Positions 1 to 64,000 are shown, counted from the first letter of the stretch. The stretch: DNA of 64,000 nt from Thermoplasmata archaeon (GCA_022750335.1 JAKIVX010000007.1:1-64000); one strand, 5' to 3'. Notes: generated by a model from the letters alone, not told the origin. Made by a program: numbers and translations.

Positions 1-110
1 TCACGGGCACCGGGTCAGGTCCTGACGGGAGCAGCCTTACCGTGACCCATCGACGTCGGCGGGTCAACGGAGCCGAGGGGTGTGTGGGGATTCCGTGGAG
101 TTCACTCGGG
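1..110 (+). ncRNA. SRP (7S) RNA, 3' part, truncated by window start
   Basis: Bases 13-36 GGTCAGGTCC-TGAC-GGGAGCAGCC match the universal helix 8 symmetric-loop motif GGUCAGGUCC-GGAA-GGAAGCAGCC; basal helix CACGG (2-6)/CCGTG (40-44). 3' end not determined. Confidence 0.75.
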
Positions 111-207
111 CGGCAATCCTACTGGCCTAGCACGGCGGACCCGCTCTCGAAAGTAGGGTGAGGGACGTTCGGGATTCGCCCGGGGAGGGGAACTCGTTCG
201 GACGATC

Positions 208-1047
208 TCATGCGCGCGATGAAGAGGCGAGGCACGCCCGGATCAGTTTGCCCGCCTCCGCAACGGCGTCGGCTTGTTCGGGGAGGAACGTCCTTCGGAC
301 CGCGGTGGCGGTGAGGAGGTAGAGTTCGAGCGCCGCGTCGCAGCTCCCGACCACATCTCCCCGAGGAACTCCGAGCGCCGCCCGCTGGGCCGACCGCCAT
401 CGCCCGCCCACCCGACGACCGACGCGTTCCCACAATTCGTTCTCCGTCCCATAGAGGATCCGTCGATGCACTGCCAGGACGATCGCCATGCGATCGGCGA
501 GGAGGTTTCGCTGGACGGCCGCCGTCTCGAGGCTGCCCTCGGCCATCGCGCGGATGAGCTTGATCGCCTCCTCGGCCGACTCGGTGACCTGATCAGCCAC
601 CCACCGATCGCATCGGGAGGCGATCGTCGACCAGCGAAACCGGCGCGCCTCGGCCTGGATCCGGGCCGCCACACCCCGGGGGTCGTAGACCAGCAGCGCG
701 GACCGCCACCCCGGCACGCTCCCACCGACTCGACGGGGGTCCAGGAGACGGCGACGCTCGGCGCGTTCGGTCGTGCGCTCGACGTGGACCTGGAATCCGC
801 CCCGGAGGAGGGTCTGGTGACCGGACCGGCGACCGAGCACCCACATGTCGATGTCCGAGCCCCGGTGGGCCTCGCCCCGGGACCAACTCCCTCCGAGGAC
901 GACCGCGATTGCGCCGCGGTCGGCGAACCGGCGCGCGAGCGTGTCGAAGACGACCCGGCCCCGGAGCTGGTCGGCGATGGTCGCCGGAGGGTTGAGCGCC
1001 CTCCACCTACGGGCGGAGGCGAGCCCGGTTCGCTCGCGCATGCCCAT
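208..1047 (-). CDS. nucleotidyltransferase-domain protein
   Basis: GGSWSRGEAHRGSDIDMWVLG matches the GSxxxGxxxxxSDxD NT motif; start chosen at internal MGMRERTG. Confidence 0.65.
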   Translation of the reverse strand: MGMRERTGLASARRWRALNPPATIADQLRGRVVFDTLARRFADRGAIAVVLGGSWSRGEAHRGSDIDMWVLGRRSGHQTLLRGGFQVHVERTTERAERRRLLDPRRVGGSVPGWRSALLVYDPRGVAARIQAEARRFRWSTIASRCDRWVADQVTESAEEAIKLIRAMAEGSLETAAVQRNLLADRMAIVLAVHRRILYGTENELWERVGRRVGGRWRSAQRAALGVPRGDVVGSCDAALELYLLTATAVRRTFLPEQADAVAEAGKLIRACLASSSRA

Positions 1048-1181
1048 CCTCTGACGCTCGGAGGTTCCGAGGGGACGCCCCCCGTTAAGCCCTCGGACCC
1101 GGAAGGCGCCGCAGGGCGGCCCGGCGGTCGGAGTCACCGCAATTAAATAGTCGATTCGAGCGTTTCTGCACTACCCAACCG

Positions 1182-1475
1182 ATGCACAGCTACATCGACC
1201 TGTACTTTTCCCCGGACGGAGTCTCCCCGCTCGACATCGCCGACCGACTGCGCGCGACGGCGGGGCTCTCTTTCCTGGTCGGAAACCACGACCTCGCGTT
1301 CGAATGGGACACGGTCGAACAGTTCCGCGCCACGCTCTCCAAGATACACGAGGCCCTCCGGGGTTCCGGGGTCAGCTACCGCGTGGAGACGGTGGCGGAA
1401 GAGTCCGCCTTCGTGGACCCGATCGCCTGGCCTCCGCTCCTGCCCCGGAGCCCCTCGACCCACCCCGGTTTCTGA
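1182..1475 (+). CDS. hypothetical protein (97 aa)
   Basis: ORF preceded by TATA-like attaaatag about 35 bp upstream. Confidence 0.55.
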   Translation: MHSYIDLYFSPDGVSPLDIADRLRATAGLSFLVGNHDLAFEWDTVEQFRATLSKIHEALRGSGVSYRVETVAEESAFVDPIAWPPLLPRSPSTHPGF

Positions 1476-1514
1476 GGGGTCCCCCACCCCCCCGCTTCCA
1501 CTGGAACCCGAATC

Positions 1515-1967
1515 CTACCAGCCCTCGTCCGCGGGGTCCACGGCCTCGCGCTCGAGCGCCGTGCGAACGGAGGTGGGGATCTCCTTCTTGGTCCCGGATC
1601 GATAATCGAACGATACCACCACGGTCCGCCCCCGAGCCACGACGGTGGGTGGGTCGGTGAGCGTGAACCGGTAGAGGAGGGAGAAGCTGGTGCGGCCGAG
1701 GGGACGGGACGGAGCGATCTCTCCCACCAACGAAGCGCCATACGGAACGGGAGCGAGGTAGCGGCACGTGGCTTCGGCGATGATGATGTCGATCGATGCC
1801 GGGTCGTGAGTAGAGAGGAGAGGGAGGTAGTAGTCGCAGCGCAGGGTTTCCATGTAGGGAAAGTACGCCGCATGGTTCAGGTGGTTGAGGACATCGACAT
1901 CGTGGTAGGGGACGTAGAACGTACGACGGACCGGCCAGGGCCGGGATGAGGAGGAAGGGGCCGTCAT
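1515..1967 (-). CDS. acyl-CoA thioesterase, 4HBT hotdog fold
   Basis: RTFYVPYHDVDVLNHLNHAAYFPYMETLR, typical YbgC/4HBT N-terminal motif; start at MTAPSS. Confidence 0.75.
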   Translation of the reverse strand: MTAPSSSSRPWPVRRTFYVPYHDVDVLNHLNHAAYFPYMETLRCDYYLPLLSTHDPASIDIIIAEATCRYLAPVPYGASLVGEIAPSRPLGRTSFSLLYRFTLTDPPTVVARGRTVVVSFDYRSGTKKEIPTSVRTALEREAVDPADEGW

Positions 1968-2121
1968 CGCTCCCTCCACCCTCGTGGTTCCTATATGGGG
2001 TCGATGGGGTAGGCGGGGGACGGGCTCGGGTCCGTTCGGGTCGGTGCGCAACGTGCCTGGGCCGGAAACAGGTTCCACAGGAAATGGGGGGGTGGGGGCC
2101 GGTCCGCCCGCTCCGGGCGAG

Positions 2122-3414
2122 ATGGCCGCCACCGTGGCCCGCCTCCGTGCCGTGACCCGTCGGCACAGCGCCCGGTTCGAGCACGCGATCCCGCTCATCG
2201 CGAGCGAGAACCTGCTCTCTCCCTACGCCAAGGAACTCCTCATCAGCGACCTCCACTCGCGGTACGCAGAAGGACTCCCCGGCGAACGGTACTACGAGGG
2301 GAACGAGGACGTAGACGAGATCGAGCGGATCTGCCTCGACCTCGCGAAACGCCTGTTCCGCTGTTCGTTCGCGGACGTCCGCCCCACCTCGGGCACGGTC
2401 GCCAACCTGGCCGTACTGAAGGCGCTCACCGAGGTCGGGGACCTGGTCGGCACCAGCCGGCTCGCCGACGGGGCCCACATCTCGAGCGCCGGGTTCGGCG
2501 CGTTCGGCCTGCGCGGCGTGAAACCCCTCTACTACCCTTGGGATGCGGAACGGATGACGATCGACGTCGCGCGGACCCGCGAGGTCCTTCGGGCCGTCCG
2601 TCCCAAGACCTGCCTGTTCGGCCTCTCCCTCTTCCTCTTCCCGATGCCCATCGAGGAGCTCCGACCCACGCTCGAGGAGATCGGCGCGCGCGGTTGGTAC
2701 GACGGGGCTCACGTCCTCGGCCTCATCGCCGGCGGTCAGTTCCAGGACCCGCTGCACGAAGGATGCACCGTCCTCTCGGCCTCGACCCACAAGACGCTCC
2801 CCGGTCCCCAGCACGGGATCCTGCTCGGGCAGACCGAGGACCCCGAGCTGCGGAAGAAGCTCGAGAGCGGAGCCTTCCCCGGCGTGACGAGCAACCATCA
2901 CCTGCACGCGATGGCGGCGCTCGCGGTCAGCCTGGCCGAGCATCTCGAGTTCGGCCGGGAGTACGCGCGCCGGACCGTCCAGAACGCCCAGGCCCTCGCC
3001 CAGGCGCTGCACGAGCGCGGGTTCGACGTGCTCGCCCCCCACCTGGGCTTCACGAAGTCGCACACGATCGCGGTACGGGTGGAGAAAGAAGGCGGAGGGG
3101 AGTCCGTCGCCACTCGCCTCGCCGCCGCGTCCATCATCTCGAACAAGAACCTCCTGCCCGGCGACAAGAGCCCGAAGCATCCGGGCGGGGTCCGCCTCGG
3201 GACCCCCGAGGTCACCCGCGTCGGCATGGGGCCGAAGGAGATGGTCCGAATCGCCGAGCTGTTCGACGACCTCCTGCACCGGGGCAAGGACCCCGTCACG
3301 GTCGCGTCGGCGGCGTCCGAGCTGAAGAGCGGGTTCGCGACCCTCCAGTACTGTTTCGGGGCCGGCGAGGCCGCGTACCGATACTACGACCTGGTGGGGC
3401 GCGACCCGTCCTAG
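2122..3414 (+). CDS. glyA: serine hydroxymethyltransferase (archaeal type)
   Basis: IPLIASENLLSPYAKELLISDLHSRYAEGLPGERYYEGN and STHKTLPGPQHGILL PLP-lysine motif. Confidence 0.9.
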   Translation: MAATVARLRAVTRRHSARFEHAIPLIASENLLSPYAKELLISDLHSRYAEGLPGERYYEGNEDVDEIERICLDLAKRLFRCSFADVRPTSGTVANLAVLKALTEVGDLVGTSRLADGAHISSAGFGAFGLRGVKPLYYPWDAERMTIDVARTREVLRAVRPKTCLFGLSLFLFPMPIEELRPTLEEIGARGWYDGAHVLGLIAGGQFQDPLHEGCTVLSASTHKTLPGPQHGILLGQTEDPELRKKLESGAFPGVTSNHHLHAMAALAVSLAEHLEFGREYARRTVQNAQALAQALHERGFDVLAPHLGFTKSHTIAVRVEKEGGGESVATRLAAASIISNKNLLPGDKSPKHPGGVRLGTPEVTRVGMGPKEMVRIAELFDDLLHRGKDPVTVASAASELKSGFATLQYCFGAGEAAYRYYDLVGRDPS

Positions 3415-6300
3415 TCGGGCCGTCCCGCGTCCGGTCCGGGGTCTTCCGTCATCTCGCGCCGCGCGGCAGCGGAGCGTTCGAGCGCGTCGGGGTCCAGCAG
3501 GATGAGGGGCGGACCGTCCGCGGAGACGACGAGGCAGAAGCGTGCGACGCCGTCCGGTCCCGTGCGGGCCCCGAGCGTCCCGTCCGCGACAAGCGAGGCG
3601 ACCCAGTCCGGTAATTCCGGGGGAGCGGGCGCGACGCCCCAGCCCGACTCCAGGCCCGCGAGGTCGATCGCCCGCGCGTCCCGGACCAGCGCGATGACCC
3701 GATCCCTCCCTTCGACCAGGCGGCGGAGCTCCTCCTCGGGCGGTCCGTCGTCCCGGGTTTCCACGGCCCGCTTCCGCCGCTGGGCCCAGGCCGTGAATCC
3801 GACCCCGACGGCGCCGACCGGGGCGAGGGTCGCGAGCGAAACGAACGGCGCGCTCAGGAGGGGTGCGCCGGTCGACGCGGGAGGAATGGCGATCGGCCCG
3901 AGGAGCACCGTGCCCGCGGAGTTCGTCTCCGTTACTTCGAGCGATCCTCCGGCCTCGGTGCGCGACGTGTAGTTGACCCAGACGCCGGTCGCCCCGGGGC
4001 CGACGGAGACGACCGGAACGATCGACTCGTTCGACGTACCCCCGCTCTGGAACAGGATGTCCACCGCGGCTCCCAGCGCCGGATTGCCGTACTCATCGGA
4101 GATGCGCCAGAAGGTGCGGTTCGCACGGGTCCCTGCGAGTAGGACCGTCGGGTCGTACAGGTGCAGGTGGGCGAGGTCCGCGACTACGGTGACCTCCCCT
4201 CCGACCGTCCGGTCGAGCAGGCCCGCCCCCTCGAGGCGCACGAGGTACGCGGCGGCGTGGGTCGCGGTGAACGTGAGTGCGAGGCGACCGAGATTCCACG
4301 CCGACGTCGGGATCACAAAAGTTCCCCCGGCGTCCTCGACAAGGGCTCCGACTCCGGAGGCGTTGACCCACACCGGGGTCGGTCCGGTCCCGTCGCTCGT
4401 GGTGAACTCGACGTCGCCGGCCTCGGAAAAGGCGGGAACGGTCGCGCCCTGCAGATCCTCCGCCTGCCACACGACCGCGACCGGAGCGCCGGCCGTGACC
4501 GGCGCAGCCCCGGGGGCCACCACCTCCGCCACCGTCGAGGCCACGGCCGGACCGACCGTCACAAGGGTCGAGGTGCTGGTGAGGGTCCCGAGCGCGTCCA
4601 CCACGGTGAACGAGAGGGTGACGCTCCCGGGCAGTGGGGGCACCCAGGTCATCGAGACGGGACCGTCGGCGTCGAGGACCCCCGTCGCGATCGGGGTCGC
4701 GGTTCCGGAGGCGTTCCACCAGAATCGGAGCGGCACATCGCCCCCCGTAACCTGACTGGAGAGGGAGGTCGGCGCGTCGGCGAGGATCGGGGTGGAAGTC
4801 GCGATCGACGAGAGCGAGAGCGGCGCGACGACAGCCACCGCGAAGGAGGTCGACGCATTCGTTCCCTCGCGATCGATCACCCAGGCCAGGGCCGAGTACG
4901 TGCCGGGGGTGGAGTAGACGGGCGCGAACGTCCAATTGGGCCCGGGCGACGTGGAACAGAGCGGAAGCCCGAACCCGGGCGCCACGCATGCGCGGGCGTA
5001 CGGCGTGGTTCCGGAACCGGGGATGGCCGAAACCCGGATCGAGATCGGACTACCGGAATATCCCGCCGGTAGGCCGGGCGAGAGGTCGATCGCGGGAGGC
5101 GGAGACACGGTGACGGAGGGGAGCGACCCTTCGCCGACGGAGAACGTGTTGGTGAGTTGCACGGTCGGGTCGGCCGTGCCCGGAGACGGGTAGGTGACCG
5201 CACCGGCGCAGGCGAGCGAGACCGTATCCTCGCCCGAGGGGGAGGAGGCGCAGGACCAATCGACCGGAGCCAGTCCGAGTCCTGGTCCGATGAGCGCCGT
5301 GTACGAGTATCCGGCCGCTCCGCTCCCGTCCGCGGTGAACGAGACCGCGCCGCCCGCATCGAGGTACGTCCGGTTCGCATCCCCTCCGGAGAACGCGGTC
5401 GGGACGGCCACGAGAGTGACAACGATCGGCCCGACGGCGAACCGGTTCGTGCCGACCCACGCCGAGGCGGCGACCGAAAGTTGACCCGCCCCCGCGCCCG
5501 GCAGCGCCTCGAGGGTCACGTTCGATCCCGCGCCGGGGCCCACGAACGTCCAGCCGGTTCCCGTGAGGTTCCAGGTGATGTTCGGACTCAGCGGACTCGC
5601 CTCCCCCACCGCATTCACGGCTTGAACGGCCCAACCGACCGGATCGCCCGTGCTCAGGACGCGCGACGTGCCTCCGGGGTTCAGCGTGAGGCCGCCCAGC
5701 TCGGCCACGAGCGTGACGCTGAGCGACGTGCCGTTCGCTACGGTTCGGAGGTCGTACCCGGAAGGGAGCCCCGACGCGGGGGCGACGACGAGGGGCCCGA
5801 ACGACCCGCTTGACGTGATGCATTCCGTCGGGGTGCAGTGCGAGGAAGGGAACACCAGCTGGAGCGCGAACGTTCCATTCGTACCACTGTTCGCTGCTCC
5901 GTCCAACGCCTCGCAGGCGAGCGAGATCGTCGTCCCGGTCGTCCGATTGACGGTCTTCTCATCAGTCGAGTAGTTGTAGGTGAGGTTGAGGCCGGCCGCC
6001 GCGCTCGAGTTCAGCGGTCCCCCCACGACCGTGACGACGCCCGTGTAGGAGGTGGGGATGGAGCTTCCCGCGCAGGCGGCCGAGGACGACGGTGTCGATC
6101 CGCTGGGGGGAGCGACGGAGGCGCCTCCCCCAGTAGCCACGAGGGTCGAGAGGAGCAACAGGCCAAGGATACCCCAGAGGCCGAGGCGAACGGGTCGGAC
6201 GATCCGTAGGACGGACAACCCCCCTCCGTCCGGTTGCCCCAGGGGGCGACCGCCCGCTCGGACTGGGACGCCGAACCTTAACCGTATCGAATCGGGGTTT
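3411..6300 (-). CDS. large secreted/membrane-anchored protein, Ig/PKD-like repeats, C-terminal TM plus cytoplasmic domain
   Basis: N-terminal hydrophobic segment (LGLWGILGLLLLSTLVATG), Thr/Ser/Gly-rich ectodomain, late TM followed by RRKR; exact start uncertain. Confidence 0.7.
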
Positions 6301-6318
6301 CCCCCTGGAAGGTGGGAC

Positions 6319-7257
6319 GTGGGGGTCTTACGCCGGGCGGCATGGCCCGGCGTGTCGGCTCCGACCCGGACGTACCTCACGCCCCCGCGCCTCGCGTCGC
6401 TCCCGGTCGAGCGGCATCAGCTCGAGTATTCGTCCCGTTCGCTCGTCTTTGCCGAGGATGGTCCTAGGATTCTCCGGGCTTGGGGACCTCCAGAGCGGCC
6501 GTGGGTAGTGAGCGTCGAGGCGCGCGGGGGACGGTGGGCCATCGAGGCGTGGGGCGCGGACCCCCCTGAGGCGCGCGCAGCCGTCCGAGCGCTCTTCTCG
6601 CTCGACCATGCGCTCCCGGAATTCTACCGTCTGACCCGACGTGAACCGATCCTCGCCGGAACGGAGCGCCGGTTCCGGGGGCTCCGGATCCCGCGCGACG
6701 CCAGCGTGTACGAGTCCGTGCTCTACGCGATCATCGGCCAGCAACTTTCTGTCCAGGCGGCGCTCTCGATCCAGCGACGACTGTTCGAACAGACCGCTTC
6801 CGTCCTGACGGCCGGCCGGACGGAGGTTCCATCCGTTCCCCCTCCGAAAACGCTCCTCCGACTGGGGGCGGAAGGTCTCCGCGCCACCGGTCTCAGCGGA
6901 GCGAAATCCCGAGCGATCCTCGAACTGGCCGCGGCGCCGTCCACGAGTCCCCTCCGGGAACCGCAGCTCGGGACGATGCCCCTCGATCAGGCGATCGAAC
7001 GCCTGGTCGAGATGCGCGGGGTGGGCCGTTGGACCGCGGAGAACTCGCTCCTGCGCGGGACGGGACGCACCGACGTGTTCGTGGCCGGGGATCTCGGAAT
7101 ACGGGTCGCGCTCGCGGAGAACGGGATCCTTCCGAGGACCGCGCCCGAGGCAGCGGCGCGCGCCTGGGGCGAGAAGTGGTACCCGGGCTGGGGGAGTTAC
7201 GCGACCCTCTATCTCTGGAGAAAGCTCGTCGCGGATCGAAAAGCGCTCGCCGGCTAG
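6319..7257 (+). CDS. DNA-3-methyladenine glycosylase / HhH-GPD superfamily (AlkA-like)
   Basis: ESVLYAIIGQQLSVQAA and LVEMRGVGRWTAENSLLRGTGRTDVFVAGDLG (HhH-GPD motif); GTG start chosen. Confidence 0.85.
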   Translation: MGVLRRAAWPGVSAPTRTYLTPPRLASLPVERHQLEYSSRSLVFAEDGPRILRAWGPPERPWVVSVEARGGRWAIEAWGADPPEARAAVRALFSLDHALPEFYRLTRREPILAGTERRFRGLRIPRDASVYESVLYAIIGQQLSVQAALSIQRRLFEQTASVLTAGRTEVPSVPPPKTLLRLGAEGLRATGLSGAKSRAILELAAAPSTSPLREPQLGTMPLDQAIERLVEMRGVGRWTAENSLLRGTGRTDVFVAGDLGIRVALAENGILPRTAPEAAARAWGEKWYPGWGSYATLYLWRKLVADRKALAG

Positions 7258-7784
7258 CCCTCGCTCCCTGCGAGTGGGAAGCGCGCGATGGTCCGATGGA
7301 TCGCCCCGGCCGGCTCGAGGCGGCTCTCTACCAACTCGACCGAGGTGACGCGGACGACCTCGGGCGGGCGGTCTCCTGCCTCCGTCCGAAACAGAAGGGC
7401 CGCGCGTTCTCGGTCGCGGGGGGAGCGAACCCGGAACAGCGTGACGTGCGGGACGAACGGGGTGCGGTCCGGGGCTACGCCGACCGACTCGACCACCTCC
7501 CGGACGACGCGGGCGAGGGCCCTGAGTTCCGCCACCCCCCGGGTCACTCCCCGCCAGACGACGCGCGGCCGGTCGACCCCCGGAAATGCGCCGAGTCCTT
7601 CGACGACGAACTCGAAGGGGGCGGTCCGTGCGACGGCCGGGGCCAGCGCTCGGGTCAGCGCCTCTACGGTCCCTTCCGTCACATCCCCGAGGAAGCGCAG
7701 GGTGAGGTGCCCGGTCGCCGCGGCCGTCGAGGGCGATCCTTCCGCGGCGCCTCCGGGCAGGGTCACCGCCACGAACGCGCGCAC
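7254..7784 (-). CDS. thpR: RNA 2',3'-cyclic phosphodiesterase
   Basis: Two HxTx motifs: HLTLRFLGDV and HVTLFRV. Confidence 0.85.
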   Translation of the reverse strand: MRAFVAVTLPGGAAEGSPSTAAATGHLTLRFLGDVTEGTVEALTRALAPAVARTAPFEFVVEGLGAFPGVDRPRVVWRGVTRGVAELRALARVVREVVESVGVAPDRTPFVPHVTLFRVRSPRDRERAALLFRTEAGDRPPEVVRVTSVELVESRLEPAGAIHRTIARFPLAGSEG

Positions 7785-7791
7785 GGGGCGG

Positions 7792-10392
7792 CTACGGTGA
7801 CGGTGGGCTTACCGACTCCTCCACGGCCGCCGGGGACCGTCCGACCTCCCGGCGCACCGTCCACGAGGGACCGAGCGTCCAGACCTGCGCCCGGTCGGGA
7901 GCGAGGCCCAGCGACCGCAGCGTGCGCCGGACCCTTCGGGCCCGGGCGGCGTCGCCCACCAGGAAGAGGGCGAAGGCCCCGCGCGCATTCGCCTTCGCCC
8001 AGCCGCGGCGGATCCGTTCAGGCCGCAACGCCCCCGAGACCTCCGCCTCCAAATGGACGTCGCGACCGGAAAAGCACCGCCAGGCCCACCCCGTTCGGAT
8101 GCGGTCGAGGGTGCGCGCCACCGCGAACGGTTCCCGCGGGATCGAGGGGCCCATCTGGCGGAAGAGGGCGTCCGGGAGGGTCGTGTCGAATCGCCCCTGG
8201 CGCACGATCTCGATCACGTGACCTCGCCGGGCGAAGACCCGGAACGCCCGGAGCAGGAGCGCTCGATGCTCGGAACTTTCCGACACCGCTCCGGTCGGAG
8301 CTCCGAGCCCCAGCCGCGCCTCTCCGGCCGAGGTCAGTCGAACGGAGGATGGGGTGACCGCACACTCCGCGCCCCGCGCGACGCGGACCCACGCCCGTTC
8401 GAGCTCGGCGGCGTCGACGAACGGCGCGACCAGCGCGACTGCGGCGCGGACGACCTCCGACGGCGCCAGCGGTCGTCCCGTCTCCTCGGCGGCCAGTACC
8501 GCCAGGAGGAGCCGGTGCACGGCCCCATCGTCCTCCGGTGGGGTTGACGTCCTCGGGCTCACGTGGAATTCGTTCCGGGTGGCCGTGACGGCCGAGGACC
8601 AGGACGGAGCGCCCTCCGCCGGTCGAAGGATCGAGGTCCGCCACCAACGCGGCGATGCGGAGCGCGGGTCAAGGACGATCGCGAGGCCGGTCGGCAGCGA
8701 CGCGAGCTCGGCCGCGCTCGTCGCGCCCCCGAGACCGACCCAGGGCCCGACCGTCGCGGCCGTGGCCGCCGGAGTCCGGAACGCGACGAAGGTCGTCGCG
8801 GCTCCCGCGGCGGCCGCGCGCAGTTCCGGCGCGAGACGTTCCGGGTACTGGGTCGCGACGAGGGTCTCGACCCCGAACTTCCGCCCCTCGGCGAGGATCT
8901 CGGAGACCAGGCGCGGAGGGAAGCTCTGCACTTCGTCGAGCACCAGCAGCACCGGACCCGGAGCGTCGGACGGCCGAGCCTCCCCGACCAACCCCAGATA
9001 GATCCGCCCGAGCACGAGCGTGGCTGCGAACGCGGCGGCCTCCGGTCCGAGGGTCGCGACCGGCAGGCGTACGAACAGGCCCCGACCCGCACGGATCAAC
9101 GCCCCTACGTCGAGACCGCCGTCCGTGGGAGCGAGCAACTCCCCGAGTTCCGGCACGAGGACGACCTTAGAGAGCCGGGTCGCCGCCGACCAGAGGAACT
9201 CCGGGTTCCGACGCACGATCGGACCGAGCTCCTCGAGAAAGCGGGCCGTCGCCGCACTCGTGGACTGCAGGAGTGCCGCGTCCCGACGGCGCGGATCCGT
9301 CAGCAAGGCGTACAGGTCGAGGAGCGTCCCGCCCGATTCGAGCACCAAACGCGAGAACGTGTCGAAGATCCGTTCGAGTCGAAATCCCCAGGCGAGTTCG
9401 GCGCCGTCCGGGGTGAGACGCTTGACTGCGGCGACGAACTGACCCGCGGCTCGGTCGACGGACGAACCGGCCATCGTGAGCCCGGAGATTCCTGCCACGG
9501 GCGAAGCGCTCGCGTCGATCGCGACGAGACGAAGCCGCTCCGCGGCGGTCAACGCACCCAGGATCGAGGGCGCGAGATCCCCGTGGAGGTCGAGGACCAC
9601 CACCGACTGGCCAGCGAGGATCGCCTCCCGGGCCCGTCGGGCGAGGAAGGTCGTCTTTCCCGCGCCCGACGACCCGAAGACCACCGTGTGGCCAGGCTCC
9701 CACGCTCGTCGGACCCCGCGGTCGCGGAATCCGAGCTCGGGAGTCTCCTCGAGCAACGTTGGCGGGACCGCGCACCAGGCCGAACGGCGCAGCGATCGGA
9801 GGCCGCCCCGCCGCCAATCCCGGCGAGTTCCGACGGGCGCGTCGCGCACCGCGACCGGAACCCGCGTCCCACCGACCCAATCCGAGCGAACGCGCGCACC
9901 GAGCGCGTCGAACAGTCGGTCCCGTCCTTCTCGGGTGGACGCCGCTACGCGGAACCGCACGGCCACGTGGACCGTCGCGGATCGCGCCAGGACCCAGAGC
10001 ACCTGGACCGCGGACCAACCTCCGATCGAGGCCCACGGGTCGAGGGAGGCATGGGCCGGGCTCACAGAAGGGCGCGTCCACCGTGGTTCGACGGCTTCGC
10101 TCCGTTCGGGAGCCAGCACGCCGAACCGATCGAAGGCCGTCAGTGGCGGTTCGGGCGCGGCCGGAATCGGGCCTCCGACCCGACCCCGCGCACCGGGGAC
10201 GGTGAGGGGCCCCGGGCCCCCCAGCAGTTGGGCGGGGCGGACCGAGATCGTGGGGGTGGGTCGGTCCATCTGGGACTCGAACACCGCGCCCGCGGGAGGT
10301 TGTGCTCCCGCGATCGCAAGCGCCAACGCGCGGTAGACGAATCGACGTTCGAAGTACGGACCTTCGACGTGGATCGGACCGACGTCAGTCAC
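7792..10392 (-). CDS. HerA/VirB4-like (DUF87-type) ATPase
   Basis: Walker A GSSGAGKTTF, HGDLAPSIL, Walker B VLLVLDEVQ, ATQYPERLAPELR sensor region. Confidence 0.8.
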   Translation of the reverse strand: MTDVGPIHVEGPYFERRFVYRALALAIAGAQPPAGAVFESQMDRPTPTISVRPAQLLGGPGPLTVPGARGRVGGPIPAAPEPPLTAFDRFGVLAPERSEAVEPRWTRPSVSPAHASLDPWASIGGWSAVQVLWVLARSATVHVAVRFRVAASTREGRDRLFDALGARVRSDWVGGTRVPVAVRDAPVGTRRDWRRGGLRSLRRSAWCAVPPTLLEETPELGFRDRGVRRAWEPGHTVVFGSSGAGKTTFLARRAREAILAGQSVVVLDLHGDLAPSILGALTAAERLRLVAIDASASPVAGISGLTMAGSSVDRAAGQFVAAVKRLTPDGAELAWGFRLERIFDTFSRLVLESGGTLLDLYALLTDPRRRDAALLQSTSAATARFLEELGPIVRRNPEFLWSAATRLSKVVLVPELGELLAPTDGGLDVGALIRAGRGLFVRLPVATLGPEAAAFAATLVLGRIYLGLVGEARPSDAPGPVLLVLDEVQSFPPRLVSEILAEGRKFGVETLVATQYPERLAPELRAAAAGAATTFVAFRTPAATAATVGPWVGLGGATSAAELASLPTGLAIVLDPRSASPRWWRTSILRPAEGAPSWSSAVTATRNEFHVSPRTSTPPEDDGAVHRLLLAVLAAEETGRPLAPSEVVRAAVALVAPFVDAAELERAWVRVARGAECAVTPSSVRLTSAGEARLGLGAPTGAVSESSEHRALLLRAFRVFARRGHVIEIVRQGRFDTTLPDALFRQMGPSIPREPFAVARTLDRIRTGWAWRCFSGRDVHLEAEVSGALRPERIRRGWAKANARGAFALFLVGDAARARRVRRTLRSLGLAPDRAQVWTLGPSWTVRREVGRSPAAVEESVSPPSP

Positions 10393-10687
10393 GGTCCCCG
10401 CGGATTGCGAGCGCGTTCTGGACCAGTTGGTCGATCTCCTCTTCGAGCGAACGCAGCCGGTTACGACGGGCAAAGGCGATCAGGACCGGGGTTCCGACGA
10501 GGTGCGGGACGGGCCGGTCGTACTCCCACAGACGGATGTGCCACAGCAGTCGTCCGTCGGGAAAGCGGTAGAGACGTGCGGCAGGTCGATACGGTCCCGC
10601 GAGTGGAAGGCGCACCCTCCCCACGCATCGGACCTTCGGCGTCGATCGGCAACGAACGAGTTCGGCTGGGCATTCTAGACCGCTCAA
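10385..10687 (-). CDS. hypothetical protein (100 aa), overlaps start of the ATPase
   Basis: Same strand, short overlap with downstream ATPase start; probable operon. Confidence 0.5.
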   Translation of the reverse strand: MSGLECPAELVRCRSTPKVRCVGRVRLPLAGPYRPAARLYRFPDGRLLWHIRLWEYDRPVPHLVGTPVLIAFARRNRLRSLEEEIDQLVQNALAIRGDRD

Positions 10688-11257
10688 GATGTTTCACAAA
10701 ATCCCCCCTCCGTCCGGCGGGCCGGCGGAAGTTGGGTGTGGTGCGTCGCGCCCGCAGGACCCGGAGGTCCCGTCACCGCTCCCTCCGAGCCCGCGCCCAC
10801 GGCCGGACCGCCGTGTGCCGGAGGGAGGCGGAGGTCCGGCGATGAGCCGGGAAATCGCCCCGCGTGGACGCGTCGGTCCCTCGGCCCGAGCCCTACGCTC
10901 CGCCGGTCCGGCCGGGCGTACGCTCGAGGGGGACGACCGCGAAGGACCCTACCTCCTTCGGGGTGACGTCAGACGCGGGGCCGTTCGGGACTTCCGAACT
11001 TCCGGGACGTCGAGGCGGACGTTCGGTCCGGTTCGCGTCGCGGTCGGGAGTGCCAAGGGATCCGGGAAGGTCGCGCCGCGGTGCGTCGAAGCTCAGGGTC
11101 GGAGAAAGGGGTCCGAGGAGAGCGTGGATGGGGGGGCGGTGCGTTTCCCATGGTGTTGCGGACACGGCGAACGCACCCCCGAACCACCCTCGCTCGGTCC
11201 GGGCGAACGATGAACGATGCGGAAGGAAGAAGAGACCCGCACCACGAAAAAGGGGAA

Positions 11258-11324
11258 GGAAGGGCCCCTCGCACGCCTGGGAGACGGTGCTCTCCCACTT
11301 GTGGCGATATGGAGGGGCCCTTCC
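11258..11324 (-). ncRNA. candidate structured ncRNA or elaborate terminator
   Basis: Perfect 13-bp outer arms GGAAGGGCCCCTC/GAGGGGCCCTTCC, nested CGCC/GGCG and GGGAGA/TCTCCC helices; minus strand continues into CCCCTTTTTCG. Confidence 0.4.
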
Positions 11325-11419
11325 GGGGTGGTTGCACTGAGTAAGTCGTGACCGGGGTATTTGAGGCCCGGACCGGGAGGCCCTGAAACGGTCGCCCGGT
11401 AGGCGTTCCGCGGAGGAGT

Positions 11420-11908
11420 CTACCGGCCGCTTCGAGCGGACCCGGCCTCGGCGATGACCACCCGCGGCAACTCTCCTTGGATGGTCGGGGGTCGGCGGGT
11501 CGAAGCCGCGGCCCGTGCGCTCGCCTGGTTGCGGGAGATCACCCAGCGCTCCCCCCACGCCCGCAGCTCGCGGGCGGCCGGCGCGAGGCCGAGGCCCATT
11601 TCGGTGAGCGAGTAGACGACCGAGAACGGCCGGGTGCTCACGACGGTGCGCTGGACGACGCCCTGATTCTCGAGGAACTTTAGCGTCGCGCTGAGGGTCT
11701 TGGCGTTCAGGTGGGAATTGGATTTCAGAATTTCGCTGAACCGCTGCGGACCCTCGAGGAGCCGGTGGACGATCGCGAGGCGCCACTCGGTCCCGATGAC
11801 CCCGATGGCGGCGAGGACCGGGCACAGCCCCCGGCTCTCCGAGGTGTCGCAGTCGTCGGAGTCGGCCCCGGAGTGGGCCGCGACATGACGTGCTCGAGCA
11901 GCCTCCAT
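11420..11908 (-). CDS. HxlR-family winged-helix transcriptional regulator
   Basis: CPVLAAIGVIGTEWRLAIVHRLLEGPQRFSEILKSNSHLNAKTLSATLKFLENQGVVQR. Confidence 0.85.
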   Translation of the reverse strand: MEAARARHVAAHSGADSDDCDTSESRGLCPVLAAIGVIGTEWRLAIVHRLLEGPQRFSEILKSNSHLNAKTLSATLKFLENQGVVQRTVVSTRPFSVVYSLTEMGLGLAPAARELRAWGERWVISRNQASARAAASTRRPPTIQGELPRVVIAEAGSARSGR

Positions 11909-11945
11909 GCTTCCCCGGTCTCTAGATGGTCGCAGACCCTTTTAT

Positions 11946-11980
11946 AGTTACTGTATGAAAGTAAGTGAAGATTAGTAACT
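11946..11980. promoter_or_regulatory. inverted-repeat operator candidate upstream of the HxlR gene
   Basis: AGTTACT (11946-11952) and AGTAACT (11974-11980), next to TATA-like TATAAAAG on minus strand. Confidence 0.5.
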
Positions 11981-12056
11981 TCGAACCGGTCTCCGCATCT
12001 TCCGGTGTCCGAACGCTCCGCGAGTACGTTTTCTCCGACCTCGACCGTTCGGTTTC

Positions 12057-12683
12057 GTGACGTTGCGGCCGCGCGAAGTGGAACTGGCCGTCGAGCGTCC
12101 CGCCAACGGGGAGGTCGGTGCCGAACGCGTCCGCCTCGTAGCCCGGTTCGAGGTCCCGGAGGGCGCTGAGGGACCCACTCCCCGCGAGCTCGGTCAGGCC
12201 CTCGACCGGTTGCGCGCCGACCTGGACGTCCTCGTTGGGCCGCCGCTCGCCGCGGCGCCGGCGCTCCGACCGGATCGCGATCTACCGGAGCTCGTGGACA
12301 CTTATCGTCCCCGACAACGCGAGCTCATCGATCTGCTCCTAGGAGAGGGGGAGTTGACGTCGGGCGAACACGCCCGGCTCGTCGAGTACCTCACGAGCGT
12401 CCGCGCCCCGTTGCCCCCGCCCGCCCTGGCGTTCTCGGACGCGCCGCTCGCGGCCGCGCCCATCGCCGCCGCTCCGATCGCGACCGAGCGGCTCCCCGAC
12501 CGGGCCCGTTCGGTCCCGGACCTGCTGCGCACGTACCAGATCGAGACGCTGCGTCAGGCTGGAGCCGTTCGCGCCCGCCGGCAGATCTCCTTCGAGGAGT
12601 ACATGTCCCTCAAGCGGCACTTCGAGCGTTCGACCTCCGAGTCGGAGAGCGCGACCGCCGAACGCTCCTCTCCCTCTTCTTAG
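12057..12683 (+). CDS. hypothetical protein with two SHOCT-like segments
   Basis: Internal similarity DLPELVDTY...ELTSGEHARLVEYL versus SVPDLLRTY...QISFEEYMSLKRHF. Confidence 0.55.
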   Translation: MTLRPREVELAVERPANGEVGAERVRLVARFEVPEGAEGPTPRELGQALDRLRADLDVLVGPPLAAAPALRPDRDLPELVDTYRPRQRELIDLLLGEGELTSGEHARLVEYLTSVRAPLPPPALAFSDAPLAAAPIAAAPIATERLPDRARSVPDLLRTYQIETLRQAGAVRARRQISFEEYMSLKRHFERSTSESESATAERSSPSS

Positions 12684-12732
12684 CGTTCGAGATAAGCCGA
12701 CGTCCCGTGGCCCCCGACGGAGCGACCTAAAG

Positions 12733-13722
12733 ATGCGGTACGTTCGATTCGGCCAAACCGGAATGAAGGTCTCTCCGATCTGTCTCGGGTGCATGTCCTT
12801 CGGTGCCAGCGCGCCCTGGATGGTGGACGGAGACGACGCGAAGAAAGTGCTCCGACGGGCGTGGGACCTCGGGATCAATTACTTCGACACGGCCAACACC
12901 TACTCCGAGGGGAGGTCCGAGGAGATCGTCGGCGAGTTCCTCCAGGGGATCGACCGGGAGGAGGCGGTCGTTGCGACCAAGGTCTATTTTCCCGTAGACA
13001 AGGGGCGTACCCCGGGAGGACTTTCCCGAAAGCAGGTCCTCGCCGAGGTCGCGCACTCGCTCCGGCGGCTGAAGACGGAGTACATCGACCTGTACCAGAC
13101 CCATCGTTGGGATTACGAAACCACGATCGACGAGACCCTGTCGGTGCTGACGGACCTGGTCCGCGACGGCCGAGTACGCTACCTCGGGGCTTCGAGCATG
13201 TGGGCTTGGCAGTTCGCGCAGGCCCTGGCACTCAGTGATCGCGAGAGCTACGAGCGGTTCGCGAGCATGCAGAACCTGTACAATCTTCTCTATCGCGAGG
13301 AGGAGCGCGAGATGAACCCGCTGTGCCGGGCCGAGAACGTCGCGCTCGTGCCCTGGAGCCCCACCGCCGGCGGGATCCTCTCGGGACGGTACTTCCAGGA
13401 TGGAAAGATCGCGACCACCGAGAAGGACAGCCAACGGGTCGCCCCGGGCAGCACCGGTCATCGACGGTACATCCGTCCGGACACGCACGAGATCGTCCGA
13501 AGGGTGCGTGAGGTCGCCGACCGGAAGGGTGCGACGCCCAACCAGGTCGCGCTCGCCTGGCTGCTCCGCAAGGGGGTCACCGCTCCCATCATCGGAACCT
13601 CGAACGTGGAGCACCTCGAGGAGATGGTCGGGGCGCTCGAGGTCGTGCTCTCCCCGGAAGATTCCGCGTACCTCGAAGAGCCCTACGTCCCCCAGCCGGT
13701 CCCGACCGACAGCTGGCACTAG
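12733..13722 (+). CDS. aldo/keto reductase
   Basis: MRYVRFGQTGMKVSPICLGCMSFG, GINYFDTANTYSEGRSEEIVGEFL, EYIDLYQTHRWD. Confidence 0.92.
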   Translation: MRYVRFGQTGMKVSPICLGCMSFGASAPWMVDGDDAKKVLRRAWDLGINYFDTANTYSEGRSEEIVGEFLQGIDREEAVVATKVYFPVDKGRTPGGLSRKQVLAEVAHSLRRLKTEYIDLYQTHRWDYETTIDETLSVLTDLVRDGRVRYLGASSMWAWQFAQALALSDRESYERFASMQNLYNLLYREEEREMNPLCRAENVALVPWSPTAGGILSGRYFQDGKIATTEKDSQRVAPGSTGHRRYIRPDTHEIVRRVREVADRKGATPNQVALAWLLRKGVTAPIIGTSNVEHLEEMVGALEVVLSPEDSAYLEEPYVPQPVPTDSWH

Positions 13723-13832
13723 CGCGCGAAGGAGCGTTCCCGAGTCTCCGCGAACTCGCCGAGCACCCCGCGCGCGGGTCGGGAACTCAGCTCTTGGGCG
13801 CCGCGCGGGAGTAAGTGTGCCATATCTCCGCC

Positions 13833-13849
13833 CGAGGTTCTTAACCTCG
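13833..13849. promoter_or_regulatory. palindrome over putative TATA position of the beta-propeller protein gene
   Basis: CGAGGTT-CTT-AACCTCG about 28 bp upstream of ATG 13869. Confidence 0.45.
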
Positions 13850-13868
13850 AAATCGCTCCAACAGCCGA

Positions 13869-16481
13869 ATGTCGACCGTCCGCCGGCGGAGAGTTCGTTC
13901 GACCGGCCGGTGGTGCGTGACAGGTACCCGGTACCGGGGGACCCTAGGTCACCGGCTCCTGGCGGTCCTGGGATTGGCCACGGTCCTGCTCGTCGCGTCG
14001 TTCGGTGTCGTGGCGAACGCCAGTTCGATGTCGGGGGTCGTCCCGGTCGGTGGCCACCTCGCCTTGGCGGTGCCGTCCTCGCTGGGCGCCGGGGCCCGTA
14101 CGGCCCCCGCGACCCGCGGCGCTTGGCTCGACTGGGGTGATCACGACCATGCTCGGGTCGAAGCCGTGGCCGCCCCCTTGGAAGGGACCGGGCCCTCGCT
14201 GTACGGGAACCCCCCCTCGTGGCTCGGGTACGACTCCCTCCACCGCCAGTTCTACGTCCCCGAAGCTCCCTCGAGCGTCGACATCGTCCCCGGAAATTTC
14301 ACGTCGCTGTATTCGGGACTTCCTACGGTCTCCGCAGTCATACCGGTCGGGACCAACCCGTTTGGCGTCGCGTTTGACAGCGCGAGCGGCGAGATATTCG
14401 TCACGAACAGCGGGTCGGACAACGTCAGCGTCCTGGACGGGAACGATTCCGCCCCAGTCGCCACCGTCTCCGTCGGGGCGTCCCCCGCCGGGATCGCCTA
14501 CGACCCGACGACCGGCGACCTGTACGTCGCGAACAACGGCTCGGACAACGTGTCGGTCATCTCGGGGAGCTCCTTACAGGTCGTCGCCTCGGTCGACGTC
14601 GGGGCCAACCCGGTCGGGGTGGCCGCCGACCCGATCTCGGGACAGGTGTTCGTCGCGGATGCGGGCGACTCCAATGTGACGATCTTCAACGCGTCCAGCT
14701 ACGGGGTCATCACGAACGTCACCGTCGGCTCGGTCCCCTACGGCATCGCCATCGACCCGGTCTCCGACACGGCCTACGTGACGAACTCCGCTTCGGTGAA
14801 CGTCACGGTCCTCTCCGCCTCGACCGATTCGATCGTCGCCTGGATCACCGTACCGGGAGGACTCACCTACCCCCCCAACGATCTCAGTGGGCTCGCGTAT
14901 GACAGCCAAGATGGGTTGGTCTTCGTGGGGGCCGGATATCACGACATGCTCGTCTTGAACACCTCGACCCTATCGGTCGAGGCCGTCCTCGGGACCGACC
15001 CGGCCGGGGTGGTCTACAATCCGGACACCGGGGACGTCTGCGTTACGAACACCGACAACAACACCTTCGAGTGCCTGCTGACGGAGGTCTCCTTCACGGA
15101 GACCGGCCTCTCGAGTGGCGCCGAGTGGACGGTCAACGTCACCCCGTCCATCGCGGGACCGCCGAGCACATCGAACGTTCTGGACTTCCAGGTCCCGATC
15201 TTCACCTCGTTCAACTACACCGTCCTCGCTACCGGCGGCAACGAGCCTACTCCGGCATCGGGCACCGAGATCGGTCTGGACCAGTGGCAGTCCCAGGAGA
15301 TCTCGATCTCCTTCTCGCCGGGGGCGACGAGCTACTGGGCGAACTTCACCGAATCCGGACTCCCGTCGGGCGGGGGCTGGTCCGTCGACCTAGACGGCTT
15401 GAGGGACTCGGGGACCCTTGCCACGATCGGCTTCCTCGTCCCGAACGGGACGTACCCGTTCTACGTCGCGAACACTCTGGTGAACGGAACCCAGTACACC
15501 CCCTCGTTGAGTTCCGGAACCGTCTACGTCAACGGGTCGGACTTCCTGGTGGGTTTCACGTTCCAGACCTCCACTCCCACCCCGGCCGACTATCCGGTCA
15601 CCTTCCAAGAGTCGGGCCTGCCGAACGGGACGGCGTGGAGCGGGAGCGTGGGCTCCTGGGTGTTCCTCAATCAGACCGTACCGACCGCCACCCTCGGGTT
15701 GCCGAACGGGACCTACGCGTTCACGATCGGAAACGTCTCGGGGTTCAGCGCCAGCCCGAGTTCCGGGTCCCTTACGGTGGACGGCGCGTCCGTCACCGAG
15801 AACATCACCTTCACCTCAACCGCGGTCGTCCCGAGGTACCTCGTCGGGTTCCAGGAGTACGGCTTGCCGGCCGGGACGTCCTGGAACGCGACGCTCGGCG
15901 GAATGACGCGCAACTCGACGGGTCTCTGGATCAACTTCACGGCGTCCAATGGGACGTACACGTTCGACGTTCCGGCGGTGACCGGCTACGCCGCGAACAG
16001 CTCCGCGGGCAATCTCACGGTGCAGGGACGGTCGGTGACCGTCACCCTCACGTTCTCCCCTGTCCCGTTCCCGGTCGAGTTCACGGAGTCGGGCCTCGCG
16101 GCTGGGTCGAACTGGACCGTGGTGGCGACGAACCGGGCGAACGACGCGAGCGTGACGGGGACCCGTTCGACGGCCACGATTACGCTCTCGCTCGTCGAGG
16201 GGACGTACGCCGTCACCGCGACCGGGCCGGCCGGCCCCCATCCCTCGATGTACTCCACGTCCCTCGTCGTCGGTTCGGACGGCGCGGGCCCGGTGATGAT
16301 CCTCCTCGGACCGGTAGTGTGCGCGTGCGGAGAGGTCGGCGTTCCCGGCCCACCCCTCCAGCTCTACCTCCTCGTCGGTGCGATCGTCGCGGTCGGGGCG
16401 GTGGTCGCCGGTATGATCCTCGTTCGGACCCGCCGGCCACCGCCGGAGCCTCCGCTCGATCCGACGCCGGTGCGGCCTTAG
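13869..16481 (+). CDS. secreted, membrane-anchored YVTN beta-propeller protein with ESGLPxGTxW repeats
   Basis: YVTN-type repeats (VIPVGTNPFGVAFDSASGEIFVTNSGSDNVSVLDG etc.), five FTESGLxxGxxW modules, C-terminal TM. Confidence 0.85.
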   Translation: MSTVRRRRVRSTGRWCVTGTRYRGTLGHRLLAVLGLATVLLVASFGVVANASSMSGVVPVGGHLALAVPSSLGAGARTAPATRGAWLDWGDHDHARVEAVAAPLEGTGPSLYGNPPSWLGYDSLHRQFYVPEAPSSVDIVPGNFTSLYSGLPTVSAVIPVGTNPFGVAFDSASGEIFVTNSGSDNVSVLDGNDSAPVATVSVGASPAGIAYDPTTGDLYVANNGSDNVSVISGSSLQVVASVDVGANPVGVAADPISGQVFVADAGDSNVTIFNASSYGVITNVTVGSVPYGIAIDPVSDTAYVTNSASVNVTVLSASTDSIVAWITVPGGLTYPPNDLSGLAYDSQDGLVFVGAGYHDMLVLNTSTLSVEAVLGTDPAGVVYNPDTGDVCVTNTDNNTFECLLTEVSFTETGLSSGAEWTVNVTPSIAGPPSTSNVLDFQVPIFTSFNYTVLATGGNEPTPASGTEIGLDQWQSQEISISFSPGATSYWANFTESGLPSGGGWSVDLDGLRDSGTLATIGFLVPNGTYPFYVANTLVNGTQYTPSLSSGTVYVNGSDFLVGFTFQTSTPTPADYPVTFQESGLPNGTAWSGSVGSWVFLNQTVPTATLGLPNGTYAFTIGNVSGFSASPSSGSLTVDGASVTENITFTSTAVVPRYLVGFQEYGLPAGTSWNATLGGMTRNSTGLWINFTASNGTYTFDVPAVTGYAANSSAGNLTVQGRSVTVTLTFSPVPFPVEFTESGLAAGSNWTVVATNRANDASVTGTRSTATITLSLVEGTYAVTATGPAGPHPSMYSTSLVVGSDGAGPVMILLGPVVCACGEVGVPGPPLQLYLLVGAIVAVGAVVAGMILVRTRRPPPEPPLDPTPVRP

Positions 16482-17836
16482 GGTTCGGCGGTCGGGCCCG
16501 GAGGCAGGCCGCAAAGGGCCACCGCGAGAAGTCCGACGTCGGTGATCCCTCCTTTCATCGGAAGCGCGCGGGCGCGCCCCGGACGTACCGGGGCCTTCGG
16601 GTCCGTGGACGGTCCGAATACCGCTCCCGGAGGGAAAGCGGCCGAGCCGATCGGGCCGGCCGAGCGGCACAGTCCGACGCTCATCTCGCGCCGGCGCAGG
16701 AGCGCAGAGGCGCGGTTGAGGAACGCTCCCAGCGCGGGTCCCTCGTCCACCCCCTCGAGGAGACCGAGCGTCGTCATCGCGAAGACCGCGACGCCCTTCG
16801 TCCGGCTGTCGGAGGTGAGCGCCTCGGCGGCGACCAGCTCCTCGGCGCGGGCCATGAATGTCTCGGCCGCCGTTTCCGGTGGCTCCCGGATCTCGAGGAA
16901 CGCGAGGCGGCTCGTCCATCCCCGGTCGAAGACCGCGTCTGCTGCGGCCCGAAGTCCGTCGGAAGGGGCCGCGACGACCACGGGGCGGTCGACGCGCTTC
17001 GGGATCTCCGGGAGATCGGCTCCGGCGGCGAGGCGGTCCCGGGCCGGAGCGGGGAGCGTGCCGGTCAGGCGGCATCGCTCGAGGACGTTACGGGCTTCGG
17101 CCCGTTCGTCCGGGGTGACGGGATCGATGGGCCCGCCCCCGACGAGACCCGGGCCGTCCCCCCGATCGACCAGGAGGGTGGCGAGGTCGACCTGACGGGC
17201 CGCGGTGGCGAGCCGCCCTCCGACACCGCCGTCCCCGAGGGTCCGCGCGAGCAGGGCCACTTCGCGACCGGTGGCGCCGGCCGAGGCGGCCGTGCCGAGG
17301 AGGCGTGCGAACTCGTCCGCGGCCATCCCGGGCGGCGGAAGGCAGAGGCAGCGCAAGGCGCCGGGGGAAACGAGGAGCAGGAGGAGGTCCTGGGGTCCGA
17401 GTCCTTCGGCAATCTCCGTCGCCGCCTGCACGATATCCGCCGCACCGGCGTACCCGGGAAGTCCGGGCGGGACAATGACATCCCGGAACGGGAGTTCGTC
17501 CGGGATCGGCTCGGGTGCGGCCAGGTACCCCTGGGTGAGACGGTCGCCGAACACGTGCAGGGCGGCGAGGGCCATCGAGCCGGCCGCGTTCCCGAGCGCG
17601 ATGAACGCCACCTGGCGATACCGGTTGTCGGCGACGAACCGGTTGCCGACGCGCAGAACCCCCTCCTCGCGCCGGAGCGCGAACCGGACCGAGCGGTAGG
17701 CGTCGGCCGCCGTCACGGCGGCCTGGAAGGCGGTCCGGTAGATCGGGTCCGGCCCCTTCGGCTCAGGAGTGTCCTGGGGAAACGGCTCCCACGGGAACTG
17801 GCCGATCACGACGCGCCCACCCGGTCCGAGGGACAA
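16478..17836 (-). CDS. divergent glycerate 2-kinase (MOFRL-type)-like protein
   Basis: GNAAGSMALAALHVFGDRL, DLLLLLVSPGALRCLCLPPPGMAADEFARLL and the LLVDRGDGPGLVGGGP region align by eye to GckA layout. Confidence 0.55.
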   Translation of the reverse strand: MSLGPGGRVVIGQFPWEPFPQDTPEPKGPDPIYRTAFQAAVTAADAYRSVRFALRREEGVLRVGNRFVADNRYRQVAFIALGNAAGSMALAALHVFGDRLTQGYLAAPEPIPDELPFRDVIVPPGLPGYAGAADIVQAATEIAEGLGPQDLLLLLVSPGALRCLCLPPPGMAADEFARLLGTAASAGATGREVALLARTLGDGGVGGRLATAARQVDLATLLVDRGDGPGLVGGGPIDPVTPDERAEARNVLERCRLTGTLPAPARDRLAAGADLPEIPKRVDRPVVVAAPSDGLRAAADAVFDRGWTSRLAFLEIREPPETAAETFMARAEELVAAEALTSDSRTKGVAVFAMTTLGLLEGVDEGPALGAFLNRASALLRRREMSVGLCRSAGPIGSAAFPPGAVFGPSTDPKAPVRPGRARALPMKGGITDVGLLAVALCGLPPGPTAEP

Positions 17837-17864
17837 TACGCTAGCGCCCGAGGTGGAATCCCCC

Positions 17865-19031
17865 TCAACCGAGCTGCAGTCGCTCGACGGCCGCGGGACG
17901 GGCGGCCCCAGTGAACCGGCCTGGTCCGAAAAGGCCCGGGTCGAGGTCCGTCGCTTCGCCCATCACCGCGCGTGCGATGCGGCGGGTCGCCGAAGGGGCC
18001 AGCATGAACCCGTGCCCGCCGAACCCGTTGGCGTGGAAGAAGCCGGGACATCGCAGGTCTTCGCCGATGATCGGGAACCCGTCGGGCGTGTCGTCGTAGT
18101 ATCCGGACCAGGCGCGGAGCACGCCGAGACTCCCCAGCCTCGGGACCAGGCGGGACAGGGACGCGGCCATCCTCGGCAGGAAGGCCGCCGAACTCGACAT
18201 CCCCCCGCCGGTGCCGGGGGCATGGGGCAGCGTGAGGCCCCCGACGATCTCTCCCCGCATCGTCTGGCTGAAGTAGAGTCCGTCCGACGGACGCACGACC
18301 ATCGGGTCGAGGAACGGCTTCATCGGCTCGGTCGCGAGGATCTCGTGCCGGGTCGCGTGGTTCGGCACATCGAGCCCGGCGGCTCGGGAAAGATCGCCCG
18401 ACCAACCGCCGGCGGCATTGACGACACGGGATGCGGTGACGGGCCCGCGCGACGTCGCGAGACCGGTGACCCGCCCGTCTGCCGTCGTAACGCCGAGCAC
18501 CTCGACTCCGAGCGCCACCTCGACGTCCAGCGCCCGAACGGCCTCGTATAGCCCCCAGAGGGCCGGGAACGGGTAGAGGGTTCCGTCGGTCCCGAGGTAC
18601 GTGCCACCGACGGCGGCGCCGGGCGCGATCCCGTCGACCAGTCGTCGCACGCCGTCCGCGTCCAGGACGCGGGAGTCGAGCCCCTCCGAACGCACAAGGT
18701 CGTGGACCGGCCGAAGCCGGGCCAGCTCGGCGTCCGTCTCGGCGAGGAAGAGATAGCCGGATTGCCGGAACCAGATGTTGTAGCCGAACTCCCGTCCAAA
18801 CCGTCGGTAGGCCGCGACCGATTCCCGCGCGAGCCGGAGCGTGGCTCGCGTCTCCCACTGCTGACGGACGCCGCCTCCGTTCCGGCCGCTCGCGCCCGAA
18901 GAAAGGAAGCCTCGGTCGACCACGAGGATCGGACCCGTGCCCGCACGGGCGAGGTGGTAGGCGGTGTACAATCCGATGATCCCCGCGCCGACGATCGCGA
19001 CCGAATAGTTCGAACGGGCCGGGGCGCTCAT
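17865..19031 (-). CDS. FAD-dependent oxidoreductase, DAO family (HcnC / SoxB / dye-linked proline dehydrogenase-like)
   Basis: N-terminal SVAIVGAGIIGLYTAYHLARAGTGPILVVDRG, RVVNAAGGWSGDLSRAAGLDVP, C-terminal HANGFGGHGFMLAPSATR. Confidence 0.85.
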   Translation of the reverse strand: MSAPARSNYSVAIVGAGIIGLYTAYHLARAGTGPILVVDRGFLSSGASGRNGGGVRQQWETRATLRLARESVAAYRRFGREFGYNIWFRQSGYLFLAETDAELARLRPVHDLVRSEGLDSRVLDADGVRRLVDGIAPGAAVGGTYLGTDGTLYPFPALWGLYEAVRALDVEVALGVEVLGVTTADGRVTGLATSRGPVTASRVVNAAGGWSGDLSRAAGLDVPNHATRHEILATEPMKPFLDPMVVRPSDGLYFSQTMRGEIVGGLTLPHAPGTGGGMSSSAAFLPRMAASLSRLVPRLGSLGVLRAWSGYYDDTPDGFPIIGEDLRCPGFFHANGFGGHGFMLAPSATRRIARAVMGEATDLDPGLFGPGRFTGAARPAAVERLQLG

Positions 19032-20710
19032 GTGCCCTCCGCCGGCGTCAGGACGCCGTCGAGGGCGGCGAGCGCCGCGATCGGGGTCGGATGGACGGGG
19101 GGCCGCTGGGTGATGTACCCCACCTCGGAGGGCGGTCGCCCCTCCGCGATCGATAGGAGCAGCAGCGCATCGGGCAGGCAGTACCGGCCCTGGCAGAGCC
19201 CGGTGCCGAGCCCGGAGTATCGTTTGACGACCTCGACCCCTCGGTACCCGGCTCGTGTGGTCTGTTCGATCTCTTCAAGCAGGACGTCTTCGCACGGGCA
19301 CGCGATCCACCGACCCCGACGGGGGATCCGCACGAGCTCCCGGTAGTACCCCTCGAGCTCGTTCGACCCATCGGAGCGAACCCGTTCAAGTGGCGAGAGG
19401 GGGAGGGAGCCACCGGTCACGGCGGCGGCCACACGTTCTCCGCTCCCGACCGAGGCGGCGCCGACCGTCCCAGAGGCCGAACCGATCGCCCAGAGCCCTG
19501 GTACGCTGGTCGCGCCGTCGTCCCCGACCACAGGATAGTAGCTGCCCGTCCCGGCCCGCCAGTTCATCCGGGCGCCGGCCTGGAAGAACAGCTGCCCGTT
19601 CGGGAGGCGACGGTGGACGAGGACCACCGCATCGCATTCGAGCCGGGTCGAGCTTCCGTTCCCGCGAGCGCGGATCTCGACGGCGCGGACGCGCGATCGA
19701 CCCTCGGTGGTGCAGAGGAGGGAGCGTGGATAGAGGGGAATGCCGGCGGCGGACGCAACGCGGACGGTCTCCGGCGGTATCTCGCCGGGAGCGACGAGCG
19801 CCGACACGTGATCGCCGAGCTCATCGAGCACCACGCGGGCCCGGTCACCGGCCCCGAACACGACGGCGTGGTGGAAGGGGGCTGGACTTCCCGACCGCGC
19901 GAACCCGAGGGCCCCGTCCCCGGTAAGGACTCCCGGCCGATCGTTCGACCCGAAGAGCAACGAGGCGTCGTAACTTCCGGTCGCGACGATGACCTGCGGG
20001 GCCCGGACGAGGACCCCCCGGGCCGGCTCGGTGTAGCCGATGAGGTCGAATGCGGCCCCGGGAGTCGAGGGCCGGGGGGGCAGAAAGGAGGCCGTGGTGG
20101 AGGCCCATACGTCCGCTCCGGCGACCGGGGCCACGTCCGCGCGGCGGTCGAGCAGGATCGGATGACGACCCTCGGCGACCAGCGCTTCCGCCGCGACGCG
20201 GCCGCTGCGACCCGCCCCCACGATCAGCACGTCCGCGCTCCCCACTCGGGGCGGTCCCCGGAGCTCCGTGGCGCTCTCCCGGGACGGCGGCTGACCATAC
20301 CCCGCGAGGCGACGGATCACCCGGTGGTAGAGTGGCGTCATGAACGCCGGGCGCCGAAAGCCGTGGAGCGTGTCGATCCCGTTCGGAAACATCACGTCAA
20401 AGGCGGCCAAGAGGTCGAACCGACGCGACGGCCACGCGTTCTCGGTCTCGACCCGATCTCCCTCCCCCGGCACGTACCGGCAGGCCCGAACGTTCGGTCG
20501 GCCGTTGACTCGGACGAGGCATCCGGTACACTGTCCGATGCCGCAGAACGGTGCCCGGGGCCGGTGGTAGCGCGGCGAGCGCTGCAACGAGGGCAGTCCG
20601 TGGCGCAAGAGGCGGTCGAGGACCGTCCGGCCGGGTTCGGCGTCGTGGGAACGACCCTCGAACCAGAACCGAGAGCGGGAGGGTTCTACCATTCCCGGAC
20701 CGGGGGTCAC
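19028..20710 (-). CDS. 2Fe-2S/FAD oxidoreductase, sarcosine oxidase alpha / HcnA-HcnB / opine oxidase A-like
   Basis: CGIGQCTGCLVRVNGRPNVRAC, DVLIVGAGRSGRVAAEALVAEG, C-terminal BFD-like CPCED...GTGLCQGRYC; ATGA overlap with DAO gene. Confidence 0.85.
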   Translation of the reverse strand: MTPGPGMVEPSRSRFWFEGRSHDAEPGRTVLDRLLRHGLPSLQRSPRYHRPRAPFCGIGQCTGCLVRVNGRPNVRACRYVPGEGDRVETENAWPSRRFDLLAAFDVMFPNGIDTLHGFRRPAFMTPLYHRVIRRLAGYGQPPSRESATELRGPPRVGSADVLIVGAGRSGRVAAEALVAEGRHPILLDRRADVAPVAGADVWASTTASFLPPRPSTPGAAFDLIGYTEPARGVLVRAPQVIVATGSYDASLLFGSNDRPGVLTGDGALGFARSGSPAPFHHAVVFGAGDRARVVLDELGDHVSALVAPGEIPPETVRVASAAGIPLYPRSLLCTTEGRSRVRAVEIRARGNGSSTRLECDAVVLVHRRLPNGQLFFQAGARMNWRAGTGSYYPVVGDDGATSVPGLWAIGSASGTVGAASVGSGERVAAAVTGGSLPLSPLERVRSDGSNELEGYYRELVRIPRRGRWIACPCEDVLLEEIEQTTRAGYRGVEVVKRYSGLGTGLCQGRYCLPDALLLLSIAEGRPPSEVGYITQRPPVHPTPIAALAALDGVLTPAEGT

Positions 20711-20841
20711 GCCCGCCCGGGGTATTTAGAGGGGCGGAGGTTGGTAAGAATCCCGGAACTCCGCTCGCTCGCTCGGGCTCCGTAACCTGAGACGACCTAG
20801 GGAGTTCTATATAGATAGGCGCAAGTCCGACCCTCCGCACC

Positions 20842-21942
20842 ATGCGCGCGAGCGGGGGTTTCCACGGCCGTCGGATCCAGAAGACCGGCGGGTCGACGTT
20901 CATCGTCTCCCTGCCGAAGAACTGGGTACTGGCGCGCGGCCTACGCGCGGGCGATGTGCTCTACTTCACGCCACGGGCCGACGGCTCGATGACGGTGTTC
21001 CCCGAGGCGGCGACCTCGGGTGAGGGCGAACGTCGGGTGGTGCTCGTCTCGAACAGCGCGGAAGAGGAGCACCTGTTCCGTCGCCTGGTCGCCGAGTACA
21101 TCGCCGGGTATCCCCTCCTCGAGATCCGCACCGAGGGTCGGATGAATGCTCGGACCCGCGAGGTCATCCGGGGGTTTGCCCAGCGCATGATCGGGCCCGA
21201 GATCCTCGAGGAGACCTCGGAAGCGGTCGTTCTCCAGGACGTCGTGGGACCGAACCCGCTCCCGATCCCCTCGGTCATCCGGCGGATGCACCAGATGGTG
21301 CGCGCGATGCAGACCGATGCGATGGCCGCCTTCCGCGGACGCGACGCGTCGATCGCGAAGGACGTGGTCGAGCGGGACTGGGAGGTCGACCGCCTCCATT
21401 GGTTCCTCGAAAAGCAGGTCACGACCGCCCTGCGCGACGCCCGCGTCCTCGCGACCCTCGACCTCACGCTTCCCGAGTGCTCGACCTTCCTGCTCGCGTC
21501 CCGGGTGCTGGAGCGGATCGCCGACCACGCGGTGCGGATCGCGGAGACCGTCGCGATCCTCGGCAAGGAACGCACCCCGCAGCGGCTCGGCGCCGACCTC
21601 GACCGGATGGCGGCCGGGGCGGCGACGGCGCTGTCCGATGCGTTGATCAGCCTCGACACGCGGGACATGGAGAAGGCGAATGCGGTCCTCGATTCCGCGC
21701 AGGAGCTCACGCGTCTCCGCGACAAGGTTCTCCGGGAGATCGCGACCAAACCCGGCCGTCTCGCGATCGGTCTCGCCTACGTGCTCGAGAGCCTCGAGCG
21801 GAGCGCGTACTACGCGAGCGACCTCGCCGAGATCGCGATCGACCGTGCGGTCGAGGTTTCCGGACGTCCGGTCGACCTCACGCCCGTCGCACCCGAACCG
21901 ATCCCCGAAACGGTCGAGCGGCGACCGGTCGCGGCGCCCTAG
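20842..21942 (+). CDS. AbrB/SpoVT-PhoU domain phosphate-uptake regulator
   Basis: RIQKTGGSTFIVSLPKNWVLARGLRAGDVL (AbrB) followed by PhoU-like helical repeats; TATA ctatataga about 29 bp upstream. Confidence 0.85.
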   Translation: MRASGGFHGRRIQKTGGSTFIVSLPKNWVLARGLRAGDVLYFTPRADGSMTVFPEAATSGEGERRVVLVSNSAEEEHLFRRLVAEYIAGYPLLEIRTEGRMNARTREVIRGFAQRMIGPEILEETSEAVVLQDVVGPNPLPIPSVIRRMHQMVRAMQTDAMAAFRGRDASIAKDVVERDWEVDRLHWFLEKQVTTALRDARVLATLDLTLPECSTFLLASRVLERIADHAVRIAETVAILGKERTPQRLGADLDRMAAGAATALSDALISLDTRDMEKANAVLDSAQELTRLRDKVLREIATKPGRLAIGLAYVLESLERSAYYASDLAEIAIDRAVEVSGRPVDLTPVAPEPIPETVERRPVAAP

Positions 21943-23078
21943 GGACCGACCAGCGCGTCCAAGAGGTGTCCGACCTCCGCCGCGGAGGGGACCCGGGGAT
22001 TGGCGAGTACCGCCGGCGAGCGCACGGTGTGCGCGACGGCCTCGGTGCGCAGCTCCGTCCAGCGATCGAGCGCGACCCCGGCCGCCCGGACCGTGCCGGG
22101 AAAATGGAGCTGGTCGAACAGGCGGCGGACCCGTTGGGCGAACGGCATGGACGCATTCTCGTCCCGGGTCGGGACCCGGTGGCCCAGGGTCTCGAGACGC
22201 TCCCGGGCCGATGGATGGTCGAATTCGAGGACCGCCGGGAGGGCGATCCCCACGAGGCGTCCGTAGGCGAGGCCGGTGGGACGCTCGAGCGCGCGCGCCA
22301 GGGCATGCGCGAGCCCGCGCTGCGCGTTCGAAGCGGCCAGTCCGGCGGACGTCGCGGCGTAATGCAGCGCCGCCCGGGCATCCGGGTCGTCGCTCCATCG
22401 AATGGCGTGGGGAAGGCGCTGGACGACCGTCGTCACCGCGTCGAGCGCGAGGGCGTCAGAGAACGGGTTGGCCCAGGCCGATAGGAACGCTTCCGATGCG
22501 GTCGCGAGCGCTTCGGCGGCTCCGTCCAGGACCCGGTCCACGGGGAGCGCGGAGGCCAACGCGGGGTCGACCATGGCCCAATCGGGCACCAGCGACCGGT
22601 CGGCGATCTCGAAAGGAGCGCCGTCCGCGTCGACCAGGTCGGCCACCCACGAAGCCTCCGCTCCGCTCCCGCTCGTCGTCGGTACGGCGACCAGACCCGG
22701 ACCGGACCCGGTCGGTGGGTCCAGCCACTGGGGTACGTTCGAAAGCGCCGTCTCCGGATGTCCTAGGCGGAGGCGAACGGCCTTCCCGGCGTCGATCGTC
22801 CGACCTCCGCCCAGCGCGACCACCGCGTCCGGAGGGGCCGAACGGGCTCGGTCGAGCAGCTCCTCCACTGCGGCCGCCCGGTGCGGTGCCTCGGAGAGAA
22901 CTTCGAGCTGGATCGCGGTGTCGGACTTCGCGAGCTCCTCCACGAGCCGACGCTCCCCGCCCGCTCCGGCCACAGTGGGGTCGACCAGGACCAGCGCACG
23001 GCGGAACCCGAGACCGCTCAGTTGCTCGAGCGCCCCGGTCCCCCACGCGATCCGGGGCGAGAGGAAGAACCCGCTCAC
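21939..23078 (-). CDS. iron-containing alcohol dehydrogenase-like protein lacking canonical metal ligands
   Basis: DAVVALGGGRTIDAGKAVRL, VPTTSGSGAEAS, GLAHALARAL; GTG start chosen at VSGFFLSPR. Confidence 0.75.
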   Translation of the reverse strand: MSGFFLSPRIAWGTGALEQLSGLGFRRALVLVDPTVAGAGGERRLVEELAKSDTAIQLEVLSEAPHRAAAVEELLDRARSAPPDAVVALGGGRTIDAGKAVRLRLGHPETALSNVPQWLDPPTGSGPGLVAVPTTSGSGAEASWVADLVDADGAPFEIADRSLVPDWAMVDPALASALPVDRVLDGAAEALATASEAFLSAWANPFSDALALDAVTTVVQRLPHAIRWSDDPDARAALHYAATSAGLAASNAQRGLAHALARALERPTGLAYGRLVGIALPAVLEFDHPSARERLETLGHRVPTRDENASMPFAQRVRRLFDQLHFPGTVRAAGVALDRWTELRTEAVAHTVRSPAVLANPRVPSAAEVGHLLDALVGP

Positions 23079-23106
23079 CCTGCGTCCACCACCACGGCCG
23101 AAAGTC

Positions 23107-23403
23107 CTACGCGCGAGGTCCCTGCCGGCACCGGGCGCACGCGCCCGTGAGCGAGAAGGCAATCCCGTCGACGCTCCACTCGTCGGGGTGACGGGACGCG
23201 AGGGCGACCAGGAGTTCCCGCTCCTCACTCCCGAGCTCCACGGCGGAGATGCGACCGCAATGGCGGCAGACGATGTGGGAGTGAGGCGGTTCGGCCAGGT
23301 GGACGAACGGTAGAGGGGCGGGGGATGGCGGTGCCACGGGCGACGGGGTCGCTCGGGCCGTCCGCCGTCGGGCGGGTGCGCGACGAACCCGCCGGGGAGC
23401 CAT
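23107..23403 (-). CDS. Fur-family C-terminal (metal/dimerisation) domain protein without wHTH
   Basis: PPHSHIVCRHCGRISAVEL...GIAFSLTGACARCRQ; TATA-like CTAAATAG about 28 bp upstream of ATG 23403. Confidence 0.65.
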   Translation of the reverse strand: MAPRRVRRAPARRRTARATPSPVAPPSPAPLPFVHLAEPPHSHIVCRHCGRISAVELGSEERELLVALASRHPDEWSVDGIAFSLTGACARCRQGPRA

Positions 23404-23464
23404 CGGGCCGGAGGACCCCACCCGTCTATTTAGGAACCTGCCGCAAACCGTCGGCCGGAGGCGA

Positions 23465-26356
23465 TCAGCTTCCGCGACGCTGCAGGCCGCTCTCGTCCCA
23501 ATCCGGCGGAGACGGTGCGGTGACGTAGGTTACGACGGTCTCCGGCGGGGTGTCGGGGCGGGACCGGAGGGTGAGCACGGCGACCACGATGAGGAAGGCC
23601 GCGAGGGATGCTCCGAACACCCAGATCGGGATCCCGCTCGGAGAAGAGGTGCTCGAGGTCGTTCCCGGTGAGGTCGGAACCGCGGCCGTCGGTTCGAACA
23701 GGATGGACTCGCGGACCGGGCTGCCGGCGACGAGGAGCACTCCGAATGCGGGCGTCGCGAGGAACGGGGTCCCGTTGGGCGTCTGGGCCGTCGTCTGGAC
23801 GCCGAACGAATAGTTTCCGTTCGGCTCGTTGAACACGACGGTAGTGCCGGTCGAAGAGTCCCGCACTCCGTTGGTCGTCACGGTCCAGGCCGATCCGGGC
23901 GGGAGTCCGCTCTCCGTGTAGGTGATCGGGTAGGTGGTGGCGGAGGTGAAGCGCGCTTCTTCCGTCACGGGCGCGTCCATGACGACGGGAGCGGGATTCG
24001 CGGCTCCGTTGTAGGCCCCCGTACCGTAGCCCGACCATCCGGCGAACAGTTCCCCGGGGGCGGCGAGCGCGCTCAGATTGACGGTCGTTCCGGTCAGGAA
24101 CCATCCGCTCGAAGGGTTCACCACACCGGAGCCGGGCGTGGTCGGCGTAGCGGCGAGAAGGTATTCCGGAAGGTAGGCGACCGAGAGGGTCGCCCCGGCA
24201 CCGGCCACGTCGAACGATTCGCTCGCGGTCGCGGCGGAGAACTGGACCCCGGGGGTGCCGGGAAGAAGGTTGGTGACGGTGTAGGTGAACGTCCCGTTCG
24301 GCTCGTTGAAGTGGACGGTCGGTCCGCTCGAGCCGTTCGAGAGGCCGTTGACGGTGACGGTCCAATTCATGCCGGTGGGTAGGCCGGACTCGGTGAACGC
24401 GACCGGGTACGTTGCGGAGGCCCAGTAGTGGGCCTCCTCGATGACCGGCCCTCCGAGAACGAGGTTCGCCGGATTCGCGTCGCCCGCGTAGGCCCCAGCC
24501 CCGCTGCCCGTCCAGGACTCGAACTTGTACCCCGGGGCGGCGAGGGCGCTCAGCGAGACGACCGCGCCGGCGTTGAACCATCCTCCGCCCGGGTAGACGG
24601 TCCCGGCCGCGCTTGGCGCGGCGGACGAGCTGAGCTGGTATTGCTGCACGAACGCAAGGGTCTCGACGATCGCGGCCGCGTCGACCGTGAACGTACCGGC
24701 GACCTGGTTCGCGACGAACCGTACCCCCGGACCGCCGTTGATGGGGGAGAGCACGAGGAACGTGAACGTACCATTCTGCTCGGCGACCGAGAGGGAGGAG
24801 GTGGTCGAGGTCGTCGTGGCCCCGTTGACCGTGACCGACCACGCCGTCCCCGCCGGCAGGCCCGTTTCGTTGAAGGTGACGGGAAGGGTCCTCCACGCGG
24901 CGACCTGGTTCACCCAGGTCTTCCAGTCGTCGAGCGCGTAGTCCCGGGTCGTGTACACCCCGACCGCCCAGAAGTGGACGTTGGTCGCCGGTGTGAACGC
25001 GATGGCGAAATCGCTCCCGAACGGGCAGACCCCGCTCCCGCATCCGATCGGCGGGCTGTACGGGCCGGTCCCATTGTGGAGCGACGTCGGTGCCTCGAGC
25101 GTCCCCGACGGGTCGGTGACGGCCTGTCCGGTGGCGAAGATGGACGGCACGAGGGTGGGCGAGGATTCCCCGAAGACGAGGGCGAGGTCGCCGCGCACCG
25201 CGATCGAGACCGCCGGATCGAAATCGTACGTCCCGGCTCCGCTGCTCCACACGAAGTCCTGGGTCAGGTTCCCCGTCGTGGTATCGACCTCCCACAGATG
25301 GAGGCACGACCGGACCTGGGTGCCGTTCGCGGGCGTGCAGGAGACGGTGGCGGCGGCCCAGAGGGAGTTGGACCGCCAGGCCGCGCTCTGGACCGCTCCG
25401 TTGCCGACGCCGAGCAGGTTCGTGGAGCCGTTCTCGGGGGCGTTCGGGGGGGCGGATAGGCTGGTCGTGAAATTCGTGGGGGCGGAGAGCGTCACGCTGT
25501 CCGGAGGAGTTCCGGTGAGGGAGAACACCTGAAGCGGACCGGACGCAGCGATCCCGTCGTCGACGAGATAGAGGACGGACGAGTCGCTCAGCGTGGTAGC
25601 CGGGACCAGCGAGTTCGTCTCCGAGTCGAGCCCACCGACCGCGACCGGCGCTAGCGGAGCCCCCGACAGGAGTTGGGTCTTGTTGGCCGCCCAGACCTGC
25701 GAGCCCAGGAACGAGCCGTTGGGGGAGGAATCGTTGGTCGAGACGACGACGTCGGTCGCGTCGACCGCGAGGAGCGGGGCGTTCGGGACCGAGGCGTTCG
25801 TCGGTGCGATGGCGACGAGGTTCCAGGCTCCGGAAGGGTCACTCGAGAGGCTGGCTCCGACGAGGACCTCGGCCGTCGTCACATCTTCCACGCAGACGAA
25901 CCAGTGGAACGAAGAGGCGTCGAACTGGGCCTGCGGGTTGGCGAGCACATCCGAACTCGTGTTGAACAGGGCCGCCCAACTTTGATTGAAGACCTGCGTC
26001 CCGTTGACGAGCCATACCCGCTCGGTCCCGTTCGCGAGCTCAAGCACGTAGCCCGCTCCGACAGCGAGTTGCGGGTCGGCGGGAACACATGAAGCACAGG
26101 CCGAATGGTAATCGATGCCCATCCAACCCATCCCGGCCGTGATCTCGGTCGGGTGGGCAAACGTCCCGGGACCGGTGGCGAGCCCCAGGGGTGCCGAGCC
26201 GGGCCCGCTCGCGCTCAGCGGGGAGTGGATCGGGCTGATCGGCCCGAGGCCGGTTGCGCTGCCGGCCAGGACGGAGAGCGTGCTGGTGGCGAGAAGGGCA
26301 AGGACGATCCAACCTGCGGTAACCTTGGGACGAGTATAGTCGGTCACAGTAACCAC
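23465..26356 (-). CDS. large secreted protein with ESGLPxGTxW and InlB-like repeats, C-terminal TM
   Basis: Three FxESGLPxGxxWxVTxNG modules, two GWFxxGxxVxLSALAAPGxxFxxW modules, C-terminal TM. Confidence 0.8.
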   Translation of the reverse strand: MVTVTDYTRPKVTAGWIVLALLATSTLSVLAGSATGLGPISPIHSPLSASGPGSAPLGLATGPGTFAHPTEITAGMGWMGIDYHSACASCVPADPQLAVGAGYVLELANGTERVWLVNGTQVFNQSWAALFNTSSDVLANPQAQFDASSFHWFVCVEDVTTAEVLVGASLSSDPSGAWNLVAIAPTNASVPNAPLLAVDATDVVVSTNDSSPNGSFLGSQVWAANKTQLLSGAPLAPVAVGGLDSETNSLVPATTLSDSSVLYLVDDGIAASGPLQVFSLTGTPPDSVTLSAPTNFTTSLSAPPNAPENGSTNLLGVGNGAVQSAAWRSNSLWAAATVSCTPANGTQVRSCLHLWEVDTTTGNLTQDFVWSSGAGTYDFDPAVSIAVRGDLALVFGESSPTLVPSIFATGQAVTDPSGTLEAPTSLHNGTGPYSPPIGCGSGVCPFGSDFAIAFTPATNVHFWAVGVYTTRDYALDDWKTWVNQVAAWRTLPVTFNETGLPAGTAWSVTVNGATTTSTTSSLSVAEQNGTFTFLVLSPINGGPGVRFVANQVAGTFTVDAAAIVETLAFVQQYQLSSSAAPSAAGTVYPGGGWFNAGAVVSLSALAAPGYKFESWTGSGAGAYAGDANPANLVLGGPVIEEAHYWASATYPVAFTESGLPTGMNWTVTVNGLSNGSSGPTVHFNEPNGTFTYTVTNLLPGTPGVQFSAATASESFDVAGAGATLSVAYLPEYLLAATPTTPGSGVVNPSSGWFLTGTTVNLSALAAPGELFAGWSGYGTGAYNGAANPAPVVMDAPVTEEARFTSATTYPITYTESGLPPGSAWTVTTNGVRDSSTGTTVVFNEPNGNYSFGVQTTAQTPNGTPFLATPAFGVLLVAGSPVRESILFEPTAAVPTSPGTTSSTSSPSGIPIWVFGASLAAFLIVVAVLTLRSRPDTPPETVVTYVTAPSPPDWDESGLQRRGS

Positions 26357-26411
26357 CGCCGAAGCGGAGCGGAAGGGAGTGGTACTGTTCTCGTCGGGCG
26401 TACTATTTCAT

Positions 26412-26441
26412 AATGCGCATCAGTGCGGATTGACGCGCATT
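26412..26441. promoter_or_regulatory. inverted repeat immediately upstream of TATA-like element of the secreted protein gene
   Basis: AATGCGCATCA N8 TGACGCGCATT, 10/11 symmetric. Confidence 0.45.
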
Positions 26442-26474
26442 CGCCGCAACCCGGCGCTGGACGGGTGGTCGAGG

Positions 26475-26762
26475 TCAGTGGGCGGCGGTCCAGACGACCG
26501 CCCCAAGCCCCGTCGCTTCGCAAAGGCCGATGGCGAACAGGAACGGGGCGAAGGAATCGGGGATGATCGGCATCGCCGCGAGGTAGGAGTAGACCGTGAG
26601 TCCGCTCTGGACGACGAACGCGCCGGCGAACACGAGGAGCGCGAGGCCGAACCCCGTCTTCGTGTTCGCGTAGACGCGCCGGTAGAGCGCGAAGAGTGCC
26701 CCGGCGAGGATGATACTGATGAGGCCGAGGGCCACGCTGGCCTCCATCAGGACGTTGCTCAC
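26475..26762 (-). CDS. small integral membrane protein (three TM)
   Basis: Three hydrophobic segments; stop/start overlap with upstream regulator. Confidence 0.65.
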   Translation of the reverse strand: MSNVLMEASVALGLISIILAGALFALYRRVYANTKTGFGLALLVFAGAFVVQSGLTVYSYLAAMPIIPDSFAPFLFAIGLCEATGLGAVVWTAAH

Positions 26763-27160
26763 GGGTTCCCTCCGGGCGCCCGCATCGCGGTACGCCGCAC
26801 GGCTCCGGAGCTGGACTTCGACGGCACGAGTCCGCCTCGGTGCGGGTGGCTCGTCGCCACCGTCTCGAGATACGCCGCCGTGGAAGCGGCGACCTCGTAC
26901 GGGGCCGCGTAGGCGTTCCCGACCGGCCGAGAGACGGCGCCGTTCTTCTCGAGGAGTCGCAGGTGGTGGCGCACCGTCCGGTAGTCAAGACCGAGTGCGG
27001 AGGCCAATTGGTGGGCGTTGGCGGGGGAACGGACCAGTTCGTCCAGGATCCGGCGGCGGTTCGGACCCCCGCGGGTTCCGAGGAGGAGGTACCACATGAG
27101 GGAGCGGAAGCCAGGACTCATGGAACGTCCCGGCCGATTCGACCGCCCCTTATGAGGCAA
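26759..27160 (-). CDS. ArsR-like winged-helix regulator
   Basis: NRRRILDELVRSPANAHQLASALGLDYRTVRHHLRLLEKNGAVSR. Confidence 0.85.
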   Translation of the reverse strand: MPHKGRSNRPGRSMSPGFRSLMWYLLLGTRGGPNRRRILDELVRSPANAHQLASALGLDYRTVRHHLRLLEKNGAVSRPVGNAYAAPYEVAASTAAYLETVATSHPHRGGLVPSKSSSGAVRRTAMRAPGGNP

Positions 27161-27187
27161 CCCCCTCCTCGGTGAATGGGTCTCATT

Positions 27188-28333
27188 CTAGAAGGTCGCG
27201 AGACCCTCCGCCGTCGCCGGCAGGTTGTAGACCGCCGAGAGGAGCGTCAGCCCCCCGGTCGAACCGATCCCGAACTGCTGGATCTCGCCCGCACCCGCAT
27301 CGTAGACGAACAGGTACTGGCCGTGCGAGCCGCCGACGCCCATGTCCGTGTCGGCCGCCCCGGTGGTCGCGGCCACCGACGTCAGGAGGGTCAGGGAGCC
27401 GCCGGTCCCGACGGTGTAGGTCGAGATCGTGCTGCCGTGCGCGTTGGTCGTGTAGACCCACGTGCCCCCGTGTGTGACCGCGACCCAACAGGGCGCGATC
27501 CCGCCGTCCACGACCGACCCGCTCACCACGGTGAGGGCGCCGGCCGCGGAGACGGTGTAGGAGGAGAGCGCCCCGGTCGCGGCGTCGCTCACGATGAGGA
27601 CCCCGCCCTTACCCCAGGCGAACCCGTAGGGGGTAGTGCCGTTCGAGGTGGTCCACGAAGGTGCCTGCGCGACCCCGGCGGAGTTGACGACGAACGTGTC
27701 GAGGAGGTTCGTGTTCTTCTCGGTGACCACGAGGACGTTTCCCGCCGGGTTGAAGGAGATCTGCGCGGGTCCGGTCAGCGCGCGCGAACTGAGGAACTGG
27801 AGGGAGCCCACGATCGGCGTGAGCCATCCAGTGCTCGCCATCTGGTAGCCGGCGATGTTGCCCTTGCGGACGCCGTTGCCCGCGTTGAGGACGTAGACGA
27901 TCGAGCCGTGCACCGTCACGCTGACGGGGACCACGCCGCGCGAGTGCGTCTCCTGGACGTAGGTCAGCAGCGGGCCGGGGGCTCCGGCATTGACCCGGAA
28001 CACGGTGAGCGACTGGCTACCGGCGTTGACGACCAACAGGAACTGGTGGTTGGCCGTGAGGGCCAGCGCGCCCGAATCGGCGAGGCTCGAACCGGTCCCG
28101 AGACCGTGGGTCGAGAAAGTGCCCGACGGGATGAGCGCGCCACCGGAGCCGATCCGGTAGCCGATCACCGAGTTGCCGGTGACGGCGTTCGACATCGTGA
28201 ACACCGCCCCGCCGGCCCCGTGGGAGGGGACGGAGGCAGGCGCGATCGGCGTTTGGGCGGACGCGGCGGCCGGTATCAGCAGCAGCAACGCTGCTGCGAC
28301 CGGGATCAACCATAGTGGGCTGGGTCGCCTCAT
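27188..28333 (-). CDS. secreted beta-propeller (lactonase/YVTN-like) protein
   Basis: Signal peptide MRRPSPLWLIPVAAALLLLIPAAASA; repeats GSQSLTVFRVNAG, LFVYDAGAGEIQQFGIGSTGGL. Confidence 0.8.
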   Translation of the reverse strand: MRRPSPLWLIPVAAALLLLIPAAASAQTPIAPASVPSHGAGGAVFTMSNAVTGNSVIGYRIGSGGALIPSGTFSTHGLGTGSSLADSGALALTANHQFLLVVNAGSQSLTVFRVNAGAPGPLLTYVQETHSRGVVPVSVTVHGSIVYVLNAGNGVRKGNIAGYQMASTGWLTPIVGSLQFLSSRALTGPAQISFNPAGNVLVVTEKNTNLLDTFVVNSAGVAQAPSWTTSNGTTPYGFAWGKGGVLIVSDAATGALSSYTVSAAGALTVVSGSVVDGGIAPCWVAVTHGGTWVYTTNAHGSTISTYTVGTGGSLTLLTSVAATTGAADTDMGVGGSHGQYLFVYDAGAGEIQQFGIGSTGGLTLLSAVYNLPATAEGLATF

Positions 28334-28494
28334 AGCCCCCACCCACCCGGCCCGCCCGCCATAGCCGTGGGCCGCATTCCCGTCCGACTTCGACCCTAAT
28401 TCGACCCTACTTCCGCTCCAATCGACCCTCCACCCGGAGTGCGGCCGACGAGGTCGAGTACTCTTTTCGACCCGGGACGTTCCCCTCAGGAGCG

Positions 28495-29238
28495 ATGTGG
28501 AAAGTTCGGGAGACGGGTCCGGCCCCGATCGTTCCGACCGACATCGGGACCGACCCGGCGATCGCGACCTCCTGGGAGGCCGAGTACCGAAACGGACGGT
28601 ACGTCGACGACCCTCCGCTCCCATTCGTCGAGGAGATCGTCGCGGCGGCCCGCAGGCACGGTATGGCCGACTCAGGTGGTCTGTACCTGGGGTGCGGGAA
28701 CGGACGGAACTACCTCCCGCTGGTCGCGTGCGGGTTGGACCTGTTCGGACTGGACGTGGCCCCGACCGCCATCGCCCAGCTCCAGCAGCGCGCCCCCGAA
28801 CGCGCCTCTCGGCTGGTCTGTGGGGACCTCTCGGCGCTGCCGACGGGAGCCCAGTATCCGATCGTGGTCGCGATCCAGGTGCTGCAGCATGGGGACGAGA
28901 CCACGGCGCACCGGGAAGTCCGCCGGACGGCGGCGCGGGTCGCCCCCGGCGGCTTGTTCTGTGTGCGGGTCAACGCTACCGGTACTGAGCTCGAGTACGC
29001 GCACTCGATCGTCGAGCGCGGGGACGACGGGCGGTTCACGGTGCGCTACCGGGCCGGGCCGAAACGGGGGCTCCTCATCCACTTCTTCAGCGCCTCCGAA
29101 CTGTCTCGCCTCCCCGGGGAGGAGTTCACCCTGGTCGCGCCGCTCCGCCGGTCGGACACGCGTCGACCCCCTCCGCGACGCGGGTCGTGGTGCCAGTGGG
29201 AAGGGATCTGGCTCCGAACCCGCGGCCCCGTGGCGTGA
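28495..29238 (+). CDS. class I SAM-dependent methyltransferase
   Basis: GLYLGCGNGRNYLPLVACGLDLFGLDVAPTAI. Confidence 0.8.
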   Translation: MWKVRETGPAPIVPTDIGTDPAIATSWEAEYRNGRYVDDPPLPFVEEIVAAARRHGMADSGGLYLGCGNGRNYLPLVACGLDLFGLDVAPTAIAQLQQRAPERASRLVCGDLSALPTGAQYPIVVAIQVLQHGDETTAHREVRRTAARVAPGGLFCVRVNATGTELEYAHSIVERGDDGRFTVRYRAGPKRGLLIHFFSASELSRLPGEEFTLVAPLRRSDTRRPPPRRGSWCQWEGIWLRTRGPVA

Positions 29239-29274
29239 ACGGTCCCTCGGGGGGCACTTCGCGCGGTGCCGGGT

Positions 29275-29832
29275 CTATCCGAGCCAGTTCCAGAAGTCGT
29301 CCCGCCAGTAGTCCACGTCCTCGTGGACATGCCGGAGCGGGACCGGTTTCAGGCCCTCCTCCGCCGCTCGGGCGAACTGGGTCCGCAGGGCCTCGACCGA
29401 CAGGGCGGAGAGGGTGTTGAGGATCCCACCCAGGTCGCTCTTGATCCCGAGGTCCAGCACCCGGTCCGGATGCCGGATCACCAAGCGAAAGTGATGACTG
29501 TTCCCGAAGTCGACCCGGACCACCTGCCACGCCAACGTCTCACCGCGTTCCTTCTGGAGCAGGAATGCCGCGAGGTTGCAGATCGCTTCGGCGACGAAAT
29601 TCTCGTCGGGCATTCCGGGGGTGAGGTGCACCCCGACCTCGATTCCGCGGTGCGTTCCCCACCGACGCCGCCCGAGCAGAAGATTCCTCCGGGTCGCCCG
29701 GCCCGGGGGAACAGACCCCGAGGGCCCGGTGAGCTCCCTCTCCAATCGGTTACGGGGCCGCGCCGACCCATATGTACGATGGACCGGCCTCTCGAGTTCA
29801 AGGGGGAGAAAGATGCCGAGCCTGTACCTCAC
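29275..29832 (-). CDS. hypothetical protein
   Basis: ORF with a plausible soluble C-terminal half; N-terminal extension doubtful. Confidence 0.4.
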   Translation of the reverse strand: MRYRLGIFLPLELERPVHRTYGSARPRNRLERELTGPSGSVPPGRATRRNLLLGRRRWGTHRGIEVGVHLTPGMPDENFVAEAICNLAAFLLQKERGETLAWQVVRVDFGNSHHFRLVIRHPDRVLDLGIKSDLGGILNTLSALSVEALRTQFARAAEEGLKPVPLRHVHEDVDYWRDDFWNWLG

Positions 29833-30127
29833 GTGTCACCAGTGCCACCAAGAGTTCGTGACGCCCATCGCCGTCACGGAGGCGGGACTGCACGACGTGC
29901 TCATCACCGGTATGGTCCACCTCTGCCCGCACTGCGGGCACCCGGACCAGTACTTCACGCAGGACTACCATGTCCCGGCAGCCCTCGTCGACCAGCTGAA
30001 GCCACCGGACTCGCCGCTGTCCACCGATCACGCCGCTGCAGAGCACGTCAGCACCGAAGTGGCAGCGTCCAAACTCGCGGGGTACTCGGTCGTGACGGAC
30101 CCGGAGCGACGAAAGCCCCCGGCGTAG
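29813..30127 (+). CDS. zinc-ribbon protein (two CxxC pairs)
   Basis: MPSLYLTCHQCHQEFVTP...HLCPHCGHPDQYF. Confidence 0.6.
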   Translation: MPSLYLTCHQCHQEFVTPIAVTEAGLHDVLITGMVHLCPHCGHPDQYFTQDYHVPAALVDQLKPPDSPLSTDHAAAEHVSTEVAASKLAGYSVVTDPERRKPPA

Positions 30128-30326
30128 GGCGCCGGGACGTTGGCTGACCGGAGCGGGGAGTGCCAGGGACGCCGTTGCGTTTCTCGGCCAGGGGCCCGTC
30201 CTCGAGGGGACCCTCGCGGCGGCTGGAGCGGTCTTTCTGGCCGACGTCGCGCTCGCCGGGGAAGCTCCCCGGGGGGGAGCCACGCGATTCGTCCTCGACC
30301 TGCTCTCTCTACCGCTCGGGGCTCTC

Positions 30327-30695
30327 GTGCTGGTGGAATCGGTACTGCTGTGGCACGTGCTGCCCGTGCTGGCGCTCGGGATCGCGCTGGTCGTGGGGGT
30401 CGTGCTCGTGGGACGGTCGCTTCGGGAGGTCCCCTGGACCGGGATGCTCGCGCTCGCCGCGATCGTGGGGTACTCGGTCGAACGGGCCTACCCCACCCTC
30501 CCGTACTACGACGTGCTCGGGGCCGCGGCGGTCGTGTTCGTCCTCGCGTACGCTGTCCTCTTCGTGATCGAGCTCCCGTTCCGTCTCGCGGGCCGGGTCT
30601 CGGTGCCGCGTCCCCTCCTCCTCGTCGCGGCGCTCGGGTCGTTCGTCGGCGCGGCTCTCGTGGCCCTCTCCGAGACGGGGGTCGTGTCCTTGTAG
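30327..30695 (+). CDS. membrane protein (start probably further upstream)
   Basis: Hydrophobic ORF; the open frame continues upstream without a clear start. Confidence 0.5.
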   Translation: MLVESVLLWHVLPVLALGIALVVGVVLVGRSLREVPWTGMLALAAIVGYSVERAYPTLPYYDVLGAAAVVFVLAYAVLFVIELPFRLAGRVSVPRPLLLVAALGSFVGAALVALSETGVVSL

Positions 30696-30717
30696 GGGCG
30701 CGCCCCCACCCCGGCCG

Positions 30718-30927
30718 TTACCGACGAGAGGGGGCAGGTCGCTTGGCCCGGGGGCGGCGGGAAAGTCGTCCTCCCAACCGTCCGCCCCCCGTCCGTTCAT
30801 TGACGGTCGCCCACGCAATCTGGGCGGCCTTCCGGCGCGCGGTGCCCCGACGCTCGTACCCTTGCTCGATATGTCGGGCCTGACGTCGTTGTTTCTCGGT
30901 GTAATTCGCTTTGCTCCCTCGCGCCAT
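30718..30927 (-). CDS. small basic protein of the type often annotated 'plasmid stabilization protein'
   Basis: MARGSKANYTEKQRRQARHIEQGYERRGTARRKAAQIAWATVNERTGGG. Confidence 0.7.
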   Translation of the reverse strand: MARGSKANYTEKQRRQARHIEQGYERRGTARRKAAQIAWATVNERTGGGRLGGRLSRRPRAKRPAPSRR

Positions 30928-30953
30928 CGGTTTCCCAGCGGACCTTAGTTCCC

Positions 30954-31373
30954 TCAGTCAAAGTGGTTGGAGACGGCGACGAGGTAGACCAGGAGCGCCG
31001 CCACGACGAGCAGCGCCACCCAGGACTGAGCCACCAGTTCGACCGCGCCGTAGAAAAGGAGGACGATGACGGCGAGGGCGAGCGCCCACAGTTCCTGGTC
31101 CCACAGACCCGACGCGACGGCGAGGATCACCGCGCCGATCAGGACCAGGATGAGTCCAGCGATAGTCCCTCCCGTTCCGAATACGCTGAGCGAGCCCGAC
31201 CCTACGACCAGGCTGGTGCCAAAGACGAGCAGCACCAAGCCCCCGACTAGGACGAAGAAGCCGAAGATTCCGATCAGGAGGGCGAGGATGGCCACCCCGA
31301 GGGGAAGGTTTCCGATGTTGGCGTAGCCCGACCCGCTGATGTTGGTGGTCGTGGTGGTGGTCGTCATCGCGAC
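30954..31373 (-). CDS. small multi-TM membrane protein
   Basis: Four hydrophobic segments after MTTTTTTTNISGSGY. Confidence 0.65.
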   Translation of the reverse strand, partial: VAMTTTTTTTNISGSGYANIGNLPLGVAILALLIGIFGFFVLVGGLVLLVFGTSLVVGSGSLSVFGTGGTIAGLILVLIGAVILAVASGLWDQELWALALAVIVLLFYGAVELVAQSWVALLVVAALLVYLVAVSNHFD

Positions 31374-31506
31374 GAGGTTCGCTCCGGCCATTATCAGGCC
31401 GAAGGAGAGGACGTAACCGTACGGTGGTCGTCGCGGGGGCCGGACCTCCCTCGGTCGACGGTCGATCGACCCGCCGAGGGCTACCGGTGGCCCGCCCCCA
31501 GGTCGT

Positions 31507-31773
31507 TCACGCGATCGCCCGCTCGCGTGGCAGCGGGGAGGGCCGGCGAAGCCGGCCCAGCTGCGGGTGGGGTTGGAGGTTGTGTGCGGCGAGCGCCTGC
31601 GGGGAGGCGAACCGTCGGCCGCACAGGGCGCACAGCAGCCCGGGGGTGTGCGCCTCCGGATTCATCTCGAGGTCGGCTGACGCGGCGGCGTCCTTGTGGC
31701 GGGCACGCCGATGCGCCACCAACTCGCTCGGAGTGGCGAACGGGGCACCGCAGATCGTGCACGTTTCGCTCAT
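31507..31773 (-). CDS. small protein with two C2H2 zinc fingers
   Basis: CTICGAPFATPSELVAHRRARH and CALCGRRFASPQALAAHNLQPH. Confidence 0.8.
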   Translation of the reverse strand: MSETCTICGAPFATPSELVAHRRARHKDAAASADLEMNPEAHTPGLLCALCGRRFASPQALAAHNLQPHPQLGRLRRPSPLPRERAIA

Positions 31774-31888
31774 GGTCACTCGTCCATCCGACGCGGGGTT
31801 CAAGAGACGGGCGGGTAGGACGTTCTGCTCTGGTTAGTCGCCGTCCGGATCCCGATTCCGCGAGCGGACCAACCCTGTTGCGGCTCCG

Positions 31889-32926
31889 TCAGATCCGAGT
31901 GATCGGGTTGGCCGCCGGAGACCCCGGCGGTGGACCGGGCGGGGCGGAGGCCGTGCCGAGCGGGACCGTCGCGGGGGCCGTCGGGGCGGACGTACCGGGG
32001 GGGACGTGGGCCGCCACGACCTGCATGATCCGCAGGTAGAGCGCGCTGCGGGGAGGTTCCTCCCGATTGCCGGCACAGAGGGCGTCGATCGAGATGACGT
32101 AGGACGCGAGGGTCGCCTGGTTGATGTAGACCCGGACCGACTTTTTGCCGACCACCCAGGCGTCCTGCGCCACGGCGTCGAGGACGGCGGCCAGCAGGCG
32201 TTCGGGCTCGACGGAGGGAGGCACTTCGTACTTGACCCGCACCCACCGCTCGGACAGATTGTGGTCGATCACGGCCCCCAGGATGACGATGCTGTTCGGG
32301 AACAGCGCGATCGGTCCCTCGTCCAGGCGGATCGCGGTGTACATGAGTCCGATGTCCTGGACGGTGCCGGTGAACCCGGGGATCAGCAGGTCCTGGGAGT
32401 AGAACTTGGGCGGATAGGAGGGCATCAGCACGCTGTACTGCGAGGTCGTGAGGGTGAGCCGGTCTCCCGGCTCGAACGGCCGGACGAGCACGAGCACCAC
32501 CCCGGCGACCAGGTTCGCGAGCGCCGTCTGGCTCGCGAGGCCGACGACGAGCCCGGTAAACGTCCCCCCGGCGAGGAGGGCGTATCCGTTCACGCCGACC
32601 GCGGAGAGGGCCACGATCGCGAGCAGCGGATAGGCGATGATGCGGTAGATGTCCCCGACCAATCCGGCGTGCCGCCGTCCGCTGAATCGTTCCGAAACCC
32701 CCTGGAGGATGCGGCCGACCAGGAGGACGCTCGCCACGCCCAGCGTGAGGATGAGCCCGACGCGAACGTATCCGAGCTCGTCCGACGGGAGCCGGCCGTA
32801 CTGACCGACGAGATCGAACAGCAGTACGCCGGCGACCGCGAGGAACGTGACGATCGCCGCGGCCAGCGCGGTCGACCACCAGGTCCGTACCCGGTGTGTG
32901 TTTTCGGACGCTTCTTCGTGCAACAT
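31889..32926 (-). CDS. MscS-family mechanosensitive ion channel
   Basis: ALANLVAGVVLVLVRPFEPGDRLTL, GTVQDIGLMYTAIRLDEGPIALFPNSIVILGAVIDH. Confidence 0.85.
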   Translation of the reverse strand: MLHEEASENTHRVRTWWSTALAAAIVTFLAVAGVLLFDLVGQYGRLPSDELGYVRVGLILTLGVASVLLVGRILQGVSERFSGRRHAGLVGDIYRIIAYPLLAIVALSAVGVNGYALLAGGTFTGLVVGLASQTALANLVAGVVLVLVRPFEPGDRLTLTTSQYSVLMPSYPPKFYSQDLLIPGFTGTVQDIGLMYTAIRLDEGPIALFPNSIVILGAVIDHNLSERWVRVKYEVPPSVEPERLLAAVLDAVAQDAWVVGKKSVRVYINQATLASYVISIDALCAGNREEPPRSALYLRIMQVVAAHVPPGTSAPTAPATVPLGTASAPPGPPPGSPAANPITRI

Positions 32927-33052
32927 TTTCCGTGAACCGTGGGGGATCGGGAGGCGCGAGGGGGCTGCGACGGAGCGCCAAGAGCGACGCCCGGGGGAGC
33001 CCCGGCCACATCGTCCCGGACACCCCTCGACCCGGCGTGCCGGCGGGGGCCG

Positions 33053-33250
33053 CTACACCGATCGCGAGAGCGCTACGAGGACGACTCCCACCACGAGCAG
33101 GAACAGGCAGTAGACGACTCCGAACCCCGCCAGCAGGTCGAGGGCGGCGAACAGCAGCACGACGACCCCGACGAGGAGGAGGACGATGCCTACGACCGAC
33201 CGGGCCACTCCGAGTGCGCTCATCCGCGCTCCTGTACGCCCTTCCCGCAC
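33053..33250 (-). CDS. small membrane protein (two TM)
   Basis: Hydrophobic 56-65 aa ORF. Confidence 0.55.
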   Translation of the reverse strand: MREGRTGARMSALGVARSVVGIVLLLVGVVVLLFAALDLLAGFGVVYCLFLLVVGVVLVALSRSV

Positions 33251-33377
33251 CCCCTCTCGTGCGTCAGGGGTGCGCCGTTCCTACTCCGTGCGACCGGGGA
33301 CATCGGCGGGTGGCGATTCGCGACCCCGCATCCCTCGAGAGAACACCACATTGACCGTTCCTCCCCTGCGGATCTGC

Positions 33378-33551
33378 CTAAGGTGTGGTAATGACGACGG
33401 AGCCCCGGGACCCCGGCCCGAACGCATACCAGAATAGCAGCCCGGCCAGGAGCAGGACCAGGAGCCCGAGCGGTCCGATGACCACCAGGAACAGTAACGC
33501 AATCAGGACCAAGACCACCGCGCCGAACAGGCTGATCGTGTGGACGCCCAT
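33378..33551 (-). CDS. small membrane protein (about 57 aa)
   Basis: Manual translation MGVHTISLFGAVVLVLIALLFLVVIGPLGLLVLLLAGLLFWYAFGPGSRGSVVITTP; not in ORF track; endpoints +/- 1 codon. Confidence 0.5.
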   Translation of the reverse strand: MGVHTISLFGAVVLVLIALLFLVVIGPLGLLVLLLAGLLFWYAFGPGSRGSVVITTP

Positions 33552-33678
33552 CGTAACACACCCTCAGAGTTCCCACGGCCCGGACGGGTAGATAGGGGGG
33601 CAGGGTACGGCCTAATCGTTCGGTTACTGGATCCGGTCGGCGGCGGTCCGTCGAACACACCCTCGGTGGAAGGTGGGT

Positions 33679-34314
33679 CTACGAGCGGCCGCGCCCGCGC
33701 CCCAGGGAAGGGGTTGGTCCGACCGGACCCCGGCCCGGTCCAAAGTGATCGACGCCCCGACTAGTCGGCGTTCGAGCCGGCGCTGGCCCCCGGTCGCCGG
33801 TCCGTGGTCCTCCGGTACCGCTCCCCGGCGGGCGGTTCGACCCCTGGGTCGTCCGCGTCCGAGAATCGGGGCCCACCGGGTCGGTCCGACCCCCGGCCCC
33901 TCCGATCGGAGTTCGAGGGACCGGGAGCCTCCTCAGCCGACCCCGCCGGACGTGCCTCGGGGAGGGCGGGATCCGCTCGGGGGGAGGTTGGCGGTGGGGC
34001 CTCGGACCCTCCCCCCCCCGGCTCTCGGCGGACGGGTCTCCGGCCTCCATCGGGTCCCGTCGGGCGCGCCACTCCCCCGCCTCGCTCATAGGCCCCGGTC
34101 CCGGCCCGGTCTCGTTCCGAGCCTCACTCGACCTCCAGGCGGGAGGTTCCGACCGACGTTCCTCCTCGCGGGCGGCGGGACCGGAAATGCGGTGGTGCGC
34201 CACGGCTTGGTGCTCGACCAAGGCGTTCTCGGTGGGGAACGTCGCTCCGCACTCCGCGCACAGTTGTGCTTCGCTCGTCGATGTCTCGCTCAGGCTCTCT
34301 CCCGTTTCGTCCAT
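33679..34314 (-). CDS. C2H2 zinc-finger protein with low-complexity C-terminus
   Basis: CAECGATFPTENALVEHQAVAHH near N-terminus; the remaining frame is low complexity and may be an overextension. Confidence 0.45.
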   Translation of the reverse strand: MDETGESLSETSTSEAQLCAECGATFPTENALVEHQAVAHHRISGPAAREEERRSEPPAWRSSEARNETGPGPGPMSEAGEWRARRDPMEAGDPSAESRGGEGPRPHRQPPPERIPPSPRHVRRGRLRRLPVPRTPIGGAGGRTDPVGPDSRTRTTQGSNRPPGSGTGGPRTGDRGPAPARTPTSRGVDHFGPGRGPVGPTPSLGRGRGRS

Positions 34315-34692
34315 GTTTCTTTCCTCCCGCCGACGTGGCGTGGGATAGAGGTCGGATGCCCCCCGAGTCCCGGCGGGGTGAAGTCACCGCCGGGCCAGTT
34401 CCGGGGGCGCGCGACGTCCAGCACAGGAGCGTCCGGTCGAAAGGGGAGTCGGACGTTGACCTGTGGGGGTTCTGGACGTGCGTTCATTGCGGTCCGACCT
34501 CAGCGAACGAACCGGTTTTCGATTCATAACCCACCCCTGAGCACGGGGGAAGGGCGTTACCGTTCGGAGAGGGCCGGACTGATGCTCGAAGGGCGCGAGG
34601 GCCGTGCCGCACCGGGAAGGGAGGAGGATTACGTCGGGCAGGTAGGTCGGGGGCCGCTGGCTATATCGCCCCTCGAACGGTAGGTCGACTCG

Positions 34693-35226
34693 ATGCCTTC
34701 CGGACGGAGCGCCCGCGCGAAGCCCTCGGCTCCCCCTCCCTCCGCGTCCCCGCTCCCGGCGGAGGCTCCGTGGGGCGAGATCGACCAAGCCTTTCGGGAG
34801 TTCCGGGAGTCCGCGGTGCGACTGGTCGAACGGGTCAACGACCTCCTCGCGCCCCACGCACCCCGCGGATCCCCCGCACCGAAGGACATCCGGCTCGTCC
34901 GAGCCGTCTTCGGGAAGTGGTCGACCGAAGTGTTGGTCGCCCTGCACTCGGCCCCGTCCGTCGGGTTCGAAGAGTTGCGGCGGTCCCTTCCTGGAATTAG
35001 CCCGAGGGTGCTCTCGCTCAAGTTGAAAGGACTCGAGCAGCATGGCATGGTCCGCCGCGAGATTCTCGACTCTCGGCCCCCCCGCGTCCGGTACACACTC
35101 ACGGAGCGCGGATGGACCGTGGCGTGGCTCTCCGATCCCGTCCTCCTGTTCCTCGAACAGTCCGAGGCGCGGGAAGCGGCGCCGCCGGTCGGCGCAGCCC
35201 CTTCCCCGGCCCAGTCGCCTCGATAA
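34693..35226 (+). CDS. HxlR-family winged-helix regulator
   Basis: LVRAVFGKWSTEVLVALHSAPSVGFEELRRSLPGISPRVLSLKLKGLEQHGMVRRE. Confidence 0.8.
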   Translation: MPSGRSARAKPSAPPPSASPLPAEAPWGEIDQAFREFRESAVRLVERVNDLLAPHAPRGSPAPKDIRLVRAVFGKWSTEVLVALHSAPSVGFEELRRSLPGISPRVLSLKLKGLEQHGMVRREILDSRPPRVRYTLTERGWTVAWLSDPVLLFLEQSEAREAAPPVGAAPSPAQSPR

Positions 35227-35376
35227 CGAGCGGGTCGAAGGCTCTGCGCCCGGCATCCTCCGTGGCCGTGGGCGTATCCATACGATGAGGTCCTAACCGG
35301 GCCGAATCGACGGGATTAAAGCAGGCCGGTTGATGGTATCGTCTACGGGTACGGACGCTCGTCGCGATAGCCCCGA

Positions 35377-36984
35377 GTGAATCCCGCCCGCTGGATGCAG
35401 GCGATGGGAGCACCGCCCGGAGGACCGGCCGACTCAGACCAGGCTTCATTCCTCTCGAGCATCCTGGACGCATCGACCGAATACTCGATCGTTGCGACCG
35501 GGCTCGACGGCAGCTTCCTCATCTGGAACGAGGGGGCCCACCGCATCTACGGGTATGAGCGGGCGGAAGTCCTTGGTCGGAATATCCGGATGCTCCACCC
35601 GGTCGCCGACGTCGCGGCCGGAAAGGTCGACGAGATCTTCGCGAGCGCCCTCGCGAACGGGCAGTGGGAAGGGGTCGTCCCACGGGTACGGAAGGGCGGC
35701 TTGGCGTTCCCGACCCGCATCGTGCTCACCGTGCGCAAGGATGCAGCCCAGCGCCCGATTGGGTTCGTGAGCATTTCGAAGGACATCTCCGACGAGCTGC
35801 AACTCAACGAGCGGCTGCTCGCCTCCGAGCAGTACAACCGGATCCTCATCGAGTCGACCATTGACGGGCTGTTCACGACCGACCGGAACGGGCGGATCTT
35901 GGACGTGAACCGCCAGATGGAGCGGGTCACGGGAGCACCCCGGCACACGCTGATCGGGCGTCCCTTCCGGGAGTACGTCGTCCCCGCGAGCGACGCCGAC
36001 CGGGCGATCCATCAGGTGTTGCAGGACGGCCACGCCACCGATCTCGAGCTGTCGGTCCGCGGGGTCGATGGGACCGTGCGGGACTACGCGTTCAACGCGA
36101 GCACGCTCGAGGCGGAATCCGAATCCGAGCGGGGGATCGTGGCCACCATCCGCGACATCACCGATCAGAAGCACCTCCGGGAGATGCTCGAGGGACGGAA
36201 CCGCGAGCTCCAGGTGCAGAACGAGCGGGTCGTCGAGGCGAACCGGCTCAAGAGCGAATTCCTCGCCAGCATGTCGCACGAACTCCGCACACCGCTCAAC
36301 AGCATCATCGGGTTCTCGGACTTCCTCCTCACGTCCGAGGAACGGCCGCTCGCGCCGGACGAGCGGGAGTACCTCACCGACATCCTGAACAGCGGCAACC
36401 ACCTCCTTCACCTCATCAACGACATCCTCGATCTCGCCAAGGTCGAGTCGGGCAAGCTCGAACTCTCGCCCATGCCGGTCCTGATCCGAGAGGCCGTGGA
36501 CGAAGTCTGCTCCAACCTCCGGCCCCAGCTCATGGAACGCCAACTCGACCTGCACGCCGAGGTCGATCCGGCGATCGTGCGGGTCGTCCTCGACCCGGTG
36601 CGGTTCAAGCAGATCCTCTACAACCTCCTGTCGAACGCCGTCAAGTTCACGCCCCCAGGAGGCCGGGTCGAGGTGATCGTGTCGTTGAGCTCGAGCGGCC
36701 GGTTTTCCCTCCGCGTCCGGGACACCGGGATCGGGATTCCCGAGAGCGAGCTCGGGCGGATCTTCCGCGAGTTCGAACAACTGGACAGTGGCCCCGGACG
36801 CCGGTACTCGGGCACCGGCCTCGGGCTCCCCCTCACGCAAAAGCTGGTCGACCTGATGGGCGGGTCGATCTCGGTGAAGAGCGCGGTCGGAGAGGGATCC
36901 ACCTTCATCGTCCGGCTGCCGCTCGTGCCCGCTCCGGCTCCCCTGCCCCCGATCGATGCCCCGAACGAAGGATTGAGGGCGTGA
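35377..36984 (+). CDS. PAS-PAS sensor histidine kinase
   Basis: Two PAS segments, H-box FLASMSHELRTPLNSIIGFSDFLL, DTGIGIPESELGRIF, GTGLGLPLTQKLVDLMGG. Confidence 0.95.
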   Translation: MNPARWMQAMGAPPGGPADSDQASFLSSILDASTEYSIVATGLDGSFLIWNEGAHRIYGYERAEVLGRNIRMLHPVADVAAGKVDEIFASALANGQWEGVVPRVRKGGLAFPTRIVLTVRKDAAQRPIGFVSISKDISDELQLNERLLASEQYNRILIESTIDGLFTTDRNGRILDVNRQMERVTGAPRHTLIGRPFREYVVPASDADRAIHQVLQDGHATDLELSVRGVDGTVRDYAFNASTLEAESESERGIVATIRDITDQKHLREMLEGRNRELQVQNERVVEANRLKSEFLASMSHELRTPLNSIIGFSDFLLTSEERPLAPDEREYLTDILNSGNHLLHLINDILDLAKVESGKLELSPMPVLIREAVDEVCSNLRPQLMERQLDLHAEVDPAIVRVVLDPVRFKQILYNLLSNAVKFTPPGGRVEVIVSLSSSGRFSLRVRDTGIGIPESELGRIFREFEQLDSGPGRRYSGTGLGLPLTQKLVDLMGGSISVKSAVGEGSTFIVRLPLVPAPAPLPPIDAPNEGLRA

Positions 36985-37433
36985 TGGCGCGCGTACTGGT
37001 CGTCGAGGACAACCCGCAGAACCTCAAGCTGTCGACCGTCATCCTCACGGCGGCCGGCCATTCGGTCGTCGGCGCCCGATCGGCCGAGGAGGTCGAGGCC
37101 GCGCTCGCCCAACGACTCCCGGACCTCATCCTCATGGACATCGCCCTCCCCGGGAAGGACGGTTACACGCTGACCCGGGAGCTGCGCGCGCGACCCCCGA
37201 CCGCCCGGCTCCCGATTCTGGCGGTCTCGTCGTTCGCCATGCCGGGGGATGCGGAACGGGCGCTGGCCGCCGGGTGCTCGGCCTACCTCACGAAGCCGAT
37301 CCGCCGGGCGATCCTGCTCCAGCAGGTGGACGCGCTGCTCGGGCCGTCGGGAACGACCGTCCCCACCGCGAACGCCGTTCCGACGACTCCCGGGCCGCCC
37401 ACCTCTCCGCGTCCGCCGGAGGGGATCGCATGA
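36981..37433 (+). CDS. response regulator, receiver domain only
   Basis: ARVLVVEDNPQNLKL...LILMDIALPGKDGYTL...YLTKPI; ATGA overlap with kinase. Confidence 0.92.
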   Translation: MMARVLVVEDNPQNLKLSTVILTAAGHSVVGARSAEEVEAALAQRLPDLILMDIALPGKDGYTLTRELRARPPTARLPILAVSSFAMPGDAERALAAGCSAYLTKPIRRAILLQQVDALLGPSGTTVPTANAVPTTPGPPTSPRPPEGIA

Positions 37434-37906
37434 CCCCGCCGACGGCGAGCCCCGGCGCGACCGCGGGACGGATCCTCGTGGTCGAGGACTCCCCGTCGGC
37501 CCAGCGGCTGCTCCAGGAGGTCCTCCTCCGGCTCGGCGCCGAGCTCGCGAACATTCGGATCACCGGGACCGTCCTCGAGGCGCTCACCACCTTCACCCAA
37601 TGGAGGCCGTCGGTGGTGTTCATCGATGTGGAGCTCGGTCGCGGGGTCCCGTCCGACCCCCTCGGGGCGTCGAATTCCCCGTCTCCGCAGGATCCCAAGG
37701 ACGGAGCGGAGTTGGCGGCCCTGTTCCTGGCACGGAACCCGGCCCTGAAGGTCGTCATCTGTTCCGCGACCGACCCGTCCGACCGCCGCGTGGCGAGACT
37801 CCTGGAGGGAGGACGGGTCGCCTACATCGCCAAGCCGCTGCTCGCCTCCAAGGTCGAGGAGACGCTCGGCCGCATCGGGCCGATCGCAGCGCACCGAACG
37901 GCCTGA
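37430..37906 (+). CDS. second response regulator, receiver domain only
   Basis: RILVVEDSPSAQRLL...VVFIDVELGRG...YIAKPL; ATGA overlap. Confidence 0.85.
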   Translation: MTPPTASPGATAGRILVVEDSPSAQRLLQEVLLRLGAELANIRITGTVLEALTTFTQWRPSVVFIDVELGRGVPSDPLGASNSPSPQDPKDGAELAALFLARNPALKVVICSATDPSDRRVARLLEGGRVAYIAKPLLASKVEETLGRIGPIAAHRTA

Positions 37907-37940
37907 TGGGGGCCGACGGCCGGGCCGTGGGCGGCGGCTC

Positions 37941-38384
37941 CTACTTCGGACCCCCGGAGACGCGGCGGACCGCCCGTCGCGTCGCGGACCGGATCCGGCC
38001 TTCGGCCCTCCGCCCCGTGCGCGCCACGTGCTGTCCGACCGATCGACCGCGCGACCGGACCCGTCGGACGGCCGCCCGCCCCTGGTCCATTTCGTGCTCG
38101 GCCATTCCCTTCGCCGCCCGGTATGCCCGGACGGCGGGCGTTCGGGCCGCCGCACCGATACGCCGCGTCACCGACCGCGAGGCGGTGGCGACCTCGTCAC
38201 CGAACTGGTGGACCCGCTGCGAGGCGGTTCGCCCCGCGAAGTGGGGCGCCTCCGCTCCGCCGGGGATCCAGTCGATCGGGAACCAATCGACCGGTTCAAC
38301 GAGCGCGTTCGGCATGACCGCTCCGCAGCTGGGACACTGCGGCGCTTCGGCGGGCACCTCGGCGAGACATACGGGACACTTCAT
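37941..38384 (-). CDS. zinc-ribbon protein with basic C-terminus
   Basis: MKCPVCLAEVPAEAPQCPSCGAVMP. Confidence 0.65.
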   Translation of the reverse strand: MKCPVCLAEVPAEAPQCPSCGAVMPNALVEPVDWFPIDWIPGGAEAPHFAGRTASQRVHQFGDEVATASRSVTRRIGAAARTPAVRAYRAAKGMAEHEMDQGRAAVRRVRSRGRSVGQHVARTGRRAEGRIRSATRRAVRRVSGGPK

Positions 38385-38670
38385 CGCGTTCACCTTCCAC
38401 GGCTCCGCGGATTCAATCCCAGACCCGGCGTATAAGGGCCGGAGCACGGCCCGTGAGAAACTGGATAGCACCTCGCCCAACCGTAACGGACCGCGTCCCT
38501 CGGGTGCGGGGGGGACGCTCCCCGCCGGGCGCCAACGGAGGCGCCCGATCCTCCGAACGGGGGGTCCGCCCGGCCCCGGGACGGAATCCCGGCGGCAGCG
38601 GGGCCTTCGTGCTTCGAAGGTGCTATCCCCCCCCGGACCGTCCAAATCGTTGTTTCCGGGGGACACGAGG

Positions 38671-40053
38671 ATGCCGGCTCTGTCGATCTGCATCAACACG
38701 CAGACGCCCCTCGTTCAGTTTCTGGGGACGAACCCGGGGACTTCCGCGCCGGGAAGCCCTCGGGCCGATCTGGACCTCGCCGCTCTGACGGAGGGGCGCG
38801 ATTACCGCTACTCACCGGGGGGCGTCACCCGGATGGTCTACCCGCTCGTCCGCCGGTTGATCCACGAGGGCGTGCTCCGCGAGGCCCACTGGGTGGCGCT
38901 GAACCCCCACGCCCCCCCGACCGTCCGGCTGAACGATCTCACGCTGCACAACGTCTCGATCGCGGGCGATCGAATGGCCGGCTACGGCACCGTCAAGGAG
39001 GCGATCTGGGGTCGGATCCACGAGCTCAACGGGGTCGAGGAGCACGACGAGCTGTTCTGGTCCGAGGCGTTCTCCGAGTACGCGTACTACAATCGGCGGA
39101 CGGCCGAGCTCATCCAGCAACTGGACGAGAAGTTCGATTTCGACGCGTTCTATATCCACGATTTTCAGCAACTCGCGGTCGGCCACATGCTCGGCACGCT
39201 CAAGCCGAAGATCTTCCGGTGGCACATTCCCTTCGATGCAGCCACGATCCCGGACAAGTGGCGCGCGATGCTGTCGACCTACCTCCGCAGCTACGATGTC
39301 GTCGTCGTGAGCGCCCAGAGCTACGCGAAATCCCTTCGCCAGCTCGAACCGACGGGGAAGGTGATCCGGCTCTACCCGTACATCGACCCCACCGATTACT
39401 CCCACCCGAACGCCGTCCAGGTGGAGGCGGTGAGCCGTCGGATCGGGCTCGCGCCCGAGGACCAGATCGCCCTGGTCGTCGGCCGCATGGACCCGATCAA
39501 GGGCCAAGACCTGGCCATCTCCGCGTTCGCGGCGGTCGCGGCCGACTACCCCCACCTCAAGCTCGTCCTGGTCGGCAACGGGAGCTTCTCCGGGTCGGCG
39601 TCGGGGTTGGGCCTCTCCAAGTCGGCCCGCTGGCGGACGCACCTCGAGGAGATGGTCGTGGAGGCCCGTCTCCAGGACCGCGTCCTCTTCACCGGCCACC
39701 TGGGCCAGGAGGAGCTCGACAGTCTCTACGAACGCTGTCGGTTCACGTTGCTCCCCTCGGTCCGGGAGGGGTTCGGGCTCGTGGCGGTCGAGAGCTGGAT
39801 CCACGACCGGCCGGCCATCGTCACAGAGCGGGCCGGTATCGCCGAACTGATCCGGGACGGAGTGAACGCCCTCCTGTTCGATCCGGACGAATCCGGGGCG
39901 CTCGTCCGGCAGATGAAGCGCCTCTTGGACGACCCGGGAGGGAAACTTCGGGCCCGCTTGGTGCGGAACGGGCGCACGACGGCGAGGAAGTGTTCGCTGG
40001 ACGCGGCCGAGCGGGCCGAGGGCGAGATGCTGGCCGCCGTCACGGAGGCGTAG
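38671..40053 (+). CDS. GT4-family glycosyltransferase, TreT (trehalose synthase)-like
   Basis: FDAFYIHDFQQLAVGHML...FRWHIPFDAATIP...VVGRMDPIKGQDLAI...LLPSVREGFGLVAVESWIHDRPAIVTERAGIAELI. Confidence 0.75.
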   Translation: MPALSICINTQTPLVQFLGTNPGTSAPGSPRADLDLAALTEGRDYRYSPGGVTRMVYPLVRRLIHEGVLREAHWVALNPHAPPTVRLNDLTLHNVSIAGDRMAGYGTVKEAIWGRIHELNGVEEHDELFWSEAFSEYAYYNRRTAELIQQLDEKFDFDAFYIHDFQQLAVGHMLGTLKPKIFRWHIPFDAATIPDKWRAMLSTYLRSYDVVVVSAQSYAKSLRQLEPTGKVIRLYPYIDPTDYSHPNAVQVEAVSRRIGLAPEDQIALVVGRMDPIKGQDLAISAFAAVAADYPHLKLVLVGNGSFSGSASGLGLSKSARWRTHLEEMVVEARLQDRVLFTGHLGQEELDSLYERCRFTLLPSVREGFGLVAVESWIHDRPAIVTERAGIAELIRDGVNALLFDPDESGALVRQMKRLLDDPGGKLRARLVRNGRTTARKCSLDAAERAEGEMLAAVTEA

Positions 40054-40812
40054 ATGGTCAACCTGGCGGTCCTCGGCGCGCAGCTCGCCTTCCTGGTGCC
40101 GGTCGCGGTCATCATCCTGGTCACGGTCGTGCTCGCGTGGGTGGTCGGCCTCCTGGTGGGCCGGCTCACCCAGCGCACCAGCCCGCACATGGCCGGCGCG
40201 GCGCGCCGCCTCGCGGTCATCGTGGTCGCGCTCATCGGGGGAACGCTCGCCCTCCAGGCCCTGGGGGTGAGCCCGGACATCCTCCTGCTCGTGGTGGCCC
40301 TGCTCGGGGCGACGGCGCTGATCGCGCTCCGCGACCCGCTCGGGAACTACGGCGCGAAGTACTTCTCCGACATCTACACGCCGTTCAAGGTCGGCGACAC
40401 GATCCAGGTCGGAGCCTACTCCGGCAAGGTCATCGAGATCAACCCCATGGCGACGGTCCTCCTCTCCGACAAGGAGCAGCTGATCTCGCTGCCGAACGCA
40501 GCGCTGCTCCGGGACGTGGTCACCAACACGTCGCCGCAGGCGTGGAAGGAGGTCACCGTCCCGGTCACGCTGCCCGGGAGCGTCGACCTGCCGGCGTTCG
40601 AGAGCGAGCTGCTGAAGAGCCTGTCGAAACTGCGGATGCGGCTCGACCCCCGCTTCCCCCCCGTCGTGACGACCAAGGCCCGGTCCCCCCAGTCGACCGA
40701 GCTCGCCGTGACGCTGATGCTGCGACGGCCCGAGGACCGGGATGCCATCACGTCGGAAACGAACAAGCGGCTCGGCGAGGTCCTCGAGCAGGTCCGGGGC
40801 GCCCGTCGCTAG
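40054..40812 (+). CDS. MscS-family mechanosensitive ion channel
   Basis: ALIALRDPLGNYGAKYFSDIYTPFKVGDTIQVGAYSGKVIEINPMATVLLSDKEQLISLPNAALL. Confidence 0.85.
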   Translation: MVNLAVLGAQLAFLVPVAVIILVTVVLAWVVGLLVGRLTQRTSPHMAGAARRLAVIVVALIGGTLALQALGVSPDILLLVVALLGATALIALRDPLGNYGAKYFSDIYTPFKVGDTIQVGAYSGKVIEINPMATVLLSDKEQLISLPNAALLRDVVTNTSPQAWKEVTVPVTLPGSVDLPAFESELLKSLSKLRMRLDPRFPPVVTTKARSPQSTELAVTLMLRRPEDRDAITSETNKRLGEVLEQVRGARR

Positions 40813-41543
40813 GCGTCGGCCGGTCCCACCCGGGCGCGGAGCGGGCCGGTCACGAACTCGAGCACGCCCCGGTCGAACGGCCGGCGGCAGACGTATCCGA
40901 CCACGCTCCGGACGGTCGGGATGGCATTCGCCACGGCCCCAGAGAGGGCGGCCCGGCGCAGCATCTCGATGTCGTTCTCCGCGTCGCCGATGGCCGCGTA
41001 GCCCGCCCGCGGGTCCCCGAGCAGACCCAGCGCCGTGCGGATGCCCGCGTGCTTGTCGAGGTCCGCCGGCACGACCATGAGCCGGTCGACGTTCGCCTCG
41101 ATCCGGACCGGCAACCCCGCCAGCGCGCGCCGCAGCGTGCGCCCTTGCGCCCGCGGGACGGACGCGACGACCCGCCCGAGTTCGGGCTGGAGGCTCGGGT
41201 GCGCCGCCAGGCGGCGTCGGACGGCCCGGGCCGTCCGGAGCCCCCGGACGCGCGGGGGCCGGCCGATCGGCGCCTCCACCACTGCCCCGTCCTCGGCCAC
41301 CCACCCATCCCACTCCCCGAACGGCCGGGCGAGACGCGCCAGGTCCTCGTACGGTCGTCCGGAGACGAGCAGCACCGGGAGCCCCCACGCGCGGACCTCC
41401 CGAAGGGCTCGGCGCGCGGCCTCGGTGGCCCGACCTCCTGGGCGGAGGATCGTGCGGTCGAGGTCGGTGACGAAGGCCCCCACGCGGGAAGCGCCTTCCG
41501 GGGGCGGACGAATTTTAGGGGAGGAGGTAGTACCCGACGTCAT
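40809..41543 (-). CDS. HAD-superfamily sugar-phosphate phosphatase-like
   Basis: FVTDLDRTILRPGG...LLVSGRPYEDL...AAIGDAENDIEMLRRA. Confidence 0.8.
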   Translation of the reverse strand: MTSGTTSSPKIRPPPEGASRVGAFVTDLDRTILRPGGRATEAARRALREVRAWGLPVLLVSGRPYEDLARLARPFGEWDGWVAEDGAVVEAPIGRPPRVRGLRTARAVRRRLAAHPSLQPELGRVVASVPRAQGRTLRRALAGLPVRIEANVDRLMVVPADLDKHAGIRTALGLLGDPRAGYAAIGDAENDIEMLRRAALSGAVANAIPTVRSVVGYVCRRPFDRGVLEFVTGPLRARVGPADA

Positions 41544-41632
41544 ACGGAGGGGGAATCACGTGGCCCGGCCTAGTTACGGGTTGCGCAGCAGCAGTAACCC
41601 GACGGAGAGCGCGACCGACGGGAGGGAGTCGA

Positions 41633-43534
41633 TTGACCGAGGACAATGAACCCGTGTCCAGGCAGCCGCCCGCCGCGCTGCCGCGAGAGGCGGCGGCGGG
41701 GCGGGGCCCGGCCCCCGACCGTGGGCCCGACCCCCGCGAGCCCGAACCGAGCATCTACGACTACGGGCTGATCGGGAACGAGAAGACCGGGGCGCTCATC
41801 TCGCGCTTCGGATCCGTCGACTGGGCCTGCCTCCCCCGGTTCGATAGTCCGAGCGTCTTCGGCCGACTCTTGGACCGCGACCGAGGGGGTTTCCACCAGG
41901 TCGCGCCGCGCGATCGGTACGTCTCGCACCAGCTGTACGTTCCGGGAACGAACCTCCTCACGACGTTCTTCGAGCTACGGCGGGGGATCAGCCTCATCCT
42001 GACCGACTTCATGCCGATGGGTCCGCCCGGCTCCTCCATGGGGGGCGACCCCCGGATCGTGCGTCGCCTGGTGGCGAAGGGGGGCCCGATCGACGTCACG
42101 GTCGAGGCGGTTCCGCGCTTCACGTATGGCGAATTCGTTCCCGACTGGTCGACGTCCGAGGGTACCGCCGCCGCCCGCCACGACGGGGACCGGGTGTCGT
42201 TCGCCGCGCCCTGGGCATGGACGACCGAGGGGGCGGGGGTGCGGGCGTCCGGACGCGTCGACCCCGGCACCCCCGCCTTCCTCCAAGTGCGCTGGGGCGA
42301 CCCTCCGCCGGCAGAACCGTCACCGGCCACGCTGCTCGCGGTGACGGACGCGTACTGGCGCGGCTGGGTCTCGCCGGTCGACGCGCCGCTGCGTCGGGTC
42401 GCCGCCCGGTGGCATCCCTGGGTCGAGCGCTCCGAACTGGTCCTCAAGCTGCTCTCCTACGCCGATTCGGGGGTGTTCGTCGCGGCCCCGACCACGTCCC
42501 TCCCCGAGTGGCCCGGCGGCCCGCGCAACTGGGACTACCGGTTTGTCTGGATCCGGGACGCCGCATTCACGGCCCAGGTATTCCTCCTGCTCGGTCATCT
42601 GAACGAGGCCCGCGCCTACGTCGGCTGGGCGCTCGACCGGGCCGCCGAGCTCCGCGACGGGGACGAACTTCGTACGGTCTACACGGTCGACGGGTTGCCT
42701 CCACCGGACGAGCGCGAGCTCTCCCACCTCGAGGGGTACCGCGGGTCGCGCCCGGTCCGTGTGGGGAACGCGGCCGCGGACCAACGCCAACTCGACATCT
42801 ACGGCGAGATCCTCGATTCCGCCACGCTCTTGGAGCCGGTGGACCCGGCGTTCGTGCGGGACCGGTGGCCGCTCATCGAGCGACTGGCCCAGCGCGCCGT
42901 CGACCTGTGGGCCCGGCCGGATAGCGGGATCTGGGAGTTCCGCACCCGGCCGGCGCAGTATGTCCACTCGAAGTTGATGTGCTGGGTCGCGCTCGACCGG
43001 GCGGTCCAGCTCGCGGAGGCGTTCGGGAAGACCGACCCGGTCGACCGGTGGCGGCGCGTGGCCGACGAGATCCGGGCGACCATCCTCTCGCGCGGGTACG
43101 ACGACTCCCTCGGCGCGTTCGTCCAGGCGTTCGACCGACCGGTCGTGGACGCGAGCGCCCTGCGGATCTCCCTAGACGGCCTGCTCCCGGCTAACGACCC
43201 CCGGGTCCTCAGCACCCTGGCCGCGGTCGAGCGGAGCCTCTGCCGCGGGGCGTTCGTCCAGCGGTACGCGAGCGACGACGGACTCGCCGGTCCCGAAGGC
43301 GCGTTCCTGCTGTGCTCCTTCTGGCGGGTCGAGTCCCTCGCGCGGAGCGGCCAGATGGATCGGGCGCTCGAGTATTGGCGAGCGCTCCTCGATGCGGCCG
43401 GTCCGCTGCTTCTCTTCTCGGAGCAGTTCGATCCGGTGGCCCAGCAGCCCCTCGGGAACTACCCTCAGGCGTTCACCCATATCGGGGTGCTCCGAGCGGC
43501 CTTCGCCCTGGGACTGATGTCGAGCGAGCGCTGA
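41633..43534 (+). CDS. GH15 glycoside hydrolase (glucoamylase/trehalase-like)
   Basis: YGLIGNEKTGALISRFGSVDWACLPRFDSPSVF, GGPRNWDYRFVWIRDAAFT, SLCRGAFVQRYASDDGLAGPEGAFLLCSFW. Confidence 0.9.
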   Translation: MTEDNEPVSRQPPAALPREAAAGRGPAPDRGPDPREPEPSIYDYGLIGNEKTGALISRFGSVDWACLPRFDSPSVFGRLLDRDRGGFHQVAPRDRYVSHQLYVPGTNLLTTFFELRRGISLILTDFMPMGPPGSSMGGDPRIVRRLVAKGGPIDVTVEAVPRFTYGEFVPDWSTSEGTAAARHDGDRVSFAAPWAWTTEGAGVRASGRVDPGTPAFLQVRWGDPPPAEPSPATLLAVTDAYWRGWVSPVDAPLRRVAARWHPWVERSELVLKLLSYADSGVFVAAPTTSLPEWPGGPRNWDYRFVWIRDAAFTAQVFLLLGHLNEARAYVGWALDRAAELRDGDELRTVYTVDGLPPPDERELSHLEGYRGSRPVRVGNAAADQRQLDIYGEILDSATLLEPVDPAFVRDRWPLIERLAQRAVDLWARPDSGIWEFRTRPAQYVHSKLMCWVALDRAVQLAEAFGKTDPVDRWRRVADEIRATILSRGYDDSLGAFVQAFDRPVVDASALRISLDGLLPANDPRVLSTLAAVERSLCRGAFVQRYASDDGLAGPEGAFLLCSFWRVESLARSGQMDRALEYWRALLDAAGPLLLFSEQFDPVAQQPLGNYPQAFTHIGVLRAAFALGLMSSER

Positions 43535-43671
43535 GTCCGGCGCCCTTCCATTCGGCGCGGCGGACTCGGCACGGACTTCCGGGGCGGTGCCGCCCCAACC
43601 GTAGGGCCTGTCGCGCCCGGTACCTCCCACGTCCGGCCGTACGGAGTCTCGAACGATAGGTTTCAGGAGGG

Positions 43672-43756
43672 TGCGGGGAGAGGGACTTGAACCGCCGAAC
43701 CCCTACGGGACCAGACCCTGAATCTGGCGCCTTTGGCCAAACTTGGCAATCCCCGC
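43672..43756 (-). tRNA. tRNA-Leu(CAG), copy 1
   Basis: GCGGGGATTGCCAAG...CCAGA TTCAGGG TCTGG...GGCGGTTCAAGTCCCTC TCCCCGC A; class II; one C:C mismatch in T stem. Confidence 0.85.
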
Positions 43757-44770
43757 GCGCGGCGGCGTGCGCCCGGACCATTAAGAGCCTGAGGCTCCGG
43801 GGCCCTGCGCCGACTGGACGATAAGTGCCCCCCCGGGATTGCGGGCACCATGGTGGAGCGCTCGGAGACACCGTCGCAGGCGCTCCGCCGCGTGAACGCC
43901 CTGGAGCGACGCCTCGCGCCGCTCGACCGGGCCATCCTCGAGGTGGAGTGGCGGCAAGCGAGCGGTCGGGCGACGCGGGGCGCCGCGTCGTTGCAGCGCC
44001 GACGCCTCGCCCTGCTGGCGGAACCGGGCCTCGCACGGCGACTTCGGTCTGCGACGCGCGAGCTCGCCCGGCCGTCCCAGCGGCGACGCGCGGAGCTGTT
44101 GCTCCGGACGACGGTGGAGGTCCAGGTCGAACAAGGGCCGGAGATCGTGCGCCTCCGCGACCCGCTCGTACGCCGGATCTCCGCCTTCCATCCGAGATGG
44201 AAGGGTCGCCGGAGCAGCCGTGGCGCGCTCCGTCAGATTCAGCGATCGAACTCGGACCGCGTGCATCGGGAGTCTGCCTGGCGAGGCGAAGAGCCCCTCT
44301 TCCGACCGATGGAGTCCGCGTTGGGCAACTCGTCGCGCTCCGAAACTCCCGAGCCCGGGAGTTCGGGTTCCGGTCGTTTCCCGAGTACCGGCTCGCGACG
44401 GAGGGTTTGTCGGTCGCCCGGTTACGGGAGCTCATGGAGGCCGCGACCCGCTGGGTTCCGGACGAGATGGGCCGTGCGCGCGAGGAGTTCGAGGACGCCA
44501 CAGGCGAGCGCGGCTGGTACCCCTGGGACGCCCTCTACGCCCAGCAGCTCCGGGCGCCGATGCCCGAGACCTCGTTCCCGGGCCACGGCATGCTGCCGGC
44601 CGTCCTTCGCGGGGTCCGGGCGTGGGGGATTCCATCCTCCCTGCTCCGGTTCCGCGTCGACTACCACGACCTTCCTGCCGGCGGGATCTCGCTCGCACCA
44701 GACCCACCGCGCGACGTGCGGGTCGTCGTCCATCCCGAAGGGGGGTGGGAGCGGTACGGGATCCTGTTTC
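43672..44770 (+). repeat. 1.1 kb direct repeat, copy 1
   Basis: Matches 53661-54759; starts at tRNA-Leu discriminator base. Confidence 0.85.
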
Positions 44771-44940
44771 GCGATCGCGCCGCGATCGGTGGACGGTCGC
44801 CGATGCGCCGCGGCATCCCTGGGCCGCCGGGGGGAAACCGATCGGTCGGCTTGCGGGCGCGTCCGGGGGCCGAATCTCGCGTCGGTTTGCCCCGAAGGTT
44901 GGGGGCGGCCGTACGCGGCCGTCGGATCGAGTAACCGACG
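43850..44940 (+). pseudogene. truncated, frameshifted copy of the 53838 metallopeptidase gene
   Basis: Near-identical to 53838-54759; single-base deletion near 44325 (TTGGGCAACTCG vs TTGGCGGGACTCG); homology stops at GILF just before HEVGH. Confidence 0.85.
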
Positions 44941-45004
44941 GGTGACCCCCTCCACCCGGGGGTTATGTACGATGAAAACGAACCGTTCCTTCGAGGAGGG
45001 GAAG

Positions 45005-45250
45005 ATGGCAGAATTGTGTGCCCTGTGCCAAGCGGAGTTCGCCTCCCCGGCGGAACTGGTTGCGCACACCCACAAGGTCCATGGCGCGGATCGGCCCGCC
45101 GGCTCGGAAATACCCAACGCCCCTGAAGAGACCGGATCCTTCCGATGCGGACTGTGCGGCGCCGTGTTCTCGCGACCGTCCGAGTTGGCGAGGCACAACA
45201 TGGTCCCCCACTCTCCCGCCGGGCCGCCTGCGGAGCCGACGGCTGCCTGA
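45005..45250 (+). CDS. small protein with two C2H2 zinc fingers
   Basis: CALCQAEFASPAELVAHTHKVH and CGLCGAVFSRPSELARHNMVPH; SD-like gaggagg upstream. Confidence 0.8.
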   Translation: MAELCALCQAEFASPAELVAHTHKVHGADRPAGSEIPNAPEETGSFRCGLCGAVFSRPSELARHNMVPHSPAGPPAEPTAA

Positions 45251-45450
45251 GAGAGGGCTCCGTCGCTCGACCCCCGCGCGTGCTGCGCGGGACCCGTCCT
45301 TCGTTCGACCGGCAGACGAAACAGGGCGGACCCGGGGAATGCGGGTCGTCCTCGCCTTGGCGCGTCCCGCGGCGAGGGTTCGAACGCGACAACGGTGAGG
45401 GACGGCCGGAGCTCGGACCTTCGCCGGTCGCACCCGGGGAACTCCCCCGG

Positions 45451-45669
45451 TCAAAGGAGGGCCATTCCGCCAAATGCGAAGAGGTACAGGCCCACGGCGA
45501 TGGCCACCACCCCAACGACCACGAGGACCCAATGAACCAACGCTGCGGCGATCAGCGCCACTACTCCGCCGACCAGGAGGAGGAGGGCGAGGGAATAACC
45601 GTAGGGAGCGCCATCGGACGGACGAGGGCCGCGCCCTACATCACGGGTAAGTTCCCGATTCGTTACCAC
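45451..45669 (-). CDS. small membrane protein
   Basis: Two hydrophobic segments in 72 aa ORF. Confidence 0.5.
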   Translation of the reverse strand: MVTNRELTRDVGRGPRPSDGAPYGYSLALLLLVGGVVALIAAALVHWVLVVVGVVAIAVGLYLFAFGGMALL

Positions 45670-45727
45670 CTATCCCTAGTCGGGTCCGCCGAGGACTTCC
45701 CGGGGTCCGCGCGGAGCGTTTATCTCA

Positions 45728-47713
45728 ATGCTCGTGAGTTCCGAGTCCGTGACGCAATCCCGGCGGCGTCTTGCCGCCATCATGTTCACCGACATGGTCG
45801 GCTACTCCGCCCTCGCCCAGGCGGACGAGGCGTCGGCGCTGGCACTGCTCGACCGGCACAACCGGCTGCTACGGCCCGTCTTCGCCCGATTCCACGGACG
45901 GGAAGTGAAGACCGTCGGCGACGCCTTCCTGATCGAGTTCGACAGCGCGCTCGACGCGACGCAGTGCGCGCTCGAGGTCCAGCGCTCCCTCTACGACTTC
46001 AACCTCGCGGCCCCGCCGGCGGCGAGGATCCAGGTCCGCATCGGGATCCACGTGGGGGACGTCGTTCCGTCGGGCAACGACGTGCTGGGGGACGCGGTGA
46101 ACATCGCCTCGCGCATCGAGCCGTTGGCCGACCCGGGCGGGATCTGTCTCACGCAACAGGTCTACGACCAGGTCGAGAACAAGGTCGCCGTTCCGATGGT
46201 GAAGATGCCGGCCGTTGCTCTCAAGAACATCCGGCTCCCGATGAACGTGTACCGGGTCATCGGACCATGGGAGGCGCCGGCGCCGGAGGTCCGGGTCACG
46301 CGCCTCCGGAGCGGCCACCACCTCGCCGTCCTCCCGATGGCCAACATCAGTCCGGACCCGAACGACGGGTACTTCGCGGACGGCCTCACCGAGGAGTTGA
46401 TCGCCGTCCTCTCCCAGGTGCGCGACCTGAGCGTCATCGCTCGTACGTCGGTGACCCCGTACAAGGCGACGTCGAAATCCGTGGCCCAGGTCGGGGCCGA
46501 GTTGGGCGTCGATACCGTGCTCGAGGGGAGCGTGCGGAAGGCGGGGAACCGGATCCGGATCACGCTGCAGCTCATCGACGTCGCGACGCAGGGGCACATC
46601 TGGGCGAACAGCTACAACCGGGAGCTGGACGACGTATTCGCGGTCCAGACCGACGTCGCGGAGCGGACGGCGGAGGCGCTCCGACTTGAGCTGTCGAAGG
46701 CGGAACAGGCCAACGTCACCCGGCGTCCCACCGCCAACGCCGCCGCCTACGACCAGTACCTGCGGGGCCTCGTGGCTACGAATAACGTCACGGCGCTCCG
46801 GCTCGAGGAGGCCGTCCGCGCGTTCGAGCGGGCGACGACCTTGGACCCGACGTTCGCCGAGGCGTACGCCGCCTGGGCCAACGTCTACGTCATGGCGGCG
46901 GGGGACTTTGTATCGATGCCGAAGGTGATGCCCCGCGCCCGGGAGCTCGCCGACCGGGCGCTCGCGCTCGACCCCGAATCGTCCGACGCGCACTCGGCGC
47001 TCGCCAACATTGCCTTCCAGTTCGACCACGACTGGGCCCTCGCCGAACGGGAATTCGAGCGAGCGATCGCCCTCAACCCGAGCAACCTCATGGCCCACCG
47101 GTTCTTCGGTCTCATGCTGGTCGCGCTCGAGCGGTTCGAGGAGGCTCGGGAGGTCATCCAGCGCACTATTCGACTCGACCCCGGCGGAAACCATCAGATG
47201 ATGCTCGCCTGGGCCGAACTCGACGTCGGCCACATCGAGGTCGCGATCGAGATGATCGAACAGCTCCCGCACCGCAATTCCGCGGACGTGCACCACCGAA
47301 TCTTCCTCGGCCTCGCGTATCTCGCCGCTGGGCGACGGGCGGATGCACTCCGGGAGGCCTCGACTCCGATCGGGGACGCGGACGACGATCTCCGATTCGA
47401 CCACGCGCTGCTGAACGCCCTGCTCGGCCGCCCCTCGGGGGCCCGCGCGGTCGCGGAAGAGGTGGAACGCGGTGCCTGGAAGACCTACTTGTCCGGGACG
47501 CACCTCGCCATGGCGTACTCGGTCCTCGGAGAGAAGGACCGGGCGCTCGCGCTCCTCGAAAAGGACTTTCGGGACGGCGAACGGGTGCTGTGGCTATGGT
47601 ACCGGGGCCTCTTCTTCGACCCCATCCGGGACGACCCGCGTTTCCTCGCGCTCCTCCGGCAGTACGGCCTGCCGACTCACGGCGTGAACCGGATAACCCC
47701 GCGGACGGACTGA
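45728..47713 (+). CDS. class III adenylate/guanylate cyclase fused to TolB-like domain and TPR repeats
   Basis: AAIMFTDMVGYSALAQ, VKTVGDAFLIEF, GIHVGDVV, LGDAVNIASRIE; DGLTEELIAVLSQVRDLSVIARTSV...YNRELDDVFAVQ; C-terminal TPRs. Confidence 0.92.
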   Translation: MLVSSESVTQSRRRLAAIMFTDMVGYSALAQADEASALALLDRHNRLLRPVFARFHGREVKTVGDAFLIEFDSALDATQCALEVQRSLYDFNLAAPPAARIQVRIGIHVGDVVPSGNDVLGDAVNIASRIEPLADPGGICLTQQVYDQVENKVAVPMVKMPAVALKNIRLPMNVYRVIGPWEAPAPEVRVTRLRSGHHLAVLPMANISPDPNDGYFADGLTEELIAVLSQVRDLSVIARTSVTPYKATSKSVAQVGAELGVDTVLEGSVRKAGNRIRITLQLIDVATQGHIWANSYNRELDDVFAVQTDVAERTAEALRLELSKAEQANVTRRPTANAAAYDQYLRGLVATNNVTALRLEEAVRAFERATTLDPTFAEAYAAWANVYVMAAGDFVSMPKVMPRARELADRALALDPESSDAHSALANIAFQFDHDWALAEREFERAIALNPSNLMAHRFFGLMLVALERFEEAREVIQRTIRLDPGGNHQMMLAWAELDVGHIEVAIEMIEQLPHRNSADVHHRIFLGLAYLAAGRRADALREASTPIGDADDDLRFDHALLNALLGRPSGARAVAEEVERGAWKTYLSGTHLAMAYSVLGEKDRALALLEKDFRDGERVLWLWYRGLFFDPIRDDPRFLALLRQYGLPTHGVNRITPRTD

Positions 47714-47745
47714 GGGGGACCTCGGTCGCCCGCCCGGCCCATCGG

Positions 47746-48213
47746 TCACCAGTCGTACGGCGACCGAAGGTCGTGCCCGTTCTCGAGGACGGACTTGAGG
47801 TTCATCTGGAAGTAGGTCCACCCGCGGATAGCCCCGTCGTAGAGGTCGACCCAGGCCCCGTGCTTCCGGAATCCGGAGTGGGTGAAGGTGAGAACGCTCC
47901 CACCCTCCCGGGGTTCGACCGACAGGCGCAGCGTGGTCCGGGGGAGCCGCTCATGGCCGGGCCACTGCCACGTGAGGGTGAGGCGTTTTCCGCGAACGAA
48001 TTCGAGCACCGTTCCGGTGTGGGTCGGACCGTCCTCCCAGCTGAACGCATACGTGCCGCCCTTGCGCGGGGTGAGGGACGCTCGGTCCATGAACCATCGC
48101 GTCATGAGCTCGGGTTCGGTGATCGCCCGGAACACCTGCTTCGTCGAGGCATGGATGAAGATCGGGCTCCGGATCGTTCGGGTCGTCCGTGGGGCCATGC
48201 CGGGCCGACTCAC
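47746..48213 (-). CDS. SRPBCC/AHSA1 domain protein
   Basis: SPIFIHASTKQVFRAITEPELMTRWFMD...GGTYAFSWEDGP...GWTYFQMNLKSVLENG. Confidence 0.8.
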   Translation of the reverse strand: MSRPGMAPRTTRTIRSPIFIHASTKQVFRAITEPELMTRWFMDRASLTPRKGGTYAFSWEDGPTHTGTVLEFVRGKRLTLTWQWPGHERLPRTTLRLSVEPREGGSVLTFTHSGFRKHGAWVDLYDGAIRGWTYFQMNLKSVLENGHDLRSPYDW

Positions 48214-48568
48214 TTCGGGCGGTTAACGCCCCGGGGAACCCTGGGGCGACCGTCCGGGCCGCTTGGTTACCGACGCACCCAGATTCCGGAGAAAGTCCCG
48301 GAAGTCGAGACTCCGCGACCGAGGCCACGGCGTGCCGGACGGAGGCTCGTGGAACTCCCGGGAGCTGGGAGAGGCCACCGGGCCGGGAGGTGCGGTCACC
48401 CACCGGGAAGTTGGCGCACGCGACCCGGTCATCGACGCAGCCGCCCTGCACCGGGGATGGAGGAAGTTTCCTGCCGGGCCCGATCTCGGTCCGCGTCGAC
48501 CGGCGCCCTCGAGGGCCCGTTCTCGAGGATGGGCTGTTTCGCGGGACCGGGGTGGGCCCCCGTACCCC

Positions 48569-49042
48569 CTAGTCCCGACGGGTGCTGCTCCGGGAGGGGA
48601 TCTCGTGGAAGCGTTCGCCGCGCCGCATCTCGCGTTGCACGGCATCCACCTCCGGGGGTGGCGCGCGCGGTCGCCGTTGCTCGAGATCGAACCAAACGCC
48701 CTCGGACGTGACCTCGGCGGCCACCTCGCCCGCCGCCGTGCGGAAGGTGTTGCTCAGCTGGAAGCGGAGCCCATCCCCGGACACGCCCACGAGCTCGAGA
48801 TCCACCGTGAACTCGTCCAGGAGGCGCAGCTCCTTGCGGTAGACGAGCTCGTCCCGCACGATCACTGGCCCGAAGTGCTCCGCGGCGAACCGGGCGACCG
48901 ATAGTCCGTGCAGCGCGAAGAACCGAACGCGTGTATCGGACGCTCGGTCGAGGAACGCCGTATTCCCCATGTGCCCATTCCCGTCGATGTCCCCCCAACC
49001 GACCCGGAACGACTGTTCGAATCGAGGGGTTTCCGTGACCAT
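48569..49042 (-). CDS. 4HBT thioesterase
   Basis: FRVGWGDIDGNGHMGNTAFLDRASDTRVRFF. Confidence 0.8.
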   Translation of the reverse strand: MVTETPRFEQSFRVGWGDIDGNGHMGNTAFLDRASDTRVRFFALHGLSVARFAAEHFGPVIVRDELVYRKELRLLDEFTVDLELVGVSGDGLRFQLSNTFRTAAGEVAAEVTSEGVWFDLEQRRPRAPPPEVDAVQREMRRGERFHEIPSRSSTRRD

Positions 49043-49123
49043 CTCCTCCGAATCCTCCCGGGCTTGCCCGCACTCCGCCGTACGGTTACTGCCCAGTCGG
49101 TGGTTCGAGAAGAGGCTTCCGAA

Positions 49124-49579
49124 CTAGAGAGACCGGACCGTGAACTGCACTTCGCAGTTTGCCCAGGCGACCGGGTCGCTCCACGGGTCCGCCGAGTAGA
49201 CCTCGCGGATCCCCGTGACCGACCCGATCTTTCCCTCCCGTCGCTGCGATCGAGTCCAATCGTTCAGTCCGTGGTAGACTACACTCGACGAGACCTGGTC
49301 CGGGTCGAAGACGACGCGCGCGACGAGGGTCGCGGGCAGCATCTTCAGGCGAACCCGTCCTTCAGCTCGTGCGCTCCCCCGGAACTCGAGGCACGCCTCC
49401 CACCGATGGTGGTCACGCTCGACAAAAATCCACCGACCGGTGGAGAGTCGCTGGTGCTTCGCCCACCGGGTCAGCTCCCCGAATTCGGTCCGCAGATTGT
49501 CCTCCCGCCAAGGCCCCACCCGCACGATGCACGCCACCCGAACGCTCGGCGCGCGCTGGAGACGGAACTCGACGACCAT
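49124..49579 (-). CDS. hypothetical protein
   Basis: ORF of 151 aa with plausible protein-like composition. Confidence 0.45.
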   Translation of the reverse strand: MVVEFRLQRAPSVRVACIVRVGPWREDNLRTEFGELTRWAKHQRLSTGRWIFVERDHHRWEACLEFRGSARAEGRVRLKMLPATLVARVVFDPDQVSSSVVYHGLNDWTRSQRREGKIGSVTGIREVYSADPWSDPVAWANCEVQFTVRSL

Positions 49580-49694
49580 CCTTTCGGCTCCGGCAGGGAT
49601 GCTCCGGAGCCTCCCAGAGCCGGCACGGGGGATAGCGTACGGGCCGCCCGGGGGCGGGTCGAGCTAAATTACCTCCTCGAGGGATGTCGACGAG

Positions 49695-50456
49695 ATGACC
49701 GTGGTGGACGCCCGAGTGCGGGTCCATCACCCGTGCCCGTACTGCGACATCTCCACCGAATTCCCCCGGACCCTACTCCTGCTCTGGTGCGACAATCGGC
49801 GCGACGTCTTTTTCGTGTCGGCTCCGGATCCGGGCGAGCTGCGGCGGGTTCTCTCGGCGCTGCGAGATTCCTTCCACGCGCGCATCCTGATGGCGGAAGG
49901 GCGGGACGCTCTGGTGATCGTACCCGATTTTGAATGGGTCGACCCGCCCTCCGTCACCGGTCTCGCGCGCCGGAGCGGCGTCTGGGTTCTGCACCCCGTC
50001 GTGTACTTCGACGGGAAGGAGACCTACCGCATGCTCGCGCCGTCGAAAACCGAGCTCCATCGCCTCATCGCCCGGGTCCGTCGGCTCGGGGACGTCGAGA
50101 TCCTCTCGGTTACGGGCCGGACGGGTCTCGACGCGGTACGAGACCTTCCGAACGCTTCGGTGCACTTCTTCGAGGGGCTCACTGGTCGGCAGGCCCGGTC
50201 CCTGGTCGCGGCCTACGAAGGAGGGCTCTTTGAAGTTCCGGCGCGGTCCACGTGGAACGAGGTCGCCCGTCGGGAGGGCCTCTCCCGATCGACCTTCGGC
50301 GAACACCTGCGCAAAGCCCAGCTCCGGCTCCTCGCGAATAGCCACGGGTCGCTGAAAGCCCGGATCGGCGGAACGGACGCGCCGCAGGTTCTTCCCGCTA
50401 CGCCGAACGCCGGTCGGGTCCGGCGAACCCCACTCCGGGGGACCCGTCCAACCTAG
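49695..50456 (+). CDS. HTH_10 (bacterio-opsin activator type) regulator
   Basis: GLTGRQARSLVAAYEGGLFEVPARSTWNEVARREGLSRSTFGEHLRKAQLRLL. Confidence 0.85.
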   Translation: MTVVDARVRVHHPCPYCDISTEFPRTLLLLWCDNRRDVFFVSAPDPGELRRVLSALRDSFHARILMAEGRDALVIVPDFEWVDPPSVTGLARRSGVWVLHPVVYFDGKETYRMLAPSKTELHRLIARVRRLGDVEILSVTGRTGLDAVRDLPNASVHFFEGLTGRQARSLVAAYEGGLFEVPARSTWNEVARREGLSRSTFGEHLRKAQLRLLANSHGSLKARIGGTDAPQVLPATPNAGRVRRTPLRGTRPT

Positions 50457-50527
50457 GATTTCGGGCGAGTGGCCCGAGGAGAGCGCGGCGACCCACTGGG
50501 CCCGGGGTCCAAAGCCGCGCGCGTCGA

Positions 50528-51229
50528 CTACGGCATCCGGATCCCGTAGAGACCGAGCCCTTGGCGACGGACGGGCCGGGTCGCTCGGCTTCGCCCCCAG
50601 CTCCTCAGGGCCGCGCAGAGGCCACCGCCCGGACCATGGTCGGCAATCGCCACGGCCCCCGGTCCCATCCGCGGGTCGAGGAGTTGGAACTCCTTCCGCG
50701 TCGCGCCGTCCTCGTGCGGAACGTCGTATACGAACAGGTCGATGCGGGGGAGCTCCTCCGCGAGCAGTGGGAGCACCACCCGTTTGTCCCCCAGACGGAG
50801 ATCCCAGCGCTTCCGAAGGGCGAAGGGCACCGCCCAGCCCGAGGACCGCCCGGGAGGCAGGCTCCACGAAGCCTGGGAGGGCTTTCGGGCCCCGGACGAC
50901 GGGGCCGGCCGCTTCGGAAGGTCGACGGAGTGGAGCACCCCGTGGCCGTTCTTCTCGAGCGCATTCAACAGGTACGCGGACGAGACGCCGGAGGAGACCC
51001 CGACCTCCACGACATGGGTCGGGCGCAGGAGACGGACCAAGGCGTGCAGTTCGAGCGGCGCGTCAATCTCGATGTACGAGGCTCGTCCCTCCCGTCGATG
51101 TTCGGCCGCTACATGGGCGAACAACCGGGCTTCGTCCTGGGCTTCCTGGATCGCGGCTCGGGTGGCGTCCGGCCCGCCGCCACTCAACCCCTCGACCCAC
51201 GATGCGTCCGGGTCCTCCTCGGCCTGCAT
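50528..51229 (-). CDS. class I SAM methyltransferase (O-methyltransferase-like)
   Basis: HVVEVGVSSGVSSAYLLNALEKNGHGVLHSVDLP...IDLFVYDVPHEDGAT. Confidence 0.75.
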   Translation of the reverse strand: MQAEEDPDASWVEGLSGGGPDATRAAIQEAQDEARLFAHVAAEHRREGRASYIEIDAPLELHALVRLLRPTHVVEVGVSSGVSSAYLLNALEKNGHGVLHSVDLPKRPAPSSGARKPSQASWSLPPGRSSGWAVPFALRKRWDLRLGDKRVVLPLLAEELPRIDLFVYDVPHEDGATRKEFQLLDPRMGPGAVAIADHGPGGGLCAALRSWGRSRATRPVRRQGLGLYGIRMP

Positions 51230-51240
51230 GGGAGTGGGAC

Positions 51241-51684
51241 CTAGGACCGTTCGAGGTCGGCGGCCGTGCCGATCCACTCGCGAGCGTGCTCGACCTGCGG
51301 GCGGACCGCGCGGATGCGGTCGTACGCGCGGTCCAGGGGGATGCCCTCGGATCGTCGCAAGTACCAGGCGCCGGCGAGCGGGGAACGTCGCACCCCGTGA
51401 CCGCAGAAGACGAGGACCGTCTCGCCCTTCGCGTGGGCGCGACCGATGGCCTCGGCGAGCCGATCGAGGTTCTTCGTGTTCGCCCGGTCGCTCCCTTCGT
51501 CGTAGATGGGAATGTGGGTCGCCGGAGGCATGTCCGGAGGGGCCTCGTCCAGGACGCAGAAACGGACACCCTCGAACGGGAGCGCATCCTTCCACCCTCC
51601 CACAAACACCCCGGGGGCGATCTCGGAGGGGCCTCTCGGGCGCGCTTTGGTCCTTGCGGCACTCGGCTTCTTTGCTGATGGCAT
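51241..51684 (-). CDS. dual-specificity/tyrosine protein phosphatase-like
   Basis: CX5R loop VLVFCGHGVRRSPLAGAWYL. Confidence 0.8.
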   Translation of the reverse strand: MPSAKKPSAARTKARPRGPSEIAPGVFVGGWKDALPFEGVRFCVLDEAPPDMPPATHIPIYDEGSDRANTKNLDRLAEAIGRAHAKGETVLVFCGHGVRRSPLAGAWYLRRSEGIPLDRAYDRIRAVRPQVEHAREWIGTAADLERS

Positions 51685-51822
51685 GGGACTCCTTGCAGGG
51701 GGAAGCAGAGCGACCCCATCTTGATTGACCCGCCCCCGGGCGGCAGGGAGTGCCGGGGTGGTCCCACGATGGGCAAAGTCGGGACGGAGGGGGAGCCCGG
51801 TCCTACCACCGGCTCCGGGAAT

Positions 51823-52749
51823 CTAACCGGAGGTTGGTGGACGATGGGCAGAGGACTTGCTCAGTCCTTCCATGAATCGGATCAAGATCGAAAAGTCCGC
51901 GTCCATGCCCTGCGCCGTCGCGGCGGCGGCCATTTGCTGGGCCGCCGCGGTCGCCGGCATCGCGACCGAGAGTTCGTACGCTTCCCGAAGGACGAGGTCG
52001 AAGTCCTTGTGCATGAGAGAGAGGGCGAAGTTGGTGGGATACTCATCCCGCCGAACGTTCTCGAGTTTGGACTTCTGGCCCGGACTGAGTACGTACGTCT
52101 GCCCGAGCACATCGAGGAGCAATCCCTTCTCGATCCCTGCCTTGAGACCGAGCGCGATCGATTCGGCCAGGGCTTGCATGCCGAGGCCGAGGAGGGTGTT
52201 GACCACGAGCTTCATCGTGGTCCCCATGCCGCTCGCACCGATGTAGTAACTGTGGGGCCCGAGCACATCGAGGATCGGTTTGCACGTTTGATACGCCTCC
52301 GACTCTCCTCCGACGAAGATCACCAGCGTGGCTTGTTCGACCTGCGGGACGCTGCCCGAGACCGCCGCATCGATCATCGGGAGACCGCGTTCTGCCGCCG
52401 CCGCGTGGAGCCGTCGGGAAGCGCCCGGAGAGACGGTACTCAGGTCGATCATCATCGAACCGGAATGCACCCCCGCGAGCGCTCCGTCGGGACCGAACAT
52501 CACCTCGTGCTGGGCTTCATCACTCGTCACACTGCTCAGGACGACCTGGCAGTGCGCCGCCAGCTCCTTCGGGGTCGCGGCGGCGGTCGCCCCCCACGTT
52601 TCGGCCTCGCGGGCTCTCGCCGCCGTGCGGTCGTAAACCGCCACCGAGTAGCCCGCGGCCAGCAATCGGCGCGTCATGGCACCCCCCATGTGGCCCATGC
52701 CGATGAACCCGATTTTCGTTTCCGATTTGCTACTTCCCAGATTCGTCAC
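51823..52749 (-). CDS. 3-hydroxyisobutyrate dehydrogenase-family NAD(P)-dependent dehydrogenase
   Basis: KIGFIGMGHMGGAMTRRLLAAGYSVAVYDRT, DAAVSGSVPQVEQATLVIFVGG, MKLVVNTLLGLGMQALAE; start uncertain. Confidence 0.88.
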   Translation of the reverse strand: MTNLGSSKSETKIGFIGMGHMGGAMTRRLLAAGYSVAVYDRTAARAREAETWGATAAATPKELAAHCQVVLSSVTSDEAQHEVMFGPDGALAGVHSGSMMIDLSTVSPGASRRLHAAAAERGLPMIDAAVSGSVPQVEQATLVIFVGGESEAYQTCKPILDVLGPHSYYIGASGMGTTMKLVVNTLLGLGMQALAESIALGLKAGIEKGLLLDVLGQTYVLSPGQKSKLENVRRDEYPTNFALSLMHKDFDLVLREAYELSVAMPATAAAQQMAAAATAQGMDADFSILIRFMEGLSKSSAHRPPTSG

Positions 52750-52956
52750 GGCTCCCCCGAATTGGGCCGGACAACAGGCCCATCTCCCCAAGTGGAACCG
52801 GGTAGTTGATTCCTCCGAAGGCTGGAATCCCTGACGGCTTCGAATCCGCCTCATTCGTCCCTCGTCTCTTCGACGAGTAATCGGCGGGGAGGGGGATGTG
52901 AACCGTTCGAGGGTCCAATTCGATCGATTCGCGTCGGGGCTCCAGGCGAAATCGGG

Positions 52957-53265
52957 TTAGAGTCGCCGACGGAGCTCTCTGAGGGTCTTCTGCGTCACTC
53001 CGGCGCTCCGTTCGATCATGACGACCCAGACCATTTCGCCCGTCACGGCATAGAAAACTCGTACGTCCGTCGCCACGTGGAATCGCCAAACCCCACGCAG
53101 TTCGGCGATTTCCTTGACTGAGACCCCCGGATGGGAACGGAACGGGGCAGCGCGGAGAAACTCCAGTCTGTCCAGGATCCGTCGGCGAAGGGGGGCCGGC
53201 AGCTTGGCCCCATCCCGGACGGCCCGTGGGTCGAACCCGATCTGGTACGGGGTCAAACCCTCCAC
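52957..53265 (-). CDS. RelE/ParE-type toxin
   Basis: RRILDRLEFLRAAPFRSHPGVSVKEIAELRGVWRFHVATDVRVFYAVTGEMVWVVMIERS. Confidence 0.8.
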   Translation of the reverse strand: MEGLTPYQIGFDPRAVRDGAKLPAPLRRRILDRLEFLRAAPFRSHPGVSVKEIAELRGVWRFHVATDVRVFYAVTGEMVWVVMIERSAGVTQKTLRELRRRL

Positions 53266-53492
53266 CTGCGACGGACTTCGTTGGTGGAGACGGCCTTTAC
53301 TCGACCGGCATGAATGTCATCCACCCGTCGTTTCAGTTCAGCAATCACCCGGGGTGGGTAGTACTCTTCCGCCAATTCCTGAATCAGTGCGTCGTAACTC
53401 TCGCCCGGGCGTTTCAGGCTCTCGAGCAACTGACGGGTACTCGTGCGAATCGTAATCGTGGTGGGACGGTCGGCAAGGGCCATCGGTGCCAA
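53253..53492 (-). CDS. antitoxin of RelE-type module
   Basis: RPTTITIRTSTRQLLESLKRPGESYDALIQELAEEYYP, overlaps toxin start by 13 bp. Confidence 0.75.
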   Translation of the reverse strand: MAPMALADRPTTITIRTSTRQLLESLKRPGESYDALIQELAEEYYPPRVIAELKRRVDDIHAGRVKAVSTNEVRRRWRV

Positions 53493-53583
53493 TAGCTGGA
53501 CAATTGGCTTAAGGTTTCTGTGAGGTCAACCTCTCACCAAGCGCGACGAAGCGTGGTCGTTTCTCGAGCAGAGATTCGCGACA

Positions 53584-53655
53584 TGGGCCGGAGGGGGGAA
53601 TTGAACCGCCCCCTAGTTCGAATGCCCAAGGGTTGTTGACCGGGCCACCCACGAG
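53584..53655 (-). pseudogene. possible degenerate tRNA (T-arm/D-arm-like sequence)
   Basis: GTGGCCCGGTCAACAAC ... GGCGGTTCAATTCCCCC on minus strand; no matching acceptor stem found. Confidence 0.25.
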
Positions 53656-53660
53656 TGCGA

Positions 53661-53745
53661 TGCGGGGAGAGGGATTTGAACCCCCGAACCCCTACGGGAC
53701 CAGACCCTGAATCTGGCGCCTTTGGCCAAGCTTGGCAATCCCCGC
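53661..53745 (-). tRNA. tRNA-Leu(CAG), copy 2
   Basis: GCGGGGATTGCCAAGCTTGGCCAAAGGCGCCAGATTCAGGGTCTGGTCCCGTAGGGGTTCGGGGGTTCAAATCCCTCTCCCCGCA; all stems pair. Confidence 0.92.
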
Positions 53746-54759
53746 GCGGGGGAGCGTACGCCCGGACCATTAAGAGCCTGAGGCTCCGGGGTCCTCCGCC
53801 GACTGGACGATAAATGCCCCCCGAGATTGCGGGCACCATGGTGGAGCGGCCGGAGGCTCCGTCGCAGGCGCTCCGTCGCGTGAACGCCCTGGAGCGACGC
53901 CTCGCGCCGCTCGACCGGGCCATCCTCGAGGTGGAGTGGCGGCAAGCGAGCGGTCGGGCGACGCGGGGCGCCGCGTCGTTGCAGCGCCGACGCCTCGCCC
54001 TGCTGGCGGAACCGGGCCTCGCACGGCGACTTCGGTCTGCGACGCGCGAGCTCGCCCGGCCGTCCCAGCGGCGACGCGCGGAGCTGTTGCTCCGGACGAC
54101 GCTGGAGGTCCAGATCGAACAGGCGCCGGAGATCGTGCGCCTTCGCGACCCGCTCGTACGCCGGATCTCCGCGTTCCATCCCAGATGGAACGGTCGGCGT
54201 AGCAGCCGTGGCTCGCTCCGTGACATTCAGCGTTCGGACTCCGACCGCACCCACCGGGAGGCCGCCTGGCGGGGCGAAGAGCCCCTTTTCCAACCGATGG
54301 AGTCCGCGTTGGCGGGACTCGTCGCGCTCCGAAACACCCGAGCCCGGGAGTTCGGGTTCCGGTCGTTTCCCGAGTACCGGCTCGCCGCGGAGGGCTTGTC
54401 GGTCGCCCGGTTACGGGAGCTCATGGAGGCCGCGACCCGCTGGGTTCCGGACGAGATGGGCCGTGCGCGCGAGGAGTTCGAGGACGCCACAGGCGAGCGC
54501 GGCTGGTACCCCTGGGACGCCCTCTACGCCCAGCAGCTCCGGGCGCCGATGCCCGAGACCTCGTTCCCGGGCCACGGCATGCTGCCGGCCGTCCTTCGCG
54601 GGGTCCGGGCGTGGGGGATTCCATCCTCCCTGCTCCGGTTCCGCGTCGACTACCACGACCTTCCTGCCGGCGGGATCTCGCTCGCACCAGACCCACCGCG
54701 CGACGTGCGGGTCGTCGTCCATCCCGAAGGGGGGTGGGAGCGGTATGGGATCCTGTTTC
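53661..54759 (+). repeat. 1.1 kb direct repeat, copy 2
   Basis: Matches 43672-44770. Confidence 0.85.
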
Positions 54760-55373
54760 ACGAGGTCGGGCACGCGGTCGCCTCGGGGGCAGTACGCCAA
54801 CCCTCCCACCTCCTCCGTTGGCACGAACACGTCCCCGGGTTCGCCGCGATGAGCGAAGGGGAGGGCGGGTTCTTTGAGGGGATCGCAGCGACCGAGGCGT
54901 GGCTTCGAACGCGTCCCGGGCTCTCCCGGAAGCAGGTCGGGGCCGGGGTCGCCTCCGTCCGCCGCAGCACGCTCTACAACACCGCTTGGAACGTCGTCTG
55001 GATCTCCCGGGAGCTCGCGCTCTACGAGGACGGCCCTAACGGGCCGGAGGAGGTGGCGACGCGATTGAATCGCCGTCTCTTCGGATACGAGTCCCACGAG
55101 CCACTATCCTTCGCCGACGGCTTCTCGGTCGAACTCCCGCTGTACTCACCGAGTTACTTCCTCGCGACCCTCTTCGGGTCCACCCTCCGACGGGCCGTGC
55201 TCGCGGAGGTCGGCGGCCCGTTCTGGCCGAACCGAAAGGTCGGTCCCTGGCTCCTCCGGCACTGGATGCGGGAGGGTACGTCGTTCGATTGGACGACGCG
55301 GCTCCGGGAGCTCACCGGTGCGCGGTTGGACGCCCGGGCCTTCCTCGGCGAGACCCGCCCTGGGGCGAAGTAA
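53838..55373 (+). CDS. gluzincin metallopeptidase, M3/M32-like
   Basis: GILFHEVGHAVASG (HExxH) with downstream GFFEGIAATE; intact version of duplicated gene; ORF track start at 53814. Confidence 0.75.
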   Translation: MVERPEAPSQALRRVNALERRLAPLDRAILEVEWRQASGRATRGAASLQRRRLALLAEPGLARRLRSATRELARPSQRRRAELLLRTTLEVQIEQAPEIVRLRDPLVRRISAFHPRWNGRRSSRGSLRDIQRSDSDRTHREAAWRGEEPLFQPMESALAGLVALRNTRAREFGFRSFPEYRLAAEGLSVARLRELMEAATRWVPDEMGRAREEFEDATGERGWYPWDALYAQQLRAPMPETSFPGHGMLPAVLRGVRAWGIPSSLLRFRVDYHDLPAGGISLAPDPPRDVRVVVHPEGGWERYGILFHEVGHAVASGAVRQPSHLLRWHEHVPGFAAMSEGEGGFFEGIAATEAWLRTRPGLSRKQVGAGVASVRRSTLYNTAWNVVWISRELALYEDGPNGPEEVATRLNRRLFGYESHEPLSFADGFSVELPLYSPSYFLATLFGSTLRRAVLAEVGGPFWPNRKVGPWLLRHWMREGTSFDWTTRLRELTGARLDARAFLGETRPGAK

Positions 55374-55385
55374 GCCGCCAGCGGG

Positions 55386-56207
55386 TTAGGCGATCGCAGG
55401 GACGGTCGCCGGGTGGTGGCGGTTCTTCTCCGTGGTGAGGATGTCGAGCGCTTCGTTGACCTTCGCCTTCTCGTGTACGATTGCGCGCAATGCCTTCAAC
55501 ATCGCCACCGGGTGGTCGGATTGCCAGATGTTGCGCCCCATGTCGATGCCGTGCGCGCCGTCGTCGATCGCCCGACGTGCAAGCTCGAGCGCGGCCCGGT
55601 CGCTGTCGAGCTTCGGCCCTCCTGCGACGACGAGGGGCACAGGGCAACCCTCCACGACCTTCGAGAAGTTCTCGCAGTAGTACGTCTTCACGAGGTGGGC
55701 GCCCAGTTCGGCCGAAACGCGGCAAGCGAGTGCGAGGTAGCGGGCGTCCCGCTTTTCGAGCTCCTTGCCGACCGCCGTGATCGCCATCACGGGCATGCCG
55801 GCGGCCTCCCCCTCGTTGACCAGGCCGCCGAGATGCACGAGCGACTCGTGCTCGTGCGGACTTCCGACGAAGACGCTCATCGCGATCGCGCTCGCGTTGA
55901 GCCGGAGCGCCTCGCTCATCGAGGTCGTGATCGCCTCGTGGGAAAGGTCTTCGTGGAGGACGGTGACCCCGCCCGAGACCCGGAGTACGATCGGGGTCGT
56001 CGCGGTCGGGGGAACCGATCGGCGGAGGATCCCCCGGGTCAAGGCGAGCGCGTCGGCGTACGCCAGCAACGGAGCGATGGTCGCCTTGGCGTCCTCAAGT
56101 CGGTGGGTCGGTCCCATGAAGTAGCCGTGATCCACGGCGAGCATGACCGTGTTCCCGCTCGTTGGGGAGAACATCCGTCCGATCCGGTTCGCGATTCCCC
56201 AGTCCAT
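55386..56207 (-). CDS. class I aldolase/thiolase, LsrF-like (DeoC/FbaB superfamily)
   Basis: MDWGIANRIGRMFSPTSGNTVMLAVDHGYFMGPT, LVKTYYCENFSKVVEGCPVPLVVAGG, DMGRNIWQSDHPVAM resemble LsrF. Confidence 0.85.
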   Translation of the reverse strand: MDWGIANRIGRMFSPTSGNTVMLAVDHGYFMGPTHRLEDAKATIAPLLAYADALALTRGILRRSVPPTATTPIVLRVSGGVTVLHEDLSHEAITTSMSEALRLNASAIAMSVFVGSPHEHESLVHLGGLVNEGEAAGMPVMAITAVGKELEKRDARYLALACRVSAELGAHLVKTYYCENFSKVVEGCPVPLVVAGGPKLDSDRAALELARRAIDDGAHGIDMGRNIWQSDHPVAMLKALRAIVHEKAKVNEALDILTTEKNRHHPATVPAIA

Positions 56208-56283
56208 CGTCGACCTCGACCGGTACGATGGGAGGGGCGCTTCTTAGCGGTTGCCCCGGCGCCGGGTGCGCGCTCCCAATCGC

Positions 56284-56781
56284 CTACGCCGCCGGGGCGA
56301 GTGGGACCTCGGTACCGCGCGCGGCGACCGGTACTCGCCGATCCTCCTTCACGCGGTTGAGCACGACTTGGGTGTTGGACCGCTCGACGTAGGGATCCTG
56401 AAGCATATGCTTCACGAACCGGTCGAGGTCCCGCCGATCCCGGAACCGACCGATGAGGACGGCATCATTGTCTCCGGTCACATCGTAAATGGCGTAGGCG
56501 TGGGGGTCGCGCGCGAGGCGCTCCTCGACCTCGCGCAGTTTCCCTTTCGAGATCCAGATCCCGATGACCGCCCAGAGGTCCCAGCCGAGCTGCTCGTCAT
56601 CGAGCAGCGGGATGTAGCCTCGGATCACACCCTGCTCCTCCAGGCGACCGACGCGAGAACTGACCGTGGTCGGAGATATCTTGAGACGGTGGGCCAGCTC
56701 CCGATGGCTTCGGCGAGCATCGATGTTCAGTTCGACCAGGAGGTCTCGATCGAGATCGTCGAGGCTGGACTTTCGACCCAT
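56284..56781 (-). CDS. Lrp/AsnC-family regulator
   Basis: LDDLDRDLLVELNIDARRSHRELAHRLKISPTTVSSRVGRLEEQGVIRGY. Confidence 0.92.
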   Translation of the reverse strand: MGRKSSLDDLDRDLLVELNIDARRSHRELAHRLKISPTTVSSRVGRLEEQGVIRGYIPLLDDEQLGWDLWAVIGIWISKGKLREVEERLARDPHAYAIYDVTGDNDAVLIGRFRDRRDLDRFVKHMLQDPYVERSNTQVVLNRVKEDRRVPVAARGTEVPLAPAA

Positions 56782-56827
56782 GATATCTCATGGAATAGGT
56801 CAAAGATAAAGGGATTGTAGATAAAAG

Positions 56828-56841
56828 TGGACTTTTGTCCA
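56828..56841. promoter_or_regulatory. palindromic operator candidate in lrp-glnA divergent intergenic region
   Basis: TGGAC-TTTT-GTCCA, next to TATA-like AATTTAAA. Confidence 0.5.
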
Positions 56842-56896
56842 ATTTAAACGTCCAGAGGTTGATGTACCCGGTCCGATACCTTTGCGCAGAGGCTCC

Positions 56897-58360
56897 ATGT
56901 CTCCTACGAAGAAAACAGCGAGTGCGAGCGACGGGACAGCGATCCTGGCGCGACTGAGGGCCGACAAGGTCCGGTGGGTTCAGCTGTTCTACACGGACGT
57001 GTTCGGAGGATACAACCAGGTGGACGTCCCGCTCGCCACGCTGGACGCCGACTCGTTCACCTCGGGCGTACCCAAGCTCGACGGCTCCTCGGTCCGCGGG
57101 TTCCGGGAGATCTACGAGTCGGACATGCTGCTGGTCCCCGACCCTCGTACCCTCGCCACCATCCCGTGGAACCCGGAGGCGGGCGGGACGGTCCGGTTCA
57201 TCTGCGATGTCCGGATCGGCGGGTCCTACGAACCGTACGACCACGACCCGAGGGGCGTGGCCCGGAGGGCGGAGCAGGTCCTGGCGGACGCCGGGTACGA
57301 CCAGTCGTACTGGGGGCCCGAGATCGAATACTTCATCTTCGACTCCATCGAGCTCGTCCCCTCGGCGCAGGGCGTCCGGGACCCGTGGGCCGGGGCCGGC
57401 TACCTGCTCCACCAGTCCGAGGCTCCGTGGGAGAGCGGACCCCAGGGCAACACGATCCGCTTCAAGGAGGGGTACCACCGCACTCCCCCGTACGACTCGA
57501 CGGTCGGGATGCGCGCGGAGATGTCGAACATCCTCACCGACGACTTCCACCTACGGATGGACGCTCACCACCACGAGGTCGCCACGGCGGCGCAGGCTGA
57601 GATCAACATCCACTACGACGAGCTGGTCCCGACCGCGGACCACGTCCAGGACATCCGCTACGTGATCAAGAACGTGGCCCACCGCCACGGCAAGGTCGGC
57701 TGTCTCATGCCGAAGCCGATCTACGGCGACAACGCGATCGGCATGCACACGAACCAATCGATCTGGTCGAAGGGCAAGAACGCCTTCTACGATGGGAACG
57801 ACAAGTACGCGGAGGTTAGCCAGACGTGCCGGTACTATGTCGGCGGGTTGCTCGCGCACTCCCGCGCCCTCTGCGCGATCACGAATCCGATCACGAACTC
57901 TTACCGAAGGCTCGTGCCGGGGTACGAGGCGCCCGTCTTCATCGCGTGGAGCCGGGCGAACCGCTCGGCCAGCGTCCGCATCCCGTTCTACCTCAAGGGG
58001 CGTCCCGAGGTGAAGCGGATTGAGTATCGGACGCCGGACTCCGCGGCCAACATCTACCTCACGGAAGCGGCGCTGGCGCTCGCAGGCCTCGACGGGATCA
58101 AGCGGAAGACCGAGCCCCCCGCCCCCGTTGACGAGAACATCTACAAGCTCACACCGGCGCAGCGCCGAAAGCTCGAGATCCGCGAGCTACCCGGTTCGCT
58201 CGGCGAGGCGCTCGACTGCATCGAGTCCGACCGCGCGTTCCTTAAGCCCGCGTTCGCCGACTCGCTCGTCGACACCTACATCGAGTTGAAGCGAGAGGAA
58301 CAGCTCGAACTGAACCTGCGGCCCCACCCCTACGAATTCTACCGGTACTTCGATGTCTAG
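56897..58360 (+). CDS. glnA: glutamine synthetase
   Basis: YWGPEIEYFIFD, RMDAHHHEVATAAQAEINIHYDELV, NPITNSYRRLVPGYEAPVFIAWSRANRSASVRIP. Confidence 0.95.
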   Translation: MSPTKKTASASDGTAILARLRADKVRWVQLFYTDVFGGYNQVDVPLATLDADSFTSGVPKLDGSSVRGFREIYESDMLLVPDPRTLATIPWNPEAGGTVRFICDVRIGGSYEPYDHDPRGVARRAEQVLADAGYDQSYWGPEIEYFIFDSIELVPSAQGVRDPWAGAGYLLHQSEAPWESGPQGNTIRFKEGYHRTPPYDSTVGMRAEMSNILTDDFHLRMDAHHHEVATAAQAEINIHYDELVPTADHVQDIRYVIKNVAHRHGKVGCLMPKPIYGDNAIGMHTNQSIWSKGKNAFYDGNDKYAEVSQTCRYYVGGLLAHSRALCAITNPITNSYRRLVPGYEAPVFIAWSRANRSASVRIPFYLKGRPEVKRIEYRTPDSAANIYLTEAALALAGLDGIKRKTEPPAPVDENIYKLTPAQRRKLEIRELPGSLGEALDCIESDRAFLKPAFADSLVDTYIELKREEQLELNLRPHPYEFYRYFDV

Positions 58361-58428
58361 GTGAGCCCTACGTCAAACCGGTGGGCCGGCGCTTTGACGG
58401 TGCCCGGCCCTCCCCCGACCCAGGGTCC

Positions 58429-59985
58429 ATGACGGACGCCCATCGGTTCACGGGAGGGCGGGTCTTTACCGGTCACCGGTTCGTCGACGCCCTGCTCATC
58501 GAGAACGGACGGGTCGTCGCGGTCGGCAGCGAGGAGGAGGTCGCCCGGGCCGCGCCGGTCGGGTGCGAGGTGGAAAACCTTGCGGGGGGCCTCGTCATCC
58601 CCGGCCTCGTCGACGCGCACCTGCACATCGCCGAGACGACCCGGGCCGAGCACGGGATGCCGGTCGATGGCTTGGCCTCGCACCACGAGTTGGTCGAACG
58701 ACTCCGCCGGTGGGCCGAGGTCCATCCGAGCGGACCGATCGTCGGGCGCGGGTGGTCCGTCGAGGAGTTCGTGGAACGGCAGGAGCCTACCCGCCAGGTC
58801 CTGGAGGCTGCCGTCTCCGACCGACCAGTGATCCTCTACCACGTCAGCGGCCACGCCGCCGTGGTGAACGGTCCGGCCCTGGCGGCGGCCGGGTACACGG
58901 ACCGCTCCCCCGACCCGCCGGGCGGTCGGCTCGGGCGAGGGCCGGACGGTTCGCCCAACGGACTCGTCTACGAACGGGCCCTCGACCCGATCGCCCGGTT
59001 CTCGAGCGGGGCCTTTCCGTCGGACCGGGACCAGTTGGGGCGGACGCTCCAGTCGATGGCCGCGTTCGGGATCACGAGCGTCGGCACGCTCAGCACCGAC
59101 CCGGAAGAGCTAGAGGTCCTCACCTCCCTTGGCATCTCGGGCGACCTGCCCGTTCGGATACGAGCGTATGTCCGATTCTCTCGACTGGCGCTCGTGGACG
59201 TTCGGCGACCCCTTGAGGAAGAGACGAACGACCTCCTCGTCGTGCGAGGGACTAAGCAGTACACGGACGGGGCATTCGGTCCCCACACGGCCTGGCTCAC
59301 GGATCCGTACGCCGACCGCCCCGACACGTCCGGAGATTCCACCGCCTCCGGAAAGGAGATCGCCCAAGCGGTCCGGACGACCCTCGACCTCGGCCTCGTC
59401 CCGGCCCTGCACGCGATCGGGGACCGGGCCGTCGGGGTCGCGGTGAGGGCCCTGGACGGGATCGAACCCGCGCCGGGCGCCGCTCGAATCGAACATGCAT
59501 CGCTGGTCCCGCCCGCCCTCTACCCCCTCCTCGACCGGGTCCGCCCCACCCTCGTCGTCCAGCCCGGATTCGTTTGGAGCGACGGCTGGCTGGGAGAGCG
59601 ACTCGGGCCCGACCGGGCCCGCCACGCCTACCCGTTCCGGACCCTGCTCGAACGGGGCCACGCCCTAGTCGGCTCGAGCGATTCACCATTTGACGTCCTC
59701 GACCCGTGGAGGGGGTTGGCCGCGGCCGTCCACCGGACCGACCCGGGAGGCCGATCGGCCAACCCTGATCCGACCGAGAACCTCACCCCCGAGCAGGCCT
59801 TCCAGCTCTACACAGCGAACGCGGGGCCGGGCCTCGGGGAGGCGGACCTCGGCTCGCTCGAGCTGGGGAGTCGCGCCGACCTCGTCGTGCTGAAGGCCCC
59901 CGACCTTCCGCGGGCGATCGGGTGGGGGAGCTCGTGCGTCCGCTCCACGTGGATGGGCGGGGCTCGGACCTTCCTCCGGGCCTGA
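58429..59985 (+). CDS. amidohydrolase family protein (YtcJ-like)
   Basis: LAGGLVIPGLVDAHLHIAET, DGAFGPHTAWLTDPYAD, VPALHAIGDRAVGVAVRALD. Confidence 0.85.
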   Translation: MTDAHRFTGGRVFTGHRFVDALLIENGRVVAVGSEEEVARAAPVGCEVENLAGGLVIPGLVDAHLHIAETTRAEHGMPVDGLASHHELVERLRRWAEVHPSGPIVGRGWSVEEFVERQEPTRQVLEAAVSDRPVILYHVSGHAAVVNGPALAAAGYTDRSPDPPGGRLGRGPDGSPNGLVYERALDPIARFSSGAFPSDRDQLGRTLQSMAAFGITSVGTLSTDPEELEVLTSLGISGDLPVRIRAYVRFSRLALVDVRRPLEEETNDLLVVRGTKQYTDGAFGPHTAWLTDPYADRPDTSGDSTASGKEIAQAVRTTLDLGLVPALHAIGDRAVGVAVRALDGIEPAPGAARIEHASLVPPALYPLLDRVRPTLVVQPGFVWSDGWLGERLGPDRARHAYPFRTLLERGHALVGSSDSPFDVLDPWRGLAAAVHRTDPGGRSANPDPTENLTPEQAFQLYTANAGPGLGEADLGSLELGSRADLVVLKAPDLPRAIGWGSSCVRSTWMGGARTFLRA

Positions 59986-60044
59986 TTCATTATAGCCCTC
60001 TCCGGGCTCGACGGGTCGTGGCCGCTCCGACCGGACCTCCCGGC

Positions 60045-60683
60045 ATGAAGGAGTTCTCCCCGTCCATGCGGACGGACCTCATGATCGCCGATTTTAGGGC
60101 CGCCCTGCCGCCCGAGCTCTCCGTCGAGGAGAAGGAGCGTCAGCTGTACGGTTCAGCCTGGGAGGCGTACATGGAGGGCGACTATGGGTTCGCCCTGTGG
60201 CTCTGGCACGAATGCGACCGGCTCACCAACAACCTGAACGGGAACGTCCGAGAGGTGACCCGGATCCTCGGTCCGGGCCGGTACTTCGGGTTCTCTCATC
60301 GGAAGGCGATCGCGTCGGCGGTTCCGATCGAGCGGATTTACCGCCCACGCAAGGGGGACATGAGCACGCCACGGACGGACGCCTTCGTCCTTCCGCACTA
60401 CCAAGTTCTCTGTGTCTACCTCGTGAAGGCCGAGTCCGGGGACACGAAGGCCAAGGCCCTGCTCGAGATCTCCCTCGGAGAGTTGGAAGACCTCCGACGG
60501 AACGATGCCTTCCTGAAGCATTTCGAGACGTTCCGTGACCTGATGATCCGGACGAAGAACGCTCCGGCCGCTCCCACCCCCGCAGCACCTCCGCTCGTGA
60601 GCGTGCCCCCCCGGGTCCCACCGAAGGCGGCCGCCAAGGTGTCTGCCGCCTCTAAGGCTCGCCGTCCGAAAGCGGCGAAGTAG
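60045..60683 (+). CDS. hypothetical protein, TPR-like N-terminus, Ala/Pro/Lys-rich tail
   Basis: ORF with ATG at 60045. Confidence 0.6.
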   Translation: MKEFSPSMRTDLMIADFRAALPPELSVEEKERQLYGSAWEAYMEGDYGFALWLWHECDRLTNNLNGNVREVTRILGPGRYFGFSHRKAIASAVPIERIYRPRKGDMSTPRTDAFVLPHYQVLCVYLVKAESGDTKAKALLEISLGELEDLRRNDAFLKHFETFRDLMIRTKNAPAAPTPAAPPLVSVPPRVPPKAAAKVSAASKARRPKAAK

Positions 60684-60739
60684 CGCCGCCCACCGAACCC
60701 TACTATATCCCGTCCGGATGAGGCGGACCGGGCAGGACG

Positions 60740-61930
60740 ATGCGGGCGGTCGTGGTCGGCGGCGGGGGACTCACAGGGCAGTGCTCGGTGCGGGACCTCG
60801 CGACCACCGGCAAGTTCGACACAGTAGTCGCGGCCGACCTCGACCTCGCCCTCGCCGAGCGGGCGGCTCGTGCGGCCGGTCCTCGTGCGACGGCGACCCG
60901 GTTGGACGTCCGGGACCACGCGGCGCTCGTGAAACTTCTCGAGGGTTCGGATGTCTGTGTCAACGCGGTCCAGTACGGATTCAACATCGCCGTGATGGAG
61001 GCGGCCCTCGCGGCCCGGGTCCCCTACCTCGACTTCGGGGGGCTCTTCCACATGACACGTCGCCAGCTCGCCCTCGATGAGAAGTTCCGGGCCGCGGACC
61101 TCCTCGCGATCCCCGGCTTCGGGCAGGTGCCCGGCATTTCCAACGTCCTCGCGATGGAGGCGTGCGCGGACCTGGACCATGTGGAGTCGCTCCTGATCCG
61201 GGACGGTTGGAAGGACCTCACCGTGCACGGCCCCGAGATCTCCTTCACATGGTCGCCGAGCACCTTCCTGGACGAGATGGTGATGCCGGCGGTGGTGTTC
61301 GAGCAGGGAGCCTACCACGACCACCCGGCCATGAGCGGGGCTGAGGAGTACGACTTTCCACCACCGGTCGGGCGGACCCGGGTCTATCGCACCCTCCACT
61401 CGGAACCGGCCACGCTCCCCGAAAGCCTCCGGGACAAGGGGATCCAGCACTGCGAATGGAAAGAGGGGGGGCCCGGTATCGAGGTCCTGCGGACGATGGC
61501 ACTCCTGGGCCTCGGGTCCGACCAGCCGCTGGACGTGAAGGGCCAGTCCGTCTCGCCCCGTGAATTCACCCTTGCGCTCCTGAAACGGGAGAAGCTCCTG
61601 GGGGCGCCGGAGGGCGTCGAGATCAACGACTGGGAGGTGCTCGACATCGAGGTCCGCGGGTCGATCGCCGGTCGCCCGGTGGTCCGTCACGCGATGGCCC
61701 GGTTCCCGCCGCGCCTGGACTGGCACCTGACCGCCACCGAGTATGCGGTCGGCGTCGCCGGTGCGATCGGCGCGGAGCTTCTGACCTCGGGTCAGGTGAC
61801 CGCACGCGGCGTGGTTCCGCCCGAGCGGTGCATCCCCCCCGGACCGCTCCGGGCTGCCCTCAAGGCCCGCGGGATCGAGACCGCGATCGTGCCCCCGGAA
61901 CCCCCGCTGGCCCCAGCTCGAACGAGCTGA
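60740..61930 (+). CDS. saccharopine dehydrogenase-family protein (lysine dehydrogenase-like)
   Basis: MRAVVVGGGGLTGQCSVRDLATTGKFDTVVAADLDLALAERAA; DVCVNAVQYGFNIAVMEAALAARVPYLDFGG. Confidence 0.85.
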   Translation: MRAVVVGGGGLTGQCSVRDLATTGKFDTVVAADLDLALAERAARAAGPRATATRLDVRDHAALVKLLEGSDVCVNAVQYGFNIAVMEAALAARVPYLDFGGLFHMTRRQLALDEKFRAADLLAIPGFGQVPGISNVLAMEACADLDHVESLLIRDGWKDLTVHGPEISFTWSPSTFLDEMVMPAVVFEQGAYHDHPAMSGAEEYDFPPPVGRTRVYRTLHSEPATLPESLRDKGIQHCEWKEGGPGIEVLRTMALLGLGSDQPLDVKGQSVSPREFTLALLKREKLLGAPEGVEINDWEVLDIEVRGSIAGRPVVRHAMARFPPRLDWHLTATEYAVGVAGAIGAELLTSGQVTARGVVPPERCIPPGPLRAALKARGIETAIVPPEPPLAPARTS

Positions 61931-62089
61931 AATTCGCCTTCTAGTGGCTATTTTGGGTGTTCTTCGGTTGTTTGCGGGCTATCTAATGGGTATCTTTGAA
62001 GGAATAGTCGCGCACTATACTAGTTGAGTTCGGCCGCCTATGGTAGTATATTAAATTCAAACGAAATTCGGCTCGTAAGCCATCTATAT

Positions 62090-62099
62090 ATAGCGACCG
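62090..62099 (+). promoter_or_regulatory. TATA box
   Basis: ctatatatag within an AT-rich intergenic region, about 39 bp before ATG 62133. Confidence 0.6.
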
Positions 62100-62132
62100 C
62101 CGGCTCGTGCGGGTGCCTCAGATGTGTTATTT

Positions 62133-63740
62133 ATGGTGGACAAGGAAACCGCCCTGCGGAGCGACCTACCGGAGCGGGAGCTCCGCCTGGCGCTCTCCCC
62201 GACCGGGGACGCTCTAACCCCCCGGCGGGCGAATTCGGGCGACACCGACGTTCATCCGTCCCCGGCCGGACCGGAATCAGGGTCCGAGGCGCTCAAGGAG
62301 AAGAAGGAGTCCAAGGACGCGGACAAGTCCAAGGACGTCAAGGAGGCGGTCGCGGAACCCCCCGCGGAGGTGGAACCCCTCCCGATCTCGATCGCCCGCC
62401 TCGTCCCGAAGCTGAAGAAGAGCGCGAAGCTCTTCGCCGAAGGAAAGAAGCACATCCCCAACTCGTCGAGCTCCCTCATCCGAGTCGCGTCGTACGACCC
62501 GTGTCCCCCGTTCATCGCGGCGGGCAAGGGTCCCCGCATCTGGGACGAGGACGGGAACGAGTACCTCGACTTCAACTTGGGCTACGGTTGCCTCATCAAC
62601 GGGCACGCACCTCGCGAGCAGGTCAAGGCGATCCAGGAACGCGCCGAGCTCGGGCTCCACTTCGCCGCGCCGACCGCCCTCGAGATCGACGTGGCCGTCA
62701 TGTTCCAGAAGATGGTCCCGACCGCCGAGAAGGTCGCGTTCTGTTCCAACGGCTCCGACGCGACCATGAACGCGATCCGGATCGCCCGGGCCGTCACGGG
62801 CAAGGATGCGATCCTGAAGTTCGAGGGCCACTACCACGGGCAGCACGACTACGCGCTCATCAGCGCGGAGGCGCCCCCGATCGTCGCGGGGCTGGACGAG
62901 TTCCCCCGTCCGCTCCCCAACTCGGCCGGCATCCCGCCGGGCGTCACCGACTACGTGATGGTCGCCCAGTACAACTCCCTCCTCTCGTTCGAACGGATGG
63001 TCAAGCGCTACCGGGACCGCCTGGCCTGCGTGATCCTGGAGCCGATCATGGCGAACTCGGGGATCATCCCGCCCGTGCCGGACTACCTCCAGCGGCTCGT
63101 CGAGATCGCGCACCAGAACGACCTCCTGGTCATCTTCGACGAAGTGTTCACCGGCTTCCGGGTGGCGCCCGGGGGCGCCCAGGAGCTCTACGGAGTCGAA
63201 CCAGACATCTCCTGCTGGGCCAAGGCCCTCGGCGGGGGCGTGACGATCTCGGCCGTCTCGGGGAAGACCGAGTACATGGACCTCATCGCCCCCGGGCGGA
63301 TCTCCTTCGGAGGGACCTACTTCGCCAACAACATCTCCCTCGCCGGGGCGCTCGCGAACCTCAAAATGCTCCACCGAGGGGGTGAGGACCTCTACGCACG
63401 CTTCGCCCGGATGACGACCCGCCTCGAGCATGGTCTCGAGGAGGCCGCCCACGACGCGAAGATCAACGTGCTCGTCCAGTCGGTGAACGGGATGCTCCAG
63501 TTCTTCTTCACCCGCCGCAAGAAGATCCAGAACTACCGGGAATCGCTCCAGATCGACTGGAACCTCTACCTCCGGCACCACCAGCTCCTGCTGGACAAGG
63601 GGATCTACATCCACCCCGACAACTACGAGCGCCTCACCTTCTCGAGCGCGCACACCGACAAGGACATCGAGAAGTTCATCTCGGTCGCCCACGAAACCTT
63701 CGCCGAATTGAAAACGCTCCCCCGGGACTACTTCTCCTAG
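62133..63740 (+). CDS. class III PLP aminotransferase, glutamate-1-semialdehyde aminomutase-like
   Basis: NDLLVIFDEVFTGFRVAPGGAQELYGVEPDISCWAKALGGG, ISFGGTYFANNISLAGALA; Lys-rich N-terminal extension. Confidence 0.88.
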   Translation: MVDKETALRSDLPERELRLALSPTGDALTPRRANSGDTDVHPSPAGPESGSEALKEKKESKDADKSKDVKEAVAEPPAEVEPLPISIARLVPKLKKSAKLFAEGKKHIPNSSSSLIRVASYDPCPPFIAAGKGPRIWDEDGNEYLDFNLGYGCLINGHAPREQVKAIQERAELGLHFAAPTALEIDVAVMFQKMVPTAEKVAFCSNGSDATMNAIRIARAVTGKDAILKFEGHYHGQHDYALISAEAPPIVAGLDEFPRPLPNSAGIPPGVTDYVMVAQYNSLLSFERMVKRYRDRLACVILEPIMANSGIIPPVPDYLQRLVEIAHQNDLLVIFDEVFTGFRVAPGGAQELYGVEPDISCWAKALGGGVTISAVSGKTEYMDLIAPGRISFGGTYFANNISLAGALANLKMLHRGGEDLYARFARMTTRLEHGLEEAAHDAKINVLVQSVNGMLQFFFTRRKKIQNYRESLQIDWNLYLRHHQLLLDKGIYIHPDNYERLTFSSAHTDKDIEKFISVAHETFAELKTLPRDYFS

Positions 63741-63847
63741 GGCGTACGCGGCCGTTCCGGGCCAAAGCGGCGGGTTAATACCCATAAACCGTTGGGCGTC
63801 CCGATGGCGGCGTCGGCGGGAGTGCCGGCCACCTAGCGGAGGTTGGG

Positions 63848-64000
63848 TTGGGCCGGAGTCCGAGCGACCTGATCATCTTCGTGCTCAAGCGCCTCGTCCA
63901 GCTGATCCCCGTGCTGTTCGGGGTCATCGTCCTGACCTTTTTCTTCACCCATCTCGACGCCGGCAACATCTGCAACGCCTGGTACCCGCACGCCGGCGCC
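63848..64000 (+). CDS. ABC peptide/nickel transporter permease (DppB/OppB-like), 3'-truncated by window end
   Basis: Manual translation: IIFVLKRLVQLIPVLFGVIVLTFFFTHLDAGN; TTG start assumed. Confidence 0.7.
   Translation, partial: MGRSPSDLIIFVLKRLVQLIPVLFGVIVLTFFFTHLDAGNICNAWYPHAGA

Follow-up and report, generated by a model that had tools for sequence, protein, structure and literature searches.

Long direct repeats that begin exactly at the end of a tRNA gene raise the question of whether the DNA between them entered the chromosome as one mobile element. The locus considered here, from a soil member of the archaeal order Lutacidiplasmatales, lies in a stretch of 64,000 nucleotides (GCA_022750335.1 JAKIVX010000007.1:1-64000), hereafter termed the window. 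An initial annotation had described a ~10-kb segment bounded by 1.1-kb repeats that start at the 3' end of tRNA-Leu(CAG), and had favored integration at that site over its main alternative, a tandem duplication followed by decay. Self-comparison of the window and alignment re-found the repeats at the same coordinates, offset by ~9,989 bp and with the same tRNA edge, the two copies being 95% identical. The features concerned are the following.

43672 to 44770, no strand assigned: repeat copy A, from self-comparison and alignment
53661 to 54759, no strand assigned: repeat copy B, from self-comparison and alignment
43672 to 43756, minus strand: tRNA-Leu(CAG) copy A, with three derived substitutions and T-stem mismatches (37.8 bits)
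53661 to 53745, minus strand: tRNA-Leu(CAG) copy B, identical to the tRNA of G026 (46.5 bits)
43850 to 44770, plus strand: peptidase pseudogene of copy A, truncated and frameshifted
53814 to 55373, plus strand: intact peptidase-like gene of copy B, 519 aa with an HEVGH motif

Homology between the copies sets in with the 3' nucleotide of each minus-strand tRNA (43672/53661) and ends at about 44769/54758 inside the plus-strand peptidase gene, just before the HExxH motif; each repeat comprises the whole tRNA and ~1 kb of its 5' side, reaching into the peptidase. The copies differ at 50 of ~1,100 sites, a frameshift included, a similarity far above chance. Copy A is decaying: a 1-nt deletion near 44324 shifts the peptidase reading frame, homology is lost immediately before HExxH so that the gene is truncated, and the tRNA has a T-stem mismatch. 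To call tRNA A a plain pseudogene would be too strong, as its score of 37.8 bits, like that of tRNA B (46.5), exceeds the Rfam tRNA gathering score of 29 bits. Orthologs of the peptidase adjoin the tRNA in two near relatives, G026 (JAKIWQ01, SubAcS13-64) and G036 (JASHSU01, JOPF135). The 519-aa HExxH protein matched no Pfam or NCBIfam family and has relatives that are ~40–88% identical; judged from its sequence, it may represent an undescribed metallopeptidase family.

The surroundings of the repeats were compared with those of relatives through searches and extracted stretches, and this comparison places the 10-kb segment in a larger variable region with the following parts.

20842 to 23078, no strand assigned: left anchor, a PhoU/regulator-like gene (20842-21942) and an Fe-ADH-like gene (21939-23078), named from sequence inspection
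23300 to 53660, no strand assigned: variable hotspot interval from the left anchor to tRNA-Leu B, delimited by comparison with relatives
28414 to 43671, no strand assigned: first cargo block, abutting the 3' end of tRNA A
44771 to 53660, no strand assigned: second cargo block, abutting the 3' end of tRNA B
52957 to 53492, minus strand: RelE-like toxin (52957-53265) and antitoxin-like ORF (53253-53492), from a PHROG RelE-like match and addiction-module matches
55386 to 56207, minus strand: right flank, a DeoC/LacD-type aldolase gene (domain match), which adjoins tRNA-Leu in most relatives aligned

The first anchor gene is present in 70 of 78 genus genomes and the second in 28 of about 40 hotspot stretches, while tRNA-Leu(CAG) was found in 64 of the 78 genomes at the cut-off used. 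Anchor and tRNA share one contig in 30 other genomes, where they lie 2.0–24.3 kb apart (median 8.4 kb, computed by hand from search coordinates); in the window, tRNA A lies 21.7 kb and tRNA B 31.7 kb from the anchor. Relatives preserve the aldolase region 5' of the tRNA, with the peptidase between tRNA and aldolase in G000, G026, and G036, and a ~50%-identical relative of the peptidase adjoining the tRNA in G093 and G087. On the 3' side, homology that includes the tRNA ends within ~20 bases in every relative flank aligned, and the content beyond differs in every one. A cargo hotspot present across the genus has its fixed border at the 3' end of tRNA-Leu(CAG) and extends from the left anchor to the tRNA and aldolase, and the 10-kb segment is the right third of this hotspot, which occupies about 23.3–53.7 kb of the window. 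Since all DNA 3' of the tRNA varies within the genus, homology between any two haplotypes would stop exactly at the tRNA 3' end, and a sharp edge at this position is by itself no proof of a 10-kb insertion. In G091 (locus L100), ~5.4 kb of unrelated DNA lies between the 5' side of tRNA-Leu and the aldolase, the place that the peptidase holds in the window.

Among the 78 genus genomes, the window alone carries two tRNA-Leu(CAG) genes on one contig. Three others (G022, G023, and G071) gave two matches each; these were set aside because they lie on separate contigs and probably reflect strain mixture or contig splitting.

The cargo itself is a mixture. The first block encodes a methyltransferase, MscS channels, an HxlR protein, a histidine kinase, response regulators, a glycosyltransferase, a HAD phosphatase, and a GH15 trehalase-like protein. 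In the second block, domain matches bore out the C2H2, cyclase-TPR, AHSA1/SRPBCC, HTH_10, and DSPc (CX5R) phosphatase genes and the RelE-type pair listed in the initial annotation, and added a 4HBT thioesterase, Methyltransf_24, and a 3-hydroxyisobutyrate-dehydrogenase-like gene. A defense search of the cargo with PADLOC returned weak matches only, of the cyclase to PycC and of the methyltransferase to a Mads protein.

Homologs of this cargo recur in the hotspot interval of relatives. Both G005 and G026 carry the stretch 23465-28204 inside the interval, and its right part recurs there in G061, G025, and G077; homologs of the first-block kinase, HxlR, and MscS genes occupy the interval of G036 in another order. 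Second-block homologs occur in the interval of nine relatives (G005, G025, G035, G061, G075, G082, G085, G092, and G100) with no known tandem tRNA: the dehydrogenase in G005; HTH_10 in G092 and G085; the methyltransferase/phosphatase pair in G092, G100, G035, and G085, with the phosphatase alone in G061; SRPBCC in G082; and the gene at 49124 in G075 and G025. The intervals of G005 and G035 are visible from the anchor side only, their contigs stopping before the tRNA. In these relatives the genes occur singly, in different combinations and orders, and not as one unit. The initial annotation had named the same internal genes in strains with a single tRNA-Leu(CAG) and no repeat as the finding that would speak against an inserted segment, and the nine relatives come close to it.

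Beside tRNA A lies a trehalose-type cluster (38671-43534; TreT-like glycosyltransferase, MscS, HAD phosphatase, and GH15 TreH1-like genes), which in G026 and G005 is located elsewhere, with no tRNA detected nearby. In G005 the cluster and the phosphatase/methyltransferase pair, which in the window is hotspot cargo, are found on one contig stretch.

A tyrosine integrase does occur at the same border in a congener. Contig C40 of G071 has a tyrosine-integrase frame of 500 codons immediately beyond the 3' end of tRNA-Leu(CAG), with its probable start codon ~45 nt from the tRNA. Relatives of this integrase are encoded in 15 further genus genomes; in 11 of the 16 other loci tRNA-Gly(CCC), tRNA-Thr, or tRNA-Cys is immediately upstream, and a motif containing GTTCATATC is common to their left ends, immediately following the tRNA. 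The genus therefore possesses an integrase family at tRNA 3' ends, with tRNA-Leu(CAG) as one of its sites. Its loci (L175-L191; G071, G079, G078, G026, G065, G013, G031, G033, G082, G067, G073, and others) place proteins of ~500 aa past tRNA-Leu(CAG), tRNA-Gly(CCC), tRNA-Thr(GGT/CGT), and tRNA-Cys(GCA), and several copies have internal stops. At the far ends of these congeneric elements, the fetched stretches contained no convincing displaced tRNA fragment or att core; one 12-nt match in G073 is near chance. None of the viral contigs searched carried the integrase.

A search of the window with the congeneric integrase yielded no match, no integrase remnant, and no copy of the left-end motif, in agreement with the initial annotation, which had seen no integrase. 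PF00589 was absent among the matches listed for contig C29, and the scanned cargo proteins contained no integrase domain. The window likewise held no convincing tRNA-derived att fragment and no displaced 3' fragment that passed a test. Two stretches to the left of tRNA B, 52884-52905 and 53586-53655, show a weak likeness to tRNA 3' ends that Rfam does not recognize; they bracket or adjoin the RelE-type pair. Across 59 genus sequences, T-arm-like motifs (TYGAACC or GGTTCRA) are ~8 times commoner in the first 100 nt past tRNA-Leu(CAG) than at greater distance, and often form an inverted pair that directly adjoins the tRNA (for example at L078, L079, L122, and L141); a small control, in which 20 further tRNAs from the genome were used, had 2 and 1 matches in 1.9 kb, and the enrichment may not be specific to tRNA-Leu(CAG).

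The history of the two copies was compared against G026 and G036, the two near relatives with the same tRNA-peptidase arrangement. In unconverted segments, 22 sites join A with B and 5 conflict, and private changes number 21 in A and 7 in B. By this count A and B are sisters relative to G026, which places the duplication in the lineage of the window, after its split from G026. Identity between the copies is mosaic, with perfect blocks of 225 and 350 bp and ~90% identity in the remainder; none of 20,000 shuffles gave identical runs of such lengths, and against G026 the two blocks are only 84% and 91% identical, showing that they are not generally conserved. It follows from this combination that the copies have gone on exchanging sequence, by gene conversion or recombination.

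How, then, did the tandem arise? Integration at the tRNA 3' end, as first proposed, holds insofar as the hotspot is variable in all relatives examined and an integrase occupies the same tRNA in G071, but the 10-kb segment as one element is not borne out, the variable region being about three times larger. Tandem duplication followed by decay fits as part of the history; a simple tandem fails, as the two tRNAs have unrelated sequences on their left and the copies stand 8.9 kb apart. The reading that we prefer as the most economical history, and to which we give about an even chance, is that two cargo haplotypes of the hotspot were joined in tandem. Two cargo blocks, each abutting its own border copy of tRNA-Leu and peptidase start, would have been brought together when two hotspot haplotypes underwent one unequal or illegitimate recombination or, equivalently, when a single crossover took in a hotspot-derived circle that carried the tRNA and the beginning of the peptidase; the breakpoint would lie inside the peptidase. 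Decay of the left border copy would have followed, while gene conversion would have kept homogenizing parts of both copies. Were the repeats to recombine with each other, 9,989 bp would be lost and one tRNA would remain. We infer such a joining event, together with a role of integrases in filling the hotspot and the reversibility of the arrangement; against the joining, neither 44770 nor 53660 showed an intermediate haplotype, a circle, or microhomology.

The main rival explains the same structure in two steps: a local 1.1-kb tandem of the tRNA and peptidase start would have formed, and the 8.9-kb cargo would then have accumulated next to tRNA B, at its 3' end, where the hotspot usually takes up insertions. 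The genus shows frequent insertion beside tRNA-Leu(CAG), the insertion point would account for the exact edge at tRNA B, and cargo homologs occur separately in relatives. This history requires two independent events, however, and a bare 1.1-kb tandem was seen in no relative; we regard it as rather unlikely, though deserving of attention. An artefact, in which assembly joined two strain variants of one locus, would accord with the nature of the genome, a 72%-complete MAG in 37 contigs, and with the separate-contig tRNA matches in G022, G023, and G071, and the identical stretches of 225 and 350 bp amid ~10% divergence are possible points at which an assembler switched. Yet the copies differ at 50 positions, including the frameshift, and the unique junctions at 44770 and 53660/53661 fall outside the identical stretches, so that a repeat-bounded molecule, tandem or circle, is implied anyway unless a junction itself is wrong; we consider such a chimera improbable. 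Least probable of all is a conventional ~10-kb integrative element, inserted site-specifically at the tRNA 3' end and later deprived of its integrase: the G071 integrase ~45 nt past the same tRNA, its relatives beside other tRNAs, and the RelE-type pair speak for it, but the window has neither an integrase nor its left-end motif, the internal genes are scattered one by one among relatives, and in place of a short att core confined to the 3' part of the tRNA, which in Archaea usually spans ~40–60 bp (PMC8371274), there are 1.1-kb repeats with the whole tRNA and its 5' side, too long and on the wrong side of the tRNA to be an attachment core.

It is enticing to speculate that the hotspot grows through excised hotspot circles, which would carry off the whole border, tRNA gene and part of the adjoining gene alike, and enter another genome at its own border, thereby concatenating cargo haplotypes even where no integrase is resident. 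In such a process the tRNA-adjacent integrases of congeners could act in trans; we offer this as a doubtful extension of the model.

Among known systems, the locus is best read as a tRNA-associated additive genomic island: it has the same location with a tRNA border in 30 relatives, and its length and content vary by cassette, from 2.0–24.3 kb in those genomes to 31.7 kb in the window. With the additive flexible genomic islands of Alteromonas (fGI1; PMC4119200) and Methylophilaceae (fGI-2; PMC10872708) it shares a conserved tRNA border, a genus-wide position, cassettes variable in number and content, and toxin-antitoxin cargo. Those islands repeat only the last 20–52 nt of the tRNA (PMC10872708, PMC4119200), whereas in the window no clear short tRNA-end repeats were found, and the whole tRNA is duplicated with ~1 kb of its 5' side, half a gene included. 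Islands mapped by Islander from a tRNA and its displaced fragment (PMC4383910) also insert beside tRNAs, and tandem arrays of them are known, but such islands normally leave a displaced tRNA fragment (PMC4383910), and the window has neither a displaced 3' fragment that passes a test nor an integrase. Tycheposons, as described in PMC10872708, similarly carry cargo from a tRNA to the first conserved gene; the interval in the window differs in having no tyrosine recombinase and a duplicated tRNA. The classical archaeal tRNA-targeting tyrosine integrases (PMC8371274) resemble those of G071 and other congeners, uninterrupted and directly downstream of a tRNA 3' end, but they are absent from the window, and neither far ends nor att cores could be located for the congeneric elements. 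The single paper on Lutacidiplasmatales genomes that was searched (PMC9287336), which lists SubAcS13-64 among them, makes no mention of integrases or genomic islands, and both the hotspot mapped here and a family of tRNA-targeting integrases in this order therefore look undescribed. Set beside these systems, the window illustrates how the border of a hotspot, and no single mobile element, can give rise to what looks like a 10-kb insertion bounded exactly by a tRNA, and it counsels caution toward genomic islands called from direct repeats alone.
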